This document shows, in pieces, positions 1 through 64,000 of a stretch of DNA of 64,000 bases (position 1 is the stretch's first letter; each line of letters opens with the position of its first letter). A program made the translations under genes and the position numbers. The DNA comes from Buxus sempervirens (Eukaryota > Streptophyta > Magnoliopsida > Buxales > Buxaceae): contig OX387190.1 of NCBI GenBank assembly GCA_947561395.2, forward strand, positions 22,624,858-22,688,857, given 5' to 3'. The notes below the pieces were generated by a model. It was given only the letters and a program-made list of their open reading frames with translations, was not told the origin of the DNA and searched no databases.

Positions 1-2394
1 ATATAGCTCATCGCCCAGAATAAAATAGTTGGCAGCTTTCCTTTTGGTCGATCTGCTAGTATTTATAGTAGGATCTTTAAGATATCCCCAGATCTCACCT
101 CTCCAATCCTGTCTTATTGTCTGGTTACAACATGCTAGTGAATCCACCAGAAATGGTCTTTTCTCGGAGTTGGGGAGAGATTGTATGGTCACTGTTCTAA
201 CTGAATCGCGCAGCCTGAGTCCAGATGCCAACTGGGCCAGTTCATTAGCTTGATAGTTTTCCTTCCTTGGCCGATGTTCGAATTCAATTCTATTGAACTG
301 CTGGGCCAGGAATCTCGCCCTTCGTAGCAATAGTACTAATGACTCGCTATTGCAGTTATATATGCCCTCCATTTGCTTCAAGACGAGTTGGGAATCTCCA
401 ACAATATTAACTGCTCGAGCACCCATTTCCCATAGAATTTCCAACCCTATAATTGTAGCTTCAAACTTTGCTTGATTGTTTGTGGATAATTCTTCAAGCT
501 GAAATGCATGTTCGTGCTTGTCACCAGTGGGTGAAGTTATTACTACTCCGATCCCAGAAGCAAACTCTGTCTTTGAACCATCAAATTCCAGTGTCCATGG
601 TTGGAATTCGGCATAGCAAAAACTGGCATGAAATATTGGGATATCCAACTCTTTTTCCTGCACACTAGATGGATGATCGGCCAAAAAATCGGCCAATGCT
701 TGTCCTTTTACCGCTTTCTGCGGTACATATTTAAAGTCAAACTCCATCAGAGTCAGGGTCCATTTTCCGAGTCTACCACTCACTGTAGGCCGAGTGAGCA
801 TGTACTTGACCACGTCAGTGGCTGCTATGACGAAAATTTCTTTGGCCGACAGGAGATAATGTCGTAATTTGATAGCTGCATAATAGAGTATTAGACACAA
901 CTTCTCTAGATTAGTGTACCTTTCTTCCACCGAAGTCAAGAATCTACTGAGGTAATAAATGGCCTGCTCATATCCTTGATCGTTCTCTTGGGCCAACAAG
1001 ACTCCAACTGAATCGCTCGAAGCCGCTATATAAAGTTTTAGCGGCCGTTCTTTTGAAGGTGGCACCAAAACCGGTGGGGTTGCCAAATATTGTTTGATGC
1101 CTTCAAAAGCGGCTTGATGGTCTTCATTCCAGATAAACTCTTCAGTATTCTTGATTTTCAATAATGGGGATAGGACCCTGATCTTCCCGGCCAGGTTTGA
1201 AATGAATCTTCTCAAGAAATTCACCTGGCCGAGCAACCTTTGTAGCTGTTTCTTATTGGCTGGTGGCTTGGCTTCTATGACCGACTTTGCTTTATTTTTA
1301 TCGACCTCAATTGCTCTCTGGTGTACGAGAAAGCCTAGGAAATTTCCGGCCGATACACCAAAAGCACACTTTAATGGATTCATCTTCAAGCTGTACTTAC
1401 GAAGTCGTTCAAAAACCTGTTTTAAATGCTGCAAATGGTCCATTTCGGTTTGAGACTTTATCACAACATCGTCAATATATACCTCAAGTATTTGACCGAT
1501 CATGTCATGGAAGATAAGATTCATTGCCCTTTGATAGGTTGCGCCAGCATTCTTTAATCCGAACGGCATAACCACCCAACAATAAGTTCCTAATGCTCCA
1601 GGGCATCGAAACGCCGTTTTTGCTACATCTTCCTCGGCAATGAAGATTTGATTATATCCAGAGTGGCCGTCCATAAATGACAAAAACTTATGCCGTGATG
1701 CATTATCAACTAAGAGGTCTGCGATCGGCATTGGATATTCGTCCTTGGGCGTTACAGAATTCAGATTGCGGAAATCAATACATACCCTAATTTGACCATT
1801 CTTTTTAATTACGGGTACAACGTTCGAAAGCCACTCGGCATATCGTATCGGCCTAATAAATCCGGCTGATAGAAGCCGTTCTATTTCAACCTTTACTTTA
1901 CATACCACGTCGTCACCCATCCTCCTTGAAGGTTGCCTGAATGGTTTAAATTCTGGCTTGATAGGGAGCCTGTGTTCTACCATTCTTCGGTCCAATCCTG
2001 GCATCTCTTGATAAGTCCAGGCGAAACAGTCCGAATATTCGGTTAGCAATAATCTCATTTCTTGTCTGACCGAAGGTGGTAATAGCTTACTCATGAAAAC
2101 AGGCTTCTGTTCCGCCTCTGTCCCCAGGTTGATTTCTTCTAATGGATCTTGGGTATCTACCTTTAGGTCTTCTAATTTGGCTGGTGCTGCTTGTAGGTCG
2201 GCGAGAGTAATCTCATTCCGGTTTTGTACCCTTTCATCTTCTTGTTCATTAATGAATTCGGCCGAGTTTATCATTATCTCGCCGTTTTCCAGCCATTCTT
2301 GTTCCTGCTGCAACTTCCCTATCTTTTCTTCCTGCATGTAAGCCGTCATCTTTCTTACGACGGCTTCTGCGACTTCTGATGGTTTAACCATCAT
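1..2394 (-). CDS. pol: Retroelement pol: reverse transcriptase, RNase H and second RNase H (partial, open at left edge)
   Basis: I read this frame on the minus strand from the ATG at 2394-2392 to base 1 without finding a stop, about 798 codons. In order: a linker with acidic repeats, a RT core (VIKKNGQIRVCIDFRNLN near 1820-1760, MPFGLKNAGATYQRAM near 1570-1520), the catalytic YIDD at 1479-1468, a connection/RNase H segment ending in VKGQALADFLADHP, then a second RNase H with FDGS near 582-596 and a GDSQ motif. It copies element RNA into cDNA in cytoplasmic particles. The frame is +1 relative to gag-pro and its ATG ATG overlaps the gag-pro TAA by 11 nt, so expression may need reinitiation, frameshifting or splicing. 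It is interrupted only by the window edge. Confidence 0.88.
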   Translation of the reverse strand, partial: MMVKPSEVAEAVVRKMTAYMQEEKIGKLQQEQEWLENGEIMINSAEFINEQEDERVQNRNEITLADLQAAPAKLEDLKVDTQDPLEEINLGTEAEQKPVFMSKLLPPSVRQEMRLLLTEYSDCFAWTYQEMPGLDRRMVEHRLPIKPEFKPFRQPSRRMGDDVVCKVKVEIERLLSAGFIRPIRYAEWLSNVVPVIKKNGQIRVCIDFRNLNSVTPKDEYPMPIADLLVDNASRHKFLSFMDGHSGYNQIFIAEEDVAKTAFRCPGALGTYCWVVMPFGLKNAGATYQRAMNLIFHDMIGQILEVYIDDVVIKSQTEMDHLQHLKQVFERLRKYSLKMNPLKCAFGVSAGNFLGFLVHQRAIEVDKNKAKSVIEAKPPANKKQLQRLLGQVNFLRRFISNLAGKIRVLSPLLKIKNTEEFIWNEDHQAAFEGIKQYLATPPVLVPPSKERPLKLYIAASSDSVGVLLAQENDQGYEQAIYYLSRFLTSVEERYTNLEKLCLILYYAAIKLRHYLLSAKEIFVIAATDVVKYMLTRPTVSGRLGKWTLTLMEFDFKYVPQKAVKGQALADFLADHPSSVQEKELDIPIFHASFCYAEFQPWTLEFDGSKTEFASGIGVVITSPTGDKHEHAFQLEELSTNNQAKFEATIIGLEILWEMGARAVNIVGDSQLVLKQMEGIYNCNSESLVLLLRRARFLAQQFNRIEFEHRPRKENYQANELAQLASGLRLRDSVRTVTIQSLPNSEKRPFLVDSLACCNQTIRQDWRGEIWGYLKDPTINTSRSTKRKAANYFILGDELY

Positions 2395-5300
2395 TTGGTA
2401 GTTCTTTGAGTTCGGCGACTGCGGCTACTTCTGTAATCTGTAGTTGCGCCGTTTGTAGTATAGCCGAACTTGAAGTGATCGGCTGCCCATTCTTGTCATA
2501 TCCACTAAATGAAATTGGTTTTACCCCTTCGTTATAAAGGGATGCATGTGCGGCATTGGAATCCACGGCAAATGGCCGCTGGTCGGCTTTTACTTCTTCG
2601 GTCTTGCCATCCTTCCAAAACAGCAACGATTGGTGCAAAGAAGATGGTACACATTTGTTTGAATGGATCCAATCTCTTCCCAGCAATGCGTTGTATCCGG
2701 CGGATGATTCAATTACGAAGAATGCCGTAAGAGACTGCCGTGTCCCAACCGTTAGTTCGATTGGGAGGATTCCTCTAGTTCCTGTAATACCTCCTGCAAA
2801 GTTAGTGACGGTGATTTCGGAAGAAATTAAATCCGAATAAGACTTACCTAATTTCTTCAATGTGGATATTGGGATGAAATTTATTGCTGCCCTATTATCA
2901 ATTAGAATTCTATTGATAGGGATCCCGTTCATGTGCGCCTTTATAAATAAAGGTTTGAGATGTTGAGTCATGGTTAAGGATGGTTCAACGAAACATACCT
3001 CTCCTACCAGACCGATTTTGTCACCATCGGCCGGTTTCTTGTCTTTTTTCTCTTCTTCGAGATGTTCTGGATCAATCACATACAAAGCTACTGGGTCTTC
3101 CTCCTCCTGGATCTCCTCTAAACGTGGTAACTCCATGCTGGCCCCAAAAGTCATAGGTAAAGTGAGGACCATATGACAGTCAAGTGGTATCGGGGGCATC
3201 CGACCGAAACAGATTTCGGCGATTGATGCATCCGCACTCAATGGAGGTTGACTCAGCGACTCACTGATCTCGTCTTTGGGAGTTTCGAGCGTCAATTCCT
3301 CTGTTATTTCTACCGTAGAAGGAGTTGAGATCCTACTGTACTCTGTTAACATTTGTTCAACTAACAATTGTTCTCCCTCTCCTCCGGCGAAATTATCCGT
3401 CAATTCTTCGTCCGAAACCAACCTTTCGGTCACTGCATTGGAATCATGCTCGGGCGTGGTCTCTGGAGGGATTGGTGAATCAGGCGGGCTCTTCTTGAGC
3501 CTTTGTGGCTTCGGAATGCGTCTTTTGGCCACAAACCTAGACGACCAATATGGCTCGGATGATCCAGTACTCTGTTCCTGGTATCGTCTCTTAGCTTGCT
3601 GTCGCTGCCAGCGTCGCTTCTGCGTTCTGGTCAGTTCTGCGATACTTGCCTGCGCATGAAAAGGAAATTTAGGATGAGTCAATCTTTTCCAGTGACCATC
3701 CTGGATAATAGGTGGTTTTACCATCCTGGGTTTGACCCCGTTTACCATCCTGTATTGCTCGTAAGTCATGTAGCCGCTATCCCTAGCGGAGCTGTAGGTG
3801 GCTGCCGTTCTTGTCGGCGAGCCTACTTGTCTACCAGACGTTAAGTACAAGGGTTTCTTGCCCCCCTGAGTGTGGCGTGCATCTTCATACTTGACTGATT
3901 TCCCTTTGTATTGGGAATACCGGTATTCTGCTATCACTTTTTGCTTGCAGTCTTGGCAAAGGAGGCCTGGTGACATCTCTATTTTCTCCGGAATCTTGCA
4001 TGATGTATCTTTATTGACGGAAGACTCCTCTGAGGATTTAGCAACCGTTTCCAGTCGTTTTTTGGTTGCAGCTTGATTGGAAGATAATTCAGAAGGAACC
4101 AAAACCAATTTCTTTGTTGTTTTTTCATTGAGCTCTGGTTTCCTGACTTCTTCCATTCTGGGTTCGCGTCTGGGCTTATGCCACCATTCACCCCAGATTT
4201 CACCTTTCCTCTCTTGATGCCATGACCGTCCTTGTGTAGGTGGATACCTCCAATGGTTCCTTGGTCGTAAATTCACCTGGTTCTGCACTGGTTGTGCTGT
4301 TTTCCCCCATTTCCCTGAGGAAGATCCATCCAGGTCGATCTTAACTGCTGGAGTGCGTTTTGGCAACCCAATGGTAACCATATTTGCCGACACCTCTTTA
4401 GGGAATGGTTGTGTGTCAACCTGCATCTTCTCTTTGTCGGTTTCTGCAAACTTCAGGAGCCCTTTATCAATATTCTCCTGTATCACATTACGAAGCACAG
4501 TACATTCATTAGTTTCATGAGTTTTCACCCCGTGCCATTTACAAGCTTTACCCTTGGCCGCCACATTGGCGGGGATAAAAGGATGGTCTTTGGTTAATCT
4601 GAAGAATCCCTGTTTCAAGAGGTATTCAAATACTTCAACCGTCTTATTTATGTCAAAGGAATAATTTCGGCTAAAAGTACTCGTCTCCTTTGTTGCCTCT
4701 GTATCCTTGGTTTTCCGGATAAGAATCGGGCAGGTGATTGATTGTTTTCCCACGACTTCTACAACTCCGTATTCAAAGTTCGGGTCCTTGTAATAAGACC
4801 CGTAAGATGAGACTTTCTTTTCATTGTCTTCCTGTAATAGCCACTCGTATTTGGTGGCTCTGGCCGACAACTCAAATAAGTCTTCGAACTGTTCACCTTC
4901 GAATTTCTTTCGGAGTTCAAAGTGTAGTCCATTTAACGCCAAATTTGCAAATTCCGATTCTGGTAAAAGAATCCGGCATTTGTTTTTCATATATTTAAAG
5001 CGAGCAATATATTTATCGGCCGATTCCCCCGGTTGTTGTCTTAACCGGGCAAGATCAACCATGGTTACTTCAGGCTCCGTACGATAAAATTGGGAGTGGA
5101 ATTTCTCTTCCATCATTCCCCAATTTGTAACTGAATTGGCCGGTAAGGTAATATACCATGTAAAGGCCTGCCCGGTCAATGAGTTTCCAAATAGTCTAAG
5201 TCTAAGGAAATCATTACCGGACGCCTCTCCACATTGAACCGTAAATCGGCCAATGTGTTCAATAGTAGATTGTTGACCTTCTCCTGAAAACAAAGTGAAT

Positions 5301-5971
5301 TCGGGAATTTTGTATCCCCTAGGGAATTCAAATTGTTGGTCAATCCAGCCTGGTTAAGGTTTCCTATAAACTGGCCTAGTCATTCGTCGGTGATATTGAT
5401 CTCCGATCATTTCTTGAATTACATTTTGAATGTAATTACGGTTTACGGCCATATTTCTTACCCCGATATCTTCTCTATGGTTCTCCTGTGCTTCCCTTTG
5501 TCCCATAGGTCGCACCTCGATCGGAGGCACATTGGGATGACCTGGGACACCAGGAGGTATTTCTCCCCTTAAAGCGGCGGTGTTGGCCTGTTCGTGTCGG
5601 CCGTTTACACCTAGATTCATGATCGGTGGCTGCTCCGGGATATTTATCCTTTCGTGAGCATTTGACCCAGCAGCCGATGTTTCGGCTCGTTCGGTCATCA
5701 CGACCGGTCTTGCCATTGTAGAGAAACCTTCCTGTAAAACCGCTAGGATTCTACCATTATCAGAAGAAATTTTGTTAATACCCTGGCCAAAGCCTGCCAT
5801 TTGTTGGCTGAGACCTTGTATGGCCTGAATAAGTCGCTCATTAAGGTCCGGCTGAGAACTCGAAGGTCCTTCTTCCGGGACCTCTGAAGCATAAAGAGGA
5901 TTTACCTGAGATTCGGCAGGTTCCTCTGGCGCTGCATTTTCAGCATGCCGAGTACTTCTTCTTGCCGCCAT
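2384..5971 (-). pseudogene. gag-pro: Retroelement gag-pro with one in-frame stop
   Basis: One reading frame from an ATG at 5971 (MAARRSTRH start, 20 bp from a possible primer site) to TAA at 2384-2386. It is broken once, by TAA at 5354-5356; downstream the same frame is open for 969 residues. The N-terminal part is polar and proline-rich. The middle has a retrotransposon Gag capsid-like segment (GQAFTWYITL, FHSQFYRTEPE). A C/H cluster (CKWHGVKTHETNEC) sits near 4530-4570. The protease lies at the end with LIDNRAAINF and GYNALLGRDW. The usual plant motif is D-N-G or D-G-G; here the residue after DN is Arg, which could disable the enzyme. No ATG is well placed just after 5354, so the stop either kills Gag or must be read through. 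Confidence 0.82.
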
Positions 5972-5993
5972 TAGTGCTCTCTCAAAGACTAAT

Positions 5994-6090
5994 GGTCCCA
6001 CCGGGCGTGCCAAAAAGGGATGTTGCTCCAAAAATGGGCCGGTGTGGACACGTGTCTGTGGTGATGATGTGTCTCTACGCGGGCGTGCCA
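5994..6090 (-). other. Leader with duplicated candidate primer-binding motif
   Basis: TGGCACGCCCG occurs twice on the minus strand, at 6090-6080 and 6012-6002. Primer sites start with TGG because tRNAs end in CCA. The second copy extends as TGGCACGCCCGGTGGGACC and lies only 20 bp before the gag ATG. I cannot tell which copy is used or which tRNA pairs with it. Confidence 0.4.
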
Positions 6091-7109
6091 GTATCGTTTG
6101 ATACAATGATTTTCGAGTCGATTCCTGACCCCGGGCACCTGTTCCGAATCTGAACCGGGATCGGTTCAGTCGTACTGCAAGTCACCTGTAATAAAGTCGG
6201 TCAGGCGATGGTATGAAGACTAGGGGTTCGGTCTTCGTTTCGGGTTCTTGTAAGTGTTTGAAAGCAAAAGCAACTAACGGCACACAAATCCCTTTATTAT
6301 AAAATCGGCCGAATAGCCGAAAGCGACAACAGATAATCCTCAAAATGGAAACAAAAAGTACAAAAGAAAACCGACAGGGCTTGCAGGACCGGCCTGTCCT
6401 GGTCTTATAGCCGTAATCGGGTATAAGCGCAGGAGGAAGGGGGCGGCTGCTTACAAAATCGATTCAGGGGGTTCACCTTGGATTGCTGCTTACCCGAAAA
6501 TACACAAGTCACCTGGCGTGAACAGAGCGAGTCTCGGGACCGGCTGCTCGGGATTCCGTAAATACAGAACTGCGAGTCAGGGGCGGCCTCAACTTACTCT
6601 CCGGTGGCAGGATTCTGGTGTTAATCGGAGTAAAGAGGGGTCGAAGATGTCACTACGACTGGAAGCAGTGAGAGAAGTCCTAGTTTATCCGTCTGTGTTA
6701 GAGGGGATAAAGGATCACGGATGATCAAAATAATATAATAACCGGTTGCGGTTATGTTGATTGTGTCCTCGAGCTCTTCGAATTGAGGCCTTTTATAGCC
6801 GCTCCTTGACGGTTGCTCAACTTCCTACTCTCGCACGATCTTCATGGCGGTTGTTTATCGTCAGTTCTCTGTTTCAAAGTGATAACCGCCCGGCCATGAT
6901 CTAATAATTCTATTCTTGAACGGCCGATGGCACGATCTTCTGATATTTATGATTTTGTCTTATTGGCTTGCGTGGCTCGAACCGCATTCTTCTGTATGCG
7001 TGCTGACGTGGCCGGCTCAACCCTTCAAAGTCTACGGGCCGTGGCCTAACCAAGCCACCTAGGCACCACGTGTCCTTCTCTTATTCGTCGGTTATATAGG
7101 GTGTAAACA
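6091..7109 (-). repeat. 5' LTR of the first element (left boundary approximate)
   Basis: On the minus strand the LTR begins TGTTTACACCC at 7109 and contains a TATA box at 6797-6791 (TATAAAA), about 310 nt in. The inner end is placed near 6091 because the first of two TGGCACGCCCG copies (6090-6080) is a plausible primer binding site. I could not find a clean terminal CA, so the inner boundary may be off by some tens of bases. The region is GC-richer than its flanks and rich in CGGCC motifs, as is the rest of this element. Confidence 0.65.
6791..6797 (-). promoter_or_regulatory. TATA box of first element LTR
   Basis: TATAAAA on the minus strand in the sequence GGCTATAAAAGGCC, about 310 nt after the LTR start, an expected U3/R position for a plant LTR promoter. 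Confidence 0.6.
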
Positions 7110-7154
7110 AACTGCCAATGATTTCGACAAATGGAGTTGATTCGTTACTCTTAG
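7105..7154. repeat. Copy of the GDSL gene upstream sequence beside the retroelement
   Basis: This 50-bp stretch (AAACAAACTGC...GGAGTTGATTCGTTAC) matches 14897-14967 in the same orientation, apart from a short internal duplication in the latter. The latter lies about 120 bp upstream of the GDSL start. The retroelement end falls at the edge of the similarity. Confidence 0.7.
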
Positions 7155-8350
7155 TTTCAATGACAGTTGTTTTTTCCTCGTCTTTCTTCTTCTTCCCTTT
7201 CTTTTTTTTATTCAATTTCCAAATTATGTCTTCTTTGAATCAGTCGCAATAATATTTTAAGTTTCATACAAATGCATAGATTTTTGTATTCAATTTCCAT
7301 TCATTCGTTTATTTAAATGACTGTTGTTTTTCTCTCTTGTATTTTTGCTTTTGGGGTGTTTTCCTATCAAAAAATTAAAAATTAATTAAATATCTCCACA
7401 TAGGGATGGATATTTACAAGAATGTATGAATTTGATGAATTTACCCTTGTTTAAGTACAAAGAAGTTTAAGATCATGAGGATTTTATGGCCAAGTTTATG
7501 TCCTACTGGGGTTGATTTAATCTAATCCCCAAATTCAAAGGCTGTTAAAATGATTTCAAAATTCCATACCCGTCCCCTAATTCTTGAGTTGTGAAAAATC
7601 AGCATGATGACTCTCTTGGTAATTTCAGGAGTGGAGGAGCTTGAAGCAGTCTCAATTTTGGTTATAAAGGAAAGCCGTGGCCCACATTGTTACTTTATTG
7701 GTTGGTTCGTTGAACACAGGGATATTGTGTAGCGTTGCTGTGACTTGGCCACGGGTCAAACGGCATGCGACCGATTTCTTCTGTCGCTAAAGGTGTAACG
7801 AATGGTATAACAAATTTTGATGACGCGACACGCGTCCTAATGGTTTAAAAATTGAAATAATGCTGATGGAAACGGCGAACGACGAAAACTAACGAGGCCG
7901 TTCCGTCGTTAGTGTTGTTCGTCGACGTTTGTTTCATTCGATTAAAAAAATTGCGCCCAATTAAAAAAATTTCAAAACCCCTCTCGTTTCTTCTTCCTCC
8001 TCAACCTAAACCCCTTCAACTGATCTTCTTCCCCTTTTGTTCCTCTTCCTCCTCCTCCTCAACCTAAACCCCTTTCGTTCTTCTTACGAAAGAACATTTG
8101 TAACACCATTAGCAATAAAGGAAATCGGTTGCCATCTCCATTTCTTCTTGTACTTGGTTGAAATCTGCCACTTTTAGGTTTCTCAGTTTCTTTGCAAATC
8201 TATCATGGAATGCCTCCATTAATGGTAAAAAAAAAAGCTCTGCGAACACCTCAGCTTTTTCTCTCTCCTTATCTCTTTTTCCCTTGCAATTTGGGTTCAG
8301 AGCAAGAATCCCTCTTCGCGTATATATGATTATGGGATTTTGAAATGTGA

Positions 8351-8536
8351 GATTCGCCTCTTGCACAGAGTTTACCAATGAGAGCAATTGAGAGGCCCAT
8401 ATACCGATGTTCTGTTGTTTGTGAAGTGGCTCCAAATAAAAAGGCCAATTCAGCTGCAACGAGAGCTTGACAAGATGAGAAAAGGAGCATCTACAACAAA
8501 GCCCGGAAATCTGAAGTTAGAACCCGCATGAAGAAG
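8351..8536 (+). pseudogene. Plastid ribosomal protein S20 (bS20c) exon relic
   Basis: The frame starting at 8351 gives PNKKANSAATRA, then a stop, then QDEKRSIYNKARKSEVRTRMKK, which is the N-terminal helix of bacterial/plastid-type ribosomal protein S20. The upstream part (MRAIERPIYRCSVVCEVA) fits the end of a plastid transit peptide. The TGA at 8468-8470 replaces an Arg codon (CGA to TGA). The exon ends at a good donor, AAG|GTATCC at 8536/8537, so the piece derives from genomic DNA and not from mRNA. I could not find the next exon in the 1.5 kb downstream. Upstream is a CT-rich, leader-like region (7980-8100). S20 binds 16S rRNA in the small plastid ribosomal subunit; this copy cannot encode it. 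Confidence 0.75.
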
Positions 8537-8901
8537 GTATCCCTCTTCTTTTTTTCCTTTCAATTTGGTATTTGATTTGATGATTTCTCTCTTCCACATA
8601 CCCCTTCGACTGATGTGAAATCAGTTCTGTTTTCCTCAATTATTTATTGAACGTGGTATAGATTTTGTCAAGTTTCTGGGTTTCCTTTTCATTTTATGGC
8701 TTGCACGGTGGTGTTCACTAATATACATATTAGTGCAGTTTTTTTGGCTTAGATTAGAAGTTTGCTTAAAGGTGAAAATAGATAACCAGAAGTTAGTAAA
8801 TTGTTGCCAGTTATTTGATGCTATGCTTTCTTGAAATGGTTTATTACTGACCGTTTAGATACTTCTCTTTTCATAATTGGCTGAGAAGCTTGATGTGTGT
8901 G

Positions 8902-8940
<39 letters not shown>

Positions 8941-10950
8941 CTGAATATTTGAGAATAGGATACTTATGAAATCAAAGATTGGAGCAGTTGATTGAGTTGT
9001 GAAGTTGTCTGATTACAGTTTTAACGTAGCATTTGTGTTGATAATGTGGGTTATTACAGTTTTAAAGTAGCATTTGTGTTGATAATGTGGGTTGGTTCAT
9101 TGGAATGAAAAAGGGCAAGAAAGAATATTAAGTAAAAATTGCAAATAAATAGATTAACTTCATCAACAGAGGATTCCTCTTTTCTCTCCCATTGAGTTTT
9201 TGAGAGAAAAAAACTTATGGCTAAGAAGAAGCAGAAAATAGGGCATAAAATAAGTTCAGTGACAATTTTTTATGGTGGAATCCTTCTTCGTTCTTTCCCA
9301 GAACACGAGGCTTATCAAGTTGATGTGTAAGCTAGAGTTTTGGAAATTTAGAACATAATTCTTGGTATAAATGAATAATAATATGTGTATATAAATGTTT
9401 TGTGCATACCATTATAATTGAAAATTATTCAAACTGGGTCTGGAAACATTTAGCTGATGCTAGTGTACCCATCTCGAGACCTTGCTTTGGTGGAGATAAA
9501 CCGGATTATGGGGCCATTTTTTTTAATCTTTTCCTTTAAATGTTTACTGGGACATTATTCAGTTTAGATATCAATTGTTTGAAATTGGTGAAGCAAAATT
9601 GGTCTTGATGAGCAAAAGTTGAAGGAACTGTGTGAGAAGACAAGTCAAAAGTAGAAAGTCTTATGCAATTAATTTAGTCCTTAAGTGGAAAATAGAATAG
9701 CAAGCACTTCCTTAGTATAAATCCACATACTTGTTATAAGAAAAGAAATTAAAGATCTAATTGGTGGAAACCAATCTACTAGTGGTCTGTCTGACTTGTT
9801 ACATGGAGTTTAATGTGTGAATTAGGCCCAATAAAAATCAACTCACCAAAAACAATATAATCCAAGATGATGTAATTGGTACTTCTACCAGTAATAACCT
9901 TAACTCTTTGCATAGGCTCTGTATTAGTTTTAATGGCATCCTAGTTGATATTTGTAGTTGAGATTCCTCCAGATATGAACTTTCATACAGATGCTTTAAA
10001 TGTTGAAGTTGACTTGCTAGCAAGGAGTTGGTAGACTTTTTCCTCAGTCAGGCTGACGATGATCAAGAAGGGGAGCGACATGTAGCTCCTAAAGAAGCGC
10101 CAGGTCCACGTGCAACGGATGGTAGAAGGGGCTCGCACATGCTCCCGGTCCAAGGGCTGTTTGTAGTCATGTTATTGGCCCTAGTGGCAGTGGTGGATGT
10201 ATATTTTTTAGATATGATGTCTCTTTTTTTTTTGGATGTGGATGTAGGTTTTTGGGCATGTGGATATAGGTTTTTGAAAATGTTTGATGATGGAAGGATT
10301 GTATATATCTATTACTTTGATTCGACAATTGTAATTAATGTACTTGTTCAAGTCACGCATGGAATAGTCCATGCATTAACCATGATAATCCCTTTTGTAC
10401 CTTGCACTTTCACAAACCATAGTGCCATCTCCATGTTTTCTGGCCACTTTTGGGCTTTCCATAAATATCTATCCTGTTTCAGATAAATGCTTATTGTTAG
10501 TATCAGGTGCAGAGACTTGTTGTGGATTCTTGTTTCTAATAGAACTTGATACTTGGCCAATAACTTATTATGTGAAACAGTTGGTCCCAAAGCTTCAGAG
10601 TATGCCCATGGCACATAAAATTGGAAGCATGAATATATATCGAAATTTACATCTTGTATTTTGAACTAGCTTATAAGCGTAAATGTAAATTAAAGAATAG
10701 AGTATAGTCAGATGTGCAGAAGTAGGATGAAAGAAAGATTGGATGGATGATGGTCTATAAGCAAAACTTCAAGATGAAAGTTAAAATAGTAACCAACGCC
10801 AACATTTGTTCAAACTCGAGTATTTAAAGTGTCTAAGTAGGTTAAATATAAGTTAGAGAAGCTATGGTCCAAATGGCACCCCAATCAAGGTGGAAATGAA
10901 GATTTTATGGTTATTTTTTGACAGCGTTAGAGGCATTGTTCGACTTTAAT
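8537..10950. other. No recognisable gene; intron-like and intergenic sequence
   Basis: Apart from the GA microsatellite and a duplicated segment of roughly 40 bp (about 9013-9052 and 9053-9090, sharing GCATTTGTGTTGATAATG), I see only AT-rich sequence. A short open stretch at 10028-10280 (+) is GC-richer but matches no family I know. Confidence 0.5.
8905..8938. repeat. (GA)n microsatellite
   Basis: An uninterrupted GA run of about 34 bp. Confidence 0.9.
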
Positions 10951-11225
10951 TCCGATAGTTCCCTTATAACAATTGCGAACTGGCCTTACGTAATTCTCCG
11001 CGTTCGACGCTGTTCGAACGTTAAATCCGATAGTTCCCTTATAACAATTTCGAACTGGCCTTACGTAATTCTCCGCGTTCGACGCTGTTCGAACGTTAAA
11101 TCCGATAGTTCCCTTATAACAATTTCGAACTGGCCTTATGTAATTCTCCGCGTTCGACGTTGTTCGAACGTTAAATCCATTAGTTTGCTTATAACAATTG
11201 CGAACTTGTCTAACGTAATTCTAAT
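10951..11225. repeat. Tandem array, exact 75-bp period
   Basis: Unit starts at 10951, 11026, 11101 and 11176, each exactly 75 bp apart. The third copy differs slightly and the fourth is degenerate. Each unit has CGTTCGACGCTGTTCGAACG, which contains the palindrome GTTCGAAC. Because 75 is a multiple of three, the array stays open in one frame and yields a repeated 25-residue peptide; I take this as a by-product. Confidence 0.9.
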
Positions 11226-11229
11226 TCCT

Positions 11230-12350
11230 TCTACACTGCTTCCTAACATAATTCCAATTCCATCTAGATTTCCTTCTAAGCAGGCTCGTATAATCATTCG
11301 TATTATTCATGAATACAAAACAGTATGAAAAACAGTTCTAGAGATGAATTTCAGAAAATTTTAATATAAGAATCCAATATCAAAATCAATAACATAATTC
11401 ATACTTTGCTAGGATGCACTAAACAGTCACATCCGATCAGTATATCAATCACATGCCTGCAGCATGTATTCAATAATAAGAACAAGTGTTTGTAATTTCA
11501 GTGCCATTATAGGACTCACAAAGATAGATAAACCTTTGAGATGATTCTCAACCCATCGCTATACCATCGTGCGGCTTAGGAGCAATGCTACTAATGATAC
11601 TCAAGTCCCATGCAGCGCAGCTTAGACAAGAGCTGTAGTCACTGACTTATTACATACGTACCCATCAGAGTTGGCATGTACACCCAGCATGCAGCACCAG
11701 AATCAATACATGGAGATGGTCGCTTATCCACATGTATAGGGAATCACCAGCGGCTCACCGGGGTGTCCCTCTAGACATAGGACTTTCTCAGACAAACTAA
11801 CTTGTAAAGGAAGCGCGTCACACAAGAGAGAAACTCAACCCAAATGACATACCCCTCAGCTATCTAGCAACAACTATGGATCCATAACCAGCTATGCCCA
11901 CTAGACTCCAAAATTCTCTAAAATATAATATTTCTATGACAGTTGGTGCCTAGCGGCATATAAAGGTTAAATCTGTCAATTACTTCAAAGTTCGGTTATC
12001 TGAGTTCTGAATTCTCTTTATAAAGTTTTCTGGTTTATAGTGTCATTTAATTTGCTTAACCAAAGGATTAACTAACGTTAAGCATGCTACTAATTGTTCT
12101 CGATCATTTATTCCTAATTGGTTTGCAATGGAGGTGAAGGTTAAATTACTGAAGGCCAGCCTCTATAACATGAGCAGTACTTTGAAACATGATACACATG
12201 TAAGACTTACATTAATAGACCTATCAATAGGTAAAACAGCATTGGAGGAGAGGAAACATAAAATTTTCATTGTTTTTGCGCCAACTGAGCTGCTTATTAC
12301 AGACCAAAACTAGCTGATAACTATATATTTCCTGATATTTATAAACCTCA
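11230..12350. other. Unclassified repeat-like intergenic region
   Basis: No gene is visible. The part at 11500-11800 (CACCAGCGGCTCACCGGGG, GTTGGCATGTACACCCAGC) has the look of a plant LTR and loosely resembles 57850-58150, but I cannot define ends or a target duplication. Confidence 0.3.
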
Positions 12351-12353
12351 TAT

Positions 12354-14778
12354 CTATGGACTGTGAGAGCAACAAGCCATTCTCAGTGGAATAGGTGGGT
12401 CGGAAAATGCGTTGTCGACGATCCGATTGAAAACCCATTTGTTCGTGCTTCGGTGTAGTGTATTCCGTCCCAATTTACTCGTACTGATGGTCGTTCACAC
12501 GATCCCACGAATATCTCACTACCATTAACACTGATCGTTCCTCCACAGCTCACACTAACACTGATCATTCCTCCACGGCTCACACTACTACTGTAGTTAT
12601 ACTTTCCTCCATAGCCACAACATGCCACAACAGGAAGCTCACACCATACAAGTTTAGTTATATTCAAAAAAATATTGTTACATGCAGTAATAGATGTAGT
12701 ATGGTAGTAATAGTAATTAACACCAATAGGACATGAAATAAGTATAGAGAGGACTTCCTATAGGACTTACCATACTTGTTGGCTTGACTTATCAGAGAGT
12801 ACTTTGCCGAGTAAACATCGACGTATGTAATTGCCGCCGAGGGAAGATCCTTTCGGAGTTGAACTACTGCATCCTTCAATCTCTGGTTGAACTCTTGAGC
12901 AACCTTGTTATAAGCAGTTGCACAACCAGCATTGTCTTTCTCAGATTCCGGCTTAGCCGCCAAAAGGTAAGGAAGGCAGCCAATGGGACCTGTGTTGTGG
13001 ATCCAAAATGATCTGGCTCCTAGACTATAAATTGACTGCATCATCACAACCTCACTGTGTCAAGCAAATGCCATTACAGTAGCTCAATAGATTGTGCATG
13101 TATCATTAAATGACTAGCTCCCATGTCAATCAAGGCCATTTAGTGGGCCATTGTTGAAAAGGCATACATTGGGTGGGCCGGGTTGGGCCGCACGGGTGGC
13201 CTTGATGAATTTGGGCCTCAAACCATTATGGCTTAAATCAAGAATTACCTTAACATTCATGGCGAATTTGTTGATTATATCAGGAACAGAAGCTGAAACT
13301 TCTTGTATAGATTTGTTACCAAAGAAACTGGCTACAAGATCGTTCTGACCGATATCGAATGTATACAAAGCTTGAGAGAAATAGTCTTTCTTGGGTAGCA
13401 AAAGCTTGAAAATTTCTCCTACAGAAGGATCAGATTAGTGTCATGAAATTGTCGAAATCAATGGAGATCGAATTTAGGGGCTTACCATATGCATGTTGCA
13501 TCGCTAACTGTGATCTTGATTTGAATAGCTGGAATTGCCGGTATTGGATCTCTAAGTAGAAGGGACTGAATCCACCCTCCGTCAATCCCCTGTCCTCTGG
13601 TCTTATTGTCGATGCTGACATGGCAAAATTCGCACCATTGGTGAATTTGGCCCCCACAGAATCAAGGTAAGCGTGGAGACGAGGCAATCCCAATCTCTCA
13701 GCTGAGAAGAAAATGAAGGGGCAAAGACACTATCACTATAGGGCTCTTGAAAGGCCATGAAATGGGCCCAAATGAAAGGATCTTTCATGCTGTGCCCGAG
13801 TAGATTAATTTCGTTTGGGGTTAATATTAGAAGGAAAAGGGAGGTCAATGATTTGTTTATTTAGCAAAATAAAATCCCATTCACAGAATGGATGGCAATG
13901 GTTTGATTAAAACCAATGAACCGAACTGGGCCAAACCTAATTAAGTTGGTTTATGATTTTTTTTTTTTTTTTGGTTTTATAATATACTGATTCGGTTACG
14001 ATTTTATGGTCAAACTGAACTCAACTGGATCAATTACATAAATATATTAGAAATGAAAGTAGGTCGAGTTGAAGGAGTTTTTAATGAATTGGGGCTTAGC
14101 CTAATAAAAAGTTATTTGGTCCGAATTCGTCGTGGCCCGCCTAAACCCAAACCCAACCTTAAATCTATTTTTGACTTCGGATTAGATCAGGGTTGGCCCA
14201 CATTAAATGCCCAAAATGCAATTACAAAGAGAATATTGAATTTTCAAGGTCAACAAGATATGATTTCTTTGGATACAAAATTCATTTTTGTTAGATAAAC
14301 ATGGGCAGCCATTGAAATATAACAACTATTGAGGGGCTTAAAAACACTATAACATGCAATAATTTGACTATGGCACATAAATTAGAATCGGACCTTTAGT
14401 AACATTGGATGGATAGTGAAGCATACCTAATGGGGACATACCTGTTTAATCACAATCTTGAAAAGGTGTTTTTAGCAAATTAAACTATCTATAAGAAGTA
14501 ATCATTAAAGACTATAATGTACCGATGAAGTCGATTATGAGTCGGCCATCGGAAGGTCTTCCTGCAGGCATGTGAAAGTAGGTCTCCCCATATGGGGAAG
14601 GAACCGGAAAATATGCAGCCGAGAAGCCGCCGGTATCGGGATTCGAGTCGCCGAAGTTGAAGATGGCCGGAAATGCACAGTTTTTCAGGGTAGATACTGT
14701 GATGAGGTTTGACATTAAAAATGGAAGAATGCAGCAGAAGAAGGTGGATTTGAGCCTCACAGAGCTTGGGGAATCCAT
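12354..14778 (-). pseudogene. GDSL esterase/lipase (SGNH family), five exons, damaged in exon 5
   Basis: Exons on the minus strand: 14778-14523, 13701-13486, 13418-13249, 13035-12771, and about 12645-12354. Exons 1-4 join in frame with GT/AG sites. The protein has a signal-like hydrophobic N-terminus, block I FNFGDSN (nucleophile Ser), FDIGQND, HNTGPIGCLP, VACCGYGG and block V WDGIHYTEA (catalytic Asp/His). Such enzymes are secreted acyl-ester hydrolases. Damage: the exon 5 acceptor has AT where AG is expected (12647-12646). A 30-bp tandem duplication lies at 12526-12585. A one-base loss near 12444-12447 shifts the frame, so the last residues are scrambled and translation stops at 12383; the family-like C-terminus is visible in another frame ending at 12354-12356. 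It could still be transcribed, with a different exon 5 join, but I judge it a recent pseudogene. Confidence 0.85.
12526..12585 (-). repeat. 30-bp tandem duplication in GDSL exon 5
   Basis: Two 30-bp copies, 12526-12555 and 12556-12585, differ at two positions. The duplication keeps the frame and adds ten residues (GGTISVSVSC-like) in a loop after the CCGYGG block. Confidence 0.9.
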
Positions 14779-14969
14779 GATGAAGGAATGAGGAAAAGAC
14801 AAGAAGAGACGAAGAAACTAATGAAGAAAGACTGAAGAAGAAGACTTATTTATAGGGAATTTAGATGAGGAGGTAATAAGTAATGTGGCTTTTTTTAAAC
14901 AAACTGCTAATAATTTCAACAAATGGAGTTGATTTCAACAAATGGAGTTCATTCGTTACTTTTAGTCAA

Positions 14970-16020
14970 CAAACATAAAGTTCATTATATTTATTAGATA
15001 TATGTAAGCTGGGTTTCGGTTCAGTTCGGTTTAATTGAGCCTTCAACCTCCAAGACCGAATTGAACTGATTCAGTTTATTATTTTTGGAACCAAAACCAA
15101 ACCAAAGCATTAAAACCCAAACCAAACTTACAAAAAGAGGGTTTGGGTTAGATAGTTTTCGGTTTTATTCAACCCAAGTTGCACCCTAGTTCATTCCATG
15201 CCCAAAGTTGACTTCCGGTTATGTTTAGGCCCAATTTGTATAAAACAAACACCGGTTCAGACCGACATTTACAAGGCTTAATCTCTAAATAAAGATGGTT
15301 TAGCATCCATGACTTCTCCAGTGGGGCGATCGTGGAGTGGAGTGTGGGGCAATTGTGAAGTGGAGTGCAGGTTGGGGCGATTGTGGAGCGGTAAGAGAGT
15401 CTTGTCCACGGTGTCGGGACGAAATCGTCTATAATTTTTTTCTGAATTGTTCATTGCAATTGGAATGGATGCTTCTATGTGACCATTCCATGGTTTATGA
15501 ATTTTTAAGTGAACCCCACATAAAACAATTATAAAATATGAAAATCATTAACCATGAATGCTCCACGTGAAAGCATCACACTTAAACTTCAACTTCAGTA
15601 AACAACTCAGGCTTACAATACAGAGGATGTCATCTCTCCAGTGTCTAATCTCTCTGTCTGGGTCCTATCTTGGTGGTTTTGACTGGCATGTTCTGGTCTT
15701 CCCGAGGTGGTATTCACTGGTTTCGTTGCTGGTTTTGGTGGTTTGTCTTTGGCTTCCGCCTCCTTCTCCTTCTCCCTGATTCACCTTTTTCTGCTCTTTC
15801 TCCTGCATATCCATTTTTGCTCTACAATCTTCCAGCTCATCGACTCTGCATTCCTGTTTCCATTTGATTATCAGCTCCTTGGTTTCTTTTTGACCCTGTT
15901 CTGGTTTTGTATCACTCCTTTTACTTCGTGCGAGTTGTTAACATTTTGTAGCACTGTTGGATCTTGTCACCGATATGGGCTAACCTTCATTTTTCTTCTC
16001 TGAGCGTGGTGGTGGTCGTG
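14970..16020. other. Intergenic, GDSL upstream side
   Basis: 15000-15180 is a degenerate stretch of CGGTTC/AACCAAA-type motifs common in plant repeats. 15300-15420 has imperfect GGGGCGATTGTGGAG-type repeats. No gene recognised. A CT-rich leader-like stretch leads into the DUF4283 reading frame at 16037. Confidence 0.4.
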
Positions 16021-16036
16021 TGATCCCTGTTTTGCC

Positions 16037-16720
16037 TTGATGGAGGATATAAGCGATAAACTTCAGAATCTATTAATCCCGCCGAGAACTGGTTGGTCTT
16101 TTAAATTGCTCGAGTCTGAGAAATCCAGGCTTGTGAGTCGCTGGAAATCTTTGATTCTTGTGGGGTTGCTGAGCAATACCACTCTAAATGCTGTGAGGAG
16201 ATTTATTGTAAGGGCATGGAAATCAGTTACGGTCCTATAGTGTTCCATGATTTCCCCTTTAGAATTTGTAGTCTCGTTGGCGGAGGAAGAGGATGTGCAT
16301 GCTATTTTATTAAACCAGCCTTGGTTTGTTAATGGAAATCTTTGCCTCACGGAGAAACTAGAGAATTTTGATAAAGCTGAAAGGCGGTCTTGCCAACATT
16401 TTGTGGCTTGGGTACAACTCCAAGATCTACCCTGTACCTTAATGGATAGCACCATTCTTCTTCTACTGGGTAGCGAGTTCGGTGAAGTCCTAAAGGTGGA
16501 TATTCCTCAAAATCTGGAGTTTGTACATGCTTGCCGTAGGATGAAGCTTCAAAGATCAAAAGCTATTCCTGAAGGTATCTGTGTCGAATGTTTGGATAGC
16601 ACGCAGGTCTGGGTTTCCTTTGCATTTGAAGGTCTGCCTATATTCTGCTTCTCCTATGATTGTTAGGTCATTCTTTGAATTTTTGCCCTAACATCTCTTC
16701 TGGCAAGAGGTTTGACGGTG
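16037..16720 (+). pseudogene. DUF4283/CCHC protein, LINE-type ORF1 relic
   Basis: The frame 16037-16240 (MEDISDKLQNLL start) is followed after a frame change by 16247-16666, with LAEEEDVHAILLNQPWFVNG, HFVAWVQLQDLP and a GSEFGEVLKVD segment. These are features of the DUF4283 domain found at the start of plant LINE-type elements and related proteins. Past the TAG at 16664-16666 another frame continues with GHSLNFCPN, so a CX2CX4HX4C-like knuckle (CFSYDC...GH...C) is split by a further frameshift. No RT domain follows. I see no poly-A or target duplication tied to this piece, so its limits are unclear. Confidence 0.65.
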
Positions 16721-17544
16721 TCGATGAAGATTTTGTGCCTCGTTATGCTACCGAAACATGGTTCCTTGTTGCCGACGTCATTTTCCAAATCTCAAGAAGG
16801 ACCTGACGATTGATGATACGGTTAGTTCGGCTCTGGTGGGTCAGGGCAATCGGAGCAATACAAATCCAGGGATCGAGTCTACAGATGTGCATGGCCCTAT
16901 ATCCTTAATGCATAGCCCAGTGTTGGTTCCTTGCCCTGGTGTTGAAACCCAAAATCTTCGATGTTTCAACGAGTGAAGAATCTTTTTCATTCTCGGCCCA
17001 ATGCAACTCCTCCTCTTCTTCTGGGCCAAGATCGAATTTTAATCTCCTCCTAACAGATTTCTTTTCCTCTTGTAAACTGGATAAGAAAACCATGCAAGTT
17101 TTAAATGCAGCCAAAGGGTATATTTCATGGAATGATTCTCTGTGATGCCGATAAGTCATGCTAGTTCTAGGGTTGCCTTTGTAAGTCCTAGAATTAAACG
17201 TACGAATAAGATCAAAAGAGACAGAATAAATAAATGGGTGCCCATTATATTGCTTATATCTGAATGGGCCCAACTTTTAATGGGCCTCTTTCATGAGACC
17301 ACAACCAAATACCATTATGTACAGGGTATGCCAGATCCAACCATTTGAGCTATTGTTCTGGACTTGAGTAGCAAGTTCATCATATGAGAGATACCTAGTT
17401 TCATGGTCCTAATTTCTCTACAAAATCTTGAGTTCCATCTTTTATTGCTAAAAAAAGGCCTCGCTTCCTTGTGTAATCTCCTCTGTATTGCTTTCCAATA
17501 ATTAATTTCCTCCATTAATGAAACCGACGCAAAGGCTTTAAAGC

Positions 17545-17597
17545 AGAATCAGAGATGCCGTGATTACCAAAAAAAAGAAAAGAATCAGAGATGCCGT
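17545..17597 (+). mobile_element. Minute retrotransposed insert with 17-bp target duplication
   Basis: AGAATCAGAGATGCCGT occurs at 17545-17561 and again at 17581-17597. Between them are only 19 bp, GATTACCAAAAAAAAGAAA, which looks like the extreme 3' end of a plant LINE with its A-rich tail. This fits target-primed insertion with near-total 5' truncation. Confidence 0.7.
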
Positions 17598-17599
17598 TC

Positions 17600-18788
17600 T
17601 ACATAAGCTCCATTGGAAACCTCATCAAATGGATTATCATCAACCGCTCTCTCGCTTTCGTCGTCCTCAAACATATCCGACAACCCAATCTCTCATCGCA
17701 GAGACAGTAGTGACTCTCCGTCTCTCATCTTCCTCGTGTCATGTAATAGACACATAGAAAACCTATTAAGAGTTCATTAATTTCGCTGATCACTTCTTTG
17801 AAATCAATGGAAGTGCTTGTAACAATTGTTTCAAATCAATGTCATTCGTTAAAAAATGTGTTTGATAAAAAAAAGATATTCTTGTACATTATTTTAGTTT
17901 ACAATGATTTATTTGCACTTTAAAGCAGTATAAATTTGTCTTTTTAAAAGTTTCATTTATGTTTAAAACAGTGCTATAAGCACCCAAATTTTGCACATCT
18001 AAACTCATGGGCATGAGGATCATAATTTAGTAGAAACAAGCCAAAAATATAATTTTAGAAAGAAACTAATTTAGTAGAAACAATCCAAAAATATGATTTT
18101 AGAAAGAAACTGAATGGGCCATAAATTTTGACACCATTGAAAAAGGAAATTAACACGATTCCAATGTCACTGATTGTACGTGAATCGGAGTTCGGATAGT
18201 AAAGTTATGACTGAAACAGTATGAAGGGTATTTCTGTAAATATCTAAGGTTTTGTTTGCCATGTGGTAAACTTGCGCATTACAAGTTTGCCATTTGGCAA
18301 TTTAAAATTTAATGCATGAAAAGATAAAGTTTATTAATTATAGAAAAAAGAAAAGAAAAGACAGAGAGAATAAAAAATTTAAAAAAAAAGGATAAAAATA
18401 AAATGGGTTGCATGGGGGTAGGGCTGTCAATGGATCGGATAAAGATCCGAATTTGACCCGATTATCCGAATATGGATCTTAGTTTTATATCCGATTATAT
18501 TTAGATTCGAATATGGTACTACACATATTTGATCCGATAAAGATCCGACCGTTTATTTTGTGTATATGTTATGTTTTTTTTAAGCCTTTTAAAGTCTTTT
18601 TATATACTAGCATTGTGGCCTGTGCAACAGGTTTCAAAATTGTTTAAAAAAATAGAATATTTTATATATTGCCTTGAAAATTAATGTATCAATATACACA
18701 ATTAGTTTACTCATCCCACTTCAATGCTAACCTGTTAGGAATAGTCATAGGTTTAATATGGTTAAGACTTTTATAGGAATCTTATAGG
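17600..18788. other. AT-rich intergenic region
   Basis: 18001-18110 contains a local duplication (TTTAGTAGAAACAA...CCAAAAATATGATTTTAG). 18420-18550 is GGGCTGTCAATGGATCGGAT followed by several GATCCGA/TATCCGA motifs, a common plant repeat type that I cannot assign. No gene seen. Confidence 0.4.
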
Positions 18789-20419
18789 TGTGAGACATGG
18801 AAAATCAATCTAGTAACTTCCTTTCATCACACGGGATTTGAGAAAAAGGAGGAGTCCCCACCATTCAATTTTTAGGTGTGAATGGACAAAAAAAATCATC
18901 AAATGAAATAAAAAAAAGGCAAAACTAGAGTAAAAATAACTCTACTTTAAAATAAAAATCCAGAGATGGGTAAGGGGATTAGATTATGAATAGGGGAAAG
19001 TGTTAGGCACCCCTATTCATCCACACAAGGTAGTTGCCAAGAGTTGTTTATGCTATAAAAAATGCTTGCTAATAAAAATCAAAACAAAAGTAAAAGGAAA
19101 AAAGAATGTATGGCTTTTTTCCATGTGAATGATCCAATTAATTATGGATCCTTCTTATGAAAACAAAAGCCATTTCTTGGGCTTCATGATTGACTGAAAT
19201 CAAGATATAGAAAACAAATCTAAAGTAAAAACTTCAAAAATCTGACTTTAAGTTAAATCCTTGAAATCTAGGAATAATAAAAAAATATTATTTTTACAAA
19301 ATATTGAAGAATTGAATCTGAACAATCTAGGGCATAGATTTAACTTATATTTCTCATTAATAAAAAAATCTAAACAAAATACACCCACGTTGATGAAAAA
19401 CATCAAAAGGGGAGAGCTTAGACCGTAGGGTTTTCTCTCAAAAACAAAAAATAACTCAAAAACCACCTCATGAAACCCTAGAGATTACTAGAAGGCTTCT
19501 GATCCCAGATCTACCTTATGGACAATGGCAAATCTAAGATCTTAGCCCAAATGACTAAAAACATAAAAAAACATAAAAGGGAGAAAACAATGTGAAAAAT
19601 CGAAATATATGAGGAAAATGAGATCTAATGCTATGAACAGCATAGATCTATAGTATTCCTCCATATTTCATCAATTAATCATCATACAATCCAAACAAAA
19701 CATTACAACTACACAGTTCTAAGATTACAATGTATGGGGGTCTGCCCTATGGATCCAAATGTCTCCCTTTCCCCTAGTTCTTTCATCATGTTTTACAGCT
19801 AGAGAGTAGTCTTGAGGTACTTGGAAGTTGGTTTGGGTAACAACCATACATAGGCCTTACTCTACAGAAGAAAGGAGAAGACAGAATAATTCTAGAATTA
19901 AAAGTAAAGAAAAGAAAAGAAGAGAAGAGACATACCTGGATTTCTGAAAGTAGAGAGGTAGGGGTTCCTTTCTTCACTTGGAGCTCTTCAATCTCCACTT
20001 TCTGGCCATTTGCTTGAGGGGAGGCCCTCTATTTATAGGCAAGAATTAGGGCAAACTCAAGGGAATGGAGCCCTAATGGTAGACACAAAAATGTGTCTAG
20101 AACCCTCCAACTTAACCCCAAATTATGGACTTGGAAGAATATGGTTAATTTCAGAGGTTAAATTTGGGAATCTCCACTTCTTAGACAGAGGTAAAATAGT
20201 AAAAAGTGAACTCTTGGGATTTTCCGATTTGGAGCAAAACATTAGTATCCGACAAAATAGGTCGGATACAAACATAAATGTGTATCCGAAATCTATTTTC
20301 GGATACAAAGAGATTAACCTTTATCCGAAATTTGATTTTGGTCACAAAAGAAAGACTTTTTTTTAATGATTTCGGCCAATTATTCAATCTTTTATGCAGT
20401 GTAATTTGGGGTGTCTACA
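18789..20419 (-). repeat. 3' LTR of the second element (family 1)
   Basis: On the minus strand it runs from TGTAGACACCCC at 20419 to ...CCATGTCTCACA at 18789, 1631 bp. It is related to 44599-47378 and 61987-63796 (shared: GAGATGGGTAAGGGGATTAG, GGTGTTAGGCACCC, GAGCTCCAAG). The TATA box CTATAAATAG is on the minus strand near 20030-20040. A splice-donor-like CAG|GTATGT follows at 19936/19935. A palindrome array lies at 20245-20345. Flanks are AGG on the left and a purine-rich tract on the right, with no target duplication, so it is not a solo LTR. Confidence 0.85.
20245..20345. repeat. Array of 25-bp palindromes in LTR U3
   Basis: Units 20245-20269 (GTATCCGAC, 7-nt loop, GTCGGATAC), 20282-20306 (GTATCCGAAA, 5-nt loop, TTTCGGATAC) and a degenerate 20321-20345. 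Starts are 37 and 39 bp apart. Confidence 0.85.
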
Positions 20420-20436
20420 ACTGCCCCTCTTTGCTG
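20420..20436 (-). other. Polypurine tract next to the 3' LTR
   Basis: The minus strand reads AGCAAAGAGGGGCAGT directly before the LTR start TGTAGACACC, the expected place and composition for the plus-strand primer of an LTR element. This places the internal region to the right. Confidence 0.75.
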
Positions 20437-20713
20437 GAATTGCAAAACAATGAGTAGCAAAGATTAGACAAACCCAAATTGCACTCTTTCAACCATGATT
20501 TGCCTTGTTCAATTTAATTTTGCAAAACAATTTTGGGTGAAGATTTGCCAAGAAAGCCCTAACTTTAAGGGGGGCATTTCTCCAAGCTGTCTTAAATCCC
20601 ACTGAGCTCTCGTAGCTATGAGGTGGATTTTAAGACCAAAATATAAGATTTTTGAAAAAAAATGATTTTGCAGCAAACCATCAAAATTGAGTGAATATTC
20701 CCTTTGACCAACA

Positions 20714-20834
20714 GTATATACTATTTTTTTTTCTTTGTTTTTATTTTTTCTCTTTCTTTTTCTTTTCTCTCTCTTTTTTCCTTTTTCCCATTTTTTCTCT
20801 CTTTTTTTTCTTCTTTTTTTTCTTTTTTTTCTCT
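20714..20834. repeat. Polypyrimidine tract
   Basis: About 120 bp almost entirely of T and C on the plus strand, immediately before the palindromes upstream of the antisense gene at 22053. It may be an expanded polypurine tract of the element on the minus strand. Confidence 0.7.
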
Positions 20835-20911
20835 GTATCTGAAATAGGTGTTCGTATATGCCAACCTCTATTTGTATCCGACATGAATTGTCAAATACAC
20901 CAGGCTATATT
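20835..20911 (+). promoter_or_regulatory. Palindrome pair and TATA-like site upstream of the antisense PMD gene
   Basis: Two 25-bp units at 20835-20859 and 20874-20898, exactly 39 bp apart, are mutated relatives of the LTR palindromes (GTATCTGAA..., GTATCCGAC...). A TATATTA follows about 7 bp after the second. Confidence 0.6.
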
Positions 20912-21259
20912 ACTTGCGCTCGCGACCGCGACCTGCGCTTTTTTTCCTTCTTCTCCGACCGACAAGGGCAAAAACAGATTTCTTCTCCTCCGGCAGTGAC
21001 ACTCGAACTCTTTCTTCTCCAGCGACTTCCCTTAGCTCCGGCGGCTTCTCTTGACTCCGGTAACTCTCTGCTAACTCCGACAACTTCAGACGATCGAGAT
21101 TCATTGCCAAGCCCAAGTTCGGTTTTCGTCAAACCCCCTTTTTTCCTTGCTCCTAGTGAATTTCTCTGAACTCAGGCAATCTCCTCATCATTCAACGACA
21201 TCCTTCAAGCTTCGGATTTCATTTGCTCTCCATTAGTGCTCGAATCAAGGTTCCTCCAG

Positions 21260-22052
21260 GTGAGATTACACTTTGTCATTGCCAATTAGCATCGGTGAGT
21301 AGTAAAATTTTATTTTACTGGCAACCATCTGTGACTACATTGCTTCCCATTTGTGACAATTTCTGATTGATGGTAGAAACAATAACTGAGAGCATTGCAC
21401 TGCCGAAACATGCACATTGCTTCCCATTTGTTTTGAAACAGTAACTGAGAGCATTGAATTGCCTGCCGGTGGTGACTAAATTGCATGATTTTCAGATTGT
21501 ATGCTTCTGATATATTTCAAACTGAATTGCTCATTTTCAGATTTAATTCCAAATACCATGCTGTGATCTGTTCTTCTTCTTGTTTCTTTTTTCTTCTTTT
21601 TTTCCGCAATCTACCTTGACTTTCCAATATACTTTCGATCAAGATGGTGCTTCAACTGCCAGGATCTTTCCATTATTTTCCTTATGACCACCCAAATTTA
21701 CCGTACTTTGGTATGTGAAACAATATTGGTATCCTGGTAGTCTTTGAAGTATGCTTGCAATTCTTGATTTGTATCCTGAAATTCTTTGAGACTGATTGCA
21801 TGCAATTCTTGCTTTGATCATCGATCAACTAGGACCTTTTTATGCAATATTGATCTTTTCACTTTACTTTTGTACTGCATATTTGTTCTGCCTCCCTGAG
21901 TACATCTGCTAATCTTGAAATCACAACAAATTAGGAAAGATTAAGCATTGTAGAGATCTTCAGGATTAGTGGGAATACTTAGGGGTTAAAAACAATTAAA
22001 CACACAATTGTAGTTTGAACAGCAATATAAAACCCTTCCCTGTTGCCTGTAG
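21260..22052 (+). other. Probable 5' UTR intron of the antisense PMD gene
   Basis: CCTCCAG|GTGAGA at 21259/21260 and CCTGTAG|ATG at 22052/22053 bound a 793-bp AT-rich stretch. The preceding 20920-21259 is GC- and CT-rich like a leader. Confidence 0.55.
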
Positions 22053-24997
22053 ATGGCTAGAGGTCGTTCTCGTGTGCGAGAGGAGGTTGATCTAGCTGAT
22101 CAGCCTTCTTCCTCTCGAGCTAGGATTGATTCTGATCAGAGTGCCACCCTATTCGAGCCATTGGATGATTCCAGAGAGAGCTTTGGAGAGGGTTCTGTCG
22201 AGGTAGGCTACTTTTATCTTTCTTCTTCTTTCCCTTCCTCTTCTTTCTCCTTAAACAAACTTTCATCCTTTCTATTTGACTTTAGCCCATTGCGGCTCCT
22301 AGTTGGGGTAGAGGCCGAGGCAGAGAGAGAGGCTATGGTAGAGAGAGAGGCCGTGGTAGAGGCCGTGGCAGAGATGGAGCTTCAGATTAGGCTCAGGAGG
22401 AAATTTCTCCAGACTTCCGCTTAGAGTTCTCCGAGGAGTTGAGGGCGTCTGTCCAGGACACAGAGCTCCTTAGTGGCTTGGATCGCCATCCCTCCATGTG
22501 TGTCAAGGCTAATGTTTCTCTTCCATATCCTCACTCTCATCTGTGAGGCAGTTGGGGGAGGTTTACCGAGCTGGTTCGGACACTATCTCCTGCAATTAGA
22601 CTTGAGTTCAGTTGGTGTCGTTTCGACCACTTCCTCCTCATTCCATCCTTCCGAGCTGACCGCCCTCTTGTCTATGCCATGATGGAGCGATACTTCCTCG
22701 ATACGCAGTCTTTTCATTTGCTAGATGTTGAGCTTGGGATCCGTCCATCTGATTTCGTTATGATCACTGGCATCCCTTTGGTGGGGCGGACTATTGTGAT
22801 GGATCGACCTTCCGATGTGGATATCGGTTCTCTCCTGGGATATGCGGCCTTACCCGACAATGCTTGGGATGGGAGGAGTGGCCAACTTTCTATCAGCTGG
22901 CTGTGTCATAGCCTTATTGATTACTTTGATGGGAGGCATGCGACCGTTACTGGGGAGGACCAGGCCTTTGCACCTATATTTCGGCATATCTTCTTGCTGA
23001 TGCTTGGGAGCTGTTTCTTCCAGGAGGACACGACTGTGGTTAGTCCTATCTTTTTAGATGTCCTGAGAGACTTCCGCCAGACCAGGCAACTGGCATGGGG
23101 TCGGCTCATATATGAGACTAGCCTGGCTGGACTATGTCAAGCCATCCACGGTTTGGTTACTCCGAGAGGAGATGGTGTTAGCTGCCGATTCTTCTGGCAG
23201 ATATTATAGGTACTAAATGCATTTATTTTATTCCAAAGTTTTATCTTTCCGCCCCTGACTGGTTTCTCTTCTGCCAGATATTCATGTACACTTACATGAC
23301 CTATTTTCGTCCATCCCCGGTGCTTGACGCTGATGAGTTCCCCGTAGCCATACGGTGGCCTGTGCTTGATAGGGATGCAGATAGGAGTCAGCCCCATTCG
23401 GCTTGGGCTCACTTGGACCGTGCCCGACAATCCGATGTAAAATTCCTTGACCCTTTATCTCTTGTCTCTTTCTTTCATGCTTTGTTTATTCCTGACATTC
23501 TTCTTCTTCTTTGCAGCTCTTGTTGGCCCGCTTTGAGGATGTGGATGATGGGGTTGCTCGTGAGCTTATAGTACACGACGCTTTTGATCGAGATCTCCGA
23601 CGCCAACCCTACCAGTGCTTCCTTGGGAGGCTTGGTAAGGTTATGTATCTAGGCGAGCGATTGTACTATTAGCACACTGGCGTACCTCGTATTCCAGTTC
23701 CTTCTCCTCCTATTGGCCCTACCATCCTCCTATCTAGGTTTGATGTTGACCAGTTTGATCAGTGGGAGGATGCAGAGGGACTCACGGTTGTCGGGGACTA
23801 TGATGAGTTGATCGGGAGGGTATCCATCGGGTGCTTGATGGATCGGCCTACTTGGGTTGGAGTGACCGAGATTGGCAGGATCTACATTCGAGTTCATGAT
23901 GACACTGTAAGTTTATTCTTGCTTCTTCCATCTTATTTCCTTCAATTCAGTATTTGTGACTTTAATCCCCTTTTTCATTGGCAGGTAGAGGAGTTGAATG
24001 CTCTGAGGGACCGGTTTCAGAGCCAGCGAGTAGCTGTTGATGATTTGATTGCTGAGCATGATGCGACAGTGGCTCAGAGAGATGCTCGGATCAGAGAGCT
24101 GGAGGCTCTGGTCGTCGAGAGGGACAGCAGCATTTTGGTCTTGGAGGTTGAGCTTGGGACTAGACAGGTATCTAGTTTTCTCTATCTTTTATTTCTCCTT
24201 TCTGTATTTCCATGCCATTCTGACAGGGATTGCTTTGAATTTTGCAGGCTTATCCACGGCGTCCAACTCATGCCCATGATCAGGTATGCTTCCTTTAGAA
24301 TTTTGGTATCCTTCATATCTGCAAGTTGATACTGATTCTCATCCATTTGTGATTTTCAGGAGTTCGACCATCCAGGCCCTTCTACTTCCGCGGGTGTTGC
24401 TTTGGGTACTGATGATGTCCCTGCTAAGCCAGTCCTTCCAGTTCATGTTTCATCTCCAGCTGCTGATCCCGATGACAACCCGGCCACTGGTCCTGCTTCC
24501 ACCTCTTCTCCTGCTCTTGCTTCTACAGCAGATCCTGCCGGTGCATCTCCTCCTGTGATCGTTCCTGATCCTACGGTTCCTGGTACTAATATCTCTGGTA
24601 ATCTTGCTTTAATTTCATTTCTTTAATTGATCATGGTGTTTTAGCTTCTGACTTTACTTCTATTAAACTAGATGTCCCTGTTCCTGCTACTACGGAGGCT
24701 TCTGGAGTTGTGGGAACTGTGGCTACATTGACTGAGGATCCAGAGGCGTCCGTTCCTCTGACTGAGCCTGCTCCTGTTGAGCCTGACGCCTTTACATCGG
24801 ATTCTGCTCCTATGAGCCCATTCCCTGACAACTCGGCTTACAACTATACGTACCAAATTCAGTCCATTCTGGGCCGGGGGGAGCGCCACGCTACTGAGTG
24901 TATTCTGACACATGTCTTTGGGCGCTGGCGACCCCGAGGCAGAGGCCATAGCAAAGGACGCAGCAGAGGACGTGGGGATGGACCTGCAGAGGGATAG
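22053..24997 (+). pseudogene. Plant mobile domain (MAIN/MAIL-like) gene, antisense within the retroelement
   Basis: Eight coding exons: 22053-22202, 22286-23209, 23278-23436, 23517-23906, 23985-24167, 24248-24283, 24360-24597, 24672-24997. All junctions are GT/AG and join in phase. The order is a basic N-terminus, an RG-rich segment (WGRGRGRERGYGRERG), then a segment resembling the plant mobile domain (LDVELGIRPSDFVMITGIPLVG, SWLCHSLIDYF, FLLMLGSCFF, AWGRLIYETSL). A short coiled coil follows (exon 5), then a Pro/Ala/Ser-rich tail and a C-terminal RG patch. Four in-frame stops remain: TAG 22388, TGA 22544, TAG 23207, TAG 23670. Each is one C-to-T change from CAG or CGA. PMD proteins occur both as host silencing factors and as retroelement passengers; this orientation and position point to a Tat-type antisense gene. 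Introns are retained although the gene sits inside an LTR element. Confidence 0.72.
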
Positions 24998-25192
24998 TAG
25001 ATTAGGACATCTTGTATACTGACAGTATCGCTGTAAAAAAATGAATTTTATATATATAAAGAAACTTCACATTCATTGCTCCTCATTATCTTGTTCTTTT
25101 CTTTCCATTTTTTTACAGTTATGAAATGTACACTGGTAATACAGGGAATTTTTTCGAATTTTTCATGCTTTTCTCTCTTTTTTTTTCTTTAT

Positions 25193-25390
25193 GTATCTGA
25201 AATATCAAGTCGGCAAATGCAACAACTATTTGTATCCGAAATAAAATTTCGTATACATAAAATATTTCTTGTATCAGAAATAAGATTTCGGATACATATA
25301 ATAGCATTTGTATCCGAAATATCTTGTCGGATATGAAGAACATTATTTGTATCCGAGCTGAGATTTCGGATACATTTAAGCAGTATAAAA
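25193..25390 (+). promoter_or_regulatory. Five-unit 39-bp palindrome array plus TATA box of the second antisense gene
   Basis: Units of 25 bp start at 25193, 25232, 25271, 25310 and 25349, each exactly 39 bp apart (GTATCCGAA...TTCGGATAC type). TATAAAA follows at 25384-25390, 11 bp after the last unit. The next gene starts at 25503. Confidence 0.75.
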
Positions 25391-25502
25391 AATAGCAGTA
25401 TCTTGGGATGTGCATCATTGTGACGGCTTTTTGAGTTTAGAAAACTCCCTTTCTTCGTTTTTTCTCCCTCCTCTTGCTTCTAACAAGTTCCATTCATCCC
25501 TA

Positions 25503-27239
25503 ATGGCCTCCGGATCATCTTCCGTCCTGTTTTCTTTTGCCACTGAAGCCTCCCCTGCAAAACAACCGTTTAGATCCAAACCCCCCCAATCTCACTAGAT
25601 ACAACATTGCAGATTAATTCTACAATAGATGGGTTAACTCCATGACCCTTGAAGAGGGCATCAAGTGGGATTCTACCAACTTGGGTCACATCCTGCTCAT
25701 CCATACCATTCCTTTTAAATGGGAAATCATTGAGGCCTTGATTGGACACTGGGAACCTCAGTTAAATCTCTTTAGATTTGGTGATAAGGAGATGACCCCT
25801 ACAGTTGAGGAAATTGAATGACCCCTACAGTTGAGGAGATTGAAACGATCCTTAGCTTGAGGATCTCAGAGAAAGTGGTGAACCCGCCCCTTAAGCCTAT
25901 CTACAAAAAGGAAGCCTTCACTTTTTTGGGCATAGGGAAGAAGGACCTCGGGGACTCTGACACACTGTTGACCCTGTCCAAGACTTTTTTGACTGAAAAA
26001 CTCTTAAGGGGTGAGGATCAGCAGGCCCAGTTTAATGCCTTGTCTCATATAGTGGTGAACCAGCTACTCTTTCCAATGGGTGACGACGAGGTTGACTTGG
26101 CTCTCATTTTAGTCAGATGCTAGGTTAAGGAGCGAACGAGGTTAGCCCCTATGATCTTGGCAGAGATGTATCAAGTTCTGACTGACTGCTATTTCAGGAA
26201 GAAGAAACGCTTTCTTGCTTGTGCCCCCATCCTACAGGTAAAATCTCTTCCTCTTTTTCTTTTTTTTTTTTCTTTTTTCCTTTTTTTTTCTTTTTACAAC
26301 TTTCTTGTGAAGCTAGAATAAAATGAAATACTCCTTCTTTTTGCAGCTTTGGTTACTTGACCATTTGAGTCAGATCGAGATGGTTGATTGACGCTTTTCC
26401 ACTAGATTAAAAGTTCTTGTTTTGATGAGTAACAAGGGATGTCCTAACATCCAAGGTGACAAGCAAGGTTGTTTCACTTTCTTGGGCACTTTACAGGATG
26501 ATCAGGTGAGATGGCCTGTCACTTATCAGCCAAACCCCGAGACAGTGATCAGTTTTAGAGACATGAACTTCATGGTTCTAGTAGGCTTGAGATTTGTTGT
26601 TCTCTATCTTCCTTTGAGGGTCCTTCAACACCTTGGAGGGACTCAGGGGATCATGATCCCAGATGGGTATGCAGACTTCTTGGGGCCACTTACACCAGCC
26701 ACCGTGGGGCTGTGTGCTCGGTTGATGAAGGAATGGTCCTATGTGCGCTTCATGAGGGGTCCAGTCTTTTCTGAGTCACATGTGAAGGAGTACCTTTTTT
26801 GGATCAGGGAGCAGGTTCAGAGTCGTGCCCCAGTATCAGAGGATCCTCTTGCTGTTCTTGCACCCACTTATGAAGACATACTGGTTTCTGAGAGGGCATC
26901 TCACAAACGGCTTCAACAAATTTGGGTACAAGAGGCCCAAGAACTTAGGATACGAGGCCTTGATTTGGAGAGGCAAATTGAAGAGCAGGTGTCTTCCCGC
27001 ATTGCTTTGGAAAAGCAACTTGAGGAGTAGAGGCTGGCTCGCCGTTTTGAAGTCCGAGTGATACGGCAAAAGTACCAGGATGCCCTAGTAGCCTTAGAGG
27101 TATGAGGATCAAGCAAGCACTTTCAGATGAGGTCATCTCCTTTTTGAGAGATCCAGATGCAGAGGAAGCTTCTAGGATTATTGCGGCTCAGGCGGCTTGG
27201 ATTCGGGAGCTTGAGGAGTGGCTAGGGGATAGGGACTAG
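25503..27239 (+). pseudogene. Second antisense gene, DUF7745/PMD-like retroelement passenger
   Basis: Exon 1 is 25503-26237 and exon 2 is 26347-27239 (CAG|GTAAAA, TTGCAG|C). The product begins MASGSSSVLFSF. The body has WEIIEALIGHWEP, DKEMTPTVEEIETILSLRI and PLYLWLL-like LWLLDHLSQIE, which recall plant proteins annotated as DUF7745 or PMD-like that accompany Tat-type elements. A Glu/Gln-rich coiled coil (about 26900-27230) ends it. It is broken by a frame change at a C-run near 25580, a stop at 25610, a 26-bp tandem duplication (25792-25817 and 25818-25843), and stops at 26121, about 26388 and 27028. I am confident of the gene structure but less so of the family name. Confidence 0.6.
25792..25843 (+). 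repeat. 26-bp tandem duplication in the second antisense gene
   Basis: ATGACCCCTACAGTTGAGG starts both copies. They differ at one base (GAAATTGA and GAGATTGA). Being 26 bp, it shifts the frame. Confidence 0.9.
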
Positions 27240-28185
27240 CTCCTTTTATTGCATTTTTCATGCCTTTGTTCAAAAGCAAACTCTAATAGTGGAAAGACAA
27301 AGGATTTAATTCAAAAATAGATTTTATACTATTGGCCTCAGAATTCTCAGATGTTTGTAAAAACAAAGATTTTATGAAAATTATTTGATTTCTCATCACT
27401 GGCCAAAATATAATAACTTTTTATTTTATTTTTGGAGTTTGGTCCAAAACACTTAATCACGCATAATTAAAGGAATTAAAATCAAGTTGAATAATGAAAA
27501 GGATGGTTCAAGCAATAGGGAGATATCAGATCTGTCCACCGTAGGACCTTTAGAGTCATCCCCAAATGACTTTTCTTCCAGAATTGACTGCATTATTCCC
27601 AATTTGTTCCATCTCTTGTTCTTATACTGATTTCACTTCAAGCTTGGACTACATGATCAACTCAACCCCTGATTCCATTTTTTTTCTTCTTTTTTTTTTC
27701 TTTTTCTTGCTAATGTTGCCCCTAGCGCCAGTTACGGTTTTCATTACGGCCGGCTTTTGCATTCCGTCATCACCAATCTTTACTCTAAACATTGACAGAA
27801 TACACTAAAATCATTGAGGGCTTATAAATAGGATGAAATGAAGGCTAGGCTCGGTTTATGAAAGAAAAGGTGTTAAAGGCTCAAAATTTTTTAATCATGA
27901 AAATAGGTCAATTGGACTTACAGTCATGATGAATATGGTCCCCATTCCCCAAACTTTTTTCATTTCATTTCTTTTTGCACTTGGCTTTCATTTGCTACTA
28001 TTCCTTGCTTTTTTTTTTCTTTTTTTCTTTTTGTTTTTGCCCCAATTTGCTTTGCCCCAGTATGAAACTGTAAGTACCAGTTTAGGTTTATCAAATAAAC
28101 GAACATGCTCGACTTGGCTAGACTAGGATTAAAATTTTTGGGAAATAAAGAAAATGGCCTCAGATCATTTCCTAGTAATATTCAA
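27240..28185. other. Spacer between antisense gene and integrase
   Basis: AT-rich sequence with poly-T runs at 27680-27710 and 28008-28035. No gene seen. It separates two convergent transcription units, so it would hold their 3' ends. Confidence 0.5.
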
Positions 28186-29319
28186 TCAAGGAAAATACCT
28201 TTTTATTACATTAGAGTTAATTGTCTCAGAAAGATATTTTCCATCCATTTTTGTTAAGATGAGTCCACCCCCTAATAGGACCTTCTTGACAACATAAGGC
28301 CCTTCCCAATTTGGCTTAAACTTCCCACGAGGGTCTTCCAAAAATGGTAAAATTTTCTTCAAAACCAAATTTCCTTCTTGGACAGTTTTGAGCTTCACCT
28401 TCTTATTGTAAGCCCTAGCCATTCTCTTCTGATACAATTGGCCATGACAAAGCGCCTTCAAACGCTTTTCCTCTATCAGATTGAGTTGATCATGTCTTGA
28501 TTGTATCCATTCAGCTTTTTCCAATTCTGCTTCCATTAGCACTATCAGTGATGGGATTTCAACTTCAACGGGTAAAACTACTTCCATTTCATAAACTAGG
28601 GAATACGGAGTTGCCCCAGTAGAAGTCCAGATTGAGGTTCTGTAGGCATGCAGAGCAAGTGGTAGCCTTTCATGCCAATCTCTGTAACTTACTACCATTT
28701 TTTGAATTATCTTTTTTATATTCTTATTTTTTGCTTCTACTACCCCATTCATCTTTGGTCTGTACGGGCTGACTTGTGATGGGTGATTTGAAACTACTTA
28801 CATAACTTCTTCATATCCTTGTTCTTAATATTTGAAGTGTTGTCTGATACTATAGCATTTGGCAAACCATAGCGACAAATGATGTTGTGCTTCAAAATTT
28901 TGAGAACGTGGTTACTAATGATATTTGCATACGAAGCTGCTTCAACCCACTTGGTGAACTAATCAATTGCTACTAGAATGAATCTGTACCCATTTGACGC
29001 CTTTGGGGAAATCATGCCAATGACGTCTATGCCCCACATGGGAAAGGCCATGGTGAGGTCATGTTGTGCAGTTCACTTGGTGGTGCATGCTTGTTATCCA
29101 AATATATCTGTCACAGATGAGACCTCTTAACATGTACACAGCAATCGTGCTCCATTGTTGACCAATGGTATCCTAATCGCAGAATCTTCTTTGCAAGCAT
29201 GTGCTCATTCATATGGGGTCTACAGACTCCTCCATGTACAGTCTCAATTAATCTTTCTGATTCAGCCTTGGCAATACATCTGAGTAGAATATCATTATGT
29301 GATCTCTTGTATAGCTACC
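28186..29319 (-). pseudogene. Integrase, C-terminal two-thirds
   Basis: The minus strand has an open 28752-28186 segment: NGVVEAKNKNIKKII, LPLALHAYRTSIWTSTGATPY and a GPY-like end (KFKPNWEGPYVVKKVL). To its right, up to 29319, the same domain continues with stops and frame breaks (VSDN, the H2C2-like SHNDILLRC region). Integrase joins element cDNA to host DNA. The N-terminal part is cut from the RNase H by the solo LTR at 29320-31368. Confidence 0.85.
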
Positions 29320-31368
29320 TGTGCGCACCTCGGGCGCGTTGAAAACGCGTGTTACATGTTTTATGGAGTCGCCACTACTTGAAATGGTGCAGGTAGACAC
29401 CTTGTTGACTTTTGGTCTGAACCAGTGATTCCGGATAAGTGACCCGATTACAACCCAGGGAAGTCCTTGAACACCCTGGGTTGCCCCACTGAAATGGGTT
29501 TCCTTAAATTAGTTGGATAATATTTGGGTTGTTTTACTATTATTTAATTCTTTTTTTTTATCTTTTATATATTTTTATTTATTCTTTTTATGATCACATG
29601 TATACAAATATTGGAGGAATGAAGGTTGCTATACTACATCATGTATAATACATATATAAAAAATCCAAAATAAAGAAATCTAAATCAAACATTTTATCAT
29701 GGAGCAATGTACTTGGTTACTTCAAAATATATATTTTTTCTTTTTCTTTTTATTTTTAATTTATTTATTTTATCTTATATTTCTCATATATACAAGAGAT
29801 TAGAGGAATTAACATGCTCCATTATCCCAATCATTTTTTATTGTTTTCTTTTTTTTTATGATAATTTATTTGCACAAAGCATGTGTAAAAAAATTCAATC
29901 ATATTTAATCATTGAAGATTACACTTTATTTTTCCATTTTTTAAGGATTTGGATAAGATGAGAAGTGTTATAAGAAATTAATAAAAGTTACAAATGTTTA
30001 AGCCTATGATTAAAATTAAATATGGTAGTTAAGCCTATTATCTAAGAATTAAGAAAAGAATAAAAAAAAATCTGGTTAGTATAGTTAAATATGTTAATTA
30101 AGCATATTATCTAAAAATAATTAAGAAATTAAGAAAAGAATTAAAGAAATAACATGAAAGAAATAAAGAAATAATAAATGAAACCTAGGGGTTCTTAAAA
30201 AAGGGTTTTAAAGAAGGACTAAACATAAAATACAATAAGTTCTTTTATAAATCCTTGAACTTTTCAGAATAGCAAATTAGGCATGATAGCTTATCAAATT
30301 CTCAAAATTCCACTCCCAAAAACAATCGTTCAACAGGAATTTTTTTTTTTGGTCATAACCGTGACATGCTTTATTTAACAACACTAACATGAAATAACAC
30401 ATTCGGCCATAACAATAACATGCTTTGTATTATTTTCACTTTGACAATTTAACAATACTAAAAAAATACTTGATTAAAGAATCAACAAATAAAATAAAAT
30501 AAAAACCTGGTATGGAGTTCATTTCCTAGAAACTGGTGAGCACAACTCCAGATGTTTCCCCCCTTTTACTTGCACAAACTTCTTCCACCTTTTTTTTCTC
30601 TTCCTTTTTTGCTTTAAAGAACTCTCTCTTTTTTTTTCTCCACACCTTTGCTCCCAACTTCAAGCCTTTTTATAGAGGATTCCCACCCCTTCAAATTATT
30701 AACCCCAAACCTTTCTTCTTCCTCTCTTACACCCTTAACTCTTTCTATTCCTCTTCTTAAACAACTAACCCTTCCTCTTCCTCTCTTAAACAACTTAACT
30801 CTTCCTCTCTTAAACACCCTCATTCAATTAGGTTTGGTCAAAGTCCATTTTGTCCCACATTTTTATTAGGCTTATGTATTTTTTTAAGCTTTGTTTCAAT
30901 ATCTCAAGAGAATATGAGTTGGACCAATTTGTCCAACTCATTTCTCTTTGTTTATTTTTTTTATTATTTTTTTAATCTTAAACTTTTATTAACTTTGTTA
31001 TTTATTTGCATAAGAAACACCATTAGGAAACTTACTTATTTACTAAAACAACCCCACAAAATTTTAATTTATCATTGGTTACATGGCAGCCACCATGGCG
31101 TACACGTGGTTGCCATGTGTCATCCAATTTAGGTTTTGTAGAAATCCCCAAACTACACTTTACTTATTTTATTCATACCTTAGCCGTTTGACATCCAATT
31201 TGAGCATGGTTTGGTGCATCGGAATCGGCTCAGAATTCTCTTTATTATGTGCTTGTTATTTCAAAAAGGCGGGTCCACTATAAAAACCTCAATTTGTGTG
31301 CCCACATATATGCCAGTTTAAGATATGCTTCTTAGGCAATTTTATAGTACAAAAATGGGGTGCTGACA
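29320..31368 (-). mobile_element. Solo LTR (family A) inserted in pol, target duplicate CTACC
   Basis: CTACC at 29315-29319 and 31369-31373 flanks a 2049-bp unit. On the minus strand the unit begins TGTCAGCACCCC and ends ...GGTGCGCACA. CTATAAAAAGGC on the minus strand near 30660-30675 is its TATA box. GAGTCGCCAC is at 29366-29375. Pol motifs on both sides belong to one element, so the insertion is younger than that element. Confidence 0.88.
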
Positions 31369-31373
31369 CTACC

Positions 31374-32432
31374 CACCACTCAGTAGGAATTGACTTGCTA
31401 ATCTTTGTATTGCCCTTTTCTCAGTAGAGGTAGCATTTTCTGGAAGACTTCGATCATTCAAGAATTTCTTAATATCATTAAACCATGGTATTTCTTCTCC
31501 TGGTATTCCTTCTAGAACAAGACAATAAGCCAGTTCATCTCTGACTTCAATTTCCAGTGGTTTGATATCTACTTCTTTTGGAATATTGATCATTGAAGCC
31601 AATGTCGCCAAAGCATCTACAAATTGAATCTTGGCCCTTGGCATATAGCTAAAGGAAATTCGAGTAAATTTGGTGCTTATTTCTTCCAAATACTGGTGAT
31701 ATGGGATCAATTTGTGATCTTTGGTTTTCCTTTCACCGATTGTTTGGAAGATGATAAGACTCGAATCTCTGTATACGTCAAGTTCCTCTACCTCATGATC
31801 TAAAGTAGCTTGCAACCCGATTATACATGCCTCATACTCTGCTATGTTGTTTGTGCATTGAAATCTCAGCTTTACTGGGATTGGGATATGTGAACCATCC
31901 GGTTTGACCAAAACTGCCCCAATTCCATTTCCATTCATGTTTGCGGGCCCGTTGAAGTACATCTGCCAAGAGCTTTCATTTTTCTCTTCTTTAGTAAATA
32001 ACACTGCCTTATCCGGAAAGTTTGTCTTTAAAGGTTGGTAGTTTGGCAAGGGGTGTTTAGCTAAGTGATCAGCAATTGCTTGACCTTTAATTGCCTTTTG
32101 AGTGACATACTTGAGGTCAAATTCAGAAAGCAAGAGCTGCCATTTCACCGTTCTACCAGTTAATGCCGGTTTCTCAAATAGGTACTTCAGAGGGTCCATT
32201 CAGGATATCAATAATGTGGAATGACTGAGGAAGTAATGTCTCAGCCTTTAAGTTGCCCACACTAAAGCATAACAGGTCTTTTCTAAAAGAGAATATTTGC
32301 CTTCATATTCTGTGAACTTTTTACTCAGATAGTAAATCACCCTTTCTTTTCTGCCTGTCTCATCATACTGTCCCAAGACACCCCATTGATGTTTCCAAAA
32401 CTTACAAGTACAGAATCAGTGGTCTTCCTGGA
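31374..32432 (-). pseudogene. RNase H and second RNase H of the second element
   Basis: The minus strand has EKPALTGRTVKWQLLLSEFD, YVTQKAIKGQAIADHLAKHP, then a second RNase H-like domain (MYFNGPANMNGNGIGAVLV, TNNIAEYEACIIGLQ, VYRDSSLI, DALATLASM). The first catalytic Asp of this second domain is Asn (YFNG for the usual YFDG). The adjacent 32200-32432 part (RT connection region) has stops. The double RNase H supports Tat-lineage placement. Confidence 0.85.
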
Positions 32433-33014
32433 TGTTAGCACCTGATTTTTGCACCCCCAAAAATGCAGAAAATAAAAATTTTAATTAAAAATTCAAACCC
32501 TTAGGGGGTCAAAATTTGACTTTTTGATCCAAAGAGAATTGGCCATCAAACTTCCTCTCATTGAAAAGAGCATTTCGACATGGTTCCAACACAATTGAGT
32601 TTGCTAGAATTGGAGTTCGGATGAGGAAGTTATGAGTCGGTCAAACTTTTGGGGGAGCGAAAGTTGACTTTTTGTTCGACCCCAATTCAGATGCCAAACT
32701 TAATGCCATTGGATAGTGGGTTCCGAGCTGATTCCAATGATACCAAATTTGCTGAAATTGGACATCGGACGAAAAAGTTATGGGCAGTTGAAGTTTCAAA
32801 GAAAGCTGCCCATGTGGCAAAATAGCAGCAAAAAAGCAGAATAAATGAATAAAATAAATAAAATAATCATTTAATAGAAATATATTTATTTTTTAATAAT
32901 ATTTTAATAAAAAAATCTCATTTTTATAATATAATAATCAAAAAATCGGATGAGAATCTTTTTAAAAATCAAATTTTATAAACATTTCAAATCCAGCATT
33001 TAAAAAACGTGCTC

Positions 33015-33210
33015 GCCCGTATTTGAAGTACGGGCAAGGCATGCCTGCACTTCAAATACGGGCAAGCCTTCTAGAAGTGGGACACGCGTCCCGTATGGCG
33101 ACAGCTGGCGGATTCACGAGATTTTAAAACGTGTTTATTTCACCCGTATTTGAATTACGGGCAAGGCATGCCCGTACTTCAAATACGGGCATGAAATTTT
33201 TTCTATAAAT
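33015..33210 (+). promoter_or_regulatory. 21-bp palindrome pairs upstream of the family B TATA box
   Basis: Units at 33015-33035, 33043-33063, 33142-33162 and 33170-33190 (GCCCGTATTT...TACGGGC type); within each pair the starts are 28 bp apart. TATAAAT follows at 33204-33210. Confidence 0.8.
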
Positions 33211-34088
33211 AGGGGGCCAGCCCCCCCCATTTGAAGAAGCCGGCCCCCTTAGCCTCCCTGTTCTCCCTCCTTGCTTTTTTCCACGTCCGGAGCTCTGCCA
33301 AAACCCTCTGTCACTTTCAACTTCCGTTTTTATTCCAATTTTGCCCCTAAATCTTACCCGCTCTCTTCTCCTTTCATCCTTTCAACCTAAAGGTAAGAGA
33401 ACCCCTTTTGAAATCCACTTTTGGAAATCAACAGGAGTGCGGAAGCGCTGCCAACATCATTCGGAGAACCTCTACACCTCAGAACAAGGTAATAATAGTA
33501 CTGTAAGCTTTTCTGTTACTTTGTTTGTCGCATTCATTGCTATCAAAGTATTCAGAACAAATTATCTTTCTGGATATTTCAAAGGCTATCATTTACCGTG
33601 TTTATTTCTAACCTGTTTCTTTATTTTGTGCATACAAATGGGACTCCTCGAGAGGGGAGTTCCTTTACACGAAAAATACAGGAGAAGAGAAACTTCTCAT
33701 TGAGAGAAGGGTCTTAGTCAATCATTTATGCACTAATCCCTTTCTGTTAATTTGATCAACTAACTTAGGGGGGGGGGGGATTTGTCCTCCTTTAATCATC
33801 TTTTGTACCCCGTAATTCTTCCCCTCTCTCCCTTCTCGATTCCCCACACATGCAGATTTATCAACGGACCAAAAGGGCAATAAAGAGTGAAATCTTTTCT
33901 TTCGGTGGAACACCTAAAAAGTTGATGTTTGAGCCAATATAAAGGGCTTTGAACCACTTGGAGGTGCTGGAAAGTACCAGTGAAAGTCGGCAAACGGCAA
34001 AAGGGAATCGATGAACCAAATCCCGGGGCTGTCGCAACATTTTTTGGGAAATCGGGTCGAAATAGTGTTTTTTGTACGGTCTAGGCAT

Positions 34089-34165
34089 GCCCGTATTTAT
34101 AATACGGGCACGCCTGAACCGTAGTACATTTACGGGCTAAGCCCGCCTGCATAGTAAATACGGAC
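34089..34165 (+). repeat. Second palindrome array in family B LTR
   Basis: Three 21-bp units at 34089, 34117 and 34145, again 28 bp apart, with the core GCCCGTATTT and TACGGGC decaying along the array. It lies about 880 bp downstream of the TATA box. Confidence 0.8.
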
Positions 34166-34876
34166 AAGTTAACAAATAGCTTAAAAAAGTAATTTTTCCG
34201 ACCCGGTTGGACTCAATCCGACCTATTTAAACTTGACTCGACCCATTGGGCTTTTTGGACTTTTCCAAGCTCATTTTGAGACTGTGGGCCTAAGTGGGCC
34301 CACCAAGACTTCGTGGGCCCTCCAATGGGGCCCACATTCAACCCAGCCCATCCAAGGCCCGTTTTAAATAAACTGGCCCAAGGCCATTTGATTAATGGCC
34401 CATGGGCCAAAACCAAGCCCATTGGGCCCCTAAAAGCCTGAACCAACTTAATCTGCATGTTTTAATAAATCTTTAAACCGAATAGCCAAAATCCAATAAG
34501 GGTTACCCAATAACCCAAATTGGGCCTTGGGCTTGACTTAAGCCCAACATGGATCCCAACGGGCCTTCCAACAGGGCTCGTAACCGACTCACTTCACTAA
34601 ATGTTGAAAAGATAAAATCAAATAAAAAAGGGGACCCACACCACCAGTGGTCCCCACTAGACCAAATAAGTGTGCATGCTGGTCTAGGAATTGGATAGGA
34701 ACTAAGTTGATTCGAACTAGGGAGACCGATGGGACCCGTCAAATTGACGGGGCAGGCTAGGGTGTCTTCGGACTCCCCTTTTGTGTCTGCCTACACCTCT
34801 CAAGCAGTGGCGACTCCAAATAGTCCCGAGGCGAGCATCACTTCGCATGCAGCTGAAATTGGGTGCGCACACCGGA

Positions 34877-37661
34877 GTTGGTGGCACTAGCACAGGTGGA
34901 ATCAGCAAATATTCCTTTATCTTGTCAAAGGCCCGTTGGCAATCATTATTCCAGACCGTTGGATTATTCTTTCTTAGAAGCTTAAAAATCGGTTCACAGG
35001 TGGCAGTGAGCTGTGCTATGAACCTACTGATGTATTGAATTCTTCCAAGAAAACCCTAATTTCCTTCTCTGTTTTGGGTGATGGCATTTCAATAATCACC
35101 TTTGCTTTAGCAGGATCAATCTCAATTCCTCTTTTCCTCACTATAAAACCCAACAATTTTCCTAATGTAGCCCCAAAGACAATTTGTTGGGTTAAGCCAT
35201 AAACTGTACTTCCTGAGTCGGTCAAACACCTTCTTGAAGTTGGTTAAATGGTCTTCTTCCCTACATGATTTGGCAATCATATCGTCCACATAGATCTCCA
35301 TTTCCATGTGGATCATATCATGGAATAGTGCTGTCATGGCTCGCTGATAGGTTGCCCCGGCATTCTTGAGCCCAAATGGTATGACAGTGTAGTGGAAGGT
35401 ACCCTAAGGTGTAATGAAAGCTGTTTTTTCTTGATCTTCCTTTGCCATCTTGATTTCATTATACCCCGAGAAACCTCCATGAATGAGAACAGGCTATGTG
35501 TAGCAGTATTATCAACTAGAATGTCGATATGTAGAAGTGGAAAATCATCCTTTGGGCTTGCCTTGTTTAGATCTCTGTAGTCCATGCACATCTTGACTTT
35601 CCCATCTTTCTTTGGTACCAACATTATATTTGCGAGCCACTCGGGGTACATGGAGACTACCAAAAGTCCCTCTTGGAATTGCTTGACCACTTCATCTTTG
35701 ACCTTCTGTGTCCAGTCTGGTTTCAATCTTCTCAACTTTTGCTTGACCGGCTTAACCCCTGGTAGAATTGGTAGCCTATGCAATACCATGTTAGTATCCA
35801 ATCCCGGTATATCCCGATACGACCATGCAAACACGTCTTCATAATCTGCCAAGAATTGTGAAATTTCTTCACGCTGCACATCAGACATGCATGCCCCACC
35901 CTTTACTATTTTTGGGTCATCTTTGGTCCCTAGATTTATTGATATGGTCTCCTCAATATTAGGTTGAACACCCTTTTCATGATGCTCCAATTGATATGCG
36001 ATTTCTTTAAGAGGGTCGTCTTCTTCGACTTCGGTCTCTTCTTCAATCCCCATTAGGTCAAAGTCGAGCTCGAGGTCGAAGTCATATTCAACTTGATTTA
36101 ATTCTGTTTGCTTATATGGTTTGGAACTTTTTGAAAAATTTAAATTTTCTAGAAAAAATAGAAAATCTTTTTGGTTTTTTTGAGAGCCTTCAGTAAAAGC
36201 TTTCCCTGAAGATGAAGGCTCATTAAGACCTTCAGAAAAAGGGCATTCCACTAATGAAGTTTTTTTTTGGGAATCCGCGTCTGTTTGCCAATCAAACGCT
36301 GCGTCTGTTTGCCAATCAAACGCCGCCTCAAAGGTAAGGGGAGTTTCCTCCCAATTATTCATAATAAATTCTTTTGGAGCAGGTGAAATGGTGCAAGCCT
36401 GCTCCTCAAGCTCAGAATCCAATGCTATCATCACCGGGTGAGTTGTACTGCCCTTTTCTTCCACGGGGCCCAATCCAGATATAACCTCATCTGGAATCCT
36501 CACTGCTGCCCAATCAATGAAAGGCAGCTCCTTCTTTTCTTTATTTCGTTCCCCTTCAGTCATGACGAAGAAAGCTCCAATGTCTTCAGTGAAATCCTGA
36601 TGCTTTTCTGGTTGTGGCTTAGGCCTGCCCATTGCCTTAAGTGCAGAAGGTGGGTTGTAGAGTTGCAGGATTGGGACATATGGCTTTTGAAAAGGATTGA
36701 TGTTATCGTATGGAGGCCTGGACTGATTTGTGAGAGGAGATAGTTGGATCATGCAAAAGGGTTTCGGAAAAGTTTCCTTTAAATAAGGGAATTTTATTTC
36801 TATGTTTCCTTCTTCTGTCTGCTTTTGCCTTCTCCATTTCCCTGTTTTCATTCCCAATCCTGCCTTAGGGACTAGTTTCTTCACCCTTATCGGCTCCAAC
36901 CTCCCTTGCAAATTAATTCCCAAACCTTTCCCTGGGTAGAAGTAATATTTTAACACTTTCTCCACCATCCTTTCAGCATTGATCAACTTACCCTTCTTAT
37001 CCTCATATCCTCCAGGTATGAAATTGACAGTTTCTAACTGGAAAGAGTGAAATGCCATTTTGTCTGCAGTCATTTCAATGTTAATGTAGGGTACGTCAGG
37101 AGACACCATGGGAGGAACCAAATTCTCGACCAGGACCGTTATCACCTTTTGCCATCGGATGTATTTTACTCTCTAGTGGAGGGTAGATAGTATGGCCCTA
37201 GCCGTATGAGTCCACGGCCTTCCTAGGAGTAGGTTGAAGGCCATCGGTATATCCATCACTTCGAATGTGATATTGAATATATATGGTCCAATAGTGACCG
37301 ACAGTTTAACCTTCCCTAGGGAGTGTGTTTTGGAACTATCAAAAGCTCTTATGATCCTCCCATTCTGCTTGATTTTATTCTGCTCCAAACCGAGTTTAAC
37401 AAATTTTATCAACGGGCAGACATTCAGAGCCAACCCGTTATCTATCAAAACCCGCGCCACCATGCAACCCTTACAAAGCACAGTTATGTGCAAAGGATCA
37501 ACATGGTGGTACCCAGCTGGGCTAATTTCGGTTTCAGAAAAGGATATGACATTATGAGACAAAATTTGCCCAACCATCTTGCTTAGTTGGTCTGGTTCAA
37601 TATTTTTAGGCACATGTGTGCCCTGAAGTACCCTTAACAGAGAATCTCTATGCTTTTCCAA
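34877..37661 (-). pseudogene. Protease and reverse transcriptase of the second element
   Basis: On the minus strand the protease is at 37661-37173 (VLIDNGLALNVCP, NLLLGRPW). TAG at 37175-37173 is a single-codon break and the same frame continues to about 35475 with an acidic spacer and the start of RT (MVLVPKKDGKVKMCMDYRDLN). A one-base shift within SFM-DGFSGYN then changes frame. RT continues in broken frames with YVDD near 35290 and QIVFGATLGKLLGF, DPAKAKVIIEMPSP up to the solo LTR. This copy cannot make an active enzyme. Confidence 0.85.
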
Positions 37662-37727
37662 ATTCAGCAGTAATCCCAGTATTGAAATCTGGGCCGGGAC
37701 CTTGTTTAACTGCTCAACAATGCTGAA

Positions 37728-39861
37728 TTAACTTTTTCTAATTATCTTGATGAGGTCAGCAGCCTCACCGTCAATTACCTGAGGGGTGCCTTCCCCTACC
37801 TTTGCCTTACCCTTTACTTTCCTCTCTTCTTCAACTTCTTTACTCTCCTTCTCAATTTCCTTTTGTTTCTCTCCTTCTCCCACACATTTCCCTGACCTCA
37901 TCATGAGGTTCACTTCTTTCTTGTTTTCTTCCTCAACTGTTGGAATTGTGGTTGTGAAGCCTTCACTGTGGTTCCAAGGTACAGCTGATTTAGAGTAAGA
38001 AAGCTTCGGGACATTTATCACAAGCGGGGGAAGTTTGGACTTAAAGGAAAAAGCATGAGTAGAAGGCACATTTACAACCAAGGGTGGCTTTGATGGAATA
38101 GGTGAAGAAACAGTGGGTGGATTGCAATTGATAACCAAGGGAGGTTTTGCAATATTTATCTGGGCCATGAAGGAGGAAACCCAGTTCAGAGAGGAGTTAA
38201 TATCCCTAGCAGCACGGTCATTCCTTTTTGAAATCATGTTTATTTCTTCCTCCCTACTTTCTTTAGTGAAATAAACCTTGACCGAAGTCCTTATAGGAGC
38301 AATTAACTGAGATGGGTCAAAGGTTATCTCCTCAGAGAAAGTGGCCACTATAACATTAGATGGGCTTGCCCCATGATGTTGGGGCAAAGGGTTTTGGCCA
38401 ATGTCAGTTTGAGGAGGAGCAGGAGCCCCCGTATTGAAAGGCAGGGTATTCTGGTCTAACAAATCTTGAATGGCGTGCTTCAATGGCCAACACTTGTCAG
38501 TAGGGTGCCCAGGTGTACCCATGTGGAAATCACAAATGGTAGAGGGGTCAAAATTTCTTCCTTTAGAGGCATTTGGATTCGGTTCTCTTAAGGTAACATA
38601 CCCTACTTGCAATAGAGTGGGTAGCAATTGGGACGGAGACATTGGGATAGGGATAAAAACCCAATTCCTCCTCGATGCCATCTAGGCATCCCTTTCCTCC
38701 CTAGTAAAAACTCTTTTTTGGTTTGATGGTGCTATTGGAATATTAACTCTTATAGGTGCTTGTTGGGTGGATTGGGCTGATGACATCGGAGTGTGAAGAG
38801 GGTTGGAAACATTGATCTGGATAGGATTCTTGGGAACAGATGATTGCTGTACCATGTTCACTTCACCTTCCTTTTTGTTCCCATTTTTCTTAACCCTGCT
38901 TCATTTCTTCATGTTGGGGTCCTGATGACTGACCATGGACGAATGATCCATTATCTTGCCGGATTTGATCCCATCTTCAATCTGGTCAACCACTTGTACT
39001 AGGGCAGCAAAGTTGGTGGTAGTTTGACCCACCAAGTGATTGTAAAATGGTTGCCCCAGTGTGCTAATGAATGTCGAAATCATTTCTGGCTCCAACATAG
39101 GTGGCCTGACCTGAGAAGTAGTCTTCCTCCATCTCTTGGCATACTGCCTCACTGACTCATCTCTACCTTTACTCATCCTCATTACGTCGTACCTATCCGG
39201 CACAATTTCTGAGTTAAACTTATACTGGGCCAGAAAAGCATCCGCCATGTCCTTCCAGCTCCTTATCCGTCCATGATCCATGGTGGTAAACCACCTCAAA
39301 GCAGCTATCGTTGAACTTCTCTGGAATAGCTAGATCAGAATTCCATCATCCCGACCAAATTGGCATAGGGCCCCACAATAGAGCTTCAGATGACTCATGG
39401 GGCAGCCAGTACCATTGTACTTGTCAAAGTCCGGGCACTTGAATTTGGCCGGTAAGCAGACATCGGGGTACATGCACAAGTCTTCGAAATTGGTGCCTCC
39501 GAAATTATTCACCTCCTTTACTTCCCTCAGTTCCTCCTAGATGCTCTCCAGCCTGTGCAAGAACTTTCTTTCCATTTCTTCCCTCACTCTTTCTTTTTCC
39601 TTCCCCTTCTCAGATTCAACACTGTCCTCCCTGATCAATATAGGTTCAGGAATTGGTTGGTGAAATTCAGGTTGAGGTTGTGGCTGAGGTGGAATGGGTA
39701 TTTGAAGTTCTGGTGGTGGTGCTTGGTGAGAAGTAGAGGCTTGGTTCTGGGCTTGGGCTGCCAACAAATTTTCTAGCATTTGGGCGATCCTTGCTACTTG
39801 CTCTTGTAGCTGAGCAAAGTCTTGGGCAGGATCATTGGTTTGATTCTCAACTGGATTCATT
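37728..39861 (-). pseudogene. gag: gag of the second element, single frame with several stops
   Basis: Starting at an ATG near 39861 (MNPVENQTNDPAQDF), the frame carries a Pro/Gln-rich segment, a retrotransposon Gag capsid-like segment (MRWFTTMDHGRIRSWKDMAD, RWRKTTSQVRPP) and a C/H cluster (CDFHMGTPGHPTDKC near 38530). The pieces lie in one frame, separated only by stops at 39537, 39330, 38901, 38682 and 37728, with no frameshift. The frame continues into the protease. Confidence 0.82.
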
Positions 39862-40060
39862 GTGCGGGCCCTTGATCTGGTCACAGGAGCAATGGTTGCA
39901 AGTATCTTGGTACCTACATTAAGAAAGAAAAAGAAAGGAATATATCAGCACCAGTTCATAGCTTATTCACACACCTATGAATGCATGCATGCATGTCAGG
40001 TGACCATGAGTTTGTATTTTATTATTTTATTATTTTTTATTTTTTTGAGTTAAAAGAATT

Positions 40061-40410
40061 GTTGGAATATTTTAGGGCTTCCAACATGTCCCACTGAATA
40101 TGAAATATCCAAAATAAAAGTTTTTAGATAAATCACAGGGTGTCTTAGAATTACTCAAGCTTCTAAAGGCTTATGAATTGGTTGGTACGAAAAAGACCAT
40201 CCAGAGAGGTGTTGGAATATTTTAGGGCTTCCAACACGTCCCGCAAGATATGAAATGCCCTAATAAAAGCTTTTAGACAAATCACAGAGTGTCTTGGAAT
40301 TACTCAAGCTTTCAAGGGCTTATGAATTGGTTGGTACGAAAAAGACAATCCAAATAATTTGTTGGAATATTCTAGGGCTTCCAGCATGTCCCACAAGATG
40401 TGAATTGGAA
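40061..40410 (-). repeat. 150-bp tandem repeats in the element leader
   Basis: Copies start at 40061, 40211 and 40361 (GTTGGAATATTYTAGGGCTT), exactly 150 bp apart, the third partial. Confidence 0.9.
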
Positions 40411-40870
40411 TCAAGGCTTCCAAAGCCTCCTGAAATTACACAGGCCTTCAGGGGCCTATGAAGGGTTCTAGAATCACGCAAGCTTCTAGAGGCTTATGAA
40501 GAAAAAGTTCTGAAATTTCAGGCTTTCAGAGATCCTATGATTTTCTAAATTAAGGCTTTAGAAGGCCTATGAGGTTAGGGAATTGCTCAAGCTTCCCTAA
40601 GGCTTATGAGAATTTGAAATTCAAAGGCTACTGATGGCCTATGAAATCTGAAGTTTTTGAAGGCCTTCAGTTGTCCTATGAATTGATTTTCTGAAATTCC
40701 AAGGCTTTCAAATGCCTATGAAGGGTAAAACAAAAAAAAATCTGAAATTCAAAGGCTTTCAGAGGCCTACGGGTTATTTGAAGAAAATTTGAAATTTAAA
40801 GGCTTTCAAAGGCCCATGAAAATTTTGAATTTCCTTTAAGGCTTTTGAGTTAAAAAGAAACTTTGTGTGT
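40410..40870 (-). repeat. Degenerate short repeats in the leader
   Basis: About a dozen loose copies of a motif like CAAGGCTTTCAGAGGCCTATGA with variable spacing. GGCTTT...AGGCC forms weak inverted pairs. Confidence 0.7.
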
Positions 40871-41209
40871 AAATTCTCTTCTCTTTTTCATTTTTCATTT
40901 TTTCTTTCTTTTCATTGTAGTATGTTTCACAACATAGAGAAACTGGTGAAGAATCATGTGATATACATTTTGTGATATAAGCTTGAAGTTTTGCCTGTGA
41001 TATGAGACACCCAGATAATTGGCATGGTGACCTAAAAACTAGTCATTTTATCAATATGTCTCACATCAATAGGAGACGTTGAAGACTTCAAATCCCCAAG
41101 GATTCCTTTGCAATGGGTCATTAATTAAGTTCCATTACACCTTCTCAGATGCTCAAATGGAAGGTGATAATGTTTCATAATTCCATTACTAGATATTGGT
41201 CTTGGAAAA

Positions 41210-41682
41210 TGTGACATCCCAATCCCACATTATAAACGAATGAGTGCTTGTAAGGTATAAGAGTTAAGAATAACACTCTAATTAGCGAGGTACCTTTTAA
41301 GGACAAAACTTTACAGGTTGAGGCCCAAAGCGAACAATACCTTGTTTGGTTGGGTCGTTACAAATTGTATCAAAGCCATGTTCGGGTCCAGTAATCCATG
41401 ACTGGTGTGGGTCCTAGCGTTGCCCGTAGGAGGTGGTTGGACCAACAAGGGTGGGCTCATGAGAAGCTGGCAGGCTTCTAAGTAGCTAGCCACTGCACGA
41501 GGACGTACAGCCCTAAAGGGGGAGAAATTTGTGATATCCTAATTCCACATCGGAAATGAATGAATGCCCATAAGGTTTAAGAATCAAGAATAACACTCTA
41601 ACTAGCGAGGTGCCTTTTGAGGAGAAAACTGTGTGGGCTGAGGACCAAAGTGGACAATACCTTGCTGGATTCGGTCGTTACT
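41210..41682 (+). mobile_element. TRIM (terminal-repeat retrotransposon in miniature), complete
   Basis: Two 153-bp LTRs, 41210-41362 and 41530-41682, each start TGTGAYATCC and end GGTCGTTAC(A/T). They are flanked by GAAAA at 41205-41209 and 41683-41687. After the left LTR comes ATTGTATCAAAGCC, a mutated initiator-Met tRNA primer site. Before the right LTR is the purine tract AAAGGGGGAGAAATT. The 167-bp interior has no coding capacity. The two LTRs differ at roughly one base in eight, so the insertion is not recent. Confidence 0.92.
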
Positions 41683-41689
41683 GAAAATA

Positions 41690-42837
41690 ACTAAACATGA
41701 GTGTCAAATCAAACACTTTCTTTTGACAAACCACAAAATCAAACACAGATAAAACTATTACAAACCCTAATAGATTTCTCTGATGCAGAATGCTCAAATA
41801 GATTTTATGGCACAGGATTCCTTGGAGTTCACCGAAGTGAGAACTAGAGCAAATCCTTCACAATTGCGATTTTTGGCTGTGAAAGGAGGTGGAAATTGAG
41901 ATTGTTTATAGAAATCTCCTGATCTATTCCATCTCTCTCTCTCTATGAAAGTAATTTCTGATTCAAAGTCAAATTGCAGCTTCTTAAGTTTTCTCTAAAT
42001 CTCTCTCTCTTTCTCTCATATTATATGCAGCATCCCAAATCGATATTCATGTCGTCAATTTCTTCAAGGTTATCTCAGGTCCTCTTGCATACCTCGTCCA
42101 CAAAATGATTATGTCGATCAGGTCGTCAATGTTATGTCTAGAGTTTAATGCAAGGCATTTTAGGTTGTTTCTGTTTATTGTGCAGATTGGTCACTATGAC
42201 AAAACAATAAGAGCCACTTTGAAGCATGATGATAAGTTTCAGGAGGGCTCTGAAGGTGCTTTTCAATTGCAAATTAAAATTTTGTACTGGAAGTGACTTC
42301 TTATATCTTTCATCTTTCTTTTAGTAAATTCTTATTTATTTATTTTGAGCATAACATCTCTTTAACATTTGGGACACTACTTTGATTTGTTTGCGTCCAA
42401 TTTCTGTGCATTTTAATGTTCCTTTTTTTTTTTTTACTTTGAGTAGGCTTTGTCTGTCCAACCCTAGCAAGATTGATTTCTAAATCCAAATTCAAGGAAG
42501 CATTCACCACGATCCTTCAAAGAAGTGATGTCTCCACTGTATCCTTGTTCTGTTTGAGATTGGTTCTAAGGTTTTCTTCATATAATTTCTTTTAAAATTT
42601 AGATTAATTTCTTGATTTAATTGCTCTAATGAGTAGCTCTGTTTTGGAAGTTATGAATACAACGGGAGATACAACAAAATAATGATGGAATGAAAGCCTG
42701 AGGGAAAATTACACTCGCAAATCATGTTGCTTGGCTACGCTCTAAATGAGTGTATATATAATTTTCACCCAATTTTTCATAACCTTATGGAATGAAACTC
42801 TCTCCTATGACTTGATGTTTATTTTTGTCTTCTTGAT
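41690..42837. other. Intergenic region with CT-rich tracts
   Basis: CT-rich tracts at 41930-41946 and 42000-42018. A short stretch 42105-42296 is open but unlike any protein I know. The end may include the intron preceding the P450 relic. Confidence 0.4.
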
Positions 42838-43206
42838 CTTACAAGAATTGTTAACCCATGACCTGATCTCTGGCGGGACTGACATGACCTCAACCACAAT
42901 AGAGTGGATGATGAAGCAACCCAGAATACTCAAAAGAGCCCTACAAGAACTGGAGGAGGTGGTGGGGATGGAGAACATTGTGGAAGAATCTCATCTGTCC
43001 TAGATTGCATTATTTGGAGGCAATTGTAAAGGAGACTGCACCATGTGTTGCCGCTCTTAAATCCCACGTAGGCCAAGCGTCTCTTGCAGAGTGTGTCGCT
43101 ACACTGTTCCGAAGGGTATCCAGATCATGGAGTTCAGGTTTGGGACAGTCCCTTGGAGTTACGACCTGAAAGGCTCCTGCAAGAGGACATGCGAGATATG
43201 ATTATG
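42838..43206 (+). pseudogene. Cytochrome P450 (CYP706-like) exon fragment
   Basis: The fragment has the I-helix DLISGGTDMTSTTIEW, then QELEEVVG, VEESHLS and, after a one-base shift, RLHYLEAIVKET (K-helix). Another shift gives LHHVLPLLNP, a stop, and WDSPLELRPERLL (PERF-type motif). The ExxR motif is broken since the Arg after KET is lost in frame. The heme-binding Cys segment is absent. P450s of this clan are ER-bound monooxygenases; the subfamily call rests on LHxxLPLLxP and is tentative. Confidence 0.75.
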
Positions 43207-43348
43207 TCCTTGGAGATTCCATTACCTAGCAGAGAGAATGATGAGCTGTTGCATTTCTTGTAGAATGATGAGGTCTGTAGTGGCTTTGCTGTTGCATTTC
43301 TTGGACTGGAGATTACCAGAAGGGACACAGCTTGAAAACGCCCCAATT

Positions 43349-43566
43349 CCTCTCCACCGAACGGTCGTTCGAATGGTCTTTCGAACGACTAGCGTGCGAC
43401 ACGCATCCAGGTGTTCTCCTTTCTCCACAGGGAACGGCAATGACCGTTTTCCTCATGTCCGTTAGTTTTTCGTCCGTCTCCTCTCTCTCCGTTATTAAGA
43501 GGGTAGCGTCGTTCGAACGAGAATCCTCCATTTCTGAAAATTTCAAAACTCCCTCTTCGTCATTTC
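43349..43566 (+). repeat. Inverted partner of 52401-52607
   Basis: About 218 bp closely similar to the reverse complement of 52401-52607, starting CCTCTCCACCGAAYGGTCGT and ending CCCTCTTYGTCATTTC. It contains a local palindrome GGTCGTTCGAA...TTCGAACGAC. Confidence 0.85.
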
Positions 43567-43587
43567 ACAGGCGGGAAGATTGAACCC

Positions 43588-44121
43588 TTGAAAACACCAG
43601 CAAAATCTTATTCCTCTTTTTTTCAGAGAGACAAAGAGAAGCTCCTTTTTAGGGTTTCTTTTCCAGGTTTAATAGCTACTTGTCTCTCATACTGTGCCCA
43701 CTATCCACAAAACAAGTCTGAGAAGAAAAGCTTCATCCATTCGCCATGGTGGTTTCTAAGGTCAAATACGAGGATTGATGAGAACCCTAGTCTTGGATTT
43801 GATTATTCTTGGTTTTTTAATGGTTGTTCTTCGTCAAAATTGGGGCTTGGGAGTGTTGGAGGTGGAAGTGGGGGTGGGAGCAAGAAAGAGATGGATCCAG
43901 TAGCCGAAATGGTTTCATCGATTAAGCTATTTGGAGATGGGTTGGTGAAGATGGGGCAAATGAAGATAAAGATGGCAAGGGAGATAGAGAAGATGCAAAT
44001 GGAGATGGAATTGAAACGGACTGGGATGATTCTGGAGACGTAGCAATGAATTGTGGATGCTTTTGCAAGGGGGTTATGTGAAAAGAAGAAGTTCAAGAGG
44101 ATGCCTTCACCGGATTCCTAG
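43588..44121 (+). pseudogene. Trihelix transcription factor (ASIL/ENAP-like) C-terminal relic
   Basis: The conserved part is DPVAEMVSSIKLFGDGLVKM followed by a long amphipathic helix rich in Lys/Met/Glu, then after two stops (44041 TAG, 44047 TGA) IVDAFARGL and a basic tail, ending TAG 44119-44121. This matches the coiled-coil C-terminus of plant trihelix factors of the ASIL/ENAP type. The DNA-binding trihelix itself is absent. The N-terminal 80 residues of this frame are not recognised and may be leader sequence. Confidence 0.6.
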
Positions 44122-46665
44122 ATGGGGTAATGGAGTTGTGATTTTGGGGCTTTTTTATTTTTTTATTTTTTCCTTGGGTTCTGGACTTAATTCTCTGTAT
44201 TTTTCTGGACCTCGAATTTGGGTAGAAAGCTGATGGAGCTTCAATTTTATTCTCTCACTTATTTTTATCCCTTACCATACTTGGTAAGTTTTTGCTCTTC
44301 CTCTCTTTCTCTCCCTCTCTTAATTTGTTTCTGTAGAATTTTCCCTTTTCCGGTTACGACTCAGAAAAAATTTCAATCTTGATTGGTTTTTGTTTCTTGC
44401 TTGTGTATAGATGTAGCTTTATTTTAATTTTCTTGTGTGGAGCAATTACAGGGTTTTTTTTACTCGCTTGAAAGCATGATTTTAATCTCTTGTTTGGGTT
44501 TTTATGTTTACATGTTCGAGTTCTAACCTTTTCCACGCTTAACATAATGGGTGATGGAGGAGTAGCTAAATCAGGATTCCAAATAACCTTGTTATACTTG
44601 TGAGACATGGGAAAAAATCACCCGACGATGATCATCCCTCCGTCAGCACACGGGCTCAACGCAAGATTGGGAGAGTCCCCACCATTCAGAATTTTGAGGT
44701 GAGAATGAACACCAAAATCATCAAAAATAAGCAAAAAGGGCTAAAAGGCATATTCTAGGGTAAAAATAACCCTACTTGAAAATCAAATCCAGAGATGGGT
44801 AAGGGGATTAGATTATGAACGGGGGAAGGTGTTAGGCACCCCCATTCACCCACACAAGGTGGTTGCCAAGTGTTATTCATGCTAAAAGAAAATAGAAAGC
44901 TTGCTAAAAAATCATGAAAACCTTGAAAAAGGACAAATATATGATATCTTCACATGAAAATCCAAATGAATTCCAGATTTTCTTTTATGTTAATATCACT
45001 TCTGGAATATCACAAAAAGATGGAAATCACAGCAAAAGTTGCACAAAACCAAGTTGAGGCAAATCCGGGAAATTTGGTAAAAAGTAAGGCCATTTCTCCT
45101 AAAGTTAATCAAATCCAATTTTAAATTAAATCAAACCAAATCCATTTGAAAGATTAGGGTAAACAATAGTCTCATGCAAAATTTCAATTAATTCCGATTG
45201 AAATCCTAAGAGTTATGGCTCTTTTAAAGTTGCTGCCGGAGAAAATCAAAAGTAGCAAGTAGGCAACTTTGGAAAATCACCTAGAAACATCTACTGCATA
45301 GAAATCCGTGAAATTTGGTTTCAATGAAGTCTGTATGGCCATATTTCAAAAGAAACTAGCCTCATACAAAAATTCATTCGGATGTGCCTTGGGTGACTTC
45401 CCGAACAGGCCCCAAGGATCACAGATTGACCCAGAAAAGTGCTGTTGAGCAGTTCTGAGTAAATCTGCTCTCCACGACACAATTTAAATAAAACAATTAT
45501 GAAATCAATTGGATTTAAAAATAGACTCATAAAGGAGTGCTCAGAAACAAAAATCACTCGAATCGGATTTAAAACGAACACATGGCGCTCCGTCTAAGTG
45601 ACAAGTTCTGTATTTGAACCTGAACTGTCCAATCAACTTCGACAGAGAGGTATCAAAAATCCGCTTGATAGAAATTAATGAAATTTGGTGGACATAAACT
45701 AGAAAGCCTCACCTTTCCCATGGTTCTAGAATCACTCCAAAATTCATCCGGATGATGAAGTTATGAGTGTCCGAAGTCGGGTTACAGTTGCTGTCAAGTT
45801 AAGCCCTTTTTAGAGAAAAACAATGCAAAACTGTGACAAAGCGTGTGCAATTCGTGCAAGATGAATACAAAACCTTTTAAAAACATTCCAGAATTGATTG
45901 AGGCCATTTATTTGAGATTTATCACAATGAAAGTAATAAATCCCCAAATGTGAGCCTATCCCACCAAAATAATGCTATGTATGTGCAAGTGTGAAAAACC
46001 ATTCAAGATCAATATAACAACATAGCATGCATACATATTCATCAAAATAAGGTTCTAAAACAACCTAGGGTTCCGTTCCATTATCGTTTCCCTTTGTTCT
46101 CTCTCCCCGTTGAACACGGTTCTTCAAGATAATCACGGGGTACTTTGAATATGAAACGGTTTTCAATCATTCAAAAGGCTTTATGCTACATAGGTTCTAG
46201 CACTAGGGTCAATCTCCAGTCTCGTTTCTCCTAGATCCCGCCTTCACGTTTTACGGCTAGGGGGAGTCTCGAGATACTTTGAGCCGGGGAAGGATTTTCA
46301 CACACATAGAAGACCTTATTCTACAGAAAGGTAGAAGAAGAGATCTAGATCTAAGAAGGTAAATACAGAAATTAAAAAGAGGTTTGAGGCTTACCTGGGT
46401 TCTGGAAGCACTTCCGCAGCGGTTTCCCTCTTCTCTTGGAGCTCTTCTTGGCGAGAATTCAAGGCAAAAGTTAATGGCCATTTGCTTAAGGAGGAGCCTC
46501 CTATTTTTAGGCAAAGGCTAGGGTTGTTGGTAGACACAACTTAATGTCTAGAACCCACCAACCTTAACTCTAAGGCTGTTTCCGAGATTTCCCCTCATTT
46601 AATGAGGGATATGATGGTAAAAAGTGATTTCTCTCGGAAAACCCTAATTTTTGAGCAAAACTTAT

Positions 46666-46807
46666 GTATCCGGCATATCAGGCCGGATACAAAAGGGTCT
46701 TAATGTATCTGGCATATAATGCCGGATATACTAAGGATTGCTTGTATCCGGTATGTTCCACCGGATACAAAGGAAAATACTTGTATCCGGCCTGAGTTGC
46801 CGGATAC
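46666..46807. repeat. Four-unit 39-bp palindrome array in solo LTR
   Basis: 25-bp units start at 46666, 46705, 46744 and 46783, each exactly 39 bp apart, of the form GTATCCGG...CCGGATAC with different 7-9 nt centres. Confidence 0.9.
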
Positions 46808-46856
46808 AAGGAAAAAAGCCTTTTTTCCGAATTTTAACACAGGCAATACTTCTTTA

Positions 46857-46923
46857 TATGTAATATCGTTTAAGTAAATGTCCTCGTATTTTTTAATCTC
46901 CATTTACTTAAGATATTACATGT
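46857..46923. other. Conserved long stem-loop in LTR U3
   Basis: Arms ATRTGTAATATCGTTTAAGT and its near-complement close on a 20-nt loop (TCCTCGTATTTTTTAATCTC). The loop and inner arms are identical to 63884-63951. Confidence 0.8.
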
Positions 46924-47383
46924 AAATAAGCAAACACCCCCCCATTTGAATCCATTAAAAATAGTTCCAGACCCAAATTCCAAGTGAATAAAAAGTCAAC
47001 TTTCCAGTTCTAAGCAAAATTCCGATTTTTCAGGTCTGGAAAAAAAGTTCAATATGTTAAAACCAAGGTATTCGTCAAGATTTAAAATCTCAAAAAATTC
47101 TTTTATGCAATAACATGGCTAAAAACCTGATTACCGGGAAAAATTATCTTGAAATTTGGCTTTAAAAAATATTTCATTTTCTGGGGTCAAAAGTCAACAA
47201 AATTCAACCGGAAAAAGTTTGACTTTGCACAAAAGATTGAATTCGGGCCTTTTCCTTTACGGTTTTGGATTCAAATGGGTTAAGTATCTCAAACCCAATG
47301 CAAAGAATTGAAAATTCCAATAAAATATTTCTCTCCTTCAAGATTTATCAAAAATCGTGCAATTTTGGGGTGTCTACAATACT

Positions 47384-48892
47384 GTTTTCATGCCATCTTA
47401 AGAGGGATGTTAATTCCTTTTTTCCATTTCTTTAGAGTTGATTCTTGCAGCTAAAATGATTGAACGTATGATCTCTTTGATAATATGAAGGAGATTAGCT
47501 GATGCCTTGCAAACTATCCATTTTGGACCATGAAGGGATCCAAGGATACCATTTCCTGGATCACCTTGGTGTTCACTCAGTTGTCTCCACATTATTTAAT
47601 TAGTTTCTCTTGAAGAGTTTATAATGTTTTGTCCATGCTGCAACATCTTTTATGATTTTTCATTGATGTGCTTGCAAAGTCTTATACTGGACATTCAGCC
47701 ATGGATGCCATAAAGTCAATTATGAATTTAAGAGGCATTTTGTGCTGCAGGTATGCCACCATGATAGCATGTGGTGATGGCCATTGATTTGGTTGCTAGA
47801 ATAGATTCATTCAGTAGCATCAGTATCCATATCAATTACTACAGATGTGCAGAATTTTGGGTTTTGCACCTATGACCTACCTAAGTGGGCTTATTTGAAT
47901 TTTTTCCTCTTCTTATGCAAGATAGCAAAAGGCTTGATATATAATTCTCTGATGTTTGACACCTGATTTTTTTCTTGTGTCATAACCATCTTGTACAGTA
48001 CTTGATACGTCTAATTCAATTAGGAGAAACTCAGAAGTTCATGCGGCTAGCTGCCCAGTTTTATCCTCCTGCTAGTCTTCAGTTTACTTAATTTGTCAAT
48101 CTCTATTTGTGCTTGCTTACAGGTACCTTCAGATAGAGAGGAAATTTTCCTTGTTTGGTTTAAAATGAAAATAGAAGTGAAGAAAATATGAGGAAAAAAG
48201 GCCTCTTAGTTTTTATTTTTTAGTCTTATCTTATCCCTTTTAAAATTGAGAAAATTTTGAGGGAGAAAATCTTTTAGCAACTAACAGCCATTATTAATTA
48301 AAACTACCTGCACCAACTCACCATTGTCATGCATGCCTTCATCATCATGCATCACCACCATCACTTGCCCCACCACCACTGGCCACCATCTACTACCAAC
48401 AACCTCCACATTGCTTCACTACCTTTCATGTGCCATTACATGACCAAACACTGCATAATTCATATCACCATGACCATCAACTATTGCCACATCCTTAACT
48501 TTACAACTTCACCAACTCTCCACTTAGCATCAACAAGAACCCATTACATAAAATTATCATTAACCGCTAAATGTTCTCTCTTCCAAACCTAGATCCTCTC
48601 AAGGATACCAACCGATTTCCTCTACGGTGAGCGTCTCTATGGTGTTTTTACGGCCTCAATCAAAACGAGACGCGTGGAGGGAAAGGTCTCGTGCATCTCA
48701 CGAGACATTTTCCCTTGTTTTATTCAAAAACAAACGGCTCAGTTGGTCGAGCCATTCGTTCTTTGACCCCAATACCAATCGACTAATGCTTGGTTGAGTT
48801 GTTCTCCCATTTATCTCAACCCGACGAAGGAAACCCATCTCTTCTGTTCCAACGAGCGCGAGAAGCAGTCGATACACTTACTGACAATAATA
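47384..48892. other. Intergenic region, no gene recognised
   Basis: Mostly AT-rich, with a CA/CC-rich stretch at 48300-48600 that reads as a His-rich peptide but lacks gene context. 48600-48890 is GC-richer and ends where the foldback-like repeat begins. Confidence 0.4.
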
Positions 48893-50294
48893 ATGCCCGG
48901 TTACAAGTCCCACCATGCCCAGTTACAAGTCCCACTATGCCTGGTTACAAGTTCCACCATGCCTGTTGCAAGTCCTACCATGCATGGTTACAACTACCAT
49001 GCCTGGTTACAAGTCCCACCATGCCTGGTTACAAGTCCAACCATGCCCCGTTACAAGTCCCGCCATGCTTGTTACAAGTCCTACCATGCCTTGTTACAAG
49101 TCCCACCATACCTGGTTACAAGTCCCACAATGCCCGATTACAAGTCCAACTATGCTCAATTACAAGTCCAACCATGCCTACTTACAAGTCCAACCATGTG
49201 TACTTACAAGTCCAACCATGCCTAATTAAAAGTCCAACCATGCCCAATTACAAGTCCAACCATGCCTACTTACATGTCCAACCATGCCCAATTACAAGTC
49301 CAACCATGCCTACTTACAAATCCAACCATGCCCAATTACAAGTCCAACCATGCCTGGGCCTTAAATTCAGAAAGATGGGAAAAAAAAAATACAAGTGTGA
49401 CGATTTTGGGACGATTTCCGGACGCTTGAGTGGGAGGTGCCCAATTGGGCAAGGAATTCAAAAATTTTGGCTCGTTTTGCGCTCGCTCGAGCGTCAAGCA
49501 TACATTGCAGTGACGCGTTCTTCACATTTTTCTGCCGCTCGAGTGTCAAGGCAAACTGAAAAAAACTCAGAAAACCTGAGTTGGACTTGTAAGTAGGCAT
49601 GGTTGGACTTGTAATTGGGCATGGTTGGACTCGTAAGTACGCATGGTTGGACTTGTAAGTAGGCATGGTTGGACTTATAATTGAGCATGGTTGGACTTGT
49701 AATTGAGCATGGTTGGACTTGTAATTGAGCATGGTTGGACTTGTAAGTAGGCATTGTTGGACTTGTAATTGGGCATGGTTGGACTTGTAAGTAGGCATGG
49801 TTGGACTTGTAATTGAGCATGATTGGACTTGTAAGTAGGCATGGTTGGACTTGTAATTGGGCATGGTTGGACTTATAAGTAGGCATGGTTCGACTTGTAA
49901 ATAGACATGGTTGGACTTGTAAGTAGGCATGGTTGGACTTGTAATTGGGCATGGTTGGACTTGTAAGTAGGCGTGGTTGGACTTGTAAGTATGCATGGTT
50001 GGACTTGTAATTGGGCATGGTTGGACTTGTAAGTAAGCATGGTTGAACTTGTAAGTACGCATGGTTGAACTTGTAATTGGGCATGGTTGGACTTGTAAGT
50101 AGGCATGGTTGGACTTGTAATGGGGCATGGTTGGACTTGTAACCATGCTTGGTAGGATTTGTAACGGGGCATGGTGGGACTTGTAACCGGGCATGGTGGG
50201 ACTTGTAATCAGGCATGGTAGGACTTGTACTTGTAACTGGGCATGGTGGGACTTGTACTTGTAACTGGGCATGGTGGGACTTGTAACCGGGCAT
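48893..50294. mobile_element. Foldback-like element made of opposed 22-bp tandem arrays
   Basis: The left arm (48893-49353) has about 21 units of the type TACAAGTCCAACCATGCC with variable joints. The right arm (about 49582-50294) has about 32 units in reverse orientation. The ends match as inverted repeats beginning ATGCCCGGTTACAAGTCCCA. In both arms the outer units read CCCACCATGCC and the inner ones CCAACCATGCC, so the arms are symmetric in composition. The 228-bp centre has GCTCGCTCGAGCGTC-type motifs and an A-run. No clear target duplication or coding sequence is seen. Foldback transposons are known to have terminal repeats built this way; assignment is by architecture only. Confidence 0.7.
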
Positions 50295-50305
50295 GGGGCA
50301 TGAGT

Positions 50306-50719
50306 CGGTTCACCAACTTGTAGAGAAGTGCAACTCTTCTTGTTGAGAAATCCAGATTAGCAAATGAAAATGCAAATCTACTTAGAGAGAATCAGTGCCT
50401 TCACCAACTTGTAGAGTACCACCAAGCGACATCGTAGGATCTCTCAGCATTGTATGAGCAAGTTATACGTGGAATGTGCTTGGATTTTTCTTCTCCACCA
50501 CCAACAATAGCAGAGGAGGTGGATGACAGAGATGGGGTTGATGGAGATGCTAAAGGTCATCAAACGCTCAGAACCCATATTTTTGGGTTATCTACTTCCC
50601 TTGATGAATGCTTCAGTGAAGAACAGCAGCAGCAACAGTGGTGTTTTGGCTTGCAAAAGAAGCCCATGGCGTGGCTTCAAAGGGTTTTGTTTATGGTTTT
50701 TTCTAGTTCTGGTATTTGA
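50306..50719 (+). pseudogene. Unrecognised coding fragment with coiled-coil start
   Basis: The frame reads HQLVEKCNSSC, a stop, then NENANLLRENQCLHQLVEYHQ, a stop (TAG near 50434), DLSALYEQVIRGMCLDFSSP, an acidic part, and a Gln run before GI and TGA at 50717-50719. Both internal stops could derive from CAG-like codons. LRENQCLHQLVE has leucine-zipper-like spacing. I cannot name the family. It begins 12 bp after the foldback-like element, so the element may have split a gene. Confidence 0.45.
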
Positions 50720-51184
50720 ATTATGTTTTAGGAATAAGTGTAATTGGCAGCAATAGTATTTGAATTATGTTTTAGAAATAGTCATGCAGTTTTTTTCTCC
50801 CCCGTCCTCTTGGCAATTCTGGTTGAGACTCCATCGGATAAGATAACATGACACAGATAATGTAATTAATCTTTGACTTAATCTTGGTGCATTCAGAATC
50901 CCTCCATCACAGTCAAGAAGGCTAAATGTAATTAATCTTTGACTTATTGCAAGCACATTGGTTCCAATTTTTCCAACTAAGTATCAAAGTCATAGACTAC
51001 TATCACCAAGATGATGCGTCACAGAAGATCATCCTGACAACTTTGGATACAACATTGACCAGCATTCCTTTTTAAAACAGTTGTTTAAATAAATACAATC
51101 ACCATAAGCATCTAGATAAAATAATGACAGTTCACTCCACCCAGTAAGCTTTGGCAAGCTTCTTTCTCTTGGATATAACACTGC

Positions 51185-52314
51185 CTACGCACTCCTTTTT
51201 TTACATGGAAAAGTGTTTTTATCCACATATATGAGCAAACCATTGAGATAAAATACCAGAAGTTCATTCCTTCTCGCCAGATATATCATGCTTCCTTCTC
51301 TTGGGTGTTGGAGCTCTGGTTCCAGCCAACATCTTCTGAGCACCATGACCACCACCAGTATTTGCGCCATATTTAGCACCCTTCCTTCAGTCAGACCACT
51401 ATTGCTTGCACCGGATAATGGATGACTTAACACCATTTCAGCTGTTTTTAATAGACCGGAGATTATAACCGTCTCCTTTAATTTCTCAGTTGCTTCATGT
51501 GTGACAGGAACCCCTTTCTCATACTCGATGAGATACATACAAAAATAAGAAAAAGGAAGAATCAAATATACCAAGAATTAGCAAGTTCAGAAATATGAGC
51601 TTATGACTATCAATACAACATCCTTGCTTTGGTTACAAATGGAACTTTTAAACCAGCATTTTACCAACAAGTTTTCAGACAGTATAATCTATGAACTAAT
51701 AATGCAAAAGGTTAGAATAAAGACATTACCTTGGATTGCAATGCATTGGTAGTCTTTTCTCGTGCTTCCAGTAGTACAAGGAGATGGTTAACCTTTCTTC
51801 CAAGCTTTCGTACCTAACACAAATTCAGGATCCCTTTTATCCTAAGACAAATCCACCTCGCAAAAGTTCTAACAGCTTTTGCCATAAAACCTCCAAATCT
51901 TTCTCCAACCCCAACCCTCAAGCAGGAACACAAAGCAAAAGTAAAATAAATACCAACAGAAAATCAACGACAACAGCACACGAAGAACAATCCCTAGAAG
52001 AACCAAAAGGTAAGTACTTATTTCTTTGTTTGTTTTTGTAGGTGAAAGGGAATCTCATACATATTATGCATTAGAAAGCTTGAAGAAAAATAACAAGCCT
52101 TACTATCCCTTCTATAAGCTAAAACCCCAAATCACCACCACCAGGCTCCTCTTCTCTCCTGGCAAGCCACATCCTTCATCACCACCACCCGAGGCATACA
52201 AAAACACAGGTAACAGCAAAGATTGTGAGAAATGTTATGAGAATAATGGAAAGAGCAGACCTTATCTTTCTGTGGGGATTCCACCGTCTGGGAACTAACC
52301 TTCTTTCTGCCCAT
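51185..52314 (-). pseudogene. Unrecognised multi-exon gene remnant
   Basis: Minus-strand pieces with good splice borders: a possible first exon from ATG 52314 (MGRKKVSSQTVESPQKDK, donor AAG|GT near 52260), an 84-bp exon 51813-51730 (VRKLGRKVNHLLVLLEAREK, AG|GTACG and AAG|GTAATG, phase 0 at both ends) and a segment about 51540-51380 (EKGVPVTHEATEKLKETVII). The pieces are helical and polar. Past 51380 the frame looks scrambled. The inverted segment 52401-52607 lies directly upstream of the start. I do not recognise a family. Confidence 0.4.
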
Positions 52315-52400
52315 CACTCGCTTTCTCACTCTCTCCCTCTCTCAACTGAGATGAGACAGCTTCACACCCAGTTTAGACAGAATGACAAGGAGGGAGTTTT

Positions 52401-52607
52401 GAAATGACAAAGAGGGGGTTTTAAAATTTTCAGAAATTTCGGATTCTCGTTCAAACGTCGTATTCCCTTGATAACCGAGATGGATGAAAAACTAACGGAC
52501 CCGACGAGAACGGCCGTTGCCGTTCGGAAGAGGAGAGAGGGATGGTGGGACGCATGTCGTGCGTTGGTCGTTCAAATGACCATTTGAACGACCATTCGGT
52601 GGAGAGG
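52401..52607 (-). repeat. Inverted partner of 43349-43566
   Basis: Reads on the minus strand like 43349-43566 on the plus strand, 9 kb away. Each copy lies shortly upstream of a gene remnant pointing away from it, so it may be a shared promoter/leader or an unclassified mobile repeat. Confidence 0.85.
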
Positions 52608-53269
52608 ATGCGGGTTGGCTTGAAAATTAATATTGTTTTGAAGAAATTGAAGCATTTTATTGCCATCCCAACACAAAGACGGGTAGGGGCAGGGTCAGGA
52701 TCACGGGCAGGGGCGGAGGAAAGAGGAAAGGGGAGCGCCAGTACAGTTTTTAGCAGCGGTCTTAATCCACCGCCGTGCTTCTTACAAGCTGCTTCTGCGA
52801 CCATTGGCATTTCTACAAGCAACACAAACGAAGGACAAGAGATTTACATGTCAATTTTATATTACTTCAACCCAAAACATAGTTAGAAAAATTAACACAA
52901 AAATGCGTTTTCATGTCATTTAGTGTGAATGGAAATAGCTTGGTTCCGTACATCTATGGCATTAAATCTTTATATTCTCTAGAAGGAGAGAGGAGGAGAA
53001 GTAGAACAAATCGTATGTTAGTATCTGAAAAAAATGGAGTAGGAATGATGTGCTTGTTCTAAACTAATGGGTCTAAAAGCTTAACCTGATAGGACGCTGT
53101 AACTATATGTAAATCAAAGAATTCAACATTCAATAACTCAGCAAACCTTAGATATAAAACAATCTTAGATAGATTTATACCAAAAGGAATAAAAAGGACA
53201 CTCACCAAAAGTTGCAAAGACAAGCAAGAAGAGGAAGAGAAGGGCATGAGTGTTAAGAAGCATTGCCAT
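52451..53269 (-). pseudogene. Defensin-type small secreted protein: signal exon with a non-family second exon
   Basis: Exon 1, 53269-53206, is 64 bp and encodes MAMLLNTHALLFLFLLVFATFG, a clear signal peptide, ending G|GTGAGT; this size and phase are typical of plant defensin genes. Exon 2 starts at 52812 after TTGTAG and begins EMPMVAEAAC, similar to the mature start of such proteins. After that first Cys the sequence no longer shows the spaced cysteines of the family and runs on through the inverted segment 52607-52451. A TATA box lies at 53363-53353 (TATAAATAC). I read it as a chimeric or truncated gene; the family name rests on the signal exon and the MxVAEAxxC junction only. Confidence 0.55.
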
Positions 53270-53352
53270 GCCTTCGGAATCGGCGTGTGTGGCGGTGCTT
53301 TTGAATCGAAGAAGATCTTTGGAATGAACAAGACTTGCAAGAGTGGGGAAGG

Positions 53353-53363
53353 GTATTTATACG
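53353..53363 (-). promoter_or_regulatory. TATA box of the small secreted protein gene
   Basis: TATAAATAC on the minus strand, about 85-95 bp upstream of the ATG at 53269, leaving a short leader. Confidence 0.6.
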
Positions 53364-53509
53364 GTATAACCAAGAGAAATTTTGGATGCCAAGGTTTAAA
53401 TTGTTCCAAAAGATAGCAAACAAAGAACCAGCCCAAGTGTAAAATGTAAAACATACGCAGAAAGACAAACGTAGAAAAGACAAAGTGGGTTTGATTGGTA
53501 GTCATTCAT

Positions 53510-54043
53510 AAAGATTTGGGGAAACCCTACCTTGGTTAATCAGCTCCTTTAATTGTCCTTGTTATAATACCTTGTTTAAATCGACTACTTAGTTGCAAGC
53601 AATATTTTATGGCTTCTAATTTGATTAGCCAAAGTGTTGTAGAGATTGTATGTAAAACTCAATGTTGATCTTGCTATTAAATAACGTATAATAGTTGGAA
53701 GTTCCTCGAATATTATTCATCCTTCCTCTGAGTCATTATCTTAGTATCTATTTTATTGTCAAGTAGATTATTTATTACACAAAAACCAAAAAAGTACGCG
53801 CGGAGGAAATTAAGTTCCATGAACCTTTAACATTAATTGTAATTGTTGATTTGTTTTATCTGTAGATGCCAGTAATTAACGTTGCCCCATTTAGTTGCTC
53901 ACCAACATTAAGTTCCACGAACCTGTAACATCAATCGTTATTGTCAATAATCTAACCCATCATACCCAACATTCAAGTTCTTAAATTTCTCAGGTACTCC
54001 TCCATCTATACAATTTTATGTCAAACACAGATCATTAGCAGAC
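53510..54043 (+). promoter_or_regulatory. Upstream region of the O-methyltransferase
   Basis: AT-rich; contains a direct repeat about 98 bp apart (AAGTTCCATGAACCTTTAACAT at 53811 and AAGTTCCACGAACCTGTAACAT at 53909). I see no certain TATA box; TATAATAC at 53564 and TATACAA near 54006 are candidates. Confidence 0.4.
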
Positions 54044-55415
54044 ATGATTCTAGACAAAGAACAAATCAAACACACAAAACAGGAAGAAGATGAAGCTTGT
54101 TTGTCTGCCATGCGATTGACTAGTGCAGTAGCACTGTCCATGGTCATGAATGCAGCCATTAAACTCGATGTGCTCGAGATCATAGCCAAAGCTGGAACTG
54201 GAGCTCATCTTACCGCTTCAGAGATTGTGTCTCACCTCTCCACAAAGAACACATATGCACCTCTCATGCTTGATCGCACTCTGCGTCTCCTAGCAAGCCA
54301 CTCTATTCTAACTTGCTCTACTTGTATTCTCAAAGATGGGCAAGTCGAGAGGCGATTTGGGCTTGCGCCCATCGGTAAATTCTTCATCAAAGACAATGAT
54401 GGACTGTCCTTGGCTCCATTTTTTCTCTTCAATCACGACAAGTTCGTCATCGAGAACTGGTAATTATTAAGGGAATATATAAATTCGTGTTTAATTTCTT
54501 AAGTTCTATTTGATTCTTCTCACAGATTCGTGTTCATGCAGGTACGGCTTGACAGATGTCATTCTGGAAGGGGAGGTCGCATATCATAAGGCTTGGGAAA
54601 AAACTGCACTTGAGGACCATGGCAAGGACTCAAGAATCAACAAGTTGTTCCATAGAGCAATGAGTGCTCACACATCTTTAACCATGAAGAAAGTCCTGGA
54701 GACATACACAGGTTTTGAAGGCTTGAACTCACTGGTTGATGTTGGTGGGGGTGTTGGCATTGCACTTAACATGATCATCTCCAAATACCCCAACATCAAG
54801 GGCATCAACTTCGACTTACCTCATGTGATCCAAGAAGCTCCAAAGCATCCAGGTACTGATCATCAGGTTCCATGTTAATTAGTGGAGTAAGAGACACATC
54901 TATCATAAAATATTAATTAATGATTTGATTTTAGAGAGTAACAGTAGTAAGGTCTGATTCAGGTATTGAGTATGCTAGTGGAGATATGTTTATCAGCATT
55001 CCATCCGCAGATGCCATCTTTATGAAGGTATTTTTGATAATATATATTTATATATCCAGCCATTAATCTTCCTTGCACAGTAATATTTTTTTTTTATTTG
55101 CAGTGGATATTGCACAATTGGACCGATGAACGCTGCTTAAAATTGTTGAGGAACTGTTATGAGGCCTTACCAAAATCTGGAAGGATGATCGTGGTTGAAT
55201 CGATCCTTCCAATGAAACCTGAAACAAGCATTGCGGCTAAAACGGCTTTTGAGCTTGATAATACTATGTTAGCTCATACCCCAGGAGGAAAAGAGAGAAA
55301 TCAGGAAGAATTTGAGGCCCTGGCCAAGGGTGCTGGATTTGCTGCTGTCCAAGTTGTCTCTTGTGCATGTACCTGTTGGGTTATGGAGTTTCTAAAATGT
55401 TGTCGAAGTAGTTAA
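54044..55415 (+). CDS. Caffeic acid O-methyltransferase-like (COMT-type) enzyme, four exons
   Basis: Exons 54044-54459, 54542-54852, 54963-55027 and 55104-55415 join in phase with GT/AG borders and give 367 residues, the usual size. It transfers methyl from S-adenosylmethionine to a hydroxyl of phenolic substrates in the cytosol. N-terminal dimerisation helices ([20 protein letters not shown]) come first. The SAM site is LVDVGGGVG, with [10 protein letters not shown] and a GDMF motif. The catalytic His lies in WILHNWTDE. Near the end are [13 protein letters not shown] and MEFLK, as in COMTs. It has a tyrosine in EYASGDMF where lignin COMT has EHVGGDMF, and a Cys-rich end (CRSS), so it is a COMT-like paralogue and substrate cannot be told. 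No damage is visible; the start is the first ATG in frame, and the N-terminus fits the family. Confidence 0.93.
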
Positions 55416-55793
55416 TTGTTTGTGTTATGTTAGCTTGGGATCCTGGCTTTATGTGTTCGGTACAGAGTTAATTGTGTGGAGGTTTGAATAAGGCTGCGTT
55501 TGACAGTGCTTCTTTGGGAGAAGGAACAGTTTTTTCTCTAGTGCATGTCCTTCCCTTCTCTACAAATATTAAAAAAATTTAAATATTCTTTGACCAATTT
55601 ACCCTTCTTTAAGTGGAGAATGCTTTATATTTTGAAATTTTGATACTGAAAAATGATTGTTTTTAAGGTTTAGAAGTCATGGGCGATTTGATAATTAAAA
55701 TTTTTGTTACTTTAAATAAGAATTAATAAGGGCTAAAATAGTGATCAAATTACTACTTTGTTTATTTTATCTAATACTATACTTTGTACTTTA

Positions 55794-55839
55794 GGGGGGG
55801 GGGGGGGGGGGGGGGGGTGGGGGGGGGGGGGGGGGGGGG
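55794..55839. repeat. 46-nt G-run
   Basis: All G except one T at 55818. It lies in AT-rich sequence 0.4 kb past the O-methyltransferase stop. Confidence 0.95.
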
Positions 55840-56860
55840 AATATTCCCCCTATTCTAGCCCCCCTTTATTTCCCAAACATTACCCTCCTCAAACAAAATA
55901 ATCTCCCGCTATACCACTCTTCCCTGTTCAAATTTAAACATATTATAACTACCTATTTAAAATGTCATGATATCTATTAGAGCTGGTTGTTTATTTAAAT
56001 GGGCCCTACAAATTTGCTATGCGCGTGCAATCCCCTAATACATCTGAAAAGAAAGGTTAGTGTCATTTCAAAAACTTTAGGTAATGTATTTGCAGTTATT
56101 AGAAACCAGAATGGAGATAAGTATAATTTATTATATTTCATTCCGTGAGTGGAAGCCTTCCTATGTGAACTCCAAAGCTCGATCTTGGCTTTGGAAATGC
56201 GTCTAAAAAAGATGAAAGAGAAGGACAAAAAAAGATAATAACATTTACATCTATTGAAGTTTGTCACAAATGAACAAAGACTTCCTAAAATTTAGAAAAT
56301 AGTAAAAACGTCTCTTGATATATGAACAAATGGCCATAGAGCCCTCTTTTGTTAGTTCAAAAATATTGAAAAGACTAAAATAGCCCTTGCAAGTAAATTC
56401 ATTTAAAAGGAAAGATAATCTAAAAAATATCAAACTAAAGTTGAAGAGATAACACAACTAAATAAGTCCTAATAAAAAAAAACGTACAACTGTTTCCATT
56501 GGGTATTTTAAAAGAGTTTCCTTATTGATGTGCATATAAGGGTTATTTTGTCATTTAGCAACTAAGGTATAGTATTTTGTTCAAACTTAAAGCGCATTTT
56601 AGTTATAAAAAAATTCATTGGAAAGGGACTTTGTGATCTTTTTTTTTTTTGGTAACCAACAGCCATTTCCATTAACCAACTGAACGTACATAAGGGTCAT
56701 CTCTTATCTTATCAAAAATAAGATTTGAAAGAAAGGGGGTGTGACGCCCCGGAACCAGGCATATTCATTAAAGCTATATGCCGGCTCCTAGACATCAAGT
56801 AAGGTCCTAGTAGCACTTCCTAAACCTGATTGATTAGTTAACATCAGAGTGCACTAAAAT
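55840..56860. other. Intergenic; possible LTR start at its end
   Basis: AT-rich with no gene. At 56740 TGTGACGCCCCGGAACC resembles the end of a plant LTR and may be the left end of the outer LTR that holds 58380-58556 and 61686-61986. Confidence 0.4.
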
Positions 56861-56861
56861 T

Positions 56862-57317
56862 TAAAACAAAATAATTAATATAACTTTTTAATTTTTAGTG
56901 GTACTTTATCAAACTATTTAAGATTTAGTCGGCAAAGTTTTGAGTTTTAACTTTTAATACACCTTTATCAAAATAATTAATATTTAGTGCCATTTCACTA
57001 TTACGGACAAATTCTTCCAAAAATACCCTTATACAACTTACTTCCGAGACTTGTACAAGCAATAAATTGACTTGTACAAGCTATTTTAGACTTGTACAAG
57101 TAATAAAATGACTTGTACAAGTCAATAAAGTGGCTTGTACAAGTCATTTGGATAAGTGATGTAAGGGCATTTTTGGAATAGTTGATTTGTAATAGTGAAA
57201 TGGCACTAAAAATTAATTATTTTGATAAAGGTGTATTAAAAGTTAAAACTCAAAACTTTGCCGAATAAATCTTAAATAATTTGATAAAATACCATTAAAA
57301 ATTAATTTTCCCAATAA
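56862..57317. mobile_element. Hairpin MITE-like element with palindromic centre
   Basis: A left arm of about 160 bp (56870-57030) matches the reverse complement of 57160-57317 at most positions (AGTTTTGAGTTTTAACTTTT, ACACCTTTATCAAAATAATT). The centre holds five perfect CTTGTACAAG palindromes. Ends are AT-rich and the target duplicate is unclear. No coding sequence. Confidence 0.8.
57050..57143. repeat. Five CTTGTACAAG palindromes at about 21-bp spacing
   Basis: Starts at 57050, 57071, 57091, 57112 and 57134. Confidence 0.95.
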
Positions 57318-57411
57318 AATAAGTACAGCGTGGGTGTAAGTGTGGAAAAAATCTAAACCTATATATATACATATCCAAAATAAAAGTTTACAGATACAGT
57401 TCCACTAAGTT

Positions 57412-57431
57412 TCACACACACACACACACAC
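57412..57431. repeat. (CA)n microsatellite
   Basis: Twenty bases of CA repeat. Confidence 0.9.
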
Positions 57432-58556
57432 TCTACAAACAATATTTACATGATCCAAAAAGACGAAAAAACTATAAAAGAATAATCTCTAGTTATAGCC
57501 CGAAAAATAATAATCCTCTGGACGATAGACATCTAACCCATTATCTTTGTCTATCCCAGCACGTACTCGCTCTGCAGAATTTTCTGAAAACAAAAACGAT
57601 AAAACAAAACGCGTGAGAATTTCTTCCCCGTAAGTAGCAAATGCATGCTAAACAACATTTATGCAATTTATGATACAATGTAACAACTATCATCCTTATT
57701 TAAACCATATCCGAAGTGTGAAGTATTCAAGAGCCTTAAAATGATGAAAAGATAAAATCAAAAATCAATACAAACCACGGTATTAGTAAACCACAACCAA
57801 TAACAAAGATGTATTAATGTAGGACTCGTAGATTAGAATACCTTGGGTGATTTAACACTAGTGTCCAATTCCCCACCTCACGGCTTACAAGGAAAGACCT
57901 AGCTAGGGTCGCTTTTCCAAAGCGGAGTACCCATGCATGAGACACGTATGAGTTGGCAAGTACAACCCAGTCAACTAGTTAGTAGAAGTTAGTGATTATA
58001 GCATATTTGAATATACTAAACCCTTGAGTTGACCTCACAGTTTGCTGCAGCTCACCCGCACATAGGGTGGCCTTAATTCTGTGGTGGATGCAAGTTCACT
58101 ACCCCCGGCTCCTCACGAACTAGGGTGAACGACCATCCACTACCCACAAATCAGTAAAATGCATACTGGACAAGAGTATTAATTCTACACAAGTCACTCT
58201 AACACACTATCTGGCTTAGACATGGATCCAACTCTACAACTAAGCGCACTAGACCATAAAAACAAACCACTATTTCCATATACTCAATTATAAACAATCT
58301 CACAATTCTGAGCTTCTGGGGTGAATTTAGGTTCACTACCCACAATGCCTCAAAGCATGTGGTGAGCTTGAGTTCAGTACAAAAAGGGAGAAGATCAGAC
58401 TAACCCTAGAATTTAAGAAAAGAAAAAGGGGAGAGAGGCTTACCTGGGTTTGAGAAAGCAGAGAGACAGGGGTTCCTTTCTTCACTTGGAGCTCTTCTAG
58501 CTTCAATTCTCAGCCTTTTGCTTGAGGTGAGACCCTTCATTTATAGGCAAACCTAG
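57432..58556 (-). repeat. Part of an outer LTR (related to family 1), interrupted by 58557-61680
   Basis: 58380-58550 matches the promoter-proximal part of family 1 (ATAAATGAAGGG TATA on the minus strand, GAGCTCCAAG, donor-like CAG|GTAAG at 58444/58443). It continues at 61686-61986 and 63797-64000, with two solo LTRs between. The part at 57500-58350 has no counterpart in the other family 1 LTRs. Confidence 0.6.
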
Positions 58557-59604
58557 TGTGCGCGCGTGGGAAACGCGGCACGGGGAATTCGGAGTCGCCA
58601 CCGCCTGATGGGGTGCAGGCGGACACCTGGGTGCCTAATCTTGTTTATTAGGGCTTTTGGTCTGCGGCTTGAGATTCTAAGTCTGTTCTCGGTTGCGGTC
58701 TGGGGAAGTCTGTAGACACCCTAGTCCGCCCCGTCGGATGACAGGTCCCGTGGGTTCCCTGGTTTGAGTCAGCTTACATTGGTCTCACCCGATTCCTAAT
58801 CCGATATGCCGTTTGGTTAAGTCTGGCGGGACCGCCTGAGTGGTGTGGGTCCCTTTAATTGTTTTTATCTTGATTACTTAGGTGATCTGAGTTTGGTTGG
58901 GTGGGCCCCGTTGGAAGGCCCACGGTGTCCTTGGTGGGCTTAGTCAAGCCCGTGTGCCCTTGTGGGCCTCGGCCTATCCTAGGAGGCCCTTTGGGCTTTG
59001 GTTGGTGCATTGATTTTACTTTAAGTTCAGATTTGAAGATAAAGTGTTTTTCATGCATAAGTGGGCCGGACTGGTTTGTGGGCCCCTTAGGTGGGCCCAC
59101 CTGGTGGCCAAGTATTTTTATTGGATTTATCTTTTTAATTTTGCCAAAGTGATTTGGACATTGGGCTTGGGGCCCGCAGTCCAAATCTGGGCTTGTAAGC
59201 CCAAGTTACCGAAAGTTAGGGTTCGTACCCTTCCTTGGTTCGGTTGGTGGGCTTTGGCGGGCCCGGTAGGCCCGTGCCCTTGGTCTCGGCCAAACCACGC
59301 ATTTCATACATCAATTTCACAAGTCCGGTTCGGGTGGACCGCCTTAGGTTTGGCCCGCCCGGTTTAATCGGTTTAATTTTGCTTATCTTGATTAAGTTGC
59401 ATGCATATATGTTTATTGGGCCGGGTGGGCCCCGTTGGAAGGCCCACTGGAAATCAAGTTGGACCGGGGGTCCAAGTCCCACGTTGGGTTTCCGGGTGAC
59501 CCAGAAACCCTATTGGTTTATCCGGTTCGGTTCGGAAATGGCATTCACATCTAGCAATAATCACAGAAAAAAACACAAGATGGACACTCTGTCAGAAGAA
59601 AAAC

Positions 59605-59860
59605 TGGCTCACTTCCTGAAGTGAGCGCCAGGTGAGCGCCAATAGGCGCTAAGAACCGGGCGAATTTTGGACCTGGCGCTCACTCGATACTAAGTGAGCG
59701 CGAGCTGGGTGGGAGGTGAGCGCGAGATGGGCGCGAGATGGGCGCCGGAATTCCACTTGGTTTTAAGTGAGCGCGAGCTGAGCGCCAAGTGGGCGCCAGC
59801 TCAGCGGACAGTGAAATAAAACGGGCGCCCACTTCCTAAGTGAGCGCCAAGTGGGCGGCT
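59605..59860. repeat. Cluster of GAGCGCC/GGCGCTC inverted motifs
   Basis: Palindromes such as GCTCACTTCCTGAAGTGAGC and CGCTCACT...AAGTGAGCG recur with irregular spacing, mixed with direct copies of GTGAGCGCGAG. Confidence 0.75.
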
Positions 59861-61044
59861 ACTCACTGCACTCTGTTTTTTCTCTCCAAACTCAATTTCC
59901 GACTGGTTTTAACCTCTGTAATTGGTTTTTAAGCTTTATAAGCACTTTCTGGGGATCCTTATAACCCCAGAAGACTTCTAAACACAAATGGAAATTAACC
60001 TAACCTAACATATCCTCACCACTCACCACTCAAATCTCTCTGGAAACTTACAAATCCGAAACAAGGTATTAATAGAACATGAATAAGCTTCCGAAATCAA
60101 AACCCTAACTAACTGAACATGATTAAACTTCCGAAATCAAAACCTAACTAACTATCTGAACATGATTAAACTTCCGAAATCAAAAAAAACCCTAACTAAT
60201 AGAACATGATTATGAAGAAGGGAACAGGGGGATTTTATGGGGTTACAACAACAGAGATGGAGAAATCATGGGGAACATGCTCCCGTTTCGAATCAAACAC
60301 AAGTAATAGCAGTAAATAACAAAAATGCTAGTAAACAAGATATCACACTGAACTTATTTATTTTGGGACAAGAGTTCGTCGGGAACATTACCTGGGTGTT
60401 TCAACACCTCTCCGAAATGGGTGAAGCCTCCTTGGAGCGCAGGAGCAGCCGCTGGAACAACACCTCTCCACGCCCACAGCAAGCTCTTCTTCGGGTTTGA
60501 TGAGGAAGAAGAGGAAGAGAAGGGGCAGGGTCTCGAACCAGGTAGAGTGGGGAAGAGGGAAATGAAATTCGGCAGAGTCGTGCCAACCCAGAAAGAACCA
60601 AGCTCGAAACCCTCCAACCAAACTTTTTCTCCCCGAAATTTTTCCCCTTTCAATAAAAAATCCCCGAACCCTTTGCGCGAGCACTCGCGCGGCTTATATA
60701 GGCAAGGGAGAAGGGATGCCGCTCACTTTGGCGCCCAGCTCAAGGTGGGCGCATGCCTGCTCGCCACGTCCGCGCGAGCGGCATAATGATTAAAATTCAT
60801 TAAATGCCGCCGCTCGCCGGTCGAAAAAATCTAAAAAATTCAGATTTAGTCCCTGACAATTTTTGGTAAAATCCGATATTCTCGGATTTTTACAGATTTA
60901 GTCCCTGGGATATTTCGAATGTTCGGATATTTACGGATTTGATCCCTGAGATATTTTCCTGCGCAACTCGCCACGTGTGCAGCTTTTTGCCACGTGCGCA
61001 GATTGCCGGTTTTGCTGCTTGAGAATTTCGTCAGCTCATATTTT

Positions 61045-61560
61045 CTTCATCCGGGCTCCGATTTTGGCAAACTCAGTTGCATTAGAATCATATCGGAGCC
61101 CTCTATCCGATGACCTAGGGGTAGGCCTCCGGATCGGATTTTAGCAGAAAGTCAACTTTTGGCTTTGCTCAGGTTTGACCGCCCGCAGAACCTTCATCCG
61201 GACCCCGATTCCTGCAAACTTAGTTGCGTTGGAACCGTGTCGAGATTCTCTATCCAATGACCTAGGGGTAGGCCTCTGGATCGGATTTCAGCAGAAAGTC
61301 AACTTTTGGCTCTGCTCAGGTTTGACCGCCCGCAGAACCTTCATCCGGACCCCGATTCCTGCAAACTCAGTTGCGTTGGAACTGTGTCGAGATTCTCTAT
61401 CCAATGACCTAGGGGTAGGCCTCTGGATTGGATTTTAGCAGAAAGTCAACTTTTGGCTCTGCTCAGGTTTGACTGCCCGCAAAACCTTCATCCGGACACC
61501 GATTCCTGCAAACTCAGTTGCGTTGGAACCGTGTCGAGATTCTCTATCCAATGACATAAA
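61045..61560. repeat. 147-bp tandem array
   Basis: CTTCATCCGG starts at 61045, 61192, 61339 and 61486, each 147 bp apart; about 3.5 copies. Confidence 0.9.
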
Positions 61561-61864
61561 GTGAGCTGGCCAATTTTCACTTGATCAAAAAGTCAACTTT
61601 TCACCCCTTAGGGTTTGACTTTCTGTCCAGGGTTTGTATTTTTGGTTTTTTTCTGGGAGCGCGAAAATGAGGTGCTTACACCTAGGGGCATGGTTGGTCA
61701 CAAGGGTATTCCAAACTAGGGTTCTAGAATCTTCCAACTTAGTTTTAAAACAGGAGTTGGAGTAAATCAGTGTAAAAAGGGGAGATCACATCTGCTAGAG
61801 AGAGGTAAGAGTGGTAAAAATGACTCCAAAATCGAGTATTTCCGAATTTGCGCAAATTGAACGT

Positions 61865-61986
61865 GACCGCATATACAATGCGGTCATGTTCAGTTCACAT
61901 TATATATGCAGACAAGACCAAACCGCATACTATATGCGGTTTTGTCCAAACCACATACCATATGCGGTTTTGTCCAAACTGCATAC
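61865..61986. repeat. 28-bp palindrome array in the outer LTR
   Basis: Units of about 19-21 bp (ACCGCATACTATATGCGGT type) at 61866, 61894, 61922, 61950 and 61978, each 28 bp apart. The fifth is split by the solo LTR 61987-63796 and continues at 63797. Confidence 0.85.
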
Positions 61987-63796
61987 TGTGAGACATGGGA
62001 AAAAATCAAAAATCCTTTTGACTTCCTCAATCATCACACGGGATTGAATAAAACAAAGAGTCGCCACCATTCAATTTAGGTGTGAATGGACACCAAAATA
62101 TTAAATAAGCACAAAAGGCAATTTTAGGGTAAAAATAACCCTCCTAAAAAAAACGACCAGAGATGGGTAAGGGGATTAGGTTATGAACAGGGGAAGGTGT
62201 TAGGCACCCCTATTCATCCACACAAGGTGGTTGCTAGGTATTGTTCATGTTAAATTAAAGGAAAAAGGCTTGCTATAAAAATCATGAAAAATCACAAAAA
62301 AGACAAAAATTGTATGGTTTTTTCATACGAATAGCCTGATTGATCCAGAACTTTCAAATATGATCATACCATTCCTAGGGTTTCATGATCAAAATAATAT
62401 TGAGATAAATCAAATAAAATCAATTTTAAGTGAAAAATCCAAAAATCTGGCTTCAAGTCAAATTCTAGAAATCTAGAAAAATATAATTTTTATAAAATAT
62501 TTCAAAATTGAACCTGAATAATCCAAGACATGGTAAAGCCCATATTTCACATTAAATCTGAAAATCAAAACCAAAAATACCCACGTTGATGAAAAACATC
62601 AAAAGGGGAGAACTGAGACCGTAGGGTCTTCTCTCAATAATGAAAAAGGATTCAAAAACAACATAATGAAACCCTAGAATTTATTTTTAGGCTTCTGGAT
62701 CCAGATCTACCATATTGATCATGATAAATCCAGGATCCTAGCCTAAAATCACAAAAATCACGAAAACAGTGCTGTAGGTGCAAAAGTGGTGAAAATCCAA
62801 ATTTTGGAAAATAGTGGGGATCTCATGCTATAAACATCATGGATTCATGTATTCATTCAGATATATCATAAAAACCATTAAACATGATCAGGATATTTAA
62901 AGCAGCCACATCTCACAGATTTGAGCACATGGGGGTCTACCCTACGGATCCACCTGTTCTCTTTTCCCCTAGCTCTCTCTTTACGTTTTATGGCTAGAGA
63001 GGATTCTTGAGGTACTTGGAGATAGGTTAGGTTATACAAACACAATCACAGGCTTTATTCTAGAAAAAAGGAGAAAAATAGATATGGGGTTCTATTCTAG
63101 GGATCCACCTGTTCTCTTTTCCCCTAGCTCTCTCTTCACGTTTTACAGCTAGAGAGACTCTTGAGGTACTTGGAGGCAAGTTTAGGAATACTAGATACAA
63201 AAGATGGCCTTATTCTACAGCAATAGAGATGATCCTATTATTTCTAGAATTGAAGACAGAAAATAAAAGGGAAAAGGGACTTACTTGGATTGAGCAAGCA
63301 AAGTAGCAGGGGTTCCTCTTCTTCTCTTGGAGCTCTTGAGTCTTCAAAATTTCGTGGCCCTCAGCTTGAGAATCTCACCTCTATTTATAGGCAAGCACAT
63401 GGGCAAGGCTGGTCCAGAAGGATATATCCTGATCCTTAAGATAGAGTGAAAGACAGAGATAATGCCCATCCATAGCCAACCAAGGTGGTTTCAGCGAATA
63501 AAAGACGTAATTCGCTCATTTAAAGATATATTGGACTTAAGATAAAGCTCGGAAATCGAGAGAAGAATAAAACTCGCACGAGTCTTTAGTGACCGTAAAT
63601 GAATTACGGTCCAACGGTGACCGTATTTTCAATACGGGCGCGCCTGACCATAGAGAGATCTCGGGCGCGACCGGCCCGTGAATGCAATACGGGCAAAGCT
63701 TGCTTAGTCAGATTTTATACTTTTTTGACCTGTTTCAAATCCCAATTAATATTTTCAATTATTTTCTCATTTTTAGTGCAATTTGGGGTGTCTACA
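61987..63796 (-). mobile_element. Solo LTR (family 1) inserted in a palindrome array, target duplicate CATAC
   Basis: CATAC at 61982-61986 and 63797-63801 flanks 1810 bp running TGTAGACACCCC... to ...CCCATGTCTCACA on the minus strand. TATA CTATAAATAGAGG lies near 63386 and donor-like CAA|GTAAGT at 63285/63284. A segment of about 90 bp is duplicated (62937-63030 and 63085-63180). A 21-bp palindrome array is at 63591-63694. Confidence 0.9.
63591..63694. repeat. 21-bp palindrome array in solo LTR
   Basis: Units start at 63591 (GACCGTAAATGAATTACGGTC without its last base here), 63619, 63646 and 63674, spaced 28, 27 and 28 bp. Confidence 0.8.
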
Positions 63797-63883
63797 CATA
63801 CCATATGCGGACAAGGCCAAAATGGCCTGTCTGCACAGATTCTGCATAGCCTTGACCGTTACCAGCACAGGCAATACTTATTT

Positions 63884-63951
63884 ACATGTAATATCATTTA
63901 AGTAAATGTCCTCGTATTTTTTAATCTCCATTTACTTAAGATATTACATGT
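63884..63951. other. Conserved long stem-loop, second copy
   Basis: TTACATGTAATATCATTTAA... pairs with CTTAAGATATTACATGTAA around the same 20-nt loop as at 46857-46923. It is preceded in both copies by CAGGCAATACTT. Confidence 0.8.
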
Positions 63952-64000
63952 AATTTTTCCCAGTTAAATTTTGTTGACTTTGGACTCCACAAAATGACAT

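Follow-up and report, generated by a model that had tools for sequence, protein, structure and literature searches.

A giant retrotransposon of Buxus sempervirens raises the question of why one and the same short palindrome, repeated at a fixed distance, should stand in a long terminal repeat (LTR) and again in front of two genes that are read in the opposite direction. The window, i.e., the whole stretch of DNA that was analysed, comprises 64,000 nucleotides (assembly GCA_947561395.2, contig OX387190.1, positions 22,624,858 to 22,688,857). An earlier note had proposed that one DNA-binding factor coordinates the three promoters, or else that one promoter module was copied. These readings are weighed here on evidence that comes from one genome and from its sequence alone.

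Judged by its sequence features, the element in the window is a Tat-type Ty3/gypsy retrotransposon on the minus strand, of which the 3' part is present; it carries two antisense genes, one for a Plant mobile domain (PMD) protein and one for a DUF7745 protein (Table 1). The end of pol is followed by a 7.8-kb stretch with the two plus-strand genes and then by the 3' LTR, so that antisense ORFs lie between pol and 3' LTR (20419 to 28186), which is a trait of the Tat lineage. RNase H (RVT_3, PF13456) was recognised by Pfam at 31372-32199 on the minus strand (59.2 bits, in a scan of ORFs outside the RT region) and is a candidate for the second, archaeal-type RNase H of the Tat lineage. The integrase-like ORF at 28186-28797, also on the minus strand, was recognised by eye only, without a Pfam match, and may be the integrase that Tat elements have downstream of RT/RNase H. 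The first antisense gene encodes, in order, an RG-rich N-terminus, the PMD, a coiled coil and an RG-rich C-terminus, the RG-rich ends and the coiled coil being read by eye; its PMD (PF10536, piece 22547-23206) scored 34.8 bits, just under the Pfam cut-off of 34.9. The DUF7745 pieces of the second gene scored 21.1, 16.6 and 14.3 bits against a curated cut-off of 26, and this copy is interrupted by stops, one of which coincides with a 26-bp tandem duplication at 25792-25844. TRP28 (PF04195), the antisense product of the Retand lineage, gave no match in those antisense ORF pieces that the Pfam scan covered. Three related LTRs in the window (18789-20419, 44599-47378 and 61987-63796) have the termini TGTGAGACATGG and GTGTCTACA in common, and no close copy of the first one that could serve as its 5' partner was found within the window. 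Several other features of the window may be mentioned. An ORF on the pol strand (35337-37172) carries a G-patch domain according to Pfam, a domain reported as atypical for Gypsy elements (PMC9289625). O-methyltransferase exons at 53951-55412 apparently belong to a host gene between elements. At 48893-50229, a 22-bp unit forms two arrays that are inverted relative to each other and contain about 21 and 30 copies, and a 418-bp stretch (56888-57305) matches its own reverse complement at 87%.

Table 1. Position of the element's parts, promoters and palindrome arrays in the window.
Feature	Position	Strand	Remarks
3' LTR, 1,631 bp	18789..20419	-	plus-strand ends TGTGAGACATGG / GTGTCTACA
LTR promoter TATA box (TATAAATA)	20030..20037	-	read by eye
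U3 array, 3 units, A-type arms	20245..20345		unit starts 20245, 20282, 20321; spacing 37 then 39 bp
Array before antisense PMD gene, 2 units	20835..20898		unit starts 20835, 20874; 39 bp
TATA-like box (CTATATTA), antisense PMD gene	20905..20912	+	read by eye
Antisense gene 1 (PMD), several ORF pieces	22053..24994	+	
Array before second antisense gene, 5 units	25193..25373		unit starts 25193, 25232, 25271, 25310, 25349; 39 bp each
TATA box (TATAAAAAA), second antisense gene	25384..25392	+	read by eye
Antisense gene 2 (DUF7745, PF24924)	25504..27239	+	Pfam pieces below curated cut-off; coiled coil by eye
pol end: integrase-like ORF and RNase H	28186..32199	-	
Related solo LTR with G-type array	44599..47378	-	target-site duplication ATACT
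G-type array, 4 units (GTATCCGG N9 CCGGATAC)	46666..46807		39 bp; inside solo LTR 44599-47378
Different palindrome array, ACCGCATA NNN TATGCGGT	61896..61986		28-bp period; another LTR
Third palindrome type, GACCGTAA..TTACGGTC	63591..63638		nested solo LTR 61987-63796

The array unit is a 25-bp palindrome, GTATCCGA N9 TCGGATAC, found in the U3 region of the LTR and again immediately in front of the TATA box of each antisense gene. The palindromes were indeed present at the three places named in the earlier note, and its placing of the antisense arrays directly before a TATA-like and a TATA box was borne out. In the LTR sense, about 207 bp separate the U3 array from the minus-strand TATA box downstream of it, as read by eye. 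The spacing of exactly 39 bp that had been described holds for both antisense arrays and for the second LTR pair, but the first LTR pair is spaced by 37 bp; 2 bp are missing from the window LTR at this point, where the aligned copies have 39. Units are not all intact, the one at 20321-20345 having 3 of 8 right-arm positions mismatched and those at 20835, 20874 and 25193 being imperfect palindromes, and the loops all differ among the ten units. When the arms were scored over 14 positions, the window yielded 16 array members, namely these ten, the four of the G-type array and a weak pair at 3187/3228 (spacing 41), which is probably due to chance. Forty Markov-shuffled windows contained 0.4 members on average and 4 at most.

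The number of such palindromes in the host genome (676 Mb, dead copies included) is far beyond chance, as exact-pattern counts were compared with those of the reversed patterns. The 25-bp form GTATCCG N11 CGGATAC occurs 30,553 times (control 0), and the same palindrome made one base longer only 31 times (control 1). These 26-bp palindromes are often symmetric through their centre, as in GTATCCGGCATTATAATGCCGGATAC, which the 25-bp ones are not. Among the arm types, the G type (GTATCCGG N9 CCGGATAC, CCGG/CCGG) accounts for 20,444 exact copies (control 0), the A type seen in the three window arrays (CCGA/TCGG) for 6,516 (control 0) and a third type, TGATCCGG N9 CCGGATCA, for 2,256 (control 1). 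Two palindromes are joined by exactly 14 bases, which makes the 39-bp period, in 16,882 cases (control 0), against 60 for linkers of 15-20 bases combined (control 5), the count being confined to these linker lengths. Spacings of 37 and 38 bp are present in a few fetched loci. Both the length and the period of the palindrome are thus rigid.

The two arms change in a paired manner. The window and 26 fetched loci together provide 98 unique array units, after removal of duplicate units and of L001, L024 and L063, which are the same place as the window. In these, position 8 pairs with position 18 in 90 units where 52.4 are expected, and 9 with 17 in 66 where 35.0 are expected, while the pairs 10/16 to 12/14 show no excess. 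Genome-wide, at most 3,593 of the 30,553 palindromes carry asymmetric or other letters at position 8/18 (the total minus the two symmetric types), where simple arithmetic on the counts predicts about 12,000 asymmetric ones for independent arms; both this count and that of the 98 units still contain the relatedness of copies. Since the excess is found at 8/18 and 9/17 and is absent further inside, the half-site would measure about 9 bp and leave the inner 7 bp free. Asymmetric units do occur (in L022, L034 and L059), and arm types are mixed in L034. A higher conservation of arms than of loops within the A family was looked for as well, and this test failed, the arms being conserved at 0.90 and the loops at 0.963; CpG decay may explain the lower value of the arms.

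Within a given element, the arrays agree in their arm type. The LTR and the gene-2 promoter carry the same type in all eight elements judged: A in the window, at C14:18.64 Mb and at C15:6.80 Mb, and G in five elements on C1 (3.40 to 4.54 Mb), four of which were judged from palindrome places alone, on the basis of like arrays about 20 kb apart. One of these four (C1:4251036) has a PMD match at the expected place. Another like pair (C1:3385845 / 3395382, 9.5 kb apart) was left out of the count because there is no exact palindrome between its two members. In two of the five C1 elements (C1:3683520 and C1:4520290), a further array place is seen inward of the 5' LTR array, at a distance of about 3.7 kb, which may mean that there is a fourth array in the 5' leader. 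The LTR and the PMD promoter agree likewise in seven of seven cases, with A-type arms in the window, L003, L028, L054 and L056 and G-type arms in L013 and L020. Element interior was not found beside six further A-type LTR loci (L002, L004-L008), where agreement can therefore not be judged, and eight loci with LTR-type arrays (L009, L015, L017, L022, L034, L059, L060, L062) gave neither a PMD-promoter array nor a post-LTR match. L007 and L062 have a second array of another arm type about 1.2-1.5 kb from their A-type LTR array; these second arrays may be neighbouring insertions, since interior-like sequence was looked for around them and not found. It had been suggested that relatives lacking the arrays at the antisense promoters, or arms drifting without covariation, would speak against a shared role. 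In the same genome, all seven relatives that hold post-LTR sequence keep the PMD-promoter array, and the arms of the copies change on both sides together.

Homologous promoters were also compared between families. The PMD promoter was taken from four A-arm and two G-arm loci, the gene-2 promoter from three A-arm loci and a single G-arm locus, and these sequences align from the palindromes as far as the TATA-like box. In these promoters (without the initial one of the five A gene-2 units, and without a linker of L019 that is one base shorter), the arm core of 7+7 bp is identical in 347 of 392 comparisons, position 8/18 in 0 of 56 and position 9/17 in 14 of 56, the inner loop (10-16) in 102 of 196 and the linkers in 75 of 196. 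Similar values were obtained for the LTR, from three of the four A-arm four-unit loci (L003, L005 and L056, not L054) and four hand-picked G-arm LTRs: arm core 602/672, position 8/18 0/96, position 9/17 30/96, inner loop 165/336 and linkers 162/462. Over the three promoters, in pairs that are not mutually independent, the arm core is 89-90% identical and the linkers 35-38%, while position 8/18 is identical in none of 152 comparisons, on both arms. Linkers have therefore diverged nearly to randomness, arm cores and lengths have been kept, and every dyad compared has changed on both sides. Agreement at the LTR comes partly from selection, because the families are recognised by LTR arm type; no such selection was applied to the PMD promoters or to three of the four L019 gene-2 units. 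The linkers do not represent the region as a whole, since other noncoding sequence just after the LTR is less diverged (about 79% identical). The motif letters change together across a family's arrays, as VANC-like self-recognition would have it, and neither recent copying nor RNA hairpins would fit this concerted two-sided change as well as the sequence-specific binding of one dimeric factor does.

The arrays are probably binding sites for one factor. The symmetric site, its fixed length and period, its position relative to the TATA boxes and the concerted two-sided change point to a dimeric DNA-binding factor. Our favoured reading, which we consider reasonably probable, is that one such dimer acts at the LTR and at both antisense promoters, with the element's own PMD or DUF7745 product as the leading candidate; that the element itself encodes the factor is, taken separately, a tentative proposal. 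A two-fold symmetric, sequence-specific dimer would bind the LTR (gag-pol) promoter and both antisense promoters, through two 9-bp half-sites GTATCCGRN facing each other within 25 bp, and the 39-bp repeat would hold the bound dimers in a fixed phase. The likeliest factor would be an antisense product of the element (the PMD protein, the DUF7745 protein or both together), and the outcome an autoregulated switch or anti-silencing loop over the genomic RNA and over the factor's own synthesis. Protein binding, dimerisation, the identity of the factor and activation rather than repression are what we infer from these features.

Several observations bear on this candidate. Stop-free PMD exons of the A family exist at four loci besides the window exon. 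In the 16 of 30 PMD loci that could be used (660-bp, stop-free), the median dN/dS of the exon is 0.19 within A, 0.07 within G and 0.08 between A and G, the latter at a dS of about 1.8, near saturation. These low values indicate purifying selection on the PMD exon, by which the protein is kept, at least in spreading lineages. When the PMD exon was modelled, the confidence (a mean pLDDT of 41) was too low for any DNA-binding fold to be recognised, and a PDB sequence search with the window PMD piece gave no match up to E 1. The antisense proteins are nonetheless placed first for three reasons. The site changes with the family. The Arabidopsis PMD proteins MAIN and MAIL1 are required to express genes with a common promoter motif (PMC7156037, PMC9899485). 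The antisense proteins of related elements have been suggested to bind DNA (PMC11963269). The parallel with MAIN/MAIL1 is that PMD proteins are tied to a promoter motif; MAIN and MAIL1 are host proteins, and their "DOWN" motif (MORC1 promoter, CATGCAGTTT), which they may or may not bind directly, is a different sequence and not a dyad (PMC7156037, PMC9899485).

Other palindromes are found in related LTRs of the window. The LTR with the 28-bp-period array is split by the nested solo LTR 61987-63796 (target-site duplication CATAC), its remainder lying at 63797-63830. This type has 81 exact 19-bp copies, and its array matches with up to 2 mismatches number 1,461 for the forward strand and 1,366 for the reverse strand (control 0). 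For the GACCGTAA palindrome type of the nested solo LTR, 39 other scored copies are 90-93% identical. An 801-bp piece (L075) near one LTR of the CCGCATA family, which may lie outside the element, contained no CCGCATA, GTATCCGA or GTATCCGG half-site with up to 1 mismatch, and at 4 of 12 fetched loci (L064, L066, L067 and L072), all with short flanks only, no GACCGTAA palindromes were found outside the LTR. As other LTRs of the window have different palindrome types, these LTRs may in general carry palindrome arrays in U3, with letters that turn over.

This turnover bears on the strongest alternative, in which the arrays are read by a host transcription factor, a dimeric MYB-related or GARP-type protein, the element having captured host control of its three promoters. 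The cis evidence, i.e., the covariation and the A-versus-G promoter comparison, is identical for such a factor, one host protein could tolerate the single base-pair difference between A and G arms, and the half-site CGGATAC presumably resembles GATA(C)-type sites. A concerted switch of half-sites between families of one genome would, however, be easier with a factor that diverges along with the family, and the quite different palindromes of other related LTRs make the site look like one that turns over. A host factor is unlikely on balance, though worth keeping in mind.

The second reading of the earlier note was that of a copied module, which would have reached three places and stayed similar there through gene conversion or slippage, with no selection for binding. 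As one design is common to the three arrays, ancient copying is likely to some extent, and an ancient origin of this kind is possible for them; whole units are gained or lost, with 3 or 4 in the aligned LTRs, and the 39-bp tandem is seen by TRF. However, loops and linkers would travel along with the copies, and between families the linkers differ almost like random sequence while the arm cores do not. Homogenisation by recent copying is disfavoured because the linkers and most loops are unlike between families, and as a full explanation a copied module seems improbable. The other half of that proposal, one factor for three promoters, is favoured by the retention of the arrays and by the two-sided change of the arms, the factor itself being deduced.

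The genomic RNA carries all three arrays in its 3' part, that of U3 among them, and they might act there as the stems of RNA hairpins. Paired changes at positions 8 and 9 would suit a stem no less than a DNA dyad, but the arm sequence itself is conserved beyond pairing, the pairing excess is absent at positions 10-12, and the strict 39-bp period and the kept TATA distance have no obvious use in RNA; this makes hairpins quite improbable. Least credible of all is the view of A-type arms as CCGG arms in which CHG-methylation decay has merely turned the outer C into T, which would be expected to yield CCGA/TCGG, since most units of both types retain the inner CpG, which is no less prone to decay, the A family retains stop-free PMD exons, and the A units compared differ from G on both sides.

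A dimeric factor acting at the three promoters, as favoured here, can be set beside known systems. VANDAL elements are DNA transposons, and the Tas gene of foamy viruses is read in sense orientation, with Tas sites that are not known to form palindrome arrays. By analogy, the Buxus element appears to work like VANC/VANDAL and like foamy-virus Tas while being a member of neither. In foamy viruses, one element-encoded activator, Tas, serves the LTR and an internal promoter, and the Buxus element has the same cis sites at its LTR and internal promoters, so far as sequence tells. The VANC anti-silencing proteins of Arabidopsis are encoded by VANDAL itself and bind its own motif arrays (PMC5735166). 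In VANDAL as in Buxus, short family-specific motif arrays lie in noncoding parts of a mobile element, the letters differ between subfamilies (C-type and T-type in VANDAL) and the arrays change by tandem units. The VANDAL motifs described in that text are in the same orientation, without mention of palindromes, whereas the Buxus element is an LTR retrotransposon with rigid 25/39-bp dyads and a putative binding protein. Membership in VANDAL/VANC, in which a MULE-type DNA transposon encodes the VANC protein, was rejected on two grounds, namely that this is an LTR retrotransposon and that Pfam gave PMD and DUF7745 in its antisense pieces.

Closer relatives share part of this design. Antisense genes and tandem repeats have already been described in the 3' region of Tat-type elements, with a function given as unknown in the 2025 Retand survey (PMC11963269). 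Retand also has tandem arrays, and its antisense genes, which are likewise placed between pol and the 3' LTR, have been proposed as DNA-binding regulators; they encode TRP28, unlike the PMD and DUF7745 genes found here, and in the survey "palindrom" and "promoter" appear in the reference list only. The maize Grande gene23 is likewise an antisense gene with its own upstream promoter in the 3' region, and a title cited by PMC7264820 describes the gene23 product as nuclear; unlike in Buxus, no shared array is reported and "palindrom" is absent from the available text of that paper. No report of arrays common to an LTR and antisense promoters was found in the accessible open-licence PMC literature.

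A strict array common to the LTR and to both antisense promoters links the antisense genes with the tandem repeats. In a bolder and rather doubtful extension, the arrays would form a self-addressing code: the antisense PMD and DUF7745 proteins would be dimeric activators or anti-silencers that read family-specific arrays, half-sites and protein would change together, relatives would thereby become independent networks, and the CCGCATA and GACCGTAA palindromes would be further addresses. With tens of thousands of sites in the host genome, such a network may also come to involve host genes that lie near LTRs. If true, retrotransposons would have evolved a VANC-like sequence address with which to regulate or free their own family.
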